From: Filosporella fistucella
Lineage: Eukaryota > Ascomycota > Leotiomycetes > Helotiales
DNA length: 64,000 nucleotides
Direction of reading: 5' to 3'
Assembly: GCA_030077755.1 (NCBI GenBank)
Contig: JAQJZZ010000007.1
Span: 1,736,001 to 1,800,000 of the forward strand
Positions 1 to 64,000 of the stretch are shown here, piece by piece (position 1 is the first letter of the stretch; every line of letters begins with the position of its first letter). A model generated the notes under the pieces. It had not been told where the DNA came from, did not search any database, and saw only the letters and a list, made by a program, of their open reading frames with translations. A program made the translations under genes and the position numbers.

Positions 1-1318
1 GTCACGAAAGGAAAAATAAAGGAGGTCTCAAAGTCTTGCGCTCTAAAGCAATCTAAAGGTAGGAGAGATATCTGCTGGTGGTACTTCCGATTGGGGAAGC
101 TGCTACCACGACAAACATTCAAGGGAAATTGTTGGCAACCTGCACCAAACTCTACAATGGAAAAGCTCGCCAAAAAGCTCTCTGAAATATGGCTGCGGCC
201 AGAATGTATAGTATCGGTCAATTAGGATTGTCCCAGATCCTCGAGAGATGTGACGAGGGAGAAAGGAAGGGTTTTATCCCGCTAGTACAGATCATAGCAA
301 TTTGGAGACCGAAGCAACAAAGAGAGTAAATCAAATAAGCGTCCCATGGTTGACTGTTGAAACCCTTCAATGTTAGATACGGAGATAGAGCAATTATTAT
401 TATTACATAGAGTTTATGTGAGATATTGAGGATCAGTAACACTTCTTCCTAGGAGCTATGAAAGGGGTTCTCTCCTCAATTATAGTATTAGTCTTCTGTT
501 GCAAGCTCTATACATGAGATTAACTAACTTGAACGAAGGACTATAGCCAGAAATCAAATAACACTAGCAGAAGTTTTAGCATACTTCGGACTCGATTGAC
601 CATTTGGCGGAAACGTTCTCGATACTCACACGTTCGCTGTGGACTTGAGTTATCAAGACTATTCACTAATGTCAGCATTGTCGCAATCCTTAGTCTAGCA
701 ATCCATATAAGAATACCCTTCCTCTGATTGACGTTTTCCAGTTTCGAGCAGTTTTGGATTAAGCCGCTTTTATTTCCGGATAACTCGCTTCAAACTGCTC
801 CAAATAGGGGCTTAAACGAAACTGCCATTGCTGTTTGGGTTTAGCGTCTGTTGTGCACACGTGGTCGCTAAATTTCCAACCTCTGCCAATTGTGGCGAAC
901 CTTCAACTCCCCGCAATATTCACAACTATTTAACTCTCACCTTCGAATCTATCAAACCTTGTTGCGGCATCTGTTTCATACCTTATTCCGTGATTGGGAC
1001 TGCCAAGGAGAAGGTATTCTGAAATCCAGCGCCTACGCTGCGACACAGACAGCTCAGAGAAAAGGTGCATCTGCGAAAAGAAAAGGAAAGAGCGGGAAAA
1101 GAGTCAATGTGTGCCTCCGTTTCGCATGATGAGATACACGATCTCCCTGAATCCCATCGCCACTACTATTGTGGCTCACGCTTTATCGAAAAGCTGACTC
1201 CTGGAGGTACTATGACGTTAGAGCCTACGTATTCTTGCACGACAACAAAACCCGACCCGTTCAGAATGATCAGCTCCGATGCGAAAAGTCGAGTCTTACG
1301 CATATCTTTATGAGATAT
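1..1318. other. intergenic, nothing recognised
   Basis: This is AT-rich sequence. The open frames are short, overlap each other on both strands and show no protein-like composition. I see no RNA gene or repeat here. Confidence 0.5.
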
Positions 1319-1517
1319 TATAAACAGAACCACAAATAATACAAATAATAAAAAGGGGGGCAAGCAGCTGGTGGTCTTCAATAGTTATGGCATAATTGTC
1401 TAAGTTCTATATATAAAAGGTCGAGCTCCAGAATGATATGGCAAAACACTAGAAAATAGCCGAACACGTGCTACACGTGACTAGTACAAGAAATACTGAT
1501 TTCAGAGCCCTTTTACA
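1319..1517. mobile_element. ~199-bp terminal-repeat element, copy 1 (solo-LTR or MITE-like)
   Basis: The segment is repeated at 2936-3133 at roughly 90% identity by eye. Its ends are TATAAA...TTTTACA here and TGTAAA...TTTTACA in copy 2, giving a short terminal inverted repeat of the TG..CA type. It is flanked by a 4-bp direct repeat ATAT (1315-1318 and 1518-1521), which fits a target site duplication. A TATATATAAAA stretch lies near 1410 and two CACGTG palindromes near 1466-1480. These features suit a solo LTR, or a non-autonomous element with short inverted ends. No internal coding region accompanies it. Confidence 0.6.
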
Positions 1518-2296
1518 ATATATCAATCCAATGTTGGCAATTTAGCGGCAGTGTGTCAGCCTCGAGTATCACCGTTGGATCATGATTGAGAAGCCGTTTG
1601 CACCATCTCAAGCTGGAATTGAAATTGTTGTGAAAGTCCAGGTTGGCAAAGACTGGCCAGTAGCATGCAAGCTGAAAAGCTTCCACGGTTCGGGGAACAC
1701 TGTGGAGGATGCAAGAGATAATAAGCTTGGAACCGTTCCAAACAAATGATAATCGCTTGAAAAGCAGCCAATCATCTGCTGCAAGGCTCGTCGTTTGATC
1801 AGCATCTGGAGAATCCTTTTGGAACAAGGAAGACGCCATTCTTCTGGGTCCTCGCGTGATTCCCCTGGCTTGATGTGTTCTTGGTATAAGGTGGAATCAG
1901 CAATACCATAATACCGATATCTAGTCGCTCAATATACTGAGCTTTAGAAATATGCGGCTGCTCATATTCAACATCATCCACACGCTTGCGATCTGCGGCC
2001 ACGAGATCAGCTATATAGCGTCTGAAAGCTTCTGAATAGGGATCGACTTCGTTTTGTAAGTATGAATTCTTCGCCCTTCTCCTTTCGCCTCTTTGGCAAT
2101 GATCTTTCACGTCGATGGTTGGCTCTGCCATGGAATGCTCATTCAACGTTTGTCCCGTTATTCCATCTAACCACTCTTTCTGGTATTGTGACAAGGAAGG
2201 GGCAGAGTGGTTGCTACTTGACTGGGCTACGGCTACTGACGAGGCTCGAGATTCTGGACTATTACAAGCGTTGCGAAGGATGCCAGTAGTTCCCAT
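1513..2296 (-). pseudogene. hypothetical protein in two overlapping frames
   Basis: No family is recognised. A first frame starts at ATG 2296 and runs 165 codons to a stop at 1799. It has a charged helical stretch containing YSEAFRRYIADL and KAQYIERLDI. A second frame, open from about 1839 to 1513, reads protein-like (LLFKRLSFVWNGSK; NSSLRWCKRLLNHD). The two overlap by about 40 bases, so a frameshift or an unseen short intron probably joins them. The stop of the second frame lies inside the end of the ~199-bp element at 1319-1517: the element sits at the 3' end of the gene and supplies the stop. The gene may be dead. Confidence 0.3.
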
Positions 2297-2935
2297 CGTT
2301 CCAGCAATTCTGGTATATTTGCCCTGCTTGGAAGATATTGGTATCTGCTACGTGTAGCGAGGGTTCGTGTAACTGGTGTTTTGTTCCATGCAGATCATTG
2401 GAAACCAATTTGGCATGCGTCGCCTCCCTTGCAGTAAGTCAGCAAGCAAAGTAAGCAGGTTGCATTCGCAGTAGGTTCGATCTCAATTAGTAAAGATGCC
2501 GCTTGTCTTCGCCGACCACGCCAGTCTCCTGGTCGCTCCGCAGTGCTCTAACGGATTCAACAGCAATGTACCCTGAAGACAATCAAGTCGAGGGTACGAT
2601 GGTGTATTACAAGAAGTCAACACTGAAGATGCCGAGAATGTACCTCTACAGAGAAGCTGCTTAGCTGCAGTGCGAGTGTAAACATGAAGTTGCGTCCCTG
2701 AACATGCAGGACATCAGTCGCGGTCGACCAAGGAAAGGCCTTGAACGCAAGCGGCCCCGAGAGATGGTTTTGGGCGAAGTCTATGTGATTTAGCTGCTGA
2801 ACCGAAGATGATTGGACTTACTTATGACTCCAGGGAACAGAACGCTTTGGGGTATAAACTTGACTGGCAAGCTAATCGTCTGACGCCGTGCTTTGTTGAG
2901 GGTGTTTTCTTTTCTGGTCGAACTACGTTGCATAC
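2297..2935. other. intergenic, nothing recognised
   Basis: No long open frame or known motif is seen between the damaged ORF and the second element copy. Confidence 0.45.
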
Positions 2936-3133
2936 TGTAAACAGAACCACAAATAATACAAATAATAAAAAAGGGTAAGCAGCTGGTGGTCTTCAGTAAT
3001 TATGGCATTATTGTCTAAGTCTCTGAGTACAGAAGGTCGAGCCCTGGAATGATATGACAAAACACTAGAAAATAGCCGAACACGTGCCACACGTGACTAG
3101 TATAATAAACACTGATTTCAGAGCCCTTTTACA
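2936..3133. mobile_element. ~198-bp terminal-repeat element, copy 2 (solo-LTR or MITE-like)
   Basis: This is the second copy of the element at 1319-1517, in the same orientation. The ends TGTAAA and TTTTACA are intact here. It is flanked by its own 4-bp repeat ATAC (2932-2935 and 3134-3137), so it looks like an independent insertion rather than the second LTR of one element. The paired CACGTG motifs are kept, while the TATA-like stretch of copy 1 is not. Confidence 0.6.
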
Positions 3134-4040
3134 ATACAGTATGCGTTGTCGAATGGGTACCGGACGGTTTCTGAATTGGAGTCTAGAATGCCGGAGGGTT
3201 GAGTTTAATGGTGTTGAAGAAAACGTGGGTACTACGTCACGTGCCAGCCAACTCCCGAACGTGACATCCCTGCTAGAATCGGCATTACCGGGCCAGAGAG
3301 ACTTTGAGCCCGCCTCTGCGGGCAGAGAGGCTGCTCTAGTTCAGTATTGAGGCTTTTATATACAGGGAGAAGAGAGGTTGCTTCATGTCGCTGGGCGGAG
3401 GTGGATGGATGGAAGAGCAGGCTGAATGTGATGCTGTTGCTGACGGTACGTTGGAGCTGATTGTGATGGGTAGGTAGTTGAGTTGTATTTCGAATGTACC
3501 CTATGAATTCTGGTAAGTGGAACATTGTTTGGAGCGCTAAGGGTGGAAATGGTAGGGTGGAAAGCAAAATCGATCTCGAAAGTTTTGAAGCTAAGTTTGT
3601 GGCAATATCAGCCCAACGAAAGTCGCCAACTCTGCGATTTGGCGGCGAGTCTTTAGGAAGCTAACAGCGCTGCCAGAGCTCGACTAGTCCTTGGGGGGGG
3701 GGGGGGGCAGATTCCGGTGCCTGGTAGTGTCCATCCACTTTTGGCTTTCCTCCGCTGACCGAAAATATGTTCCAGTTCCTTCCCGACTCTCATGCCATGC
3801 ATTTCTTGCCTTTCCACTAGATGCTACGACTTTTGTGGTAGCTCACGAAGCTAATATTCGGCTACGGTTCACAGTGGCTACAGGATATAGGTAGCATTCG
3901 CTGAGCTATACTGTAGAATTAGCAACAAGCAAAGTCAACCTTATGACCACAATGGCCTATTGGATCGTGAAAATCAAAGGTTTCAGTCTCTTGCTTTTGG
4001 ACTATTCAAATTGAGCTAATGTATAGCCACTAACACAAAT
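3134..4040. other. intergenic with a 15-base G run
   Basis: No gene is recognised. A homopolymer of 15 G residues lies at 3693-3707. The region downstream serves as the 3' flank of the HET-domain gene. Confidence 0.45.
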
Positions 4041-5774
4041 TTACAAGTTTATGCTTAGCGCATACATGCTTTGTGCTCCCTCTTTACCCAAACTCGCTAC
4101 AACAGAGATCTCAACGAGAGAAGCTAGGGATGAGCCAACAGGTTGTGCGAGGGGAACCTTCTTGCCTACGTGCTTGGATTTCCAAAGGGGACCATACCTC
4201 AAGATACTAGGCAATGTGTCACCGTTCGAAATCTGCGAACGTACAGCGGCGCCAATGCTTGTAAGAACATGAGTAGTCCCGAGCCGATGTTCCTCTGATG
4301 TTATGGATGAGATTACTGGGTCGTTATCTTGGTAGACTGCAGCCCAGGGGTTGAGAACCTGAACCATTTGAGAAGCTTCGTTCCTCACAGAGCTATATGT
4401 TTGTGCTTTCAGGCCAAACACGACGACACAGCTCAAAGTGTGCTTCGATAATAATCCAGATATATCACGAGCTGATGACACTCCGCTCCGTTTTCCATAT
4501 CCCTCAATACTTAGAACTATTAGTCCCGTAAACTGCTCGTATCCATTGGTGAGAAAACATGCAGTGTCACGGTTCCAAAGGTGCTCAGGTTTCTCATGAA
4601 CCTTGAGGCTGAAGCCAGAGGTATTTGATATCGTTACAGAAAACTTTTGCTCAAGTTGTAAGCCCAAGAGGCAGGATTCTGCACTATTGATGAACTTAGG
4701 TATATGTATCAAGCATTGAGGGTGAATTTTCGTTGTTGTCCGCAAGCTACTAGCAAGTTGGTGGGCTTGGTGTCGAATATATCCATGTGATGTTTTGAGA
4801 AGTTGTATTGAGACAGGGGTGTGAGTTCTTGGGTCGTTGCCATCGAAACATTGCAGACTCAGTACATAGTCGCCACGGCGTACAATTAAGTCAGAGTCGA
4901 TGTCAAAGCCAGCGTTTGTCAACGACAGCTGTACTCTTTTGATAGCAGGGTCTGAGCTTCTTTGTATGTTCCCACACATTCGAAATTCCGATGGGGAGCT
5001 TGCAAATAAGCCGCGAAGGTCTTGGTCCCCTAGCACAGACATCCATGCAAACAGTGAGAGGTCATTGCTGTTTGAGGCGATTGCTTCTTGTAGTCGAATA
5101 AATGCCTTCAAACCCTCGCCGTAGATCAAAGGTAAATTCACGTCAAATATCCCAAAAAGGCAATAAGCAAGATCTTCCTCTCTTGTTGTTGTTCGCATTG
5201 ATGCCCAAGACATTCGCTTAGCAATAGAAATAGTAGGAAGTAGATCGCTGCTTTCAAGCACGCTTACAGGGATGCCTGTAATAACAGAGAGTTGTGGCAT
5301 GCGGAAAACATTGTCGACTTTTATATTCCAGTTTTGGTCATAAAACTCAATCCTCCTTGCAGCAATCAACTCCTGCAGTGTCCAGCCTCGTTTGAACCAT
5401 CTGCAGTGAGGCACCTGCGTGGCAGTGGCTTTTTCATCGTCTAGCATAGGCAGGTCGAACAGAAACACGAAGCAGATGGTTGAGTTCTTGTACCACTGGA
5501 ACATAGAGTTGATGGCTTCCGTCAATTCGGCGCTACTCGTCTTATCGATACAACAAGTATCTACCCAGGCGTAACGGATGCTGCGAGCCTTGGCCAATTG
5601 GCAGGTGTGCTCGATTTTCTTGAAGCCAGGTTTCTTCTTTGCCTCAGTGATATCTGCCATGTCTCCGAATGAGACCTCGCCATCGTCCCATGTGTGCGAA
5701 AGGATAGCGTATGGGATTCCCTGGGGCGTCTCGACATACTTGAGTTTATACGTGATGGTATTGATTAGCCACAT
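4041..5774 (-). CDS. HET-domain (heterokaryon incompatibility-type) protein
   Basis: A single uninterrupted 577-residue frame starts at ATG 5774. The N-terminal half is a clear HET domain: YAILSHTW at residues 22-29, AWVDTCCID at 69-77 and WFKRGWTLQELIA at 126-138. A stretch characteristic of HET-E/HET-D-like proteins follows (EEDLAYCLFGIFDVNLPLIYG, about 195-215). Members of this family act in non-self recognition and trigger cell death when hyphae of different genotype fuse; the domain is TIR-like. The C-terminal 330 residues show no NACHT, WD40 or ankyrin repeats, so this is the short HET architecture. The frame is intact, in contrast to the damaged genes around it. The target of recognition cannot be inferred. 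Confidence 0.92.
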   Translation of the reverse strand: MWLINTITYKLKYVETPQGIPYAILSHTWDDGEVSFGDMADITEAKKKPGFKKIEHTCQLAKARSIRYAWVDTCCIDKTSSAELTEAINSMFQWYKNSTICFVFLFDLPMLDDEKATATQVPHCRWFKRGWTLQELIAARRIEFYDQNWNIKVDNVFRMPQLSVITGIPVSVLESSDLLPTISIAKRMSWASMRTTTREEDLAYCLFGIFDVNLPLIYGEGLKAFIRLQEAIASNSNDLSLFAWMSVLGDQDLRGLFASSPSEFRMCGNIQRSSDPAIKRVQLSLTNAGFDIDSDLIVRRGDYVLSLQCFDGNDPRTHTPVSIQLLKTSHGYIRHQAHQLASSLRTTTKIHPQCLIHIPKFINSAESCLLGLQLEQKFSVTISNTSGFSLKVHEKPEHLWNRDTACFLTNGYEQFTGLIVLSIEGYGKRSGVSSARDISGLLSKHTLSCVVVFGLKAQTYSSVRNEASQMVQVLNPWAAVYQDNDPVISSITSEEHRLGTTHVLTSIGAAVRSQISNGDTLPSILRYGPLWKSKHVGKKVPLAQPVGSSLASLVEISVVASLGKEGAQSMYALSINL

Positions 5775-6963
5775 TATAATAGCAGTTTCTTATTGGGTCC
5801 GAGGAGGATTAAAGGGGAACTATGCGTACTTGGGAGCTGCCTTGAATGAGATAGGCCTCCTCCTGATCATCAGCTCGTGGCGTTGAGCGCGGGTAACCAG
5901 CCAATCGCTTAGTGACAGAATATCTTAGTCAGCCTGCCATTGTTCCTTAAGCTTTCCCTGTTTTCATCTTCGGTTCTTTTACATGGAGCTCCAACGAGGG
6001 TCCAGGCCTTCACCTGAACTATGTAGCTACTTGCAACGGTCGTCAAGTAGTAAATTCACGATGTAGGATTGCGCCGTGCATGCCAGGGAAAGGTAGCAAC
6101 ACAGTTAGCTAGAAGAGCATGCCCAAAAAAACAAGCATCCAGGAGAAATGGTTGGTCATGTCATCCACTAAGCTTCTCAGTCGCCTCACCCTCGTGTGAA
6201 ATGCGGTATTCTATACATCGTATCCTTGAATAATCCTCCACGATAGCCTCAAAAGGGTATTAAGCAGCGTTCTCTTACGAGATCTAAAAACGCACTGCCT
6301 GCCAGATCAGCATGCATAAGAGCACCATCCCTCCCTGCCTCGTGTTGCGTAGTGCACAATGGACTTGTTACTTGTCAGTATAAAAGATGAAACGGAAAGC
6401 CACTTCCTATCCTGTGTTCTGTGTGATTCCAAGAATCCGACGTAAGGGAAAAAGCCATTGATGACATGAAATCGTTGAGAATTGTGCTTCCAGTCAGCAA
6501 AGCAAAGTGGCAGAGCAACAAGGAGCTAGAAATTGCTGTCATGCCGAGTAGCACGTGATGCTATCTAGTGCCCATACCGGATAGCATATGAACGTCCATG
6601 CAACAGCATGACGTGACGGCTGGCGGAGCATCCGCACCGAAAACAGGGGCATATGCTCCGCTAACACTTTTGGGTAGGTAGGTATAGCCGAAAACATTAA
6701 AAATCATAGAGTGTAGGTCTGAAGCCAATTCCGAATCGTACTCTACGCCTGATTTGCAAGGAGTCTCATATAACGATAAGAGTATACGAAGGGCGGTACT
6801 AGAGGTACATGGGAGTAACTTACGTATTCAGAGGCGATTTGTATGCTTATAGGTCTACTAACTTAATATTGAAGCTGTAACTTTCATTTATAAAGACTTA
6901 GGCATTAGGGGCCAACCATGGCTGGAGGCATATTGCGCCTGATGCGACACCATACTCTCTCTA
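5775..6963. other. upstream region of the HET gene and empty DNA
   Basis: No open frame of note is present. The 5' flank of the HET-domain gene occupies the left side. The right side leads into a transposase remnant. Confidence 0.45.
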
Positions 6964-7185
6964 CAATTCCCTGATCTTGATTTCAAGGGACGCTTGTTGG
7001 AACACATTGAAGCAGAGGATAAGGAAAAGAACCTGGTGTAGCTTACGGGATTGAAAGAGATTATTCAAGATGAATGGTGAAAGATTAGAATGGAAGAGGT
7101 TAGGAAAAGGATTGCCGAAATGCCTGGTTGGTGTAAACGAGTCGTGGAATTAAATGGAGCTCCTATGAAAAGCGATTCGTGGTAG
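6964..7185 (+). pseudogene. remnant of a Tc1/mariner-type transposase, C-terminal end
   Basis: One forward frame reads through about 74 codons with two in-frame stops (TAG near 7039, TGA near 7078). It resembles the end of fungal Tc1/mariner DDE transposases. The visible pieces are QFPDLDF (compare SPDLNP), LKEIIQDEW, then MEEVRKRIAEMPGWCKRVVE and LNGAPMK (compare the family ending I-x-S-M-P-R-R-C-x-x-V-I-x-A-x-G-G-P-T-K). No upstream catalytic part or terminal repeats were identified. It is a decayed fragment; the family call rests on the C-terminal pattern alone. Confidence 0.45.
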
Positions 7186-7391
7186 TTATATAATTTTGTA
7201 TTGCGGAATAGCGCGTTTTTCATGTAAAGTAAGCTTTTATTTCATGGATGAAGAGTATATTTGGCTTTGAAATCACAGCAATATTTCAATGACTGTAGAC
7301 GTGTCGTCGTTTCTCGTCTACAAGAGGTCTTCCCAACGACATCTATATACCCAGTGCTTCCCTCCACAATTGACACATAGGTCTGGAGTCA

Positions 7392-8157
7392 TCATCCTAC
7401 GATTACGAGCTTCCTTAACGTCTCCCAGGATGCATGGCATTTGTCAAGGTGATGACCATTATAAAATGATACAAACACAGCGGTAGCATTATAATGGGTT
7501 GTGTGTGGATTTTTATCGATAGTGGCAGGACTGTTATTTTGTATCGCCGCAATCGTGTCCAATGCTCTCTCCTTAACTACTTTGATAGCAGTGCCTCTGG
7601 CCAGCGCCAGATCAATTCCTGTGCCGTCGTTCATATATTTGGGCTCTGGACCGCGCTAGAAGGGGACCTGGCTCTTGATTAGCGCAATTGTATTTTCCTT
7701 TCCTTTTTGATCCGAGCTATCAATCTCGCCGTTCCTCTGACAGCAGCAATTTTGAAACCCTGAAGCCGCTTCGCATAAGCTAGTTGGTCCTTCTTTTCCA
7801 TCTTTGCCAAAAATTCTCGTTTCTCGGCAACTATGGAAAATGTTGTCCAAGAGCGCTTCTTGATCTCTTTATGGAGGTATTGAATTTGGTTTTGTGTTGA
7901 GAACGATTTCAACAAGAAGTCACACCCATGATAAAATAGAATGCGGGTTGTATAATCATCAGTCACACGTCCAATCCGGTAGTTAGTGATTCCTTAAGGT
8001 ATAGTAGGACCCATATGATGATATGATGATGTGAGGATGGCAGTGATGGGTTACTGGAATGAGTTGGGGCAATAACGGAGCTCGAAGGAAGAGGTGCGTA
8101 TGGTAAAATGTGCGACCGATTCCATGAGCTTTGGAAGGCATCGTTTGCTGCCATCAT
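7392..8157 (-). CDS. possible small gene, lysine-rich, structure unresolved
   Basis: No family is recognised. One minus-strand frame (about 7679-7995) has protein-like content: a helical, lysine-rich stretch including QYLHKEIKKRSW and EFLAKMEKKDQLAYAKRL. It lacks an ATG of its own and could be a last exon, with an acceptor near 7996. An ATG-started frame at 7963-8157 upstream (MMAANDAFQSSWNRS) could be its first exon, but no convincing donor is seen. The outer coordinates cover all frames considered. Treat as a weak candidate. Confidence 0.22.
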
Positions 8158-8159
8158 GT

Positions 8160-10858
8160 GAAATGGATGAAAGTGAGCTGTTAGTTTACTTTGAGTGAAC
8201 GCAATGTCGAAAGAATCTGTTGTATCGTTTTCTCCCCACCCCCAGTTGTGTGTCGAGTCGCATTCATCTTCGCCCCTGTTTGTTGTCCTACAGCAAACTT
8301 ATCCGAATCGCCACACACGCGGTTCCTCACAGAGTTGCAGATGCGGCTTACAGAGTAGGTGAGATTTGTGTATTCATGTTTTGCACTGGTGTCCGATTCT
8401 CAGAGGACATATAAAAAGTATCCTGCATTAAGATAATCAGCTCCAAACTTGGTCTATGAAGCTGACTCGTAGGTAATTGATTGAATGCGGTAAATACAGA
8501 TTTCGTTATCACAACACCCCTTTTAGCCCTGGTCGTGTCGAATTCAGGTGTCTAAAGGCTTAAATTAGGGTGATTTTGAGCCTGAAGGTCGATGTCAGGA
8601 AACGGAGACATGCAATTCCAGCACTCTTAGAAAGCTGAGCTAGCGAAACTAAAAAAAATAGCCCGCGATTCAACTAAACCAATCCAGAGTCATTGGCGAA
8701 GTTCAGATGCAATGACTTATTAATACACATTTCAAATGTTCTATGTCTAGCTCTGGTGAGTGAAGAGAGCTAATTATTTGTTCCCCAAATTCTACAAAGC
8801 TTATGACGAAGGCAATTTGGATAAGACCGGAAACTAGAACTTATGGGAGCTCTTGCAATAATATATCTATTGAGAGTCTATCCCCAGACGCCACTAATTA
8901 AAAGTGATTTCTGCAAGATTCGATATCCCCACCCAACCAATTTCGTAGCATCGTCCTCAGTGGCTTTGCAACCCGATCCATTACAGTTCTTAGAAATATA
9001 TCATACAAGAATCACTAGGGAATGCTATTCGTAATCGCATTCATCAAAGGGCTAGCTTCTCCTCCACAGCCGCCATAGCGGAGCCTCGAACTACAGCTAA
9101 GCTTGCACCAGAATAAAACTTAAGCTTGGGTCCTCTCTTCAATGGCGCATTCGCCTTGATAGCTTTTCGTACGGCAGAGTTGATAACAACGTTAGAGCTG
9201 CAACAGTATCGCCCCTAACTAGATGCACAAACTAGCGCACATGGGGGATAGTGAACCACAACTTTATATGCCGCAGAATTACAAGGTATTAGGTTAGCCC
9301 CTCAAATTGCAGACGAAAACGCAGAAAACGGAAACAAGAGAGACAGGCTGATCATCGTCACAGACAACCAAGTAGCTATCTAGACACTTTAGAACCCGAT
9401 ATATTGTCAAAGGACAAAGCAAAGCACTTCTTGAGACGCCTATGTAAATAGTCGTAGATAGAAGACAGACAATCCGGCGGAGGAGGTTACTGGTCACTAC
9501 AAAGTGTTGAAGTGAGGTCTGCGACTACCAAATACAGTAAAGCGTCACCTCTACAACTGGCGCCGAAGCTGGACCATGCCAGCATAGTAGCCCCCTAGGG
9601 TGGACAGCTGGAACTGAGTATGAATAAATGAATGAGTGAAAAGCTAATGGATGACAAAGTAAATAATGCGAAACAATCAGTTATGATGGGTTGATGTTAA
9701 CCTGCTTGACAGGTTACTGGCGATTCTTTCTCGTCTTCACCGTTGTAGGTGCGGATTTATTTCTATGTTGTGCAGCGTTGGTAAGCCGAAAAGCGGGTGT
9801 AACCATCCCATCTAGGCAAGCTCCTGATAGGCCTGATGTTTATCATGCACAGACCTGATGTCTTTCATGCACAGTAATTAATAGAATCTAGAATCTGTAT
9901 TACAGAGTATGTGACAGTTGGAAACTGTAGATCTAAAGCGGAATAGTCTCATATGTAAGAAGTTCAACTTGGATTTCGCAGGACTATTATTAGCAGCTGC
10001 AGACTCAAGTGCATCTCGGCCGCTCGCCCCATATCGGATGTATCTCCTTAAGGTTTATTCCCCGTACTCGTGGGCCAACGGCAGTCGCTTCCCCGCTTCT
10101 AGAACAGGGCCAGGGCTGCAATATAGAAACGATATCCGAACACTCGCATTGGATTAAGCTTATGGAGGTGCAGCGGGTAATTAACATGACAGACAAGGGT
10201 TAGGTAGTTGCATGCACGTACGTTTATTTACCTCGCTTTTCCAAATCGAGTAATTAAAACAAGCCAAACGAGAGATCTAATACTTGATCAAGTAAATTAG
10301 AACGACTGTGTTGGAAGCCCCTTGATAGTGCTGTTACGTTACTTACCCGCTATATCTCCGTAGCTCAAGATCCAGCAGATCTTAAAATACCTCCGTACAA
10401 TCAAGAAGCACAGGTTAAGCCCTCGGCGGGAAACTGGACCTACTTCCACCAATGTCTACCACTCCCACTAGCTCAACCCCGCAACCCTATAAGGCAAACT
10501 GCAAGGAATTTTGCGCCTCTAATGGATATTGAAAGCAAGAGGAAGAAAGTAACGCTGCTACCTCCGTACGACTAAGCCTGAAAGAGACGGAGCCCGGTAC
10601 TTTCGCTTAGTACCAGCCATTAACGCAACAACTCTCGTTTGGCTTTCTATATACTCTGAGAAAATCGACCGCAGGGCGGAGAGTTATATCTCCCCGTCTT
10701 ACTCTAACATTAAAAAATCTATTTACCCAAAAGCCCGTCTGACAAAGTATGGCTTGATGAGAGCTAAAAATGTGTCTCTCTGTGAATAATCGGGATGTGT
10801 AAGTAGACGAGAAGCTTGGAAACCGCCCTTTTCAAAGCAAACCAAAAGCGTAAAAATG
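8160..10858. other. 2.7 kb without a recognisable gene
   Basis: Only short, low-quality open frames are present on both strands. Near 9543 the sequence TGGCGCCGAAGC follows CTCTACA, which resembles a retroelement primer-binding site, but no LTR pair or gag-pol frame accompanies it. From about 10.6 kb the DNA becomes the promoter region of the small secreted-protein gene. Confidence 0.45.
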
Positions 10859-10860
10859 GA

Positions 10861-10868
10861 TATATAAA
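10861..10868 (+). promoter_or_regulatory. TATA box of the small secreted-protein gene
   Basis: TATATAAA lies about 93 bp upstream of the ATG at 10961. It is followed by a pyrimidine-rich leader and the start context CACAATG, which fits a fungal promoter with a short 5' UTR. Confidence 0.6.
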
Positions 10869-10960
10869 CCATCAGTCTTCGCCCTCTAATTCCTTTCCAC
10901 CCTCATTCTCAAACAAACATCTCTATCCTACCACATCCACCACATCAAGAAATCACCACA

Positions 10961-11505
10961 ATGCATCTCCCAACCCTCATCTCCCTCCTCCTCTCAACTG
11001 CGGTCCTAGCAGCTCCAAGCCGCCGTCTCACCCCCACCGACGCAGCCATCACCGAGGCGATTCCTCCCGCCAGACTCGCAGTCCGCGAAGCAGAGGCCGT
11101 AGGCCTCGCTCCACGAGCCCTCGAAGTCTGCAGCATCCTCGGCTCCACCGTCAATTGTAGATATCATGCCAAAACTACTAACTCTGAGATCATCACTACG
11201 TTCGCCAAAGGGACGAAACATGACTTTACATGCTATGCTGTCGGCGAGTGCGTTAATGGGAATTGGTGAGCACAACCTCCTTCTTTTCCATTATCTCTTC
11301 CTAGACGTTAGAGTTTTATGGTTTTAGAAGCTGACGAGTGGAATAGCACCTGGGACTACGCTGTCAATTGGGATTGCTTCGTAAGTGGATACTATACCAG
11401 TGACAATTGCAATACCTGTAAGCCCTCTTCATCCCCTGTAGCTTAGAAGAGGTGATCATATCTAACTTTATGTTAGCAAACTTGCCAAAATGTGGCTTCT
11501 CTTAG
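10961..11505 (+). CDS. small secreted cysteine-rich protein (effector-like)
   Basis: The gene has three exons: 10961-11265, 11347-11417 and 11477-11505. The introns GTGAGC...AATAG and GTAAGC...TTAG carry CTGAC and CTAAC branch sites. The product is 134 residues. Residues 1-17 form a signal peptide (MHLPTLISLLLSTAVLA) with a likely cut before APS. The mature chain has eight cysteines, all in the C-terminal half, arranged C..C..C..C..C..C..C..C and ending KCGFS. This fits disulfide-bonded secreted fungal proteins; no named family is recognised. Size, signal peptide and even cysteine count are the usual marks of a candidate effector or antimicrobial peptide, but host interaction is only an inference. 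Without splicing the frame would end at 11269 and lose half the cysteines. Confidence 0.8.
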
Positions 11506-12570
11506 ATCAAACTTTGAAGGGCAAAGTTTTGGAAATCGTCGATCTTCAAGACGTTATTGCAATACCGCCTAAATTGATACGTAAAGAGATGACAGGAGTA
11601 TTCTGGGATTGGTGGATGCACTTCTCTTTCTATATTTCTTTCTAGTCAAGTTTTGGTCTAGGCCGACTTGGGCTGTAAGAGGGAAGAGGAAGAGAGGGGG
11701 TTAGCTTTGTCCAAAGGAAATATAAAGTTTTACGCTCGTTGACCCTCTTTTTGAAAAATCTTCTTTCTCTCTTATCATCATAACCTTCTATTATAACGTT
11801 CAAATATTAAAGGTAGCAAGCATAGACTAGGGATTAGCTAATAGTAGGTACGGAATAGTCCCGGTCTACTTTAAGATAGAAAAGAGTTGGACCGTATGCC
11901 ATCGAACCACTCCGTAGAGAAGTCGAGACAAGGCAGCATATTACTGCAGAAACACGGATGTGGGAGAACGTTTTTTTCACCAGAGAAAAGTGTGACCTCA
12001 GAGACCATAGGTTGGAATTGATCACACTTGATTCTTAGGTTCTATTTTAAGGTAGAGTCAGAGAGCAAAATATTGACGTTTGTGATACAATCATCATGTT
12101 CCAGACATTATTTAAGAAATTTGGAATATGGGACAGCAGGGCTGGAACCATAAGCATATCATGTAGAGGTAGATATGCTGTGTGAGAGAAAATCGAGATC
12201 TAGACTGTTTTCGGCACGAAGGAACAGATAGATCACAAATCAATCACACCAAGGAATTGAAAGACAAGAATTTGGACTGAACCGACTGAATATACTTACT
12301 ATATCAATCTGATTTACAGGATAGCAAGATGATATTGATGCTGAAACAACAAAAATATCTCAGTTCCATTTCTTACAAAACTAAACTCTGAAATTATGAC
12401 TAACCAAAACCGCCGCCCCGCCCGCTTTGTATGTGCATATCCACTCTCTCATATAAGCTGATTTTGGGTTATAAGCCCGTGTATAGAAGCCCAAGAGTGT
12501 CTTGTCACCCACAGCCCTAGATTAGGTCCCATGTCTCCATACCTAGGATCATATTTCTCACTATTACTCC
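11506..12570. other. intergenic, convergent 3' flanks
   Basis: No supported gene. The 3' end of the secreted-protein gene lies on the left. The minus-strand gene array begins on the right. Confidence 0.45.
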
Positions 12571-14687
12571 TCAACTGTCATATGCAGGACTCTTCAAGTT
12601 TGAATCGAAGAGACTGTCAATATCAGTGTCTTCTTCTTCCATTGCTCTTCCCACATCTTCATGAACTTCCGAGTTCTTGAGTTCTGCCCGATTATCTGTA
12701 TGAGGAGTGTCCACGCGCATCACTTCAGTTACCCTTCTTTCATTGCCGGTTTGGTAAGCAAAGCCGGTTATATTTCCTTGCAAACTGATTGCAACCACAT
12801 CTGCGACTTGACACACCGGATCTCGAGTATCACCTGCTCGATCACTCAAATCTAAACCAACAAAGTGGTTTGAGTTGACCTTTTGGATTCTGGAGCTTAC
12901 AGAACTGCCATAGATATCCGAAAACGTGGCTTTTCTCTGTGTTCTCTCCGCGATTGGTTGTCCATCTCCCTCAACTTGAAAAACAGTATCTTCTTGAATC
13001 TGGCTCTTGGTCCTACTTTGGCTGAATTGAGAATTCTCCTGTTGGCGCACGTCATTTTCCACGGGTAAACTGTATAACTCATGGATTGCATTGATTCTTT
13101 CTTGGGCCGCTTGTTCAGCCAACTGAATCTCGGCCATTCTTGAGGCTTCATTTTGAGACAGAATCCGAGAGCCACTTGAGTCACCTCTGCGCGGTCCTCG
13201 TGGTAGTGGATACTTGTGCATCACATCCCGGATCTTCTGATTTGTCTCCTTGCGAACTTTGGCAAGATCGCTCCTAGCATCTTTTTCGCGCTGATTTTCC
13301 CACCCTGCGATTCTCTTCGCAAATGCATATTGGCAATGTCTATCCATCAACGCAATTTTTGCTCGCCTGCCGTCAATCGTGTTGGGTACCGGTTCTGACT
13401 CTCGGCGCTTGTCCATTTCCCACTCCAAGTAATGAAGCTGGAGTTGTACTGGGACACGACTCAGCTTCGGGGTGCATCCTTTGTTGAACTTGATTGGAGC
13501 ATATGGACCTTCATTTGGTGCATATTCTCTCGTTCGTGTGTCGTAGTTGAGTTGTGAGAGGTGTCGAACAACGGTCTTAGGCACAGGCGACTTCAATTCA
13601 TGTGGTTGGTCGAAATAAGTGACATGTGGAGTGTGTGTCGCGGGTTCAAATTCCGCTTGTTGGGATGGTTGAAGGTCGGAAACTTGGTTCGTTTCAGAAC
13701 ATCTCGTTTGAATAAGAGGAATCTCGTCTCGTAGACTAAAGCAAGGATGTATCAAGGTGGAACTTCCCAGCATAACTTGTTGGTTCGAGGCAGCTGGTGT
13801 AATGTGTAAATCGCCATACATATTTACGACCCGCAAACCCCCGATCGGATTTACCTCCATGTACCATCGTGTATGGGTATTTGTTTCCTGGGGAAGAGGT
13901 GACGGAGGTGGTATTGTATACTCTTCGCCGTTGCTGTCCCACAGCGAGATTGATTCGTCCTTATTTGACATCCAAGTCCAAATTGACTCTTGGTATATTT
14001 CAGCATCAGGCGGCGTTGAAACTTGACGAATAGACGAACGAGAAGAAGTCGGAATACGACACGATGTTGGTCTATTTTCAGAATTTCTAGGTCTTTCCGG
14101 GTAGGGGGCTGAGCGGTTGCCGGAGTTGGTCTTATTCGATCGGCTTGGACCGCGTATGTTTATATCGATGGCGGGTGTGGTGCTGTAGGAAATGTGTTCG
14201 TCTGAAGATATTTTGGCAGACAAGGATGAAAATGAAGATCTGTATCCGGGTGTCGCCTTATTAATTTTCTGGGTAGACATGCTATATGCGGGGCCGTTGT
14301 ATGCAGATGACATGCTGCAGCCAAGTTGAGGGCCCAAAAATTGAGATTGCTGTCGTTCATTGTGCAAAACGTTATTAATGTCAAGGTTACAAGGGATAGT
14401 TGAGCTAGTGTCATAAATCGATTCCCTGGAAGGGTTTTCGATGTCGTTGAGGGTTGTGAAAGTATCGAACATGATCTGATCATCGTTGCTGATGTCGTAT
14501 GTTTGATGCTATGGAATGGTAAGCTCTATCGCATACTTCTGGTTCAACGAGCACCCAATGAGAAAGAGCGACAAATATATAAGCTCGGGGATATACAAAT
14601 GCTTATGAAGGTGGTGTGACTTACGTTGATGAAACACTCCCCTCTTCCCTCCTGATTGTTGGGTAACAACATGACTGAGTGTGTCAT
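12571..14687 (-). CDS. array gene A: 666-residue protein of unknown family
   Basis: The gene has two exons. Exon 1 (14625-14687) has 21 codons starting MTHSVMLL. A 116-bp intron GTAAGT...CATAG in phase 0 follows, then exon 2 (12571-14508). No signal peptide or membrane helix is seen. The first 300 residues are serine-, asparagine- and proline-rich and probably disordered, with ISLWDSNGEEYTI near residue 210. A conserved core lies at about 356-433: PIKFNKG, then VPVQLQLHYLEWEMDKRR, then a charged helix with QYAFAKRIAGWENQ. After it come basic PRRGDSSGSR and an amphipathic EIQLAEQAAQERI stretch. Core, ISLW motif and exon structure recur in the genes at 19.1 and 21.6 kb. The function is unknown. 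Confidence 0.75.
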
Positions 14688-15610
14688 GAAATCAAAACAG
14701 AGCTGAAAGTTTGATCTGTCTCTATGGATCGGCTTATGGAGTAAAATTTCAAAAGGCGTTAAGATCCACAGCGCAGCGCAGTATGGGTTGGGTTTTAGAA
14801 GATGTGAAAACCTGCTCGCAGCTTCAAGTATTTCGCAGCTGATATACAAGGCCAGAAACTCCCTGTCGCTAGGAGCAGCGCGGAGAAATATAGTTGGTTA
14901 CGCTAAGAGCTTCCTCGCCTCTAGAATATTCCCTTTGTTCTGAAACAATGGCTTTGTTCCAAATTAATCTTGAAACAATTTGTTCCAATTCACCATATTG
15001 CTGAAAATGCAAAGGTCGACCCAGAAACGCAGAACACGAAGACTGGACACTATTTCAAGAGGAGCAGCCTGCAAAGATTGTATGCTTCAATTATATCTAT
15101 ACATTGAAACATATTCTGCAGCTTGGAAGAAGTTGACGATTGGATGTTGCAAAACGGTATGTTACTAACGTGAAGTCATTTCTTACTCCTCTCTCGCCAG
15201 ATGTTGTGAGTGCTCGCTTAGACCCCCTTTCTGGGCGGACCTCGTCTCTCCTAGAGAAGAAGCGAAATACTTTCTAGGCAATGCCGATCCAGTTCCGATT
15301 CATCGGCCACTTAAAGTTCTGAATATATGTATCGCTCATATACCTTCTGTCAACCACCGTGGAGTGCTGCCTACTTCTGGAGACGATGTCAATCATGTAA
15401 AATAGTTGCGAGGGCCTGGCTACATGTTTCTGCATTGCTCTTGTGTCTAATTCTGCGCTACAGAACCAGGAAACAGAGTCTGTCCATGAATACCATGTAT
15501 GGAATCTGTTTTGTTACCACCGGAACACTGAGTGGCCGAATACGCAAGCTTTGAATACATTTCCATCCCGGCAGCCCCCCCATAGCTCCTCAACCATCGC
15601 TCCGTGGCTT

Positions 15611-16023
15611 TCAAAACATGTTCGATAGATATTCTGTAACACCACCCCACATAGGATCCACTGACGTATCCTCACCAGCGATAGAACTCGTCCACCATTC
15701 GTATTCAAACCACATACCCCATTGATTGTTATAAGAACCCGCGAGTCTGACCATGGCTGGCCAGCAGGTTGCGGAATCCACACCATTCTCCGGCCGCCTG
15801 GAAACTCTCCGGGTGGAGTTGCATCGACAAAGACGCGATATTGGTCATTTATTTGGCGTGATGAGAATTTGGATGCTGCCTGGATGCTGGAAACCTCATG
15901 GAAGAGGTTGGCAGCACGAGCTCGGTTTCTTGGCTGGGCAGGATCACCTCCTATGATATTGCTGCTACTCTGTTCTGCATGTGCATCAGGAACAACGACG
16001 TTGCTTACACCATTCAACATCAT
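15611..16023 (-). pseudogene. hypothetical protein with an apparent frameshift
   Basis: The frame opens at ATG 16023 (MMLNGVSNVVV) and reads well to GGRRMVWIPQPAGQPWSDSR. The protein-like reading then continues in another frame, one base off, as GSYNNQWGMWFEYEWWTSS and GEDTSVDPMWGG to a stop at 15611. The switch falls at a GGG run near 15744-15746. One missing G there would explain it, either as a real frameshift or a sequence error. Together the two parts give about 137 residues rich in tryptophan, glycine and aromatic residues. The family is not recognised. A spliced junction is less likely because no donor and acceptor fit. It lies between array gene A and the decayed copy D and may belong to the same neighbourhood of fast-evolving genes. 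Confidence 0.5.
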
Positions 16024-16181
16024 AGTATATATCTTCGACAAATCCAGAAGGTCGCAAATCTTCGCCTGCCAGAAATTTGTTTATGTGTGCCAACTGGGAG
16101 TGAAGCCCGCATGCTTCGGATCAGGCTTTGGGGAGTTGGACTATCATAACTTGGATTCAAGTTTTGCTGGCTGACACATAT

Positions 16182-17174
16182 TTATTTCTCCGCACTCCCG
16201 GATTGTGGCACCTCTTTCTCACGAGATAACTCTTGATTTTCCGTCTCAGGTGGAAAAACGTTGGATGACTTTGCCTCGCATTTAGAGTCAGGAAACATAT
16301 TATGTGTGTTATGTACCATGGTTTCAGATGTATGAGGTGTCTGATGCAATCGAATATTGCTTCCTGGGTTTTGATTTTGTATGATTGTTGTGCTGTCTGA
16401 TGGAGGTGTATCAATAGTCGAGGAAGGATAGGAGTTGAGGTTTGGTGTAGATGCACCTGCAGACATGACCCTGTCGGATATATATGCCGACATGGAATCA
16501 GAGTTTATTCTCGATTGTTTCTGGTCGCTACTCGCAGAAGACAGCTGGCCGTCAAGAGTTTCTTTGCGTTTCTGCTCTTTTTTCCATGCAGTAGAATTCT
16601 TCTTGGGACGGCCGTCCTTCCTCGATCTCCCGTCCCCATTGCCTTGCTTTGCTGCTTGGCCAGCTCTTTTTGCAATTTTATCAGTGCTTCTTCTTTTTCC
16701 TTCAATATATCGGCTTCCTCACTCAACTATTTTTTCAAGTGCATGACGTAGCGTTGTTGTTCTATGTGATCAAACCTGCCAAGCCTAGCTCACTGATCTG
16801 GAACAATGTGAAGTTTTGCCTCATTTTGGAAGCTCTCATGAATTTCTCTATTCAGGAAACGAAGTTTGTCTTATACACTCTGGGTCTGTAGTCCCCCCCA
16901 CTCACTAGGTGAACGAGTATAGATGATTGGCGAGTCATCGACCGGGGTCAGAGTTTGAAAGCGAGTAATGAGGGTTCTTGAGAAGGAAGAGTAGCGGGAC
17001 GTGGCGACAAAAACGCATGGTTGTTGTTGATTTTGTAGAGTGCTTTCGCTGTCGGCGCTTTAGGTTGCTCTCTTCCCGTCGAGTCACCAATTTCATTGGC
17101 TCCGTTAGTCATGCTAAGGAATGGTAGGGGAATTCCACCACTATGTACAGTAATGGGCTCTATTGGAGTTAACA
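16182..17174 (-). pseudogene. array gene D: decayed paralogue of the core family
   Basis: One minus-strand frame runs from about 17000 to 16620 and carries the family core in degenerate form: DKLRFLNREIHESFQ, then DHIEQQRYVMHLKK, then a coiled-coil EKEEALIKLQKELAKQQ. It aligns with YLE-x-EI...FQ...QQ of the gene at 19.1 kb. Three in-frame stops interrupt it (TAA near 16867, TGA near 16791, TAG near 16727). After a frame change near 16640 the basic GRPKKNSTAWKKEQKRK segment follows and leads to a serine-rich tail ending at 16182. Upstream frames toward 17174 (MLTPIEPITVHSGG) may be its N-terminal part. The breaks mean it is unlikely to make a full protein. Confidence 0.6.
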
Positions 17175-17214
17175 TACTGTAGGTATCATTCCTGTTTCGA
17201 AAATTGCGAGACAA

Positions 17215-18585
17215 GCTTAAAACTGCGAAAAAAAAGTCTTATTCGGTTCCTGAAGCAGGAGAGCGAACAACGTTGGCGGACTTCTAAATTAGCTTGTACG
17301 CGGAGGGATGTCTCTGATTTTGGATTGTACATACCTTCTGTCTCCTTCGGCCAAGAGCTTATGTTGTTGATAGAATAGGCTTCTAGGTCTGAGTCCGGTT
17401 GCTGTCAGCTTAATCTTGGGATGGACCTGAGAAAGCGAAAAATGTGAGCAATTGATGTTATCGTACAACACAAGGACCGAATCACCTTCTGGCTTCCTGG
17501 ATCTGGGTGTCTATCAAGGTCGAGCCACAAGCTAGACTACAGAACCAAAGCGTCTTACGTACAGGCAGAGCGTGTAAGTACTGAAGAAGGACTGATATGA
17601 CTCTGAGGTTGATACAACACTTTTTAAGTAAGGTATGCACTCCGTTTCGTTAATGGAAAGACTTAACATATTCAAGGGCAAGTATTGTTGCAGAAAAGAG
17701 TTGTAGTAATCAATTGTTTGACCTGAACCTGGGAGTTTAAATCCAAACGTGGCCGCCGGCAGCAACCATGATGGCGACCCAATCCCAAAGCCGCTATATT
17801 GGGACTAATTAGCTTTATTCTACTTAGAGTACAAGATGAAAGACGAATTAAATGCATAAACAATGTCTTCAAAGTGAATTAGAGCAAAAATATTTATTTT
17901 GACTTGGTCAAATTCAATCTGAACACTACCAATTTATAAATTTTCGTGTTCCACATCAGCATCATTTTATGAAGCGGATGGTTCTAGTCTGCAATAACGA
18001 GTCATCTCAACAGCCTCAAATACCTTCAGAACATAGCTCTTCTCTCATCTGACTCTCCCACGGAACAGAGCAATTTACACTGCCCTAGCAGAGACGATGA
18101 CTTATCTGAGATAAAAAGGGAGGATGGAGATAGAGTGCAATAAATAACATCACAATAAGCCAGACAGCTTTTTATTAATGATTTCCCGCTATCTCATGAC
18201 CCAAAAGCAGATGATCAGCAGTTCAATTGCAAACACGGACGAGAGGAAACGCCAGACTATCACAAACCCATCGACCTGCAGATAGCAATTTGTCTATATA
18301 CGATTGAGTTGTACGTATCATACTGTTTGATTTCCGGGAACTGGCCGAGGTCATTGTTGCTTAGCAATCTCATCCATCTTGAATCCTCACTAGGTCCTTC
18401 TAGAATTCAACAATTCCGCAACATCGCGGTGCTGCGAGCTCCTCTCGAAACCTTTTGTGGAAAAAGGACATCGTGAGCACACCGACTTCCATCTAACCCG
18501 AACCCAATATGCAGAATCGCAAGCATGTCTCTTTCTCATTCAATCGCCCAAGTCTTGTATTCCAGCATTATTCAAAACTTGGATA
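17215..18585. other. intergenic with one weak fragment
   Basis: A minus-strand stretch at about 17590-17790 reads as GSPSWLLPAATFGFKLPGSG without a start codon and could be a gene fragment. Otherwise no gene is visible. Confidence 0.35.
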
Positions 18586-18965
18586 CTATCCTCCCTTCGA
18601 CTGCATTTGTACCAAAATATGCCAACTCTGCGTCGCCGGGTGGTGTATCAATCGAATTTCGCACTCGAGGATATGATTGGGGGATAATGCTAATGTCGCG
18701 TTGAGAATAGGAAAGCTATGAGTGAATTCCCGGGAGAAGGGGATGCGAGTATTGCCTACTTTGGAACCGAAAATATCGCTTAGCATTCCTCATTTGTTCA
18801 GGGGAGAGGAGGACATCAACTTACCTATAATCGTCGCACAATGAGAGAGGATGAAGAAAACTTCCTGAATTGGTATATTTGTATGCTTCTGAAACACATT
18901 TGTGTGCTATATGTAGTTGTCGTTGCGGCGAACGATCGCCACCGCTAAGGCATCTCAATCACGTG
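18586..18965 (-). CDS. possible small two-exon gene or fragment (E)
   Basis: The last part (18586-18778) reads SDIFGSKVGNTRIPFSREF through to QSWHILVQMQSKGG. It can be joined to an upstream frame (18835 to about 18965, containing EAYKYTNSGSFLHPLSLCDD) across a 56-bp intron GTAAGT...CTAAG. The upstream frame has no ATG, so the start is missing or lies in another exon. An ATG at 18786 inside the proposed intron would instead give a 66-residue protein. No family is recognised. It lies in the minus-strand array, next to gene B. Confidence 0.28.
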
Positions 18966-19080
18966 AAAGAGCGAGAGTGGTGATACTTCGGATGTCCAAG
19001 GCTGCAATGACGCTCCAGAATTTAAGGCATGGAATCCTGGAAACAGAAACGTCCTGGTCTATTATTCATCGGTTGATTAG

Positions 19081-20108
19081 CTAGAATTGCTTTGGGTGAT
19101 TACTATGTTTGTTTAGCTGCATCTTAGCTGCCTGTTCGGCTGCGCGTCTGGCCTTTTGATGTTTTCCGCTTCCTGGAGGTCGGCCCCGGCGGCGACCTGA
19201 ACACGATGAGCTAGAAGTAACACCAGCTCCTAAAGTTGCATCACTAGGAGGAGATGGTGTATTATGACCCGGAGTCCGAACTCGAGAAGCAGCACGAGCA
19301 GGCTGCGACCCACCAACCTCCCCAGCACCGTACGAGACTTCCATTGCAGCTCCCGCTGTTCTTCTAGTATAATCCTCCTCTACATATTCCTGGCTCTCAA
19401 AGAACCAAATGTCGCGGGCAAACCGGGCTTGTTGCTTCACGGTCCAGGCTCTCATGAACAGACGCTGTTCGGCCTCGGTATCTGGAGCGACAGTACCTTG
19501 AAAACGTCGACCAATTTCGGCTTCCAGGTAATGGAGTTTGACTCGAACCGGAATCTCCAGCAACTCTGGTGAGTCGGGATGAATGAAGAAGATTGGCTTG
19601 AGGTCTGGCAAGCCCTGCACAGAGAGTCGAAAATCCGTCATCCAGGTTCGGGTTTGTCGGTCATTTTGTGGAAGAGCGCCAGGGGCCGAACCAGAGGCAG
19701 CAGCATTCGACGGATTGATAGCAATGTTATTGTTGTTTGGAAGTATGGTGTATCTAATTGACTCCGTTGTTTCCCACAGAGAGATTGGATTCGTTTCGAA
19801 TTGTCTGGGGTCGGGATAAGTGTAATGGCGCTCTGGAGCACCTGGTGCCTTGGACGTTTCAGCAAAATATTCGAGCCTGCATCTTTGTCCAGTCTATAAT
19901 ATGATAATTAGTATTTCGAGTGTTAGTACTTGTTGGTTTAATGCAGAAGTGTTTCATACGGAGTGAGCGAGTTCAAGAGGGATAGAGATTCAACGTTGAA
20001 AACTGCTTGCAAATATTGTCGACATAACTCAACTAGAAGACTTACGGTTGTTTTGTTGGAGTAGGGTGAGATATACTCCCCCACCGGCTCGCCATATGGG
20101 AAAGACAT
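19081..20108 (-). CDS. array gene B: 291-residue protein with family core and AT-hook-like segment
   Basis: The gene has two exons. Exon 1 (20046-20108) has 21 codons starting MSFPYGEPVG. A 152-bp phase-0 intron GTAAGT...TATAG follows, then exon 2 (19081-19893). Residues 55-75 contain NPISLWETTESIRYTI, matching ISLWDSNGEEYTI of gene A. The core at about 120-190 reads LLEIPVRVKLHYLEAEIGRR, then QQARFARDIWFFE. Near the end, residues 254-265 form a basic GRRRGRPPGSGK segment with the R-G-R-P centre of an AT-hook, followed by a basic helix. No signal peptide. Nuclear, DNA-associated action is possible from the AT-hook-like segment but unproven. It is the most compact intact member of the array. 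Confidence 0.78.
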
Positions 20109-20814
20109 TTTGTCTCTTTTCTAGTGCTTGAGGAGTTGAAGATCTGTCTTACACGAAGGCAAAACAAGTGCGAAGTATCCTTAAAACCAAGAAGCGTAAA
20201 CAAGAAAGTCGACCCGTGTGAGAATGCGAATCTTGTATTGAAACCGCGTGGTGTTGTGGTCGTGGCGGTGTTGTTGTAAACGTGTTAAAGTTGTGTCGTG
20301 GACGTGTTGTGGTTGGAGAGCAAGAACTCAAAGCTTGAATTGAGCGCAAGAGGCTATTAAGTGGGGCTTCAAAACAAATGATCTGACCTACGAAGCTAGT
20401 CTCTGGTAAAAATTGGTGTAATTTATAGAAGTTCAGGTCGTAAGCGGCGAGAGTGCTGCTTAGCACCCTTGTCACCGAAGCATAGTGAAGATACCTAAGC
20501 CTAGATATATATCGAGATATGCCACTTCTGTCTTTACGACTATTTGCAACTCATTCTAGACTCCTCTGTATGAATATCATGATGATCAAGGGCACTAATG
20601 AGTGGGACATGCCAGAATACTAGAATCAATACGTTCTACCCGCAAAGCTAGCCTTTTGTAAGGCGCTGGTATTATTTAATCCACGGAAGGATATGCCAAC
20701 TTGCGGGAAAGTAAGCAAATCGTGGTGCATATACAGCCTCTCCCATGATCTCATCAGTTCCAAATCATTTCCTATGAACCAATCAACTCATATGCAGTAC
20801 CCAGTCTTGACCCT

Positions 20815-21116
20815 TCACCCTTCAGCCTCCTCCACTGATTTCGAAACTCTCATTGCTTCCTCATCTACCTGTATGTATTCTTCCTTCATATTTTATTCTC
20901 CCCCGCAACTTTCTATTTGTGATACTGGTATCTTCTCGAATATTCACTTCATAGCAGACTGAGACCAAGCTGGGTCGACCTTGATAGGATTCACCTGTTG
21001 TACGGAAGTAAAAGTACCTCCTTTCGGATTCTCCCTGCCTCATCCACTCCCACTGTGATCGGATCGTTCTCGTAGTTGTGGTATGGTGTATATGTACCGC
21101 GCTCGGGATGTTTCAT
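20815..21116 (-). pseudogene. array fragment F related to the N-terminal part of gene B
   Basis: Exon 1 (20995-21116) starts at ATG 21116 and encodes 40 codons plus two bases. It contains HPERGTYTPY and ENDPITVGVDEAGRIRKE, then LLLPYN. This parallels gene B (PERHYTY..., NPISLWE...IRY..LPNN). A donor GTGAAT follows. Downstream there are two short protein-like frames (ITNRKLRGRIKYEGR, and EEYIQVDEEAMRVSKSVEEA ending at 20815) that are out of frame with each other. The core block is missing. It looks like a truncated, frameshifted copy, though a short spliced gene is not excluded. Confidence 0.4.
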
Positions 21117-21590
21117 TGTGCTAGATTAGACTCGTAGCTAACGAGATCTCTTCGATTGAGAGTCTTCAATAAGAGTATCTGGGATTGATAGCTTTAGCCT
21201 TGGCTCTAACAAAGGACCTCGGGAGCTGCAGAATGAAGATGTCTCGTGCATGTTATCTCAGAACTGCCGAGGCCTGAGAAGAAACGTGTTTGAGAGTTAT
21301 TTCCATTCTTTCGTTTACCAGTGCAGTATACTTGTCACTGTCTGGTTAGCTGAAGGACATTTTCAGCAATACAATATGGTATGTCTGGTGAATAGCTGCA
21401 TTTTTGGAAGCTGATTCCCGTCACTTAGGAGATTTTGTTTCATCCCGTCACGAATATAAGTTAATTACTTGAGGATCCGGAGAGATAAGTTCATATCTAT
21501 TTATAGTTGTGGTGTATTTTGATTAGAGTACCTCCCCCCTAATGACCACGTTAACGCTATTGCAATAACACCGAATTCATAACAAGACTA

Positions 21591-22934
21591 TCAGCCTCCA
21601 AACGGCTTCCGATAATCATCAATGAAATTTTGGTAGTCTGGCCAGTCCTCTGCCCGCCAACCATTCGGAGTGTTATAGATCGAGGAGTCCCCGACATTCT
21701 CGCTGATCACCCAGGGCTTCTCTTTCTCAAACTCCTTTGCTACAGTCTCTAGTGTACGTCCTTCCAATAAAACTTGTTGCGGAGTTGGGCATACATAGGA
21801 TTCTTTGCTGCTGAATCCGTTCCCTGTGTGTTCCACATTGTTGTTTGGCATCTGTCTGATAATCGATGATGATTTATTCGTGGGAAAGCCCGCAAAATTT
21901 CCACGGCCTTGATAGTTTCCAGCCTCGCTCTCCTGAAGTTGAGTGTTATTTGACATAGCGTTGTCATTACTGGAGGGTACAAAACTTGGATCAGAAGGAA
22001 AAGGATCATTGAAAGAAGCAGGGGTTGCATGACCACGAGAGGATGGTTTACCGAAAACTTGGGTGGAAGTGTCTTGGCCATTGCCAGGATTCGAGGCTGC
22101 ATGATCGGATGTCGAGAAAGAAGTGGGCTTTGCAGAGGAGTGCATACCATGAGACTGGCTGACAACGTTTTCTGGGAGTGTCTGGATGGCTTCGGAACGG
22201 ATGGACTGGAACAAGCCCTTCTTGGTGTCTTCTTCCTGCTGGTATCTTTGTTTTTGAGCCGCACTAGGTCTCCCGGGATTCCGCCAAGGCTGAGTTGCGT
22301 CCCAAACCAAGCTCCACTTGTTCTCTGCCTCAATCAATGCTTCCATCGCACTCTTGTGGCGACGTACGTCCTCAGACTCGTACTTTTGAATCTCGATTGC
22401 GTATTGCTCTTGCATGTGTGTGTCGAATCTCGCTAGACAATGTCGTCTCTCTGCGTCTGTGGAGAGTCTCGCCTCGTGCTGGAAATTTTCGGCCAAAAAT
22501 CTGTCCAAGTAGTAGAACTGCACGAGGATTGGAATATCGATCAATGGTTGCCAAAAAGTTGCTTGGTCGAATTTTATTGGAGCAGGTTGCGGTACGACCT
22601 CCTCGAGGCCATGGACAAACTCGAGAATTGTCAATGCTCGGTATTCATCTTGGATTGCCACTTTAAGAGCAGAGGTGACAAGAAGAAGCTCATTGTTAGA
22701 TGCAGGGCTCGAAGGCATGCGGATAGCCCGAGGTGGAGCTGGTCTGTCTGGAGTTGAAGATTCTGTGTCTTCAAGACGGATTCTAATCTGGCGAATAGAT
22801 TGTGTGGATGACTGTTTCGAGTGTTAGGTCAGCAAAACGGTCATAAACATGCTTAAGAGTCTTACTGGCAAGATACCATTGCCTTTGACACCAGTCGTGC
22901 CGATGAAACTCATTGGACCCTTGATAGAATCCAT
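21591..22934 (-). CDS. array gene C: 429-residue protein with family core
   Basis: The gene has two exons. Exon 1 (22866-22934) has 23 codons and contains GPMSFIGTTGVKG. A 54-bp phase-0 intron GTAAGA...ACAG with CTAAC follows, then exon 2 (21591-22811). The core at about 101-175 reads APIKFDQATF, then LIDIPILVQFYYLDRFLAENF and a charged helix with QEQYAIEIQKYESE. Residues 203-210 are GRPSAAQK, in the place of the basic GRP segment of gene B. The C-terminal 200 residues are low-complexity, rich in serine, asparagine and proline, and end with a WPDYQNFIDDYRKPFGG tail. No signal peptide or membrane helix. It is intact, and its function is unknown. Confidence 0.75.
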
Positions 22935-24105
22935 ATTTTCTGTATGTGGATTTCCTCCAAAGTGGTATGATGGGATTCGTTCAGCTGAAACTGGAGACAG
23001 GTGTGTAACTTTGAAGTAGTAGAAGAAATGAGACGTCCAGACGTCAGAAAGGCTTCCGAGAATCACTGGTCCGTACAGGTGGATGCTTGCTGTATGATGA
23101 TCTGTTGTTTTCGATGGGCAGGAATCTTGAAGGGAGGGGTTTCCTTAGAATGGAGTTGGTGTTGTGTTGCGTGGTATTGTGTTTTATTGGATTGCCGCGC
23201 ATGTGGTTATTAAATATCAAGACCTTGCTGAGCAACCTAGCGCTTGAAGTCAAAAATTTGCTTTTAGCGACTAATTATTTCTCTAATGGTTATCTTGAAT
23301 TGAATTTAAGGACAAAATTTCTCGAGCTAGCCGATGTTGTAAGGTTTTACTGCTGCGTCGAAGAGATAACTCGTGAGTAGAAATGGCCTCATTCATATAA
23401 GGAACTTAAAAAAGAAACACTAGAGCAATCATTGCAACACCATATCTACGAGGTGAGATCTCAATGTCGATCTTCTTCTGCTTGCTTGCTCTGATGCACA
23501 ACTTGATTGATACCGTTGGATTTGACTGACATATTGATGAAAGAAGCCCAACGTATGTGTCGAACCTCCAAGTCCTTACCCTCCGTAGAGGATCCTATGA
23601 ATTCGATATATCCTCTTCAAATAGATCCGCCTCTATCTATACTGAGCTTCCTCCTCTCCCCTCCCTCAAGCGATATTGAACGTCCCAATCCGAAAATTCA
23701 GCAAATACACCTTCACAATCACTTCGCACAAGGTAAAATGTCGACAGACAAGGCCATGTCTTCTCTTCCCCGAGAATTCTGCTAAAGTTGTGTTCTTCGT
23801 TGATATACTACAAATAGTATTATACGATGAAAAGAGCTGCAAATATACAGGGACCTAAGTGACCTCGAAATTCAATCTCAAATCGTATCTTGTCTTCAGC
23901 AAGAAACGCCGTGAACGCCTCAAAAAGTTTTTTCTTCGATACTAAATGCCTTGTCTGGGCCATGTTCGAGAGCTGGGGTGTGACATGGCACCAGGGTGGA
24001 AATTACTGAATGAGAAGTTAGGAGACACAGCATGCCATATTCCACATCAGAAGAACCCTGAGGATGTTTCAGCACACGAGGAAAATTGTTGGAGCTCAAA
24101 AGTAG
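22935..24105. other. intergenic, nothing supported
   Basis: This is the 5' flank of array gene C. Short open frames on both strands lack protein-like composition. Confidence 0.4.
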
Positions 24106-24660
24106 TCATGGTTCTGAGACGAGAAACTCGCTGGAGAAGAACTCACTTTGTGATACCCAGACTCCGGGAACGCTATCATAGAAAGGTTGTCCTGGCCATA
24201 TAAGGGTCCCTTGGGAATTAGGCAAAAAGTTGTCTCTTATATTTCCGTTACGGTCGTGACACTGGGCAAATGTTTGATGTGTGACGGGAGGTGCATGCGA
24301 ATGCTGTTGTCTCGGACATGCAGTTTGGGAGACTTTGCGAGGATCTTTCTTTCCAAATTTATGGTTTCCATGATCAAAAGTATCAGTTGACCTTCTCTGA
24401 TACACCTCCACGATGTTTCGCCAGCAATCAGCATTGTTTAGGTGTCGAGCGTTTTCCCAGTTGAGGTTTGGCACAAGCTGTCTGTAGGCCAGGTTTGCCA
24501 AATACGGACTTTGGTACTGCTGCGGGGGTTCTAACACAAAGTTCCGAAATATGGCAGCAGGTAGAGGTCTTGTGGTTTGAGGATTTGATTGCTTCGTTTT
24601 CTGTTTCCTTGCCTTCAAGCTTCGGAGGCTATTGGTTTTGTTCGTGCTCCGACGAGGCAT
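24106..24660 (-). CDS. array gene G: hypothetical protein, 184 residues
   Basis: An uninterrupted frame starts at ATG 24660. The N-terminus is strongly basic (PRRSTNKTNSLRSLKARKQK). A middle part follows with FRNFVLEPPQQYQSPYLANL and NNADCWRNIVEVYQRR, and the C-terminus is acidic and aromatic (GVWVSQSEFFSSEFLVSEP). The same frame stays open upstream to an acceptor-like CACTAG at about 24714, so a first exon may precede it, as in the neighbouring genes. The core block is not recognisable, so membership of the family rests only on position, strand and the basic arginine- and lysine-rich segment. Confidence 0.45.
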   Translation of the reverse strand: MPRRSTNKTNSLRSLKARKQKTKQSNPQTTRPLPAAIFRNFVLEPPQQYQSPYLANLAYRQLVPNLNWENARHLNNADCWRNIVEVYQRRSTDTFDHGNHKFGKKDPRKVSQTACPRQQHSHAPPVTHQTFAQCHDRNGNIRDNFLPNSQGTLIWPGQPFYDSVPGVWVSQSEFFSSEFLVSEP

Positions 24661-24714
24661 TCTGGCACGTCCTGGATTGGCAGAACTCGATGTCCTCGAA
24701 GTGATAGTCTAGTG

Positions 24715-26117
24715 AGTATCTACGTATTGATATGGATTCAACGTCGGAAATCGAGATAGGAATTGATTCACAGAAACTAATCCAGAACAGACTTAGTTGT
24801 GGAAACCGTTTGAAGTTCATGTCGATAGTGGCAGGAGTTAAATATTTTGACCACCGAGGACAAACAATGAGTACAATGCAGATAATTCAAATCCGAAACA
24901 GAATTTGGTTTCACATCCTTCGAGGGCCATTTCTGCCATCGACAATGACTCTGATCGATGCTGGCGTCTTAGCGACAGCAGAAATAGATAGATGAGAAAT
25001 ATCTCAAAATTGTGGAAAAGGTCACCGAGAAGCAAATAATCATTCATTTTTCGTTCCACGTCTCTCTGTGTTTTAAATTTAAACGTGCTGTAAATGTTTG
25101 ACGAGCCTCACTTACTTAACTAGACAGTGTTTAAGGTTCCCAGTGAGGCTTAAATCAAAGTTCAATGAATTCAATATACATGGACAGCAGCACTCCCTTT
25201 TTCACACACTCAGCTGCCACATAACCCATTTGGCTTTACTCGACAGTCATTAGGGTTTACAACATATTACATTTGGATTGGCCGTTTTACATGAAAAGTG
25301 TTGAGCATTTGCATCGTACTTTTCAACAGGACTCTTCGCCACGGGTGAAGTTGAGCCTGTCATAGAATGCTTCGGTGGTTCGATTTCGCTCGTTCCCACA
25401 AGACTTTCCAAATATTGGCTGCACGGGAGACGGTAGTTTCTTGCAGATTTACCGCGAGCATTCAAGGCTTACCCGTGATCATTACACTTCAGACAGGTCA
25501 CATGGTTATCTCGAGACGAAAATCAGGACAAAAAGTTGTACAGAGGAGAATCGATCAATATGTGGGGATTTGATATTCTGTTTTTGTCACTAACAGCTCT
25601 GATACAGTCAGATTCACATGGAAAGCTGCTAATATTCTGATTTCAGCCTCCGGCTTCTGTTACACTCTGCGTACATGTGCAAGTGAAACCGTACTAGAAA
25701 CAACCCCTATTTCCTACGAGTCGGTGGTTAGAAACATAGATTATGACAACCTTAGCTGATAGATGATGAAACAATACTTTTATAGGTATGCTAAGTCAAA
25801 CGTCGTTTAGTGATATCTCTTCCAATTGCCCATTTTCCAGCTTCCAGTTCGCTCTTTATTTCGACCTAGAGAGTGCATATGTTTTGTTACGTAATGGACG
25901 GCTCACCACAAGTCGTTATATCTGTCCCTCCACCTCATTTCCCGCACAAAATATACCATTACATGTTAGTACTTCATCTTTTCATCTCGTGATAATAATA
26001 CCCACCCTGGAGTTAGGTCAAATGGGTTTGAGGTGTCAGACTCTTGTGACTTACTAACTATGTCATCACATCGGCCTCAGTTCCAGTCACCTTGACATGC
26101 GCCTTCTTTCCCATATC
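24715..26117. other. intergenic, nothing supported
   Basis: AT-rich DNA between two minus-strand hypothetical genes. No coding feature is recognised. Confidence 0.4.
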
Positions 26118-27036
26118 TTAGATATAAGTCTGCGATGCCCTTAATGGACTTGGATTGAATCTCCACATTTGTATCTTGATGCCCATGTCAAGTAGCTGAA
26201 GCTCCTTCCGGGTAATCGGAGCTCCACTAGATTTGATTCCATCACTAGTCTTGTCACGCGATGCGAAAACTGGAATCTTGGAATCGGTAAATGTCGTCGC
26301 AACTCTGTGCCAAAGATCGGGCACGTGCCATGGAGTGCTGGATTTGCTCTCTATAAACTCGCATTGAGGAGGCGTGGGCAACCGGGCAGGTCCTATCATT
26401 AGGTGCCCTCTTCAAAATACAATCATCCAGCCAATCGTAATCCCCTGCCATTTGTCCTTCCATCCGACGAGCTCGTCTTGTTTTTCTGGACTTAACTGCC
26501 TGCCTTAAGCGTTCGAAATCGATCACAATTTTCAGGCTTTGGTTGCGTTTGACGTTGGCCTTGGGAGCCGCTACAGTTTTATCCTCGATATCTGCTGGAA
26601 CCGAGCGAGCAACAATAATGCTAGGTATTTCCTGGCTGTTAGATTGACTTCCTTGATATGCTCCATTGTTGATTTTGTCGCCAAAGGCGTGGGTGTGGTT
26701 GACCTGGAGGTTTGCTCTTTGCTGTCCTTCCGATAGAGCATAAGAGCGGTGCCAATTACCAGGGTAAGGATTAAGTTGACGTTGTACCTCTGAATAGGAT
26801 TGTTGATACCCTCCGAACTGGTGGTAATGTTGAAAGCCGAAGTTGCGGTCATAAATTCCTTGTGGATCTAAATTGGGTTGTCCGTAGCTTCCGATGTATG
26901 GATCGTTTTGAAAACCGATGTGTGAGTTGTCGCCAGCTTGGATTTCGAAATAAAGGTGCCCATATGATCCAACGTAGGGATTCTGACGGTAATTGGTATG
27001 AGGGTTCCGTGTTGGATGAGTTTGCGCGTCGGTCAT
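26118..27036 (-). pseudogene. array gene H: glycine/tyrosine-repeat protein with probable frameshift
   Basis: ATG 27036 opens a 260-codon frame. Its first 90 residues are rich in Tyr, Gly, Asn and Gln, with a repeated NPYVGSYG / DPYIGSYG unit, typical of a disordered prion-like region. A basic helix follows (ERLRQAVKSRKTRRARRMEG). The frame ends at 26254 in sequence of poor quality, while another frame from about 26390 to 26118 reads well (STPWHVPDLWHRVATTF, RKELQLLDMGIKIQMW). A frameshift near 26390 would join the two into one protein of about 300 residues. An intron is possible but no splice pair is evident. The family is unknown. Confidence 0.45.
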
Positions 27037-27771
27037 AGGTCGGAGGGTTTTCTAAGGCCTCCCCGTTCGGAGGGGAGGCCGGAGTTTTGCCATTTTCAAC
27101 CTTTTTTGGCCAAAGATTTGGGACCTCGAGGGTGACTTGTTGGAAATACTGTGCGAAAACCAGTTGCGTGCGCCTGATCCTAATTCGGAATACGGATGTG
27201 ACTTCTGCCGTTCCCCATCAAGCGTTCTCTTCTTCCCGGGCCGAGCCAAACTTTAAATGGACGTCATTATTTCTGACGTCCCTAAACAGCTTCACTTCTA
27301 CTTTCCAAGTAGTCCTACGGTAGGAATTACACATTTCGAAGTGTTTGGGCGTGGACTAAATTTCGGATTCGATCAAATACAGGGGTGAGGCTCGATTGCC
27401 GTCGCTCAGATAGGATTCCACATGCATATATGGAAGTGCAAAAGATCCCTACAGATCTCAAGAGACTTCATAACCATTCAAGCACCCTCAAGTCAGCTTG
27501 GTCCCCAACCATTGGGTTTTATAATATTTATCACGTGACGTAAATCACCCTTTACGCGTCAATAGGACACTTAACCCATACAGAGCTATTTTAATTTGAA
27601 AATTTTCTGAACCAATACAGTGGGGTCAAATTTATGAGGGAGAAGTCATCGGAGTATCATGGTGGAACTTCAAGGACTGATAAGGTCTACCGATGTTTGT
27701 GAGTAATGTGTCGTTACCACCATCCTTCAAGCAACCTTTCCCTGTGATGACCGCAGATGCCCGCATATCTC

Positions 27772-28385
27772 TTATCCTTCAATCAACGTCCAAGACCACC
27801 TGAGTAGTGATGGTTTGTAACACACATTCTTGATGATCTTCTGCTCCCTGTACCGCTGAAAGTTCCACGTCACCGGCACTTGACGGACTTCAATCCCGCC
27901 CTCCACCAATTTCGCATCCTTCTCCCCTATCTCCTCTGTTTCCCCGAAACTTGATTCTTCTCCCCATTTGCGTACAAATAATGATATTTCTCTGCATTTC
28001 GTTGCTTTTTTCTTCTCGCTCTTAGTGAGTAGTAGTTGAGCTAGCCATTTTTCACTGGCGGTGCGGTACATCGATGATGCTGAAGATATTTCAGAGGTAA
28101 TTGGCGATATGGTATTGGGGGGAGATGAGGCTGTAGGGGTTGATAGAGATGAGGTTTGACTTGACTTGCTTGAAGCTGATGACTGCGCTGTTGTGGATGA
28201 TTCATCTGTCGCTCCTTCCCCAACGACCGAGCCTTTGCTAAAGTCCCACTCATATAACTATACCGCGGTCAGTCGAAAGTTGTAATAGAAGACACTTCTC
28301 AAGTACTCACGTCCTTGGTGTATTCATAGAGTTGCAAAGCAGCAAATGAAAGGCAGAGATCATCAGAGTATCCTGTGACTGACAT
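27772..28385 (-). CDS. array gene I: hypothetical protein, 186 residues
   Basis: The gene has two exons. Exon 1 (28311-28385) has 25 codons: MSVTGYSDDLCLSFAALQ and LYEYTKD. A 53-bp phase-0 intron GTGAGT...CTGAC...TATAG follows, then exon 2 (27772-28257) starting LYEWDFSKG. A Ser/Thr/Pro-rich linker (residues 45-85) joins to a basic and charged C-terminal region ending RQVPVTWNFQRYREQK and LLRWSWTLIEG. The exon layout matches array genes A, B and C, but the core block is not present. No family is recognised. Confidence 0.62.
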
Positions 28386-29791
28386 TTTGGAAGAGATGGG
28401 AAGAGATAGCGATGGTGTGGCGATGTTCCACCCCAGAAATGCAACATCGGAAGCATTGAAACCCCCAGGAAGAGAAACTTGTGTTCTGTGAGTCACCGAA
28501 GAGAAAACAAGACAAATCAATGTGTGAACTCGATTGGTGAAAGAGACCGAATGAGGAGAAATTCTTCAGGGACAATTGCAAGATGAATTTCGAGTACTTT
28601 CTAGTCAACGGTTGCTACCAACGAGATCGAGACGCTCTGAAATAGAGATGGTATATTCTTTTCAGTATAGATCAAGATCGATCAAAGTCAGAACTCCGTG
28701 GATATTCAATCCGAGAGCCGCAAAGACGTGTTGTAGCGTCATTATCAAAAGAAGATATCTTTTCATGTCCCCTGTATTGATAAGTAATCCAAAATTGAAT
28801 TCCAAAATCTGGAAAAGAGAGGAAATCAAAGAGGATATTGATTAGAAACGGGCCTGATTGAAAGTTGCCTTTGTGTGCAACGGGAGCTACTGTAACGATG
28901 CTCAGTGGTAGCAAAATGCCGTATGATTTGATAATAAAACCTTGAGAAGTTGAAAATACAAATTCCGAACCGAATAGAAGCTATGATTATTATGACACCA
29001 ATTTTATAAAAAGTTTACTTGGAATCCGATGGCGAGGGGACGGAGATGTCAGAAGAAGATGCAGCATTTCCAAACAGTTAGCATTCGATGAGAGCCTCGT
29101 AACCTGCAGCGGCGCTTCAGTACAATGCGCACTGTGCGATATGCTGCGTTCACTGAATCTACAGCGACGGAAATCTAACCTTGACGTCGGCCGCCTTCAT
29201 CACCTGGGTCAAATGTGTCCTCCAACGTTAAATGAAGAACACTTCAAAAGTTTGAAACGTTCGCGCTTGTGCTGGAGACAAAATTGAATATAGTTTAAAG
29301 CTCGAGAGCAATACAATTGAATTAAGGAGTCGAGAAGATGTTATAAGACAAGTAATGTGTTAAACCTGAGAAATGTTTGGATTGTGCAGGATCTCAGGAA
29401 CGACTTGAAGTTGAATAGGACCGAACGGCAATAAAGTCAAAACCGTTCCAAACTATGCCCTACCAGTATCAAGTAAATGAAATTAAACCTGCAGAGAGAA
29501 AACAATTTTAAAAATGTCACAACAAGAGCTAACGTTGATTATTCTGCAATGCTTCAATTCATTGCTAACCCAGCAAGGTAACGCGGGTAGAGTTCAGCAA
29601 AGCGACCACCAAACCGAAATGACACCTCCACAACTCTCATGATCAAGAATCTAGCTTCTTAAGCCAAATTCTGCAACGCGGTGTCTTCGTCGATTCAGCC
29701 TTGATTTCCATCGCTGCATCTCCAATTCGAAACTTCAAGATTCAACATCCTCCTTCTCAGCTGCGCCATCGATCTCCCTGATCGTCTCCTC
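28386..29791. other. intergenic, nothing supported
   Basis: 5' flank of gene I and 3' flank of gene J. I see no coding feature. Confidence 0.4.
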
Positions 29792-31000
29792 CTATCTCAG
29801 ATCTTCGCACCACTGGCAAGGACATCGCACATCATGTTCCCAATTCGGAACACCTGCTTTGACTCTCAAGAACTGATCATGCGAACTGGCGAATATCATG
29901 TGTTTAGTGTCATCGTGGAGCAAGTGGGTGAATAGATCGTCAGTGAAGGTGCTTGGGAGGAGATATATGAGATCAGAAGCAGATAAACCAAGGCCAACAT
30001 TTGAAGTGAACTGATTGTGAATATCTTTGGTTACTTTTGGCGTGCCGAAAGCGTCGATGCCAGATCCACGACGGAGAACTTCCTCGAGAGTTACGAGAGT
30101 ATCATGGTTAAGTGTAACCTGGACTGAGTTGTGCGTGGAAGTTGTGTCAAATTTTGGAGTCAAAGGTGAAGTCATATTCGTAATAGGTGACATCAAATTT
30201 TGCATCTCGAGCTCCGCAGTCTTTGCTGGAAGATTATTGTCGATTCGGAAGAACTCAGATGAGACCGGGTACTCAGTGCTATCGTACATGTCCAGAGATT
30301 CGGATGGGTACATATACCAGCAAGCTGTTGACTGGAAGAAGGGTACAAATGGTTGAGCGGTAGCAGACAGATTCGACTCTATTCGTTCTCTAAGATTCCC
30401 CTTGTCGTCTTCGATGAGCTCCAAAGAGAGATGATGGCGAGGGATAATAGGAGGAAGATATCGGAAGAAAATAGCGCCTCGTTCATGACCGACAGGTTTT
30501 CGCTTCGATTCTCCTAGCACTAATGAGCATGGTTCGGTTTTCTATTCCTCTGTTAATACTGATAGAAGGAGCAAATCTGTTTCGTGGCACTCACCTCGGG
30601 ATTCAAGGCATCAGCATCGAAGTCTGGGTCCTCGAGAGCCCATTTATTTCTGTATCTGCCGGCATTGCACAACGTGCTGGTGGAGCTTGCATGATGTGTT
30701 CGTAACATGACGGTCTGTTTTGTGTGATGGACAACGCAACCTCTGGAACCACGTAATGTTGTCGAAATTGTTAGAGGAAGATTTAAGGTCAAAGGTGAGT
30801 CGCGGTGGAGATATCGCACTCGAGGCAACGCAAATATCCTCGAGACCGCTAAGCGAGTCAAATAATGGTATAGTCTCGAACCTGTCCGGAATGAAAAAGA
30901 ACTCGAAGTTGGGGATGAAAGTGAACTCGACTTGACTTGTTGTCACGTGACTTGAGGGAACCATCTCCCAGGGAAGTCTGGCAGAAAGGAGGGCCTTCAT
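29792..31000 (-). CDS. array gene J: hypothetical protein, about 356 residues
   Basis: The proposed exons are 30741-31000, 30595-30655 and 29792-30541, starting at ATG 31000. The 53-bp intron between exons 2 and 3 (GTGAGT...AATAG) is clear. The 85-bp intron between exons 1 and 2 (GTTGCG...GGCAG) is inferred from frame and protein sense, and its donor is unusual. The N-terminal part reads QVEFTFIPNFEFFFIPDRF and FDNITWFQR, joined to YRNKWALEDPDFDADALNPE. The C-terminal part holds KPVGHERGAIFFRYLPP and ends with a four-residue-spaced cysteine pair (VRCPCQWCEDLR). No signal peptide or membrane helix. The family is not recognised. Confidence 0.5.
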
Positions 31001-31277
31001 GAAAGAGATATGAATATAAAAGACCTGAATCTAGTAAGAAATCTCTTTTGGTAAAAGCCTCGAAAGAGATGATATCACTCACAGATGACCGTGGATCGAA
31101 TGGAGGGTAAAATATTAAGGCTGCTTCGTGCAAATGACAGAGTCTGAAAGTTCTAGAGCTTACTAGTTATTAATACCTCATCATACTACCATACGCCTTA
31201 GGACTTGTTCCCTAGTAGATATACCCTGTCTCACAAGTATATCTGACAAACTCACATTCTTCCACGACCTCTTCCCG

Positions 31278-31843
31278 TTGTGCCCAAAGCCCAAACTGAA
31301 CTTCACCCCAAATGGACTTCACCTTCCACCTCTTCGCCCCTCGCACCTTCTATCTATAAATTCCCTTCTCCCCCCTTCAAGCAACCGCCAAAAATTCGAC
31401 GTAGTCAGAAATGCGGTCTCTAAAGCGGCACTACTCCATGTCTATAAAGCGCGCACAAAGCATGTCAAATCACGACCACCAATAACCAAGCAAGGCCGCG
31501 TTTATCCAGAACTTGGACTGTGGCGGATATCTCATCATATGGTGGGCTTCCAGATGCCTTGGGCGTTGATAGAGGATCTATGATAGCGTGGGAAAGGTGC
31601 GGGGGAGATTGTCCTTGTAGAATGGATGTGGGGAGGGTGGAATTATCGTCGAGTGGGAGATTTGGCGATTTGCGAGATGTTGAATGGGGAGAGGTGGTAG
31701 GAGATTGGGAGAGGATATTGGGGGCGGAAGACCGTTGGGACTTTGTTGTTAGGTGTATCTGCGTTATTGTATTGTGCTTTTCTAGAGGTCTAATCTCCGT
31801 TTTCGTATTTGGACAGGAATCTATACAGAAAGTACCTAAATGA
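31278..31843 (+). other. possible degenerate coding stretch
   Basis: Several forward frames show protein-like pieces that do not join: a proline-rich piece near 31290-31410, NHDHQ near 31470, and DISSYGGLPDALGVDRGS to GRFGDLRDVEWGEVVGDW at 31520-31720. No splice pattern makes a clean gene, and there is no convincing start. It may be an old gene with several frameshifts. Confidence 0.2.
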
Positions 31844-32258
31844 AAAGAGCCAAGTTTTATAACGCTATTCGCCCTATGAAGAAAGTAGATTAAGATATAT
31901 CGATTCTATTATACTTACTTTAGATAATTTTAACTTATTTGGGTAATATGCATTCTAAGTATAATTTTGTTACTTGTAGCTATTTCTTTATCTTAGAACT
32001 TTTGAGACGTAAAATTTGAATTTGACTAATTTTAGACAATTGGGGAATTCTTTTTCTATAGGCCTGCATTGTTCTATTATCCTTTACTTCTTTCTGAGCG
32101 CGGTTCATAATCGAACTCGCGCCACCGCACAGAAAGGCTATAGCAGCAGGCTAACAATCATATATGGTATAGGAAATGCCCTCTAAATTTAGAAATGCTA
32201 GTCAAATTGTAAATCTAGCTCTATAGTCTACAAACACTCCATCCAGTCCTCCTACCTC
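31844..32258. other. AT-rich intergenic
   Basis: Very AT-rich and without open frames. It is the 3' flank of the kinase gene. Confidence 0.5.
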
Positions 32259-33760
32259 TCACATCCCAAACCATTCATGACTTGCCACCTTCTCTGCACT
32301 CCACCTCTTCCCTACCTCAAAAACCAACAGTCTACCTAACAGATCCGCGAATAACACTTGCTCCCTCTCCTCAATCTCTCTATGATCGTTTGGAGGACGT
32401 TGTCCCAAGTACCAAACTCCTGCCGCAACCTTATCTTTCAAAGATTTTGAACCCTTAGCAACACAAGGATGAGTCGTGACCGTCGGGTCCTCTACACGCT
32501 CCACAGGAGGCTTCGTAGGCACTACATGGCCTAGCTCATCAACATCATCTTTAAATATTTCCACCCGATCTCTCCAGCTAGTTGACCACCACGGCTCAGG
32601 CATTTTGCCTAAGATCTCGACAAACAAGATAAGGAGGTCGGTATCATCATCATCATCAAATGGATCGAATAATTTCCTTCCTGTACGGATTCCGAAGAGT
32701 GTGCAGCCTAGTGCCCAGAGATCTGATGCAATACCAGCCTTCTTGTCAAAAATCAATTCTGGTGCGCGGTAAGGTATAGGCACACCGAGGTTTTCAGGAG
32801 GCTGGGTAATTTTGAAAGATTCGCCGAAATCAATAAGACGGGAATCTCTGCTGATATACTTGATATCCACTGCGCTCCAATCGATAGGATATACCAAATA
32901 GTGGGGCGCGTTTGGGACGGTAGGGGTGCAGGGCGGTGTCTGAGTGCTGTCTAGGACAGGAGTGGTTGTCGGTCTGCCGAGTATTTCCAACGCCTCGTCT
33001 TCAGTGAGGCCATCGAGCCCAGTGATGCAATGGAGAATGTTGTTTGGTGTGATATCTAGATTTTAGTTAGTATCTCCCGCTTTCCGATTCTGTGGCTGGG
33101 TTTTGTTCGTCTCGACTGAGTCAACTCACCACCATGACAGATTCCTTTACTGTGAAGAAACCCCGCTGCCTTCGCAACTTGCAACGCGATACCTCTCAAA
33201 TCCCTATCCCGATCTCCAAAAGTCTCAAAGTATCCTTGAGAGACATTCGGCCCAAGAACTGGGTATACAAAAACCAGATGTTCTCCATTCGGTCCTCTCA
33301 TCATAAAATACTCCAACGGTAAAGCGAGAAATTCCTCAGCACCAGCTTCACCGTTCAGCGTCAAAATTCGAAGCTCAGGGCATTCATCTCGGGATACCTC
33401 ATCCATCAATATTTTAAGAGCAACGTATTTTGTCCCCTCCCCTTCTCCATTTCTCTTCCTCTTTTCTCCTGCTTTCTCGTCGTGTACCTTTGTGTCAACG
33501 CAAAGCCATACTGTTGCAAATCCGCCGTGGCCCAATTTATGAATCACTCTATATCTATGACTCTCTCCTCTCTCCACGGAGCCAAAACAGTCGCCTAAAT
33601 GGACGGGGTGAAGACCACCTTGCTCGTAGTCGTATATGTGTTCTAATTTAAAGGGAGCTCCTTCGAGATAGAGTCCGTTATCCTGATGCGAAGGCTCTTC
33701 GTTGTTGATTGAGGCGGTGCGGTCTGAGATTTTGGAATGAGTTGAAATGGGGGACGCCAT
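32259..33760 (-). CDS. SRPK-type protein kinase
   Basis: The gene has two exons: 33130-33760 and 32259-33055, with a 74-bp intron GTGAGT...CTAG. The product is 475 residues. The order of kinase motifs is complete: HPVHLGD (about 51-57), glycine loop KLGHGGFATVWL (75-86), YVALKI with the ATP lysine at about 116, catalytic loop HGDITPNNIL (209-218, HGD in place of HRD), DFG at 286-288, and RAPELIF. The H-P-V-H-x-G-D lead-in and the GHGGFATVWL loop are typical of SR-protein kinases (SRPK) and their fungal expansions. The catalytic Asp is present, so it is probably active, most likely in the cytoplasm or nucleus. The insert between kinase lobes is short and the substrate is unknown. A poly-Asp stretch lies after the RAPE motif. 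Confidence 0.9.
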
Positions 33761-34107
33761 TTTATTTTGGAGGTTTGGAAGAAAGGTATGAGCGGGAGGT
33801 CGTGGGATCGAGAGGTTGGTGTCATGTGACTTGTCTGCAGACCATGTTTTTGAGATGACTTAGAAAATGAAATAAGGTTATTGGAGGCACAAAACAGATG
33901 ATATGAAGCATTCAAGTAGTATACGGTCAGTATTTCTGTCATTGAATCATATTTTGGAAAGCAAGATGGAGGAGAAATGGAAAGTGATGTTAGTTTTGGT
34001 GGCGCTTACAGCTTGTCTCGGATTGGCTGTGCTGGGGAGGGAGCGAATCGCTGATATGTCAGAGTCTCGTGATTTGAATGTTGTGTTATATCTGCCAGGT
34101 CTCTCAT
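33761..34107. other. 346-bp spacer between two minus-strand genes
   Basis: It contains a 70-codon forward frame with one hydrophobic stretch, which has no other support. It otherwise forms the 5' flank of the kinase. Confidence 0.4.
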
Positions 34108-35098
34108 CTAATTAAAGACAATGCCTCCATCAATAACCAAAGTCTGTCCAGTCATGTAATCACTATCCGGACTCGCCAAGTAGCTAACAGCCTTTGCTAC
34201 ATCTTCCGGTACACTTGTTCTGCCCAACGCAATCAACTCGTTTGAATACTTCTTAATCGTGTCTCCTTTCTCCGCGCCATTCTTCTTGCCGAGCTCTTCA
34301 TCGATGAGATCCCACATTGCGGTGCCGACAATACCAGGAGCATAACCATTGACGGTGATTTTGTGCTCGGCCATTTCCATGGCGAATGCTTGAGTGAAGC
34401 CTCGGACGGCGAACTTGGAAGCGCTATAGTGAGATAACATAGCGAAGGGTTTGAATGCCACAATACTACATGATCATTAGCAGGTATACTTTTTGACAGA
34501 CAATTGCAATTTCTGGATCTCGCCATAATGGGAAACTTACCTCGCAGCACCCAAGATCTTTCCCCCTCCACCTTGCTTGATCATTTGCTTTGCAGCAGCA
34601 CTGTAGCAATTGAAAACACCAAAAACATTAACCTCAAACATCCTCCTCACATCGTCTTCACTCAAATCCAGCAGAGCTTTCACCTGTGCAATTCCGGCAT
34701 TCGCAATCATGACGTTAAGGGGACCGAGGTTTTTGACAGAGGCTTCAATTAGGGCTTCGACTTCGGAAAGCTTAGAGACATCTGCTACGTGTCCGTAGGA
34801 AGAGCGACCGAGCGCTTCGATCTCTTTGACAGTCTTGGATAGTGAGTGTGGGAATTGAGAAGATGGGATGAAAGTTACCTCGTCAATACCAGCTTGGTTT
34901 GCAGAGATGTCATTTATACAGACATCGAAACCATCTTCTGCTAGACGGATTGCAATTGCCTTTCCACTTTTATTGTCAGATTCTTCATAATATGCCCGAG
35001 CCGTTTCAGGCTTACATTCCCCGTGCAGAGCCCGTGACAATTGCCGTTCTCTTGCCATAATCTTTGATAACAGCGGTGCTCTTTCCCTTGCCCGACAT
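34108..35098 (-). CDS. short-chain dehydrogenase/reductase, acetoin/diacetyl reductase type
   Basis: The gene has four exons: 35016-35098, 34879-34966, 34541-34833 and 34108-34465, with introns of 49, 45 and 75 bp. The product is 273 residues. It begins MSGKGKSTAVIKDYGKRTA. The Rossmann motif TGSARGIGKA appears only after splicing at AAAAG|TGG. Other SDR marks are the NAG motif (IANAGIA), Ser before the active site, YSASK (catalytic Tyr and Lys), and PGIVGTAMW with the C-terminal DYMTGQTLVIDGG. This is the classical NAD(P)H-dependent fold. The pattern fits the BudC-like acetoin/diacetyl reductase group, which interconverts diacetyl, acetoin and butanediol, but substrate cannot be fixed from sequence. 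No targeting signal, so it is probably cytosolic. Confidence 0.9.
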
Positions 35099-36264
35099 CT
35101 TGAGTAAAACGAGAGTTTTCTGTGATTGGTAATTGGTGAAATAATTGATAGAAGATACAGTTCAAGAAACGAAGTAGTAGTAAAGAAGTAAGATGAGATC
35201 GAAGTACAGAAAAATGGAAGGATCACCTTGAAATATCTGCCCCTCTATATCATTCCACCGGCCAAGATCAACAGGAGAGAGGGGTCGAACAACAGGGAGC
35301 AACGGAAGAGAGCTTCAACCAATCACAGTAGCAGATCCAGCGGTCGCTTTTCCGCGGTAGAAGCTGCCGATCGATTACCCCACACCTGCGGGGAAAGCTG
35401 ATTCGGTGGGGACAACATCGCAATGTCGTACAAGCTCGGTATACTTTCCCTAGAAATAAGATTTGCGACATGGAAATATGGAATTGAGCTTGTTTGTGTC
35501 CCGTTGATATAACCGTCTGTCGGTTACTGATATCCGGTTATATGAGGGTGGAATCTTACCGTAATTCGGATTAAAGAAATTCCTCCCGAGCTTCTATACA
35601 ATGCCATTTAACAGTTCTTGTCGTATTCTCTTCTTCAAAATGATTTCTTCAAGTGCATGGAGTCATTCTCTGAGAATTTAAGTACCATGAAGCGTCGCAA
35701 TCTGCCTGATAACTTACAAGACTAAGTCGACTTTGCAGCGCAATAAGCAAGTTATCCAGCTCCAAGCCCGACAAGTCCCGATCAGTCACCCATTTATTCT
35801 TCTCTGCTATCCCATTCCAAATATCCTAGCTTGCTTGGAAATGCAGCACTATTTTGATTAGATGTAACGATTAGTATAATGCTATGCTTTTATACTTATG
35901 AATAAAGTCTCATGTTCTTCAGAAGCACATTTATGCTGCTGTTATTATTGGCTTATCATAATATCAAGTGTACTATCCATGGCTATAAGGTGTCTCGCTA
36001 GAGGCCCCCTCGATTAACGGACCAAAAATACAGTCGAGGAGTTTCTCGTTCTCAAGCACTGTCAAACTTTCCATTGTTTTAAGAAATGGATTTCCTTCAA
36101 TTGCAACTATAATAGCTATCTGCCTCACTGTTGAAGTTTTGGTAGACGGCTCCTGAGAAAGTACACACCCCTCATAACACAAACATCCAGAAGCACCTGC
36201 ATCTCAGCCCCTCTCTTCACGCCACCAAATCTCTACTCTTCTCGGACCCTACCCTGCTCCGTCT
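35099..36264. other. intergenic
   Basis: The right part holds a weak minus-strand open frame (35973-36199) without ATG. The left part is the promoter region of the dehydrogenase. Confidence 0.4.
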
Positions 36265-36966
36265 TTACTCGTGTTCTGCTTCAATCCATTTGATAGAAGT
36301 CACAGTTTCGGAGTCGCCAGAGACCGAATGAAAAGTGATAGTGTTATCATCATTGATAATAATCTCCGTGATCTCGCCTTCATCCTCTTCCCGCAAGATA
36401 TGCTGTTTAAACCCATCTGTCGACTCGTCGTTGAACAGGTAGCCACAAATAACTTCAGAAGCAATATTTGCTACAGCTGGTACATCCAGCGGCAACGGGT
36501 TCGCAGCCGTCGCTATATCAATCGCTTCACTGATAAGATCAGGGGCCAAGCCTTCCAGAAAGTCGAAAATGTTTCGGAAGTTGTTTGGGTCCGAGTACCA
36601 TATCTCCACAGAATCTTCCTCCGTGAGTGGCTCTGGTGGGTAATCTGGCTCATCTTCCTCTCTGTGATAGGTGACTAGCCACCAGTCGCGACCAGTGGTG
36701 AGAAAGCCCGTGTTGTAGGTGACTGTCATTGACTCTTCGGAAAGAGACCAGGGTTCGAGGATTGTGTCCCAATTGTACTGTTCTTTGTAGACGTCGCTAT
36801 ATTTGTGACTTACTCCCACCCCACTGATGAGATTCGGAGTATTGTTGCGAATCTTGACCTCGGCGGTTCGCTCTGTGACGCATAGTGCTAGTGGAAGGAG
36901 ACAGAGGGATAAAAGAAGCTGCAAAGTCCCAGTAGATCGCATTTTGATGGTATTGGTTGGACTCAT
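36265..36966 (-). CDS. secreted protein resembling the Up-regulated-in-Daf-2 family
   Basis: A single exon of 233 residues starts at ATG 36966; a second in-frame ATG lies eight codons later. Residues about 12-30 form a signal peptide (LLLSLCLLPLALC). The N-terminal domain reads AEVKIRNNTPNLISGVGVSH, then KYSDVYKEQYNWDT, TVTYNTGFLTTGRDWWLVTY. This pattern (K-Y-S-D-V-Y-K, YNTGF-TTGRDWW) is that of the Up-regulated in Daf-2 domain proteins of nematodes, which have homologues in fungi. The C-terminal half is acidic, without further motifs. The role in fungi is unknown. No membrane anchor is seen. Confidence 0.72.
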   Translation of the reverse strand: MSPTNTIKMRSTGTLQLLLSLCLLPLALCVTERTAEVKIRNNTPNLISGVGVSHKYSDVYKEQYNWDTILEPWSLSEESMTVTYNTGFLTTGRDWWLVTYHREEDEPDYPPEPLTEEDSVEIWYSDPNNFRNIFDFLEGLAPDLISEAIDIATAANPLPLDVPAVANIASEVICGYLFNDESTDGFKQHILREEDEGEITEIIINDDNTITFHSVSGDSETVTSIKWIEAEHE

Positions 36967-37952
36967 GTTGAGATTGGTTGTAAAAAGGAGAGTTTAATGA
37001 TAAATCTTGAGATTGAGAAGCACTTGTACGTATGAGATGTCTGAAGCTCTCTGATGATAGTGGTTTCTTATTTCTTGGATACTGGCAATTGGGATCTATA
37101 TATACTATTGAAATATGGAAGATTCAAGCAGATTGATTTCGCTGATGTCGGCAAACCCGAAAATTTCGCAAAGTTCCTCGGATGTTTGCATCTGATCCAG
37201 CACATCTTCGGATTGCGAATGAATGCAAACATTGTCACTCTCAGGCGGTGGCAAGAGCGCCATTTTCGCATTATGGAGAACTGTCGTGACATTTTTTCTC
37301 AAGAGATTTGCACGAGACTTGGAGCAAAGTATTCTCAACCTATTAATAACCGTTTAATTTCGGAGCGTAAGCAGAACCCAAGATTTGAATAAGCGACACA
37401 GAGAAAAAGCGTGTTGTTTGCATGATCGCTACCAATCCTTGCACCGTAAGCTCACAGCCCTGTGAATTAGGATAAATGCAGATGCCGAGGTACAGTGGAG
37501 TAAGTAAATAAATGTTGACTCCGAGGAGAAGTTCAATCTTCTCGGATACACCTACGGGTCACTCATTGACCGCCATGATGTTACGCAAAACACGACACAA
37601 GGCTGGTAATACAAAGCTGAGAATAATCTTCAACAATGGTAACTCAGGAGAAAAAGGACCGTTAGACCGACATATGCATTGGAACGCAAAGTTCAATTCC
37701 AATGCGATTGGAAATACGGCTCCGCGGACAAGTACAACTTTATCCAACGTCATCTCCGTACGCTCTAAAGAATTATCGAAAGATACCGCTTGAGAAAAGG
37801 CTCATAGAGATGAAAGTTGGAATGGGTTCATGAGATGGCTGGCGGGAAAAGCCCAGCTAGCCACCAAGATATGAAATAGGAATGTAGTTTATTGAGAAGT
37901 CTTGGAGTGGCAATGACCTCTGGATTTCGGAGGAGGCCGTTATTCGACTCTA
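36967..37952. other. intergenic
   Basis: Divergent 5' flanks of the Daf-2-like gene and of the chitin deacetylase. Short frames only. Confidence 0.4.
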
Positions 37953-37953
37953 A

Positions 37954-37961
37954 TATATATA
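37954..37961 (+). promoter_or_regulatory. TATA-like box of the chitin deacetylase gene
   Basis: TATATATA lies about 210 bp upstream of the ATG at 38172, followed by a pyrimidine- and AC-rich leader. Position and composition fit a fungal core promoter. Confidence 0.45.
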
Positions 37962-38171
37962 CCTCCTTTGAAGACCTGTCTCAAACTTCATTCTAACATT
38001 TTCAATCACATCTCCTGGGAACTACCTCCTACACACTCAATCATTGTTCAGAATTCTTCTATAACTCCAACTCGACCTTTACGCTCCCCAAGTATTTGGT
38101 GAGGAGATCAATCTCTTGATTCTCAAACATAACGCTCACCTAGTATAGAGCAATTCAACCGACCGGCATCA

Positions 38172-39262
38172 ATGTTGCTCCCAGCTTTACTTGCCACCTT
38201 GGCTGCGGTGCCAGTTCTTGCTTGTGGCTCGCATGGAAACGCTGGAACGAATGCTCCTAGAGCCCTCGAGAGCCGAAAGGCCATGCGTGGAAGTGGTACG
38301 GCACTGGAGACTCGCCAAGCAGGATGGAACGAGCCCTGTGGTGCATCTGCTGGCTGGGCAAGCTGTGCTGAAGACCTCTGCTGCTCCGAATACGTACGTA
38401 TAAGCCGGCATCTAGCAGTCAAAATAGAACACCTCGACTAACTTCCATTAAGGGCTACTGCGGAGCCGGCAAGGAGTACTGTGCAGCTCCATTATGCCAG
38501 ATTGATTTCGGACCTGCCTGTGATGCCTGGCAGTGGCCAGGAGGAGATAGCACAGCAGATGTTCCCCGTGACAACCTAGGATCTATCATTTATGGTGGTG
38601 AGGGTATCCATCAGTGTACTGTCCCCGGAACCATTGCCCTCACATTCGACGACGGGCCATACATCTACACAGACGGTATTTTGGATCTATTGCAAGCATA
38701 TGGCGCAAAAGCGACCTTCTTTATCACTGGTAACAACGAAGGCAAGGGTCATATTGATGACTGGGACACCCCCTGGCCATATGTTATTCAACGAACCATC
38801 GACGAGGGACATCAGATTGCAAGCCATACTTGGTCTCATCAGGATTTAAGCGTTATTACCTCAGCTCAACGCGAAGATCAGATCATCAAGAACGAGATGG
38901 CTATTCGCAACGTACTCGGCAAGTTTCCTACCTATATCCGTCCTCCATACCTTTCCTGTTCTGAAGACTGCGCAAACGATTTGGGGCGATGGGGATATCA
39001 TATCACGTACATCAATCTGGACACGTTCGACTGGGCCAACGATTCCCCTGAGCTGATCGAGAACGCTAAGAATAATTTTGGTTGGGCTGTCAACCCTAGC
39101 GATCCTAATAATGCGGAGTGGCTGGTTCTTGCTCATGATATCCGTGAGAATACGGGAAATCTAACTGAGTATATGCTAGATATGATTACCGCTAAGGGAT
39201 TCCGAGCTGTGACTTTGGGCGAGTGTTTGGGTGACCCAGAGGAGAATTGGTACAGATACTGA
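38172..39262 (+). CDS. chitin deacetylase (CE4) with an N-terminal CBM18 chitin-binding domain
   Basis: The gene has two exons: 38172-38393 and 38453-39262, with a 59-bp intron GTACGT...CTAAC...TAAG. The product is 343 residues. A signal peptide covers residues 1-17. A pro-like basic stretch follows, then a CBM18 (hevein-type) domain at about 56-90 with clustered cysteines (CGASAGWASCAEDLCCSEYG, YCGAGKEYC). The intron lies inside this domain. The CE4 deacetylase domain holds TFDDGP (138-143), ASHTWSH with two metal-binding histidines (about 199 and 203), RPPYLSCS and the late LAHDI. CE4 enzymes remove acetyl groups from chitin to give chitosan. Secreted action on the cell wall is expected. 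All key residues are present. Confidence 0.93.
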
Positions 39263-40000
39263 GAAGTCACGATTTGAACGTCCCGACGTTTCAAGTTATG
39301 CCGATATAGGATGTTGCCTTGATATTTCATGTTTTCAATTTGTCAAATGTTGAATAGTTAGATTAGATGATTTGAATTCTGTCAGTTTTCCTTAAGTTCA
39401 GTTCCTCCGTTATGCTTCATATGATATCGCAATCCGAGATTATAAGTGTTGAGACGGCGTCAATTCATGCTTATAACGTCCTCCATCAGTCGATATTTCC
39501 ATCTAACTTTTTCTGGCACAATTCTATTCAGCAGAGACATCTGTCGCCTTTCCCATTTGGTAATTTCAACGCAAGCGGGTGCAATCTTACGAAAGGCGCA
39601 ACCAAGCAAAGAGGTACGTAGCAACGGATGGTCTTTTTAAAGACTGCGCCTCTGCCTATGGCATGGAGGTTGGAATAGTCTTCCAACAATATACGGCCTG
39701 TTTCTGGACAGCTGGGTTCTGTGTCGTTGGATTTGTTCAGTGCAAAATAACTCCTCCGTTTAGAACAACAAACGTACGTCAGGGTGGAAGAAACTTCGTA
39801 CCCTGTTCACAACAGTCTACTTGCTTCGTCTGTCAGAGAATCCTGTTGTATACAGACGTCAGAGGGAGGGTCTCTTCAGCTAAGATATCTTGAAGAAGTA
39901 AGAGCATGAATGAGGAGGTAGTGCAACCTGTTCCAGGATAATGTTGAGTGGTGAATACTTCCCGAGCTCATGAGGTGATAACAGAAGTCACCGCCCCTTA
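39263..40000. other. intergenic, convergent 3' flanks
   Basis: Short forward frames only. No supported gene lies between the chitin deacetylase and the decayed kinase. Confidence 0.45.
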
Positions 40001-41461
40001 TCACTTCAGCGACGGATCATCCAGCAGCTGATTTGCATTCTTCCGATCCTCTGGCCTCCAGTATAACATACTCCCCACAAATTCCAAGGATTCCTGGTTT
40101 TCTTTTCCACTTATGTTCTCCTCTGACCTCTCTGAACTTGTATCTTTTGGTCGGATACCAGCTATACAGTTTCTTAAATGCCAATTAGGTTAGTTTCGAG
40201 TATATATCTGAAGAAACATATGGGAAGAACAGAAGTAAATCCAGAGCTCGTACTTTATTCGTCGAAAAACTCTCTGCTCCTCTATATTCTTTTCGATAGA
40301 TCCAGCGGCGATGGTCCCAACAGTCTAATGAGCTCTGCTAGATGAGCTCGAATTTTTTAGCCATTGCCTTCCGGATCGTTTCCATGAAATAAGTACTTAT
40401 CTTCAAAGAGATCCCAAATCTGCATCTTGGTTAGAATATCATCCATTCACGGGGAGTACACAGTTACCTTAGCACCCACATTCCATATGTCAGCAGGGTA
40501 GCTCCATTCAGTTTGTAACATCACTCCCGGACATTGATAAACATCTGACTGGGTGTCATGGGTCTGCTTTTCATCCCCACGGACAGCTGAGCCAAAATCA
40601 CTAAGCAACAGGAGTCCAAATTTCTTAGGTCGACCAAAACGACGAGAACGACAGACCACCCCTTCTCCGGTAATTTTTCGTGGTGAGGGAGACTCAAGCT
40701 CCCATTTGACAAACGAATCCAAAATTCCCTGGTCTTCATTTTTCTATGAGAATATTGTCCGCTTTGATATCTGTTCTAGGTTCAGTATACAAACGTCACA
40801 GAGGTCGATAAATCTCGCCAGTATGTATGAGTTTACACTCTGAATGTATGTAGTCTAGAGCAAGCAAGACCTGAGTCAGGCCCGTTTTCAGAAGCGCATT
40901 AGTAAACCGGCGAGACGGATTGCAGTCTAACACGTCTTTGACACTGTCCCACATTGGTTTCTGTACAAGTCATTTGTGATTACCACCTGCTCGTGTAATG
41001 GCGAACATATCCATCGCCGTTCTGACATGCCTATTTTCTGAGTGGGATGGGTCGCCAGCGGTGAGACATTTGTAGATGCTGAACTCTTCGTGATCAACTC
41101 CTTCTCTGGTAAAAACTTTAACAGTAGTGTAAGAGTGCTGTCTGACTTCGTTAGTCTCTAGCCTTACACAGAGTGAAGACATATCTCCCTGCAGATCACG
41201 ACCTAGCCACACCGTTGAGGTCACCCCAAATCTAAGCTTCACCACAACTCGATATCTGGCAGGCAGGATATCTCCATTATTGATAGGATAAAGAAAGCCC
41301 TTCTTGAAATGATCGAAATCTCTCCTCCTCCGGCATGATGTTTTACTCCACAATTTTGAATCCGGAGGTAGGGAACTAGAAGAGGCTTCAAAGGCTTGCA
41401 GATCAGGCTTCTTGCGGCTTTTATTAACGACTTCATCGTTACCTGTTATCAGAAGTGGCAT
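40001..41461 (-). pseudogene. decayed SRPK-type kinase
   Basis: Reading from ATG 41461, most of an SRPK-type kinase can be followed: YRVVVKLRFGVTSTVWLGRD (glycine loop weakened), TTVKVFTRE, KPMWDSVKDVL, LALDYIHSECKLIHT, DIKADNIL, SRRFGRPKKFG, SDFGSAVRGD, WSYPADIWN, AHLAELIRLLGPSPLDL and finally MLYWRPEDRKNANQLLDDPSL before a stop at 40001. It is broken by a TGA near 40977, an extra base near 40735, a TAA near 40375 and a TAG near 40300. One intron begins with GCGAG in place of GTGAG. Introns at about 40440 and 40180 still look normal. It therefore appears to be a recent, fairly well preserved pseudogene. The intact kinase at 32.3-33.8 kb is a distinct subtype. Confidence 0.75.
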
Positions 41462-41813
41462 AGAGTCATCGAGACAAACAGGTGATGTGTTGTGTTGGCG
41501 ATCAAAATGTAAATATTACAAGGCTTGCGGTCAACGTGATGCTTAGCCACTAAGCCTTTCTCAGAACGCGACATTCAGAGAGACCTAATGTACGGATCTA
41601 AGTCAGAAATTTGCGATCGGGATATAGCAGGAAGATAATGGGGACTTCCAGCGGGGGGAAATATAATTATACTTGTAGGACGACTTTACTAAAGTAATTC
41701 CCTGCTGCTACCCGAGACTTCACGCGCTATCATTATCGTTAAACCTTCTGAAATCCAGTACCCAGAGACAAAAAGGAGGCTGTGATGCTTTCAAATTCCT
41801 CGATTTCTCACCC

Positions 41814-42540
41814 CTAGTGCCCGCTTTGCCCATTCTTCTCTGCTTCCTTTCGATGGTAGTATACCTTAATGCAAATACCAATTATCAATCCCAAGACAGA
41901 GCATGTGGCGGATACAGCAATACCAATGATAGCGCCCCTTCCAAGACCGCCGTTGTTTGCATTTTGGGTGGGGCTTGGACCTAAAATTAACAGGGATCAG
42001 AAGTGGCCGTGTGCAAAGATCTCCCTACCTACCAGGTGTTGATGTTGAGCTATCCGCACGTGGAGTTGTCGTTGTAACTGAATCTGTCTGAGTCGTTGTC
42101 TTCACACTCGTCACTACGGTAGTAGCTGTCGTTGCCAATGATGCTTTCGTTGTAATGCCATTGTTGTTGACGCAGACGGCATTGTTGTTCAAATCGACCC
42201 TACAGGTATTTCCTGACCGGCACCAGCCAATCCAGGTCCCAAAATCGCAGCAAACGGTGCCAGTCGGAATACAATCTGCGACGAGTACTCCGGTACAACA
42301 ACTCCAACCAGCGTTACATGTGTATTGCATTCCTAAAGCTGTGACGCAAGAGTCAGATTCATAGTTCAAGCAGATGAATGAAGTACGAGACAACCAAGGA
42401 AAAGGACAAATACCATCCTGAAAGCACGCTGTTTGTCTCTCGGCTATCTTCTTGATATCCTTGCTAGAGACATGTGATACCCAGGCCGAGGCAAGAATGA
42501 TGTAGATGAAGAAAGAAAAAACTCTGCAAACTGAAGACAT
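41814..42540 (-). CDS. cysteine-rich secreted/anchored protein with one membrane helix
   Basis: The gene has two exons: 42033-42540 and 41814-41980, with a 51-bp intron GTAGGT...TTTTAG. The product is 224 residues. A signal peptide covers about residues 1-26 (MSSVCRVFSFFIYIILASAW). Residues 35-125 form a domain with 14 cysteines including CNAGWSCCTG and GTVCCDFGTW. A Ser/Thr-rich stalk (130-165) follows. Exon 2 adds a membrane helix (GAIIGIAVSATCSVLGLIIG) and a short basic tail (YYHRKEAEKNGQ). This layout (ectodomain, Ser/Thr stalk, helix, short cytosolic tail) resembles fungal cell-surface sensors of the Mid2/WSC type, though the cysteine pattern does not match a named domain. Without splicing the helix is lost. 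The start is at ATG 42540, ahead of the hydrophobic segment. Confidence 0.75.
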
Positions 42541-45500
42541 CTTGAGTTGCAAGTTAAGGGTATGGTTTGGAAGGGATCACTTGAGAACAACTTTAAGGGA
42601 CCGACGGCGAAGATTTCGAAGGAGTGTAGCAGAGTAGTCACACTTAATAAGTGGTAAAAGAACGGCTCGTATAGAGCGCCATCGCTCCCAATTCCTAAGA
42701 CATTCCTCTCAATCTCAGTCATTCATTCAGCCTCGTGGACCCATTCTTCGAGCAGTAGAGATTGGAAGATTAGTATAGGTTTCGTCGGGGGCTTAGATGA
42801 GACACCAACGAAGTTGGTATGGGGGCTCAAAAAAAGAAAAATAGGATGGCAAGGCTCCGTGATCATGAACCATAGATGCAGTCTTTAGCCACGGAGCGCC
42901 GTTCAATAAATACACATGTAACATATCGGCGCAGGCTTTAAAAGAACCAATCAAATTCTCTGATGAAATCGCAGACGGAAAACTCCGTGTCCTTCGCGCA
43001 GATAAAATTGACAGAATCCACTTGGTGTCACCATGGCACAGCCACAGCCTTTCACACTCTTTTTCTTGAGCCTAAAGGAAATAGTACGCAATCCGATATA
43101 GCGAGATCTTGATTAGAAACCTAGTTTCGGAGATTGAAGCTATATGTCGAGATAGTAGCGATAGAGGGAATTGCTTCTGATAACCGTTGAAAAATAAATC
43201 CATTACTGCTTTGTTGCGACACTTCTGGTTTTCAGATGCTCCGTTTTCAGAGATCCCCGATGGCTTTGAGGCAATTAGAGTACCAGTGATATTTTATAGG
43301 ATACGGGTAAGTGATTTTCAGCTAAGGAGATCTTCTGTTCATGTAGCTCTGTTTTGAAACTTGCTTTAACAGCCAGCCTGGATGCAGTAGGATAGAACAC
43401 AGAAAGATTCTGCTATCATGATTCAAAGCTATTGGCCATAGATTGAGCAATGACAATATTCTAGCTCTGATTCATAGTCATGGTAGCCGTTTGGGTCTGA
43501 TATAAGTGATTGTTGTTCAACGTCGGTTCGTCCATCGAATAGTTACAGAGATTTGTCACTGCTATTCCGATGCAGGCTTACTCAGACCTCTTTCTTGATA
43601 CATTGAGAAAATATGAGGTTTCAGTATTTTTAAAAATAAAATATACCTCTAACAGCATATTATACAACGAGTAGGAGCTGCATTGGAACATCAAAACGAA
43701 TAAATCAGGAAAGACCGATAAGGTTTAGGGATTGGAATGTCCTAATCGCAGGTTGTTAGGTAAAAGGCGGGGCAACATTTTCCCCAAAATTTCTAGAGTT
43801 TTCTCAAGACGACCCTGAAGCGGCAACCAACGGGAACACCTCTCTAGGATGATCATCTGGATTGATTTAAACTTTGCATGATGTCTTATATGCAGTCCAA
43901 GAATAGTTCGTGCATTGTCTCAGAATCCACACTCTGAATCCAGCCGCACAAGGCTGACTGACAAAGCATCTTTGCGATAGACGTGAATGAGTTCTCATCT
44001 CCTTCTTGAACAAGTCATGCACAAGAATAGATTAAATGTAATTTCCTCCAGATCTGTAGTGATTTTGAGGTAAAATTTGGAGGTACACAAAATTTTGCAC
44101 AATCGAGTGGAACAATGAAATACAAGGCTATCAACACCCAACATGTCCACCCCAAAAAGCAATATGTAACAGTGAAGTCAAGTGAACAAGCCTCGGACTC
44201 CAGAGCCAACCTTATGCACTTCAGCTATGTCTCGCAAAGTGATGCCATCATTCACTTGGATATTAGGCACAAGCTCTACCATGTGAAAATGCGCACAGAA
44301 AATCAAGCTTCACCAAGGCTACCTACCACCTTCCACAGCGTAACTTGATCATTTCTTTGCTTTTGAAGGACTTTCAAGGCCAACTGGCTAAGATGCATCA
44401 TTTCTAATCTCAAGCTGGATCATGGTTGCGTCTGCTACCCCCTCGTACTACAACTCTTTCACGAAAGCCAACTTCTCTAATCAAATATTGGAAATTTTGA
44501 CCAGGAGACTTTGGTGATGCAGCAATTTCCTCCTAACAAGCAGAGAGTGACATCACCACAATCCCCTCACTTATAATTCCCACGAGCCTATATTGTCTTG
44601 TAATTTAGATTTTGTGTGTAACTATGACTATTTCTCCCGGTTGGTACCAGTTGGTAGGATTGGCTTACGAAAGAGTACCCAACAACCCGCCCAGAAAGGA
44701 AAATATGGGCTCAATTTCAAGCTTCACTTCTCGGGTCGACCATCTGTAGAAGATATTAGAGATCTCTTATCCACAGCCGGGACTTGATTTTTGGTTGTCG
44801 TGCCGGAAGGCTGTGCCAGTGATGCTTCTGGGTAGTCGCAAGGGGTGGCATGAAAAAGTTATTTGTGCAGGTTGACCGTTGATGACACTACACTTCAACT
44901 CATACTTCAAAACATAGCGGAGAGAAAACATCTTGTTGAATCTAATATTGGTCCTGCTTGTGAAATTGATGGAGATAATCCTGAGAGACATGAATTGTTA
45001 GCTCGTTCCCCAGTCGCGATGCCGGAAAATGCTTCAACAAAGCACATTTTCAGTGGCTGAAGACGATTCGTTTTCCACAAGAAATCCAAGTCCGTGTAAA
45101 GAATATTGAGGCTAAAGTGTTCTTTTATCATAATAAATTTGGATCGCGCATTCGAGAGTGTTGGACAGCATTATTTAAGAATTGAACTTTCAAAGCGGCT
45201 ATGAGATGCCGTTATAAACAAAGTTCGTCCCTGCGTGTGTGCGGGCATCTAGACGTGCAACAAGGAACAAAAGTTGACGCGGCGCAGCGAGGTTGTGCGA
45301 CTGTGACTGGCCAATATGGTGTTCAGGGGTAGCGAAGATTGAAAATAGGGGTTACAGCAACATCATAGGATGAGGTGATCATCTCATCATCTGAATCCAT
45401 GATATCACAGGATTGAGAATCAGGAATTTGGGTAACCTTCTAGATCACATAATAATATGTTCCTCGATTTTGACACATGTCCCAGGTATCAATTCCCAAT

Positions 45501-45891
45501 TCATCAAGAATCAGACATCAAGTTCATCCGAATATCTCGAAATAAAAATGGGTCGAAACATGGAAGCACTTAGCCGTGAAGGAGATTTCCTAACACTAGA
45601 AGACGAATCATCATGCTACATGAACCTTGTCACTCCACATTCCAATTCCCGCCTCACCCGTGCGCCTCCACTTATTCCTTATTTTAAACATTTCCATCCT
45701 TGACACCCTCTAATCAAGATAAGTGCCTTGGTACTGTACAGGACCCGCCTTAACTTTAAGATAAGACAAGATCTTGATCTTCTCTCGCAAAGTGGGAATC
45801 GCGTCTCCTCCTTTCTTTTTGATTTTTTGAAGGTTTTTGTTGCGGGGTATTAAATCGTTCTCTATTTTGAGACTTATTACGCCAGTATGCC
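42541..45891. other. 3.4 kb without a supported gene
   Basis: AT-rich, with short scattered frames on both strands. A 51-codon forward frame at about 45548-45703 has an ATG but no other support. The right end is the promoter of the glycosyltransferase gene. Confidence 0.45.
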
Positions 45892-45899
45892 TATATAAA
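45892..45899 (+). promoter_or_regulatory. TATA-like box upstream of the GT64 gene
   Basis: TATATAAA ends 23 bp before the ATG at 45923. As a TATA box it would give an almost leaderless transcript, so it may instead serve an upstream start site or be coincidental. Confidence 0.3.
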
Positions 45900-45922
45900 G
45901 AGGACCTTAGGTTATTGCAATT

Positions 45923-47019
45923 ATGTCTGCATATGGCGGTCTTCTCGCAAGTCTAAAGACCAGGAGGGTTGCGACGATTCTATTCACATTCTGGTTCTCT
46001 GTCGCATTTATATTCATTCTTTCGAAAACAACAGATACCACTGAGCTCACCGACAAGCTTGCTGCAGTAAGTGGCAATGGAGTGTTCACTGGCAAGTTTA
46101 AGGAAGGTTGCACCATTTCAAACAGGGAGTTGAGGGAGAAGACAATTCTGGCAGGAGAGTCAAGATACGCGCATTTGATAGAAGATAAATTCACGTACAT
46201 ATTTCCACACTTCTTTTCCGTCTCAGATCTGACTTCTGCCTCAACAGAATTGCAATTTCGACCTATAAGCGCCCCAAAGAACTCAACTATACTCTGACAA
46301 CCCTTCTCACTCCTCACATCCCTTCTCTCCACGAGATTGTAATTGTATGGAACGACGTCGATGATACTCCTCCTCCCTCTTTCACCTCATCACACGGTGT
46401 GCCAGTCCGCTATCGAGCCTCTTCAGTGAACAGTCTCAACCAAAAGCTCACACCTGACCCTTCCTTCAAAACACAAGCTATTCTACTCAGCGATGATGAT
46501 GTCTTCTACCACCCTCCCGATCTCGAATTTGCATTTCAAACATGGCGGAAATGGGGACGAAGACGAGTCACTGGCGCATTGGCAAGGTGCGCGTACCCAC
46601 GTCCTCCGAAGAATATCGAAGTCAGTACAAAGGTTACAGAATGGGATTATACTTTCTGCGAGAAAACACATGATTATTCTATGATTCTCACAAACCTGGC
46701 GTTCAGTCATATCGGGTTCTTGGATTATTATTCTAGTGAGAATGGACCAATGCCAGAGATTAGGAAATATGTGGATGAGAAGTTCAATTGTGAGGACATT
46801 GCGTTGAACTTTGTGGTGAGTATGCTCACTTGCGAAGGACCAATCTTGGTCAAGGGAGAAAAAGAGTATTATAATAGTAATCCGGGAGTGGGAATCAGTA
46901 TGAAGCCAGGGCATTTGGAAGCCAGAAGTCGGTGCTTGGGAGATCTGGCGGGGATGGTGGGGTATATGAGCCTGGTACCAGAGGAACAGAGAGTGGGTAA
47001 GGCTGTAAGGATTGACTAA
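45923..47019 (+). CDS. glycosyltransferase family 64 (exostosin-like) type II membrane protein
   Basis: The gene has two exons: 45923-46194 and 46248-47019, with a 53-bp intron GTACAT...CTGAC...ACAG. The product is 347 residues. A signal anchor lies at about 16-36 (VATILFTFWFSVAFIFIL) after a basic RR. The catalytic domain starts FTIAISTYKRPKELNYT across the splice. It contains HEIVIVWNDVDD and LLSDDDVFY (residues 173-175, the metal-binding DxD). The later NCEDIALNF matches the GT64 pattern seen in exostosin-like enzymes. GT64 members transfer N-acetylhexosamine or related sugars in the Golgi; the substrate in fungi is not known. The intron is required: read through, the frame stops before the DDD motif. 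Confidence 0.87.
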
Positions 47020-47209
47020 ATGTGGTCACAGTCATGTATTATGAGGCAAGTGGAGATGTTTCAAGATCGAGAATTTGAGAGGAATTCTCCCTTGGTATTT
47101 CATTCTTCAAGTGTCTGATGCTGAGCATGAAATCGACACAGAAAAGTAAATGATCCAACAACTACAATCCCAAAGTCTCCAGATAAATGATTAGTGCAGG
47201 CCACCACCC

Positions 47210-47915
47210 CTAATCATCCTCCATAACCAGTTCCACTCTCTTCGCCCTCCACTTGTCCCTTCTCCCATCGCTCACCGCCGTCAACTCCTTCTCCCTCAAC
47301 ACACCATCTAAATTCTTCCTCGCCTTTTTCAGAAATAACCGCCCCTCCTGGGCCTTCTCCTCCTCATTCAACTCCAAATCCGCCTCCCTCATCTCCCTCC
47401 TTCTCCTTTCTTCCTTCCTTTCCCTCCGCTCTTTGTTCAACTCAACCTGGGTCTTCCTAGTACTTGGCGGGTGACCACCGTTCCTAGTAGAACGCCGAGG
47501 TGGTTGTTGGTTCACGCCTCTCTGAAGCTTGCGACAGAGGGCCCGGTGGGTCTTGTCGTCGAGGGTGATTGCCGCTGGAGAAAGACGATTGCCCAGAAAG
47601 TAGGCGCCGAAGCCGGACTCTTTGTTGTAGATCATGGTCTTTTTGGTATTGACAAGGAAAGATGGCCATGATGGGGCAAGGACGAGAGCAGATTTGATCT
47701 TGCGGACCTGGAACAATGTCAGGATGACTGTTACTCGGCGACAGTAAAGGAAGTTGACGAAGGATCTGACTTACTCGTCCGCTGGTATCGAAGTACTTCA
47801 AAGAGGAGTTGGTAAAATTGTCCGAGACCATTGCTCCGTTGTTGTGAGAGGCTTGGTGTTTGACCAGAAAGGCCTGGGTCTGGGACCCGAGAATTGCTTC
47901 TCGGAGAAGCGCCAT
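47210..47915 (-). CDS. charged coiled-coil hypothetical protein, 212 residues
   Basis: The gene has two exons: 47775-47915 (47 codons, MALLREAILGSQTQAFLVKH) and 47210-47707, with a 67-bp phase-0 intron GTAAGT...TTCCAG. The C-terminal half is very rich in Glu, Arg and Lys (ERRERKEERRRREMREADLE and EEEKAQEGRLFLKKARKNLD) and should form a coiled coil. No signal peptide or membrane helix. It lies tail-to-tail with the GT64 gene, 190 bp apart. No named family is recognised. Confidence 0.7.
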
Positions 47916-48263
47916 TGTGATGATGATTGGGAAAAAGAGTGGAATTTGGAAGAAGGAGAGAGTTTAAATATTTGGATGGAAAACTTCCCTACCAGAGGGA
48001 CAATAGGGGAGAAGAAGGCTGCGATAGTCCATGGCAAGGACAATAGCAAGATACAACGAAAATAGGTGAATATGGAAATCATACTTCTGGAACGAGGCCG
48101 AGGACAATAGGAAATGTATGAGTGAATTGGGAGTTTCAGTCGCCATTGACAATGGTGTAATCTTATTGTACCCATTCTGCTTGGGAAAATATTGCAAAGT
48201 TGGGTACTTATAGCTTAGCACTTCCTCGATGAGCTCCGTCCAGGCGATTTCTGGCTCCAGCAA

Positions 48264-51200
48264 AAAGAATTAACCTGACTGAGGAGGTACGCCACAGCAC
48301 ATAATAGTCAGTGCTATCTGAAGATTTGTAGGTTACCTGTTGGGATGTCAAACTTGGCTGACACCAGCTTCGACACCCCAATGCGTTCGAATTGCAAAAA
48401 CCTACAACTTCAACTCAGCAACACCAAAGTGCCAGTCGCGAAGACGAGACTATGGAAATCCAAGCAGCACAACTCGCCAAATTGTAACCCATGATTCTTA
48501 TCAGCATATTGGCACTACTACTCGATCCTACCAAGTATATTTTCTCCTACATTGACACTACTGAGTTGAATATTACGAATTTCCGGTGGGAGATAAAAGA
48601 CATTGAAGAATACAGGGACTCCTTGTCGGGGACGCCTTTCGTCGACGACAAGGAAAAGTATGAGATCTTCGAAGCTCGTCAAGTTCGGAAAAGAGAATGA
48701 CACCGAGAAAATCAAGCCTGGGGATGACAACGGTCCTACATTACTCACGATCAGTCAGAAGGATTCTATTGACCTATTCGAGCAGAATAAACGCAGACGG
48801 CTACAACAAGGTTAAAATTGGACTAAAATGAGGTTACGGAAGTGACAGGAAGTGAGGAGATAAAGAGGGGTGTGGGCAGTCATCAACCAACGGTCGAAGT
48901 GAAGGTCGCAAGAGGCCAGCTCACACAAGAACTCTCCCATAACGAAACACAAGAGACCACGCTTGCCACTACTAAGCAAGCACGGTCAGATGAGCCAGAT
49001 AATACTGCACCGACGGCAGGCCCCACATTCACGCATGAAAACCGAACCACTGTGGTTATTCGGAGAGGAACCAGATTTAAATGATCTCGAAAGACTTGAG
49101 TCTTGCCGATTTCAGAATAACAACACACACACTCACTCAAGGGCCCGAAAGACGAATTCCACTTCAGTCCGCCTACACGTTCAGTTCATCATCTTTACTG
49201 AATGTTTCTATTATGGAATTCGAATTTTGAACCAACACAAATTTCTATCCAACTGGAGACAAAATTGACAGTGAGCCATTCGTTGGAGGGATTAAATAAA
49301 CTTGAACTAAAGTTATCGTAGTTCAATTTTCCTAATCCTCCCTTTTGACAAATCTCAATATATCACAACAATGTGTTTACTTTTGAGAAATCTCGATCAC
49401 AGCACAAAGCAAAGACACTGAACAGATGGCGGAAGTCCGCCCCTGAAAATCGAGTGGGACAATTCTAACCAGTTGAGCGGTTTGAAGCAGGGTCGCGTCA
49501 TCCAAAGACGCACGTGCCTTTTTTCACGATATGGCAAGGCGATAAAGCTGCGGAGGTGGTGCTCCCAAGGCTTGACCAAGAAGGGAGAGAGGATCGGCAG
49601 ACTATCGTGAGAGCCTGATTCATTAAGCCCCATGCGTGCGTTCCCAACCGCACATTTTAATGGAAATATTTCCTTTCTAAATCTTGCCATGGGAGACAAG
49701 AATGCACGTATTTCCAAACACTCCTCGGAAAAGCCATGGAGCTACTCTTGTCTCAATAATAAAGCCCAGCCTCCAGCCAGAATATCTTCTGTACCGTCGT
49801 TTCTCGACAGCAAAAACTATAGAAAACAGTTAAAGTCGACGACGAAAGACCCAGCCAGCTGTAAATGAGGTTGAGAAACTTTCGGACTTTGTAGGATAGG
49901 CTTTTAACAAACTTGACTATCAATCACCAATCATCTGTCTCAATATACTTTCTACTCCGCACTTTGTAGAAAGTCTGGTTTTAACTTCTGTAAACCTTGT
50001 CTATACAACCTCTTTGAAAAGATTTTAAATAATTCGTAAATTCCTTCTTCGGATAGGAAAGTAGTGACTTTCCTCTGTCCTTCCACCTTCCGGCAGTTCT
50101 AATCTCTAACTTTCGCCCAAGATTCGCCTTCACGGTACTCTCACACTCTGTAACTTCCAATTTAAATTCAATAGCTTCCACTTTGAGTCGATATAAAAGC
50201 TGCTACCTCTGTTGTGTATCCGACCAACAACCTTCATCGACATGATGGAAGCCCGCGATGGATTTTTTTCAATTTAGTGTCCTTCATCTGAAGTCTGTCA
50301 AAGTTATACTCAATGTTTTGCATTGGCCATGATGGAAATGGTTGGCAACCCAAGCAATATCTGTCCTTTAGCGGCCGAAATATATGCGATGACGACCAGG
50401 TAAATTTCCTATCGTCGTCGACATGCGACAGGACTCATGAACCATAATTGACGGTGGCGAAGTTTCCTTGTATTTTCATCCGCAAAAAGACCACAGAAAA
50501 TATGACAACTCAGTTCGTTACTGTCAACTGTCCTTATCGTCCAACATATGCACGGTACGTCCAGAAGACGAGGATAAACCTTGAAGAATCGAGAGATTTC
50601 GAGATATTAGGGTACCAAAAAAAGCCTGGAATCTTCGAATATTATTTCATAGGTTTGCAACAGCTCTGGGCCAAGACTCTTCTACCTACCTGGATCACTG
50701 TCGCATGGATTGAGCGATTTTCGAGAAATTACTGCAAGCAAGCCTGAAAGAATATTTTGACTAGCTTGAATGAAAATTTTCGGATAGCGTTTGTAGTCAA
50801 ATTCTTGTTTTGCAAAGTCTATAGGAAGAACACTTTATATTGCCATCACTCATCTCCAGGTTTCATGGAGTTCGAGAGGTGCCAAAACCTGGTTGAGGTA
50901 TGCTCTTTGAGCAGCACCTCCACTTCGCTTTTTTCTAGCGCTTTGATTGTTCCATTCTATCATCACAAATGCAGGTGCTTTCCAAAAATACCTTTACCAT
51001 GCAGATATCACCTAGTATCTGGTCGTTAGACAGAATCGAGAAATAACCAAGGAAGGAAGTTCTAGCAAGTGGCATCGTATCGAACGGTTTGAGTAGTTGA
51101 TCAGGTCCAAGAACCAGTCTGGTAGCAGAATCTTCTGTGGGGCTCATGAAGAAGTCTTTTAGAAGTCAATCTGACGATGGCGAAGTTGAGAATTGATCTG

Positions 51201-53677
51201 ATAAATAAATTCACCAGTTGCCATCGATATATAAATTTATGGACTCTGGGATTAGAGAAGTCACTCTGTCTATCGAAATTCCTACTTCCCTTGTTCAGCT
51301 CAATAGGGGCTGATTACCTCCATCTCATTTTCTTCTTAGGAGATCTACGACTCTTGTGGAATGAAGACCCAGTAACACTTCAGCTTTTGCATTACTGCTA
51401 AGTTGGCCAGTTTCTCTTGCGCTTGTCTTATTCGAACAACCACATACAACGTTTTCCTCAGTTGCTTCAAATTCGAACTCACTTAGATAGTTTCTAAAAC
51501 CTCTGGTCTTCCACTGTGCATCTTCTTCTATAGAGTTTGCCAAACGTATTGTGTATCCGACTGGGAAATTACACACAAAATATTGACATGTTAAAGCATG
51601 AATGTTTGAGCGTTGAAGATTGTAACAATTTGTGCTCGTGTATTTGGAGGCAAAATGACAGTGGGAAGAGAATACAAGTACTCATCTGTACTCAAGAACT
51701 TTCAGATCGTTGCGGCTCTGGAATCAGACGATATGGCAATTTGGTTCTCAAGCGACGACAGAAGAGTTGACGGGGGCTAGACTTGACGATAGAGGCAGTT
51801 GATAGCGGTCCTTGTATTTTTGTTTTGCTTAAGGAATTCTACTCTGTTCCGAACGCGAGAATGAAAAGGAGGAACGTTAACGGTGGAGATAATACATGCA
51901 ACACCAGATATCATTAGTCACTATCTACCGAAGTTTCAGCTGTGAAAGACACATGGCCTAACATTTTTTCTTTTCCCCGCATGCGGGGGATGGGTATCCG
52001 TGGTTAAGCATTATGCTAGAATTCCTCCCAGATTTATTGATAGGATATTCATCGTGTACTCAGGCCCTAGTGAGGGTCCAAATTTGAGTCTCAATGTGAA
52101 CATCTTCAACTCAATATTTAAAAACATGCTTGAACTTATTTTCAATCACATATGTTGTAAATTGAGACTTAAATTAATCTAAGGTTTGTTTCCCGAATCA
52201 TCTTGCTTGGTTTCTCAAATTTATCACAGCCATAGCCTGATACTCGTGCCAAACACTTCAACTGTTCTCATCTTTGATGGTATGCTTCGTCCTCAAGCAT
52301 ACATAGTATTCTTTTTATGAGGTAATAGTAGCTACTTATGTGTATCCATATCCAAGTCGACAGAGTTCAGCTCCTTTACACCCCCTCTTGATTGGTCTGA
52401 ATTCAATTATAGAGTCGCGTGGACATTTCACTTCTTCAATGCTGATTTCTGGGCACTAAATTTGCGTATACTGTGGGCGAAATAGAGGGAAGCAATGCAT
52501 CATGAGTGAGATTACAAATTCAGACCGGCTCCAATGTATATGACGGATACTCGCTCATCTCTCAGCGCGATTACTTTGGTAACAAAAATTTCGCTACCTC
52601 TAGCACTTTCCGCATTTTTTGTATCAGAAAGAAGTCGTGATCTCAACTCAAGCCAAACTAGAGAAGTGATCCGTCAAAAGCAAAATGTGTTCTGGAAAGA
52701 AAGTCTGGAAGAGCAATTCGATATCTGAACCTGGTTTGTGGCACTATAAGAAACGCCTCCTCCCCGAGCCCATCGGACCTGAAATCAGCCTGGAGATTCA
52801 TGCGAAAGACTCTACCTACTTCCCACCCTGAAGTCCACTTGTGTGTGGAAATATGCTAAGTGAACTCGGGCAATCAAACGTTCTTACAATATTCAAGATA
52901 ATCCATTAGCTGATGACTTGTATCCTGCCCCTCAGTGTTTACTTCGTATATATGAGGATTTAAGCTAGCCTTCGTCAAGTATTACCGTCGTCAAATCATT
53001 GAATAATCTCAAGCTTTTGACCTTTTTTCCTTTTCATCCGTCGCCTTCTCACTGGCGGGTACACCTCAGAGACGGTGGTATTTTTTGCTCCAATACAGAT
53101 TCTTCGTCAGCTGCTATTCTGGGAAGCCGTCGTCGCCTACATGGCGGACTTAGAAAGGTAAATTCTCAATCCCATCTTGCCACTGCAGCAAAAAATGTAT
53201 CAGAGCGCAAAAAAGTGGAAAAGAAGTAGCTTGCATTAATTCAGAAACTTCAAATGCAATCTCTAGATTGCAACCAGTATCCGCATAGTCTTCCCAAGTC
53301 CGATTGCATCACACAAGACATATGAAAGCAGCGCCTATAGTTTGTCAGAAGTATAAATAGAAAGAATTTGCCGTATTGGGGACTCAAAGTCCGATCTGGC
53401 CTTCCACACGCCACACAAAACGTGATTTTTTCGAGCAACAAGATGGATCTTGAAGCTAAACTCCTTGTAATAGTAGAAAAAACTATATACAAGCATTCCT
53501 AAAACAAATTCTATCAATCTGCAATTGCATCATGTGTGGTGGTTTCCATCCGGTGGCATTGAAACTGAATAGGAGAAGCTAATAATTCATTTTGTGTTGA
53601 ACAGCGATCGAAATGATAAGTCTCCATAGTATAAATAGGCATCAACAGACAGCTAGAGCAAAGCTAAAGTTTACAAA
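48264..53677. other. 5.4 kb gene-poor, AT-rich region
   Basis: Only short open frames. A protein-like stretch at about 48.4-49.1 kb, in two or three forward frames (NITNFRWEIKDIEEYRDSL; GPTLLTISQKDSIDLFEQNK), may be an old gene with frameshifts. Nothing else is recognisable, and no RNA gene is seen. Confidence 0.45.
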
Positions 53678-54236
53678 CTAGGCAGCAGAAGAGACAATTG
53701 GGGACAAGCACGACTGAATAGCTTGGGCGATACGATCTTTGGGCTCGCATCGAGGGAATAAATCTCAGATGTCACGGGTAGAAGTTGTAGGTATGACGAT
53801 GGTATTGTACTTGCGTTGGTACACTCGGTCACTGTCTTAACTGTCAACAGCATGTCCCAACTGTTATCAACTTTGAACGCTGTCACAGATTTGATTTTCC
53901 CATTCTCCGTAGCTTTTAGGATCTATCCAAGGTCTACTTTGTCCCTTTGACTTTTCTGGAGCATAGCAGTTTCTACACACAGCGCTTAGCAGCTTGATCA
54001 TCCTATCTCTGCATTTGTTCTATGCACTCTAAAAGAATTTCTGCATGACCAAAAACATCATCACCCCCGACCTCAGGATCGGGGAGCAGACATCCGTGAC
54101 CTTCAGCAGGAATCTTTGAATGCTGTACATCAGCCACGAATTTGTCTGGTGAGGGATCTATAATGCGCCAGCACGTTGGGACACGATTTTTATCTGCCGC
54201 CACCTTTCCATCGCCTACTTTTCGATCTTTTGGCAA
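53678..54236 (-). CDS. small multi-exon gene, unknown family
   Basis: Four segments join in frame. An open frame from no later than 54236 to 54028 contains CWRIIDPSPDKFVADVQHSK, GCLLPDPEVGGDDVFGHAEI. Exon 53872-53972 encodes NCYAPEKSKGQSRPWIDPKS, then YGEWENQICDSVQ. The 21-bp exon 53811-53831 encodes TECTNA, and exon 53678-53736 ends RIAQAIQSCLSPIVSSAA. The introns are about 55, 40 and 74 bp (GTGCAT..GTAG, GTTGAT..ACAG, GTACAA..AAAG). No ATG lies in the first open frame, so an upstream exon is missing. Conserved-looking cysteines and the absence of long helices suggest a small secreted protein, but the signal peptide has not been found. No family is recognised. The splicing is inferred from frame and protein sense. 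Confidence 0.42.
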
Positions 54237-54239
54237 TCA

Positions 54240-55731
54240 TATAGCTGAAATAATGTAAACTTTCATCAACAAACACTAAGCTCGCCGTGGGCCATATTCA
54301 TTCTCCTCTATTCTCTTCGCTGCTTAGCTATAACAGGCGGTGAGCATGCACATTTCGCAGTATCGGGATCTTGACTTCATTCTTAGAGCTATGATGCAAA
54401 AGATACGGTTCTTGTTATCTTTTTCTCTAACGTGAAACATTTCTTCTACTAAAGAGTAGGTAGTCAAGATGAAGATATGGATCATGAAGCGGTAGCAAAG
54501 AAACGTCTCTGTTTCAACCCAATTTCCGGTACACTTCCATTCGACCGCAAATTGTTATCTAAAACTTTGAATGAAATTTATGATTGCAGTCGATTTCATG
54601 TTGGACTCCTAAGGACGTCTGTCTAGAACATAGACATAGGGAACTGCTATCGACAGGTAATCTACAGATCTGGATAATTCTTGAGTGTACACTAAGAGAT
54701 CAATGGCTATAGAGCGAAAGTGGCGCGCAGAAAAAATATTCATGTCGCAAAAACATAGTCTCCGCGAACAAAAGATCATTTGACCCCAAATGTATTACCA
54801 TTTGATTCCATCCGCATACCGTGTTGATTGTCAGCCCACTGAGTCAGAGGAGCTGGGTTGTTGACGGCCGATGTCAACAAATGGCTTGTTAAGGTATATG
54901 CCTAAGGATGTATTTTGGTGTTGTACCTCTTTAGTAGACATTTTTCTACGGTCTCTTCAGGTGGGGGGTCATTTTTGTGAGGTGCTGCTGACCTTCGACT
55001 TCAAGGTTGCAATCAAGTATCTTTAGGCAAATGGATGCAGTTCTGAGAATCTTGTAGTAAGATTAAGGCACACTAGTAACTATCATCGAAAGACAAGTCT
55101 ACTGCACACGAGGCTCTTCGATCCCCCACCACCTGTGGGATGATCGCGGCTGGCCATTATGGCCAAGCTCTGTAGATGCGCCAAATGCTGTCTAGACTCA
55201 CCCTTATTGATTAATTTATTCATCGCATCATATATCTATTATGAACAACCCAAGCAAACAAGGTATGTAGCAGCCGGCGGTAAGTTGCGCATTCGTTGAG
55301 CAAAAGCTCTCATTTGCATCCATTCCAGCGCCCGAAAATTCGCGCTCTAGAGCACAAGATAGAGGAAGACTCGATTGCAGCAACAATCACACCGAAATGT
55401 AATTGCGCTCAAGTACACCCACAATAAAACGTGCTCAATACAATTTAAATGAGGAAGAAGAAAAGAAGATTTCGATGTCGCGAAAATTTGGTTTTATGGC
55501 ATTTCGTGAGAGAGCTAAGATTAGTAAGCTAAGCTCTGTCTGGCCAATAATGACCGCCGTGATCTGGCTGAGTAAATCTGCCTGGAAATTGTGGCAGCTC
55601 AATGGCTAGCGGCCATTCAATACCGAACCTCCAAAGCTCGAACGTCAATACTCAGATTATCAATTGTGTCGCCCCCGCCACTGTCGAGCGTCGTACCTCT
55701 TTCTTTTCTGTGCAGTTGACGAGAGGACACG
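54240..55731. other. intergenic
   Basis: AT-rich DNA without a supported gene. The right end is the promoter of the complex I gene. Confidence 0.45.
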
Positions 55732-58222
55732 ATGCTGCGGCAATCTTTGGCACGTTCGGCTCTGCGGACGAGCAGACAGAGCTGCAATGCTTCAAGAACA
55801 TTCGCGACTTCGGGTAGGAGGCAAGCGGAGGTCCAACTTACGATTGGTAAGGCACATTAAGTTTGCAAATTTTATAGCGGGACATATGGCTGACTTGGTA
55901 CCTAGATGGAAAACAGGTATCAGTTGAAGGTATGTTGGTCAATTGAGGACATGGTGGGCATTTAGCTAATCATCACAGCTGGTTCTGCTCTGATTCAAGC
56001 TTGCGAGAAGGCGGGTGTAACAGTGCCGAGGTGAGTGAGGAGATATTGACATACTTGAATGCTGCTAACATCAGTCTAGATACTGCTATCATGAGTATGT
56101 ACCACGGACCAATTTCCTGAACATCACTAATCCCACAATAGGAAACTTATGATCGCTGGAAATTGTCGAATGTGTTTGGTAGAGGTTGAGAGAGCACCAA
56201 AGCCGGTAGCATCATGTGCGTGGCCTGTACAGCCAGGTATGGTGGTAAAGACCAATTCGCCACTCGCACATAAAGCTCGAGAAGGTGTTATGGAGTTCCT
56301 ACTGGCCAACCATCCCCTCGATTGCCCCATTTGCGACCAAGGAGGAGAGTGTGATCTACAAGATCAATCTATGAGATATGGAGCAGATAGAGGGAGATTT
56401 CACGAGGTCGGAGGAAAGCGTGCTACCGAGGACAAAAACATTGGACCCCTCATCAAGACATCAATGAACAGATGTATTCACTGCACAAGATGTATTCGAT
56501 TCGCCAACGATGTTGCTGGGGCTCCTGAGCTTGGTTCTACCGGACGAGGAAACGATATGCAAATTGGAACATACCTGGAGAGGAATTTAGATTCCGAGAT
56601 GTCTGGAAATGTTATCGATTTGTGTCCAGTTGGAGCTCTCACATCTAAACCATATGCATTCCGTGCCAGGCCGTGGGAATTGAAGCACTCGGAATCTATC
56701 GATGTTCTCGACGGTCTCGGATCAAACATCCGGGTGGATTCTAGAGGTCTTGAGGTCATGCGAATTCTCCCCAGACTCAATGATGATGTTAATGAGGAGT
56801 GGATCAACGACAAAACTCGATTCGCTTGTGATGGGCTGAAGACCCAAAGACTTACTACACCTCTTATTCGAAAGGACAACAAATTCTTCCCCGCTACCTG
56901 GGAACAAGCATTGACTGAGATTGGCGCCGCATACAAGGATTTTGCACCAAAGGGCAATGAGTTCAAGGCTATTGCTGGTGAGCTCATCGAGGTCGAGTCG
57001 ATGGTCGCTATGAAGGATTTGGCCAACAAACTTGGCTCTGAGAATCTGGCTCTAGATCAGCCATCTGGCAGCCAACCGATTGCTCACGGTATCGATGTCC
57101 GTTCCAACTACTCATTCAACTCCAAAATCTGGGGCGTCGAGGAAGCCGATGCTATTCTCATTGTCGGAAGCAATCCAAGACACGAGGCTGCGGGTTTGAA
57201 TGCACGTATCAGAAAGCAATGGATGCGATCTGACCTCGAGATTGGTGTCGTTGGTGAAAGCTGGGAGTCTACTTTTGAGTTCGAGCATCTTGGTGCTGAT
57301 GCTGCTGCTCTGAAGAAGGCCCTTGCTGGACCATTCGGAAAGAAGCTCGCTGCTGCCAAGAAGCCAATGATCATTGTTGGTTCTGGAGTCACTGATCACG
57401 CTGATGCCAAGGCTATCTATGAAATGGTTGGTGCATTTGTTGAGAAGAATGCTGCCAATTTCTTGACTGAAGAATGGAATGGTTACAATGTCCTCCAACG
57501 TGCTGCATCAAGAGCTGGTGCTTACGAGGTCGGATTCACGGTCCCATCTACCGAGGTCGCCAACACCAAGCCTAAGTTTGTCTGGCTTCTGGGTGCTGAT
57601 GAGTTCAATGCTGCAGACATTCCAAAGGATGCCTTCGTCGTTTACCAGGGCCATCACGGTGATCGTGGTGCGCAGGTTGCTGATGTCGTTCTTCCAGGAG
57701 CTGCTTACACTGAGAAGGCCGGTACCTACGTCAATACTGAGGGCCGCGTCCAAATGACCAGAGCAGCTACTTCATTACCAGGAGCTGCACGAACAGACTG
57801 GAAGATCATTCGAGCAGTCAGTGAATTCCTCGGAGCTCCACTGCCATATGATGATGTTGCTGCCCTTCGCGACCGAATGGTGGAGATCAGCCCTGCGTTG
57901 GCGAGCTATGATCTCGTTGAGCCGGTCGCTTTGAAGCAATTGAGTAAGGTACAGTTGGTGGATCAAAATAAGGGAAGCAAGCCTACAGGGGCACCATTCA
58001 AGAAAGTTATCGAGAACTTTTATTTCACAGATGTTATTTCCAGAAGGTATCTACCCTTCTCCTCTTTCTTTTCTTCAAAAGCAATTGCTGACTACATTCA
58101 ATAGCTCCCCAACAATGGCCAGATGTTCAGCAGCCAAGGAACAAAATAATCCCGAGACAAACTTCATGGCGCCTGGCTACTCATCGACGAAACCACATGG
58201 ACAGGTCGCTTACGGGTCGTGA
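55732..58222 (+). CDS. nuo78: NADH:ubiquinone oxidoreductase 75 kDa subunit (complex I), mitochondrial
   Basis: The gene has six exons: 55732-55846, 55906-55929, 55979-56030, 56080-56094, 56142-58046 and 58105-58222. The product is 742 residues, close to the usual length of about 740. The N-terminus (MLRQSLARSALRTSRQS) is a mitochondrial presequence. The [2Fe-2S] domain begins IDGKQVSVEAGSALIQACEK with cysteines in RYCYHEK, GNCRMC and ASCAW. The His-Cys3 [4Fe-4S] site is HPLDCPICDQGGECDLQ. The second [4Fe-4S] site is CIHCTRC with a later CPVGAL. A molybdopterin-oxidoreductase-like domain follows (LIVGSNPRHEAAG, VYQGHHGDRGAQVADV). It forms part of the electron-entry arm of complex I. Exons 2 and 4 are only 24 and 15 bp. 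Starting at a later ATG (56149) would lose most of the [2Fe-2S] domain, so ATG 55732 is preferred. Confidence 0.96.
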
Positions 58223-58688
58223 AGTATTGTATTTTGAGACTATTTCTCTTTCTGTCGGTTGCATGGGTGTTGGAAATGTATATATGGGAAGTAGTACAAT
58301 ACAAGAATGAAAAAGTCCGAGTACTTCTGCGTTGTGATTAATGTGGGACAAATGTTAGATGTGACGAAATATGCAAGATGAGGATCAAAATCCGAAGATC
58401 ACTGGATGGTTGGAAGGCAGACAGGAACGTTTAAAACTGATTTCAGCACACGTCTAGAGTCGTACATAGTGTACATCAAAACACCACTGGGAAGAAAGTT
58501 GACCCATCCATTGGAACGAGGTCCAATCCACCTAACGCCGGCCATGCTCATCTTTTATGTCTCCCTTGAGCATTTATTTGCTCATAGAGCCATTTGTCTG
58601 TCATATCATATTTCCATCCTTCCATTCATCTCCAGACCATTTTCACCCATACACCTTCCCTTGCGTCTGTCCCACCCAAGCTACCAGC
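58223..58688. other. convergent 3' flanks
   Basis: 466 bp between the complex I and Erd2 genes. A forward frame at 58406-58888 runs into the Erd2 gene antisense and has no other support. Confidence 0.5.
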
Positions 58689-59465
58689 CTAAACAGGCAA
58701 AGCGAACTTCTTTCCCTTCAACACCTTTGTATAGTAAATCCAGAAGAAATCTGAATACAGAACAGTCTGCACAATGCCCGCCAACACCGAAATCCAATCC
58801 CAGTGGTTCTCGGCAAAATATCTATATATCCAATTTGGGATATACAACGCCCTGTAACTGCCTAGCGCAAACAGATAGTGTGTTGTGATTGTCTCGGCTT
58901 CGCCTGTTCGTTGCAGAAGAAAGAGTTGAGGCAGGATGGCAACGGATTCGAGCCAGATGCTGAAGGCCCAGAGAATCTCATGAGGTGTCCATTTATACGG
59001 GAAGAAGACTGCTAGGACTAGGGAGCCGCCAAGGAGGTATTGCACTCGGAAGGTATCGAGATTGGGATCGTGGGTAGGCTTGTAGGCTGTGGTCATTAAG
59101 TAGATCGTGTACCCTGACGAGGCGAGGAAGAGAAGCTTGAAAATTGTGTTGTAGGCGCTATCCGTGAATGTCCAGAAGAGATCGAGGTAGCGGGTTACGT
59201 ATACAATCAGGTAGAGAGCTTGGGACTTGAAGGAGATGCCTGAGCAGGACTATTTTTGAAATGTTAGAGTCGAATTTTGGGAGGGCAGGAGGAGGGGAGC
59301 ACAAACAGAGGTTGCGCGCATCTTATGGAGGAGAATGAGGATGGAGACCAGATGGGAGAGATCCCCTATTTCAAAGGTCAGTACTATTTGTTGGGAATAT
59401 AAACGGAATTAGAGCTACAAGCTCCCATCATCAACTAACTTACCCAACAACCTAAACAAATTCAT
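58689..59465 (-). CDS. ERD2: ER lumen protein retaining receptor (KDEL/HDEL receptor)
   Basis: The gene has three exons: 59444-59465, 59307-59365 and 58689-59249. Introns are 78 bp (GTAAGT...AATAG) and 57 bp (GTTTGT...AATAG). The product is 213 residues, the normal size. It begins MNLFRLLGDLSHLVSILILL, then CSGISFKSQALYLIVYVTRY and LDLFW, the family signature. Seven membrane helices are expected. The C-terminal end holds LPQLFLLQRTGEAETITTHY, YRALYIPNWIYRY and a basic tail (KVLKGKKFALPV) fitting the COPI return signal. It returns escaped ER-resident proteins bearing HDEL or KDEL from the Golgi. The short first exon of seven codons is easy to miss. Confidence 0.96.
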
Positions 59466-59873
59466 TCTTGCGACTTGCACGCCTAAGCGTCTCTCGTAGA
59501 TGCGGACAGTTGAAGGAACGGATAGCTGCTTTATTGCAGCAGCTAGTCTTCGATCGAGTCAATGGCAAAATGATGGTATTCACAAACGAGTTCGATCATG
59601 AGGATGGAGAGGACACGCAACGACGCGATTCTTGCAGGGAGATGGCGCTTAGCGCTTAGAATTCTGAGATTGCGGGAGCAGGGATGTGAAGCGCGGTGTC
59701 GGGAGGTGGCGAGGCTGTGAGAGCGAGGACGATTACGAAGCAAATACCGCCTGGAAAGTTCGAGGAGATGACCTCGATGATTCATGTGTTTATGTTGCAA
59801 CCAGGAAATAATACAAATCTCTTTCACACACTTCCGATTCTCCAACTTGTTGAACAGTGACATTTTCCACGAT
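59466..59873. promoter_or_regulatory. divergent promoter region of ERD2 and the WLM gene
   Basis: About 408 bp separates the two start codons. An in-frame ATG at 59784 lies ahead of the preferred WLM start; its translated leader has no conserved look. No clear TATA box was found. Confidence 0.4.
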
Positions 59874-60908
59874 ATGGCAGAACCAGATCCAACCATGCCT
59901 ACTGACAATCAAGATCTAGTAGCTGTCACCTTTACTCATGCTGGGAAGCCGCATACCTACTCCTTTCCTTCGAATGCAACGATTACAGATCTCTCTGATG
60001 GAATTGCAGAGGACCTCTTGATACCGCCCTCAAATCAGAAGCTCATGGTCGCAAAACTCGGTCTTCTGAAACCTCCATTCAAAGATCCGGATCTCGCACT
60101 CACCTCTCTCGCCGACAAGAAGATAACGCTGATGGGCAGCACAGTCGCACAAGCATCATCAATAGCTATTGCCTCGGAAGAGGCATCTCGTGTTGCCGTG
60201 CGAAGAAACAAGCCTCTCCAGAAAGTGACGGCGTACAAGACCCACAATTGGAAGAAAGAACAAGAGGAATCGCAATACACATTCACAACGCTTCGACCGC
60301 TTCCTTACCTCCCAAATCCCTCACGATCGCTCCAATTTCTGCAAAGACTGAAAGATGACGAGGGAATCAAAGCGGCAATGCGCAAACATAAATTCACCGT
60401 TCCTCTCCTCACGGAAATGAATCCAATCGAACATACACAATCAAACCATGAAGGCACAACTCGTACATTAGGACTCAATCGCAATCAGGGAGAGGTAATT
60501 GAATTACGGCTGAGAACAGATGCGTATGACGGGTATAGGGATTACAAAACGATTCGCAAGACACTTTGTCATGAGCTGGCACACAATGTTCATGGACCAC
60601 ATGATCGCAATTTCTGGGAATTGTGTAAGCAAATTGAGAAGGAGGTCGAGGGAGCGGACTGGAAAAGTGGAGGAAGAACAGTGGGGGAAGAGGAGTTCTA
60701 TGGGAGCGAAGAAGTAGATGATCATGGTGGGTGGAGTGGCGGAGAGTTTGTCCTTGGGGTGAGTGGTGGGGGTGGTGCCGAAAGTGTAGGACAGAGTCAA
60801 GCTGGACAGACTCAGGGAATGAGTAGGAGGGAGATATTGGCTAAAGCTGCGGAGGAGAGGATGAAGAGGATGAGGGAGCAGCAGGGTGAGGGAAGTGGAT
60901 CGTCGTAA
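59874..60908 (+). CDS. ubiquitin-like / WLM-domain metalloprotease
   Basis: A single exon of 345 residues from ATG 59874. An upstream in-frame ATG (59784) would add 30 residues of poor quality. Residues about 16-95 form a ubiquitin-like domain (VAVTFTHAGKPHTYSFPSNA; KLMVAKLGLLKPP). The WLM (Wss1-like) domain follows with HELAHNVHGPHDRNF: zinc ligands at about 233, 237 and 243 and the catalytic Glu at 234. The tail is glycine-rich and ends with a basic coiled stretch. Wss1-type proteases cut proteins cross-linked to DNA and act with ubiquitin or SUMO. This UBL-first architecture corresponds to the ubiquitin/metalloprotease fusion proteins known in fission yeast. No SUMO-interacting motif was established. 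Confidence 0.9.
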   Translation: MAEPDPTMPTDNQDLVAVTFTHAGKPHTYSFPSNATITDLSDGIAEDLLIPPSNQKLMVAKLGLLKPPFKDPDLALTSLADKKITLMGSTVAQASSIAIASEEASRVAVRRNKPLQKVTAYKTHNWKKEQEESQYTFTTLRPLPYLPNPSRSLQFLQRLKDDEGIKAAMRKHKFTVPLLTEMNPIEHTQSNHEGTTRTLGLNRNQGEVIELRLRTDAYDGYRDYKTIRKTLCHELAHNVHGPHDRNFWELCKQIEKEVEGADWKSGGRTVGEEEFYGSEEVDDHGGWSGGEFVLGVSGGGGAESVGQSQAGQTQGMSRREILAKAAEERMKRMREQQGEGSGSS

Positions 60909-62170
60909 GATCTGGCTTGGAATTTTGCATCAGCGAAGGCGTTAGGGCTTGGGATTGAGTTTGTGATTTGCATGGTGCAGCAGAGAAGAGGTTGACTATC
61001 ATACTAATCATGGAAAGGGATTTTGAGATGGCCCTCGTTTGAGCTAGCGGATTCGAAATTTATGTCAAGTGATTATATGCATAATATTGAATCAATAAGT
61101 GCGTTACACTTGGCATCAGAAGGCTCTGCGCCATACTGTTCGTGGTGGTGTATATATTCTCTGAGCGGAGTGTAAGACCCAAAAAGCTCCCGTCAGTCTC
61201 ATTTTTGAATATCACCTCAATACTCATCCCGGACCCATCACAAACCCGCACCACCACCTCTTACACATTCCCAAATGAAAATTGATACATACTAAGGGTG
61301 ACATCTACGGTCTGGAAATTTCCTGTAGCAACGTCTGCATGTATTTATTTAATTTGACCTCGATAATTCATAGACATAAATATTTGGAGCTCGAAAAATA
61401 GAGTATTTGCTTCCTGCTGCCATTTTCATCAAAAGGATTGTTTTTGGGGAGAGAAATCAGTAATTTTCATCTTATCACTCCTCAAGAGCGGTCTTCTGAA
61501 ATTAAACACGAGCCAATGTCTAATTGAAGGCAACGCTAATGTTGGCACCATCACACGAAGTCTTTTCCTGGGCCCAACTGAAAGTTCTAGAAGTAATCAA
61601 TGGTTGTCCTTGGCTTCCTAACATATCAGGAGGAAGATAGACTAGCTCTAGTACACCCCTTTCCTTTGGTTGTGTGGACCTTCGCAAGTGCTCTGGGAGA
61701 ATCTTGAGCTGCTTCTGAAAAATTGTCCTTCAGATTTTGATTTGCCAGACACAGCATTATGGTTATTGTGCAAAATTAGATTATTTATAGCAACTAAATG
61801 ATGGCTTTTTGACTTTCTTCACTTGATTCGGTTGTGGAGGTACAACATTAAATGTAAATGACGTGGTGAAAAGACTGTGACAATGGATAGTGATGCAATT
61901 CAACAAAAATCACTACCTTTGCGTCATGCCCTCCCCAACTTGGTTGAAATGTAATCATTAGCTCACTTAGAATGAAACCAATGTATTTCAACCCTTCACA
62001 TATCATTTTAGATAGAAATCTTCTCACTCTATTTCTTCTCTCTTAAGTATTCTTTTCTCGCACATCTTGGGGCCGCCCTTCCCCAATTTCACAGAAATCG
62101 CCGACATTTAACAACACCAAGACACATTACAATCCTCTGAAAAGCAATACCTATCAGGGGTCTCTTCAAA
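60909..62170. other. intergenic, 1.26 kb
   Basis: 3' flank of the WLM gene and promoter of the next forward gene. Only short frames are seen, with a small minus-strand one near 61.1-61.3 kb that has no support. Confidence 0.45.
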
Positions 62171-62878
62171 ATGACCCAAGCCAAGTTCTTAGATGCACCG
62201 TGCGTTTCCAACTTGATTCGGGACAACACATCCATCAACCCAACCCTCCTAAGCACCTGCTCGCGCAGCCCAGAAGTCTACACCGGTCTGGCAGCCGCTG
62301 GTCATATCATCCTCTGGATCTTTTTCGGCGTCGCCATCATTTTCATGCTGATTATGATCTGTTTCGGCCCCTGTCACATCTTAGAAATACACAAGATGCT
62401 CAACTCGCTCCCAGCTTACGAAACACATGCTGCCGTTGAAGAACTCTACCAGCAAGCGAGTGGTAAGAGCAAGAAGGAAAGGGATCGGGAAAGGGCATTG
62501 GGAGAGAGTTATAAGAGTATTTCTTATACCGAGAATCCAGAGACAAAGGAGAGGAGAATTGTTATTGTGGAGGATATGGAGAGGGCACCTAAGCCCCACA
62601 AAGATTGTAAGAAGATTTTGGGAATTAAGAAGGAGGGTAGAGCTGTCAAGGAGAACTTGGAGGAGGTCAATGGTGGGAGAGTTGAGGGATGCAAAGAGTT
62701 GTGCTGTGTTGATGCGAGAGCAGAAAGGAGTATTATTGGTAGGAGTGGAAATGGGGATATTGGTGAAAGGCAGGGGTTTTCCACAGACCCTGAGCCTGTG
62801 TTAAATGTCCCGGATAGTCATTCCGTTAATGCTGTTCCACCCTTGTATACCAAAGGGCAGTGGAGAGAGTATGTTTAG
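62171..62878 (+). CDS. single-pass membrane protein, unknown family
   Basis: A single exon of 235 residues starts at ATG 62171 (context AAAATGACC). Residues 1-38 contain three cysteines and could be lumenal or extracellular. A helix at about 40-66 (LAAAGHIILWIFFGVAIIFM) is followed by a long charged tail (KSKKERDRERALGESYKSIS), a Cys-rich patch (CKELCCVDA) and an acidic and proline-containing end. No signal peptide precedes the helix, so the helix may act as signal anchor. The family is not recognised. Confidence 0.7.
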   Translation: MTQAKFLDAPCVSNLIRDNTSINPTLLSTCSRSPEVYTGLAAAGHIILWIFFGVAIIFMLIMICFGPCHILEIHKMLNSLPAYETHAAVEELYQQASGKSKKERDRERALGESYKSISYTENPETKERRIVIVEDMERAPKPHKDCKKILGIKKEGRAVKENLEEVNGGRVEGCKELCCVDARAERSIIGRSGNGDIGERQGFSTDPEPVLNVPDSHSVNAVPPLYTKGQWREYV

Positions 62879-63256
62879 GAAAAACATTAGTAGGATTCTG
62901 GTTGTGTAAAATACTTAATGTTCATCATTTATTTTCATAGAGATAACGACTGAAGGTGAAATTTTTGATGACAGAGAAAATGTGAACATTAGTCCCTGGG
63001 GTTATCATGGAAATATCTGATTCAAGAACAGTGGCAAATTAAGTGACAGGATAGTCAAAGTCATCTGCAGTAACCCAAATGCTTGAACTCACTTATTTGA
63101 AGTACTCTCGAATCTTCAACTCATTGTTATACATTAATGTCCAACCTTTTCATCATGTACACAGTAATCCTAAGACTCCCGCTAAAATCCAAATATGCAA
63201 CCTTCTTCCAAGCCCAAGTAAATGCAGACTCCATCCATGATTCTTCCCATATGTCC
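62879..63256. other. convergent 3' flanks
   Basis: 378 bp between two genes; nothing further is seen. Confidence 0.5.
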
Positions 63257-64000
63257 TCAGATACTGCTATACATCGGCGGCGGCGCATACCCATGCGACG
63301 CGAATGTCGTTCCGCTTCCATTATATGCACTCCCACCTCCATAGAAACCACCACCTACAGCGCCATGATAACCCATATGAAACTCCGCTGCAAGGTTTTC
63401 GATCGACATTCCTGTGGCCAAGCTAATCGTCTCTCTACTGATTCCTGCTACCCCGCCATATAATTCGAATTTCCGAGGCATAGGTAATCGATCTTTCGAT
63501 GTCCCGGCATAATTAGGATTTCCGTTTTCTTTATGACCCCAAAACATGCGGTCATCCCAATCATCAATCAGATCGGCCATAGTTTGGAGATGGCCAAATG
63601 TAGCTGGTAGCGGGCCCTTAGGACGGCGGATGCTAACGTATGTTGCAAATACGGCCACTGCGAGTGCGAAACCAGTGAAGTAGAAGATTTGAGGAGGATA
63701 CATGTTGACTCCCAGCATAAAGTCGTTGTTGATACTCAGACCAAACAGCCAGTGAACAGCGGCTTTGAAAGCGAAAAGGATGATTGTTTGCCATGAGGAC
63801 CAAGCCGCGATCACCGAGTTATACCGCGGATCAGTGCCTTTGGGTGTTATGGCCATGCGGAAGATTCCTTCGTCGCGGGAGAGGTTAACGATGAGTTCGG
63901 CGCAATGAAGGGCGAGTGTGAGACCTGCTTGAAAGAAGGCGATTAAGAAAATGGCTCCTACTCCTCCAATTACTCCGCTGTTTTTCGTCCAGCCTACGTT
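63257..64000 (-). CDS. multi-pass membrane protein, partial (5' end beyond window)
   Basis: The frame is open from the window end at 64000 to the stop at 63257, giving 248 codons including the stop. Three membrane helices are visible: GGVGAIFLIAFFQAGLTLAL, TIILFAFKAAVHWLFGLSI, and IFYFTGFALAVAVFATYVSI. The soluble part contains FGHLQTMADLIDDWDDRMFW and GTSKDRLPMPRKFELYGG. The tail is Gly/Tyr/Pro-rich (GGGFYGGGSAYNGSG). The first ATG at 63856 is internal, because the coding frame continues upstream without a stop. The family is not recognised; it looks like the C-terminal part of a larger fungal membrane protein. Confidence 0.75.
   Translation of the reverse strand, partial: NVGWTKNSGVIGGVGAIFLIAFFQAGLTLALHCAELIVNLSRDEGIFRMAITPKGTDPRYNSVIAAWSSWQTIILFAFKAAVHWLFGLSINNDFMLGVNMYPPQIFYFTGFALAVAVFATYVSIRRPKGPLPATFGHLQTMADLIDDWDDRMFWGHKENGNPNYAGTSKDRLPMPRKFELYGGVAGISRETISLATGMSIENLAAEFHMGYHGAVGGGFYGGGSAYNGSGTTFASHGYAPPPMYSSI

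Follow-up and report, generated by a model that had tools for sequence, protein, structure and literature searches.

The window, a stretch of 64,000 nucleotides that corresponds to positions 1736001-1800000 of contig C6 in a 45.77-Mb genome of 19 contigs, carries five copies of one gene family within 15.3 kb. All five are on the minus strand and follow each other in the plus-strand order Z, A, P, B, C (Table 1). The initial annotation had described about ten genes at 12571-31000, and we found its placement of A, B and C on the minus strand to be correct. D is not coding-like and E, F and I are unrelated to the core of the family, so the array counts five copies instead of ten, three of which (A, B and C) have intact frames. 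Furthermore, the family starts to the left of that interval, at 7.68 kb.

Table 1. Members of the gene family and neighbouring gene models, with window coordinates
Feature	Positions	Strand	Remarks
Z, decayed copy	7682-7993	minus	left of 12571-31000; frame and core; matched by A and by the A/B/C profile
Gene A exon 2	12571-14508	minus	645 codons and stop; core 13225-13506
Gene A proposed exon 1	14625-14687	minus	21 codons; 116-nt phase-0 intron; GTAAGT donor, CATAG acceptor; predicted
P basic tail with GRP	16182-16718	minus	frame differs from P core; codon usage 0.038
P GRP tail	GRP from 16613 down	minus	KDGRPKKN
P core, decayed copy	16637-16939	minus	three in-frame stops; whole P copy spans 16182-16939
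Gene B exon 2	19081-19893	minus	270 codons and stop; core 19327-19602
B GRP tail	GRP from 19185 down	minus	AT-hook-like RRRGRPPGSGK near C-terminus
B intron branch-site region (CTAACACTCGAAA...)	19907-19926	minus	direct repeat with 22808-22827, 85% over 20 nt
Gene B proposed exon 1	20046-20108	minus	21 codons; 152-nt phase-0 intron; GTAAGT donor; predicted
Gene C exon 2	21591-22811	minus	406 codons and stop; core 22311-22586
C GRP tail	GRP from 22274 down	minus	RNPGRPSAAQK, after core
C intron branch site/3' end	22808-22827	minus	counterpart of 19907-19926
Gene C proposed exon 1	22866-22934	minus	23 codons; 54-nt phase-0 intron; GTAAGA donor; predicted
Gene E	26254-27051	minus	coding-like ORF; other copies not found; unrelated to core
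Gene F	27772-28385	minus	exon 1 28311-28385 (25 codons), 53-nt phase-0 intron, exon 2 27772-28257; weakly coding-like; coreless
Gene I (our label)	29792-30708	minus	exon 1 30595-30708 (38 codons), 53-nt phase-0 intron, exon 2 29792-30541

A, B and C have a domain of about 90 residues in common. The local alignment scores of this core were reached by none of 1000 shuffles in each of the three pairs (A-B, A-C, B-C), and profiles built from two of the genes recover the third at E-values of 5.4e-8 to 4.8e-10 when each gene is left out in turn, bearing out the common core claimed in the initial annotation. In searches of the genome, A matches Z (E=0.027) and C matches P (E=1e-3); in the reverse direction Z returns A (E=0.0015) and P returns C (E=5.3e-5), in both cases as the sole non-self match genome-wide. 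A profile of A, B and C matches Z at 8e-9 and P at 1.2e-5. Across the 45.8-Mb genome, all nine non-self matches of the family queries at E<=0.05 fall within this 15-kb stretch and on the minus strand.

Outside the core, resemblance is largely lost. For the N-terminal parts, 198 of 1000 shuffles score as high as A-B and 505 as high as A-C, both within chance, and B-C is marginal (49/1000). The motif ISLW[DE], previously noted as common to A and B, is thus no evidence in itself. The C-terminal parts of A and B are alike above chance (3/1000), those of A-C (508) and B-C (635) are not. Only the core can be clearly recognised from copy to copy; the larger part of the remaining protein has diverged past alignment. 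One could argue that these are unrelated ORFs with superficially similar motifs, given that most single-pair genome-wide matches are weak (E 0.001-0.04) and that ISLW[DE] lies within chance. However, the shuffles, the leave-one-out profiles, the match of P to C and the co-location of nine genome-wide matches on one strand refute such a coincidence for the core, and we give it practically no credence.

Next to the core, the exon layout is common to A, B and C. As predicted from sequence, the three genes may have a phase-0 intron with a GTAAG donor behind a first exon of 21, 21 and 23 codons. A scan in phase 0 for first exons of 15-30 codons followed by a GTAAG/GTGAG donor and an intron of 45-170 nt yielded candidates in A, B, C and F; there was none for D, E, the HET-domain gene described below or I, whose 38-codon first exon exceeds the scanned range. 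Among control ORFs of at least 150 aa the same scan gave candidates in 3 of 98, and among ORFs of 40-100 aa in 22 of 1782. The first exon of 25 codons attributed earlier to a gene "I" is indeed present, in what is presumably the gene called F here. Furthermore, at the branch site the 3' ends of the B and C introns agree in 17 of 20 bases. Taken merely as a repeat, this is one of many short ones; because of its position, it supports a common intron.

The long exons of A, B and C are coding-like, with codon-usage scores of 0.031, 0.041 and 0.044 compared to medians of 0.048 in the training set, 64 ORFs drawn from the flanks of the window and 16 control loci, and of -0.052 in the null. Against the null, codon usage ranks in the 97th to 99th percentile for A, B, C, E, F, I, Z and the tail of P. 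The core of A alone, which is short (83 codons), reaches 0.944 of the null, and another frame of the same stretch scores higher. Gene F, at 0.972 of the null, is only weakly coding-like, an antisense frame scoring higher (0.028 vs 0.014). By the same measure neither D (24106-24708; 0.81-0.84 of the null) nor the frame 15514-16080 (0.87) is coding-like.

E, F and I show no resemblance to the core, F is not matched by the core profile, and no other copies of I were found. What else the interval contains is either an ORF that has no relative at the locus or probably not a gene. The initial proposal of tandem duplication and divergence stands for A, B, C and the relics P and Z, on the strength of core, strand and single locus, and is not supported for the rest of the interval. 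The exon layout of A, B and C and the intron 3' end of B and C add further support, and we consider the origin of A, B, C, P and Z by tandem duplication well supported and close to certain.

Several other features of the window were observed. D has, in its basic N-terminus, a weak match to a frame of 544 aa on contig C10 (1251673-1251840, E=0.064, 36%), probably due to composition, and is flanked by a 32-nt direct repeat of 78% identity (23286-23317 and 25502-25533) that lies outside the gene models. The window contains just three TCACGTGA palindromes (18959, 27531 and 30943), all of them inside 12571-31000; 0.98 are expected and 8 of 100 shuffles reach three. Further to the right on the minus strand are a protein kinase gene over two frames at 32259-33760 (Pkinase, E=2.9e-12 and 9.9e-4), presumably a single intron-containing gene, and a secreted-looking protein at 36265-36966 with a PUD1_2 domain (Up-Regulated in long-lived daf-2; E=5.2e-53).

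The copies are old. Core identities are 26/90 for A-B, 25/88 for A-C and 22/90 for B-C (24-29%), and the identical residues use the same codon in 10/26, 10/25 and 8/22 cases, compared to 9.7, 9.3 and 7.7 expected from codon usage. Synonymous positions are thus saturated between the copies, placing the duplications far back. With silent positions randomised and the core kept, we infer that the core is under purifying selection. P and Z look decayed: P has three in-frame stops in its core and its tail in another frame, and Z lacks a start codon before the core and ends just past it. Alternatively, an intron may split P or Z. The RIP indices of the copies are ordinary, inside the range of the window. 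Separately, the stretch 8400-10800 has the highest TpA/ApT ratio of those measured (1.03 vs 0.71 for the window) at an ordinary GC content (0.439) and is possibly an old mutated repeat.

Protein-collection searches returned no homologue of the family at E<=10; the copies score just 16-29 bits against each other, too little for that database. As a control, the WLM-domain gene at 59784-60908 retrieved 1881 proteins at E<=1e-10; among the 120 matches listed of these 1881, the best named are from Stipitochalara longipes (81%) and Hyaloscypha bicolor (78%), both Helotiales according to the NCBI taxonomy, and the best unnamed reach 82%. The source of the window thus most likely belongs to Helotiales or stands near this order, and the collection contains no very close relative. 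The description of these genes as fast-evolving is consistent with the lack of a detected homologue in this Helotiales-rich collection. The family proteins match no family searched.

Remnants of a gag-like mobile element, instead of host genes, could also look like this, with a basic tail behind a predicted helical core, two copies in decay and no detected relatives. However, the copies are not dispersed, as nothing elsewhere in the 45.8 Mb matches at E<=0.05. At seed 12, the intron repeat is the only repeat of at least 20 nt in 5.5-34 kb, and terminal repeats were not encountered; under lax settings only short imperfect repeats appear among the 20 of 43 repeat families listed. Introns are likely, and no polymerase or zinc-knuckle family is found among the 17 proteins scanned. 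We therefore regard a mobile element as very improbable.

Fungal effectors are often tandem, divergent and without detected relatives, as is this family. A, B and C nevertheless have no hydrophobic N-terminus (hydrophobicity maxima of -0.19 to 0.76, compared to 2.59 and 2.69 in two neighbouring proteins), few cysteines (2 each in B and C, 9 in the 666 residues of A) and, in part, basic GRP tails, which makes a fast-evolving secreted effector family hardly credible. Determinants of allorecognition, incompatibility or spore killing, diversified by conflict, would likewise be expected to form tandem arrays with decayed copies and high divergence, and a HET-domain gene (4041-5774, minus strand; PF06985, E=4.6e-14) lies about 2 kb to the left of Z. 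HET genes are numerous in these fungi, so that its vicinity means little, and no HET, NACHT or similar domain was found in A, B and C in Pfam and NCBIfam scans. We consider this explanation unlikely, if less so than a mobile element or effectors.

What the proteins may do is suggested by the tail and the predicted fold. GRP flanked by basic residues is the signature of the AT-hook, which binds the minor groove of AT-rich DNA, and many AT-hook proteins carry several GRPs. In the family, GRP with basic flanks follows the core clearly in B and partially in C and P, and is absent in A and Z; there is one per protein, and none of 97 control windows of 160 aa contains GRP. The curated AT-hook model (PF02178) matches none of A, B and C, and a genome search with it gave no match in control genomes either. 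A fragment of C is predicted to be helical (helices at 2-22, 38-44, 49-63, 73-81, 85-105, 107-127 and 138-151, with the core helices at about 38-63, 73-81 and 85-105), at a mean pLDDT of 61.6, below 50 in 1-27 and 128-137, and a pTM of 0.51. The B fragment resembles it in pattern, with lower confidence (mean pLDDT 52.7, pTM 0.30); both predictions used the same four sequences, so their agreement is no independent test. From the GRP tails and the absence of a hydrophobic N-terminus, we tentatively propose nuclear accessory proteins associated with AT-rich DNA, a function that we hold to be possible rather than probable.

We think it likely that a single ancestral gene gave rise, through repeated head-to-tail duplication at this locus, to the five copies that remain. 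This ancestor would have had a short first exon, a phase-0 intron and a long second exon encoding the helical core and a basic GRP tail; of its descendants, A, B and C keep open frames and the core, and the other two look decayed. The core may serve as a protein-protein or dimerisation module and the basic GRP tail as an AT-hook inserting in the minor groove of AT-rich DNA, which would make the copies accessory factors of chromatin or transcription that are restricted to the lineage and drift freely in their flanks. In that case the array would be a birth-and-death cluster of orphan paralogues, and not a functional cluster with D, E, F and I. A bolder version would make the core a new helical domain belonging to nuclear AT-hook proteins and have the array diversify through genetic conflict (selfish DNA, self/non-self recognition or meiotic drive), old copies dying as their partners change; in our view this is improbable.

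Such an array fits a known pattern. According to a study of Neurospora crassa (PMC2684829, PLoS One 2009), 82 adjacent pairs of orphan paralogues include 73 in head-to-tail orientation; the tandem pairs have a mean identity of 36.1%, and the pairs are judged ancient, lack RIP traces, have no homologues found elsewhere and are enriched near telomeres. The family described here resembles these pairs in its head-to-tail order, low identity (24-29% in the cores), age and lack of a RIP trace, and perhaps in having no homologues elsewhere. It differs in that two of the five copies look decayed and in its location: C6 (2,284,270 bases) has TTAGGG repeats at both ends, so the array, which occupies 1.744-1.759 Mb of its 2.284 Mb, is some 525 kb away from the right telomere. 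This is not a subtelomeric position, which in the known arrays is an enrichment and no requirement. Position aside, the array fits as a new example of tandem head-to-tail orphan paralogues as described there.

Old tandem duplication of this kind is a typical route to lineage-specific genes in fungi, in this instance perhaps genes for DNA-binding proteins. The locus provides a clean case, with live and decayed copies side by side and an exon layout that is still readable at protein identities that have fallen to about 25%. Furthermore, a profile of the core may reveal orthologues that single-sequence searches have missed.
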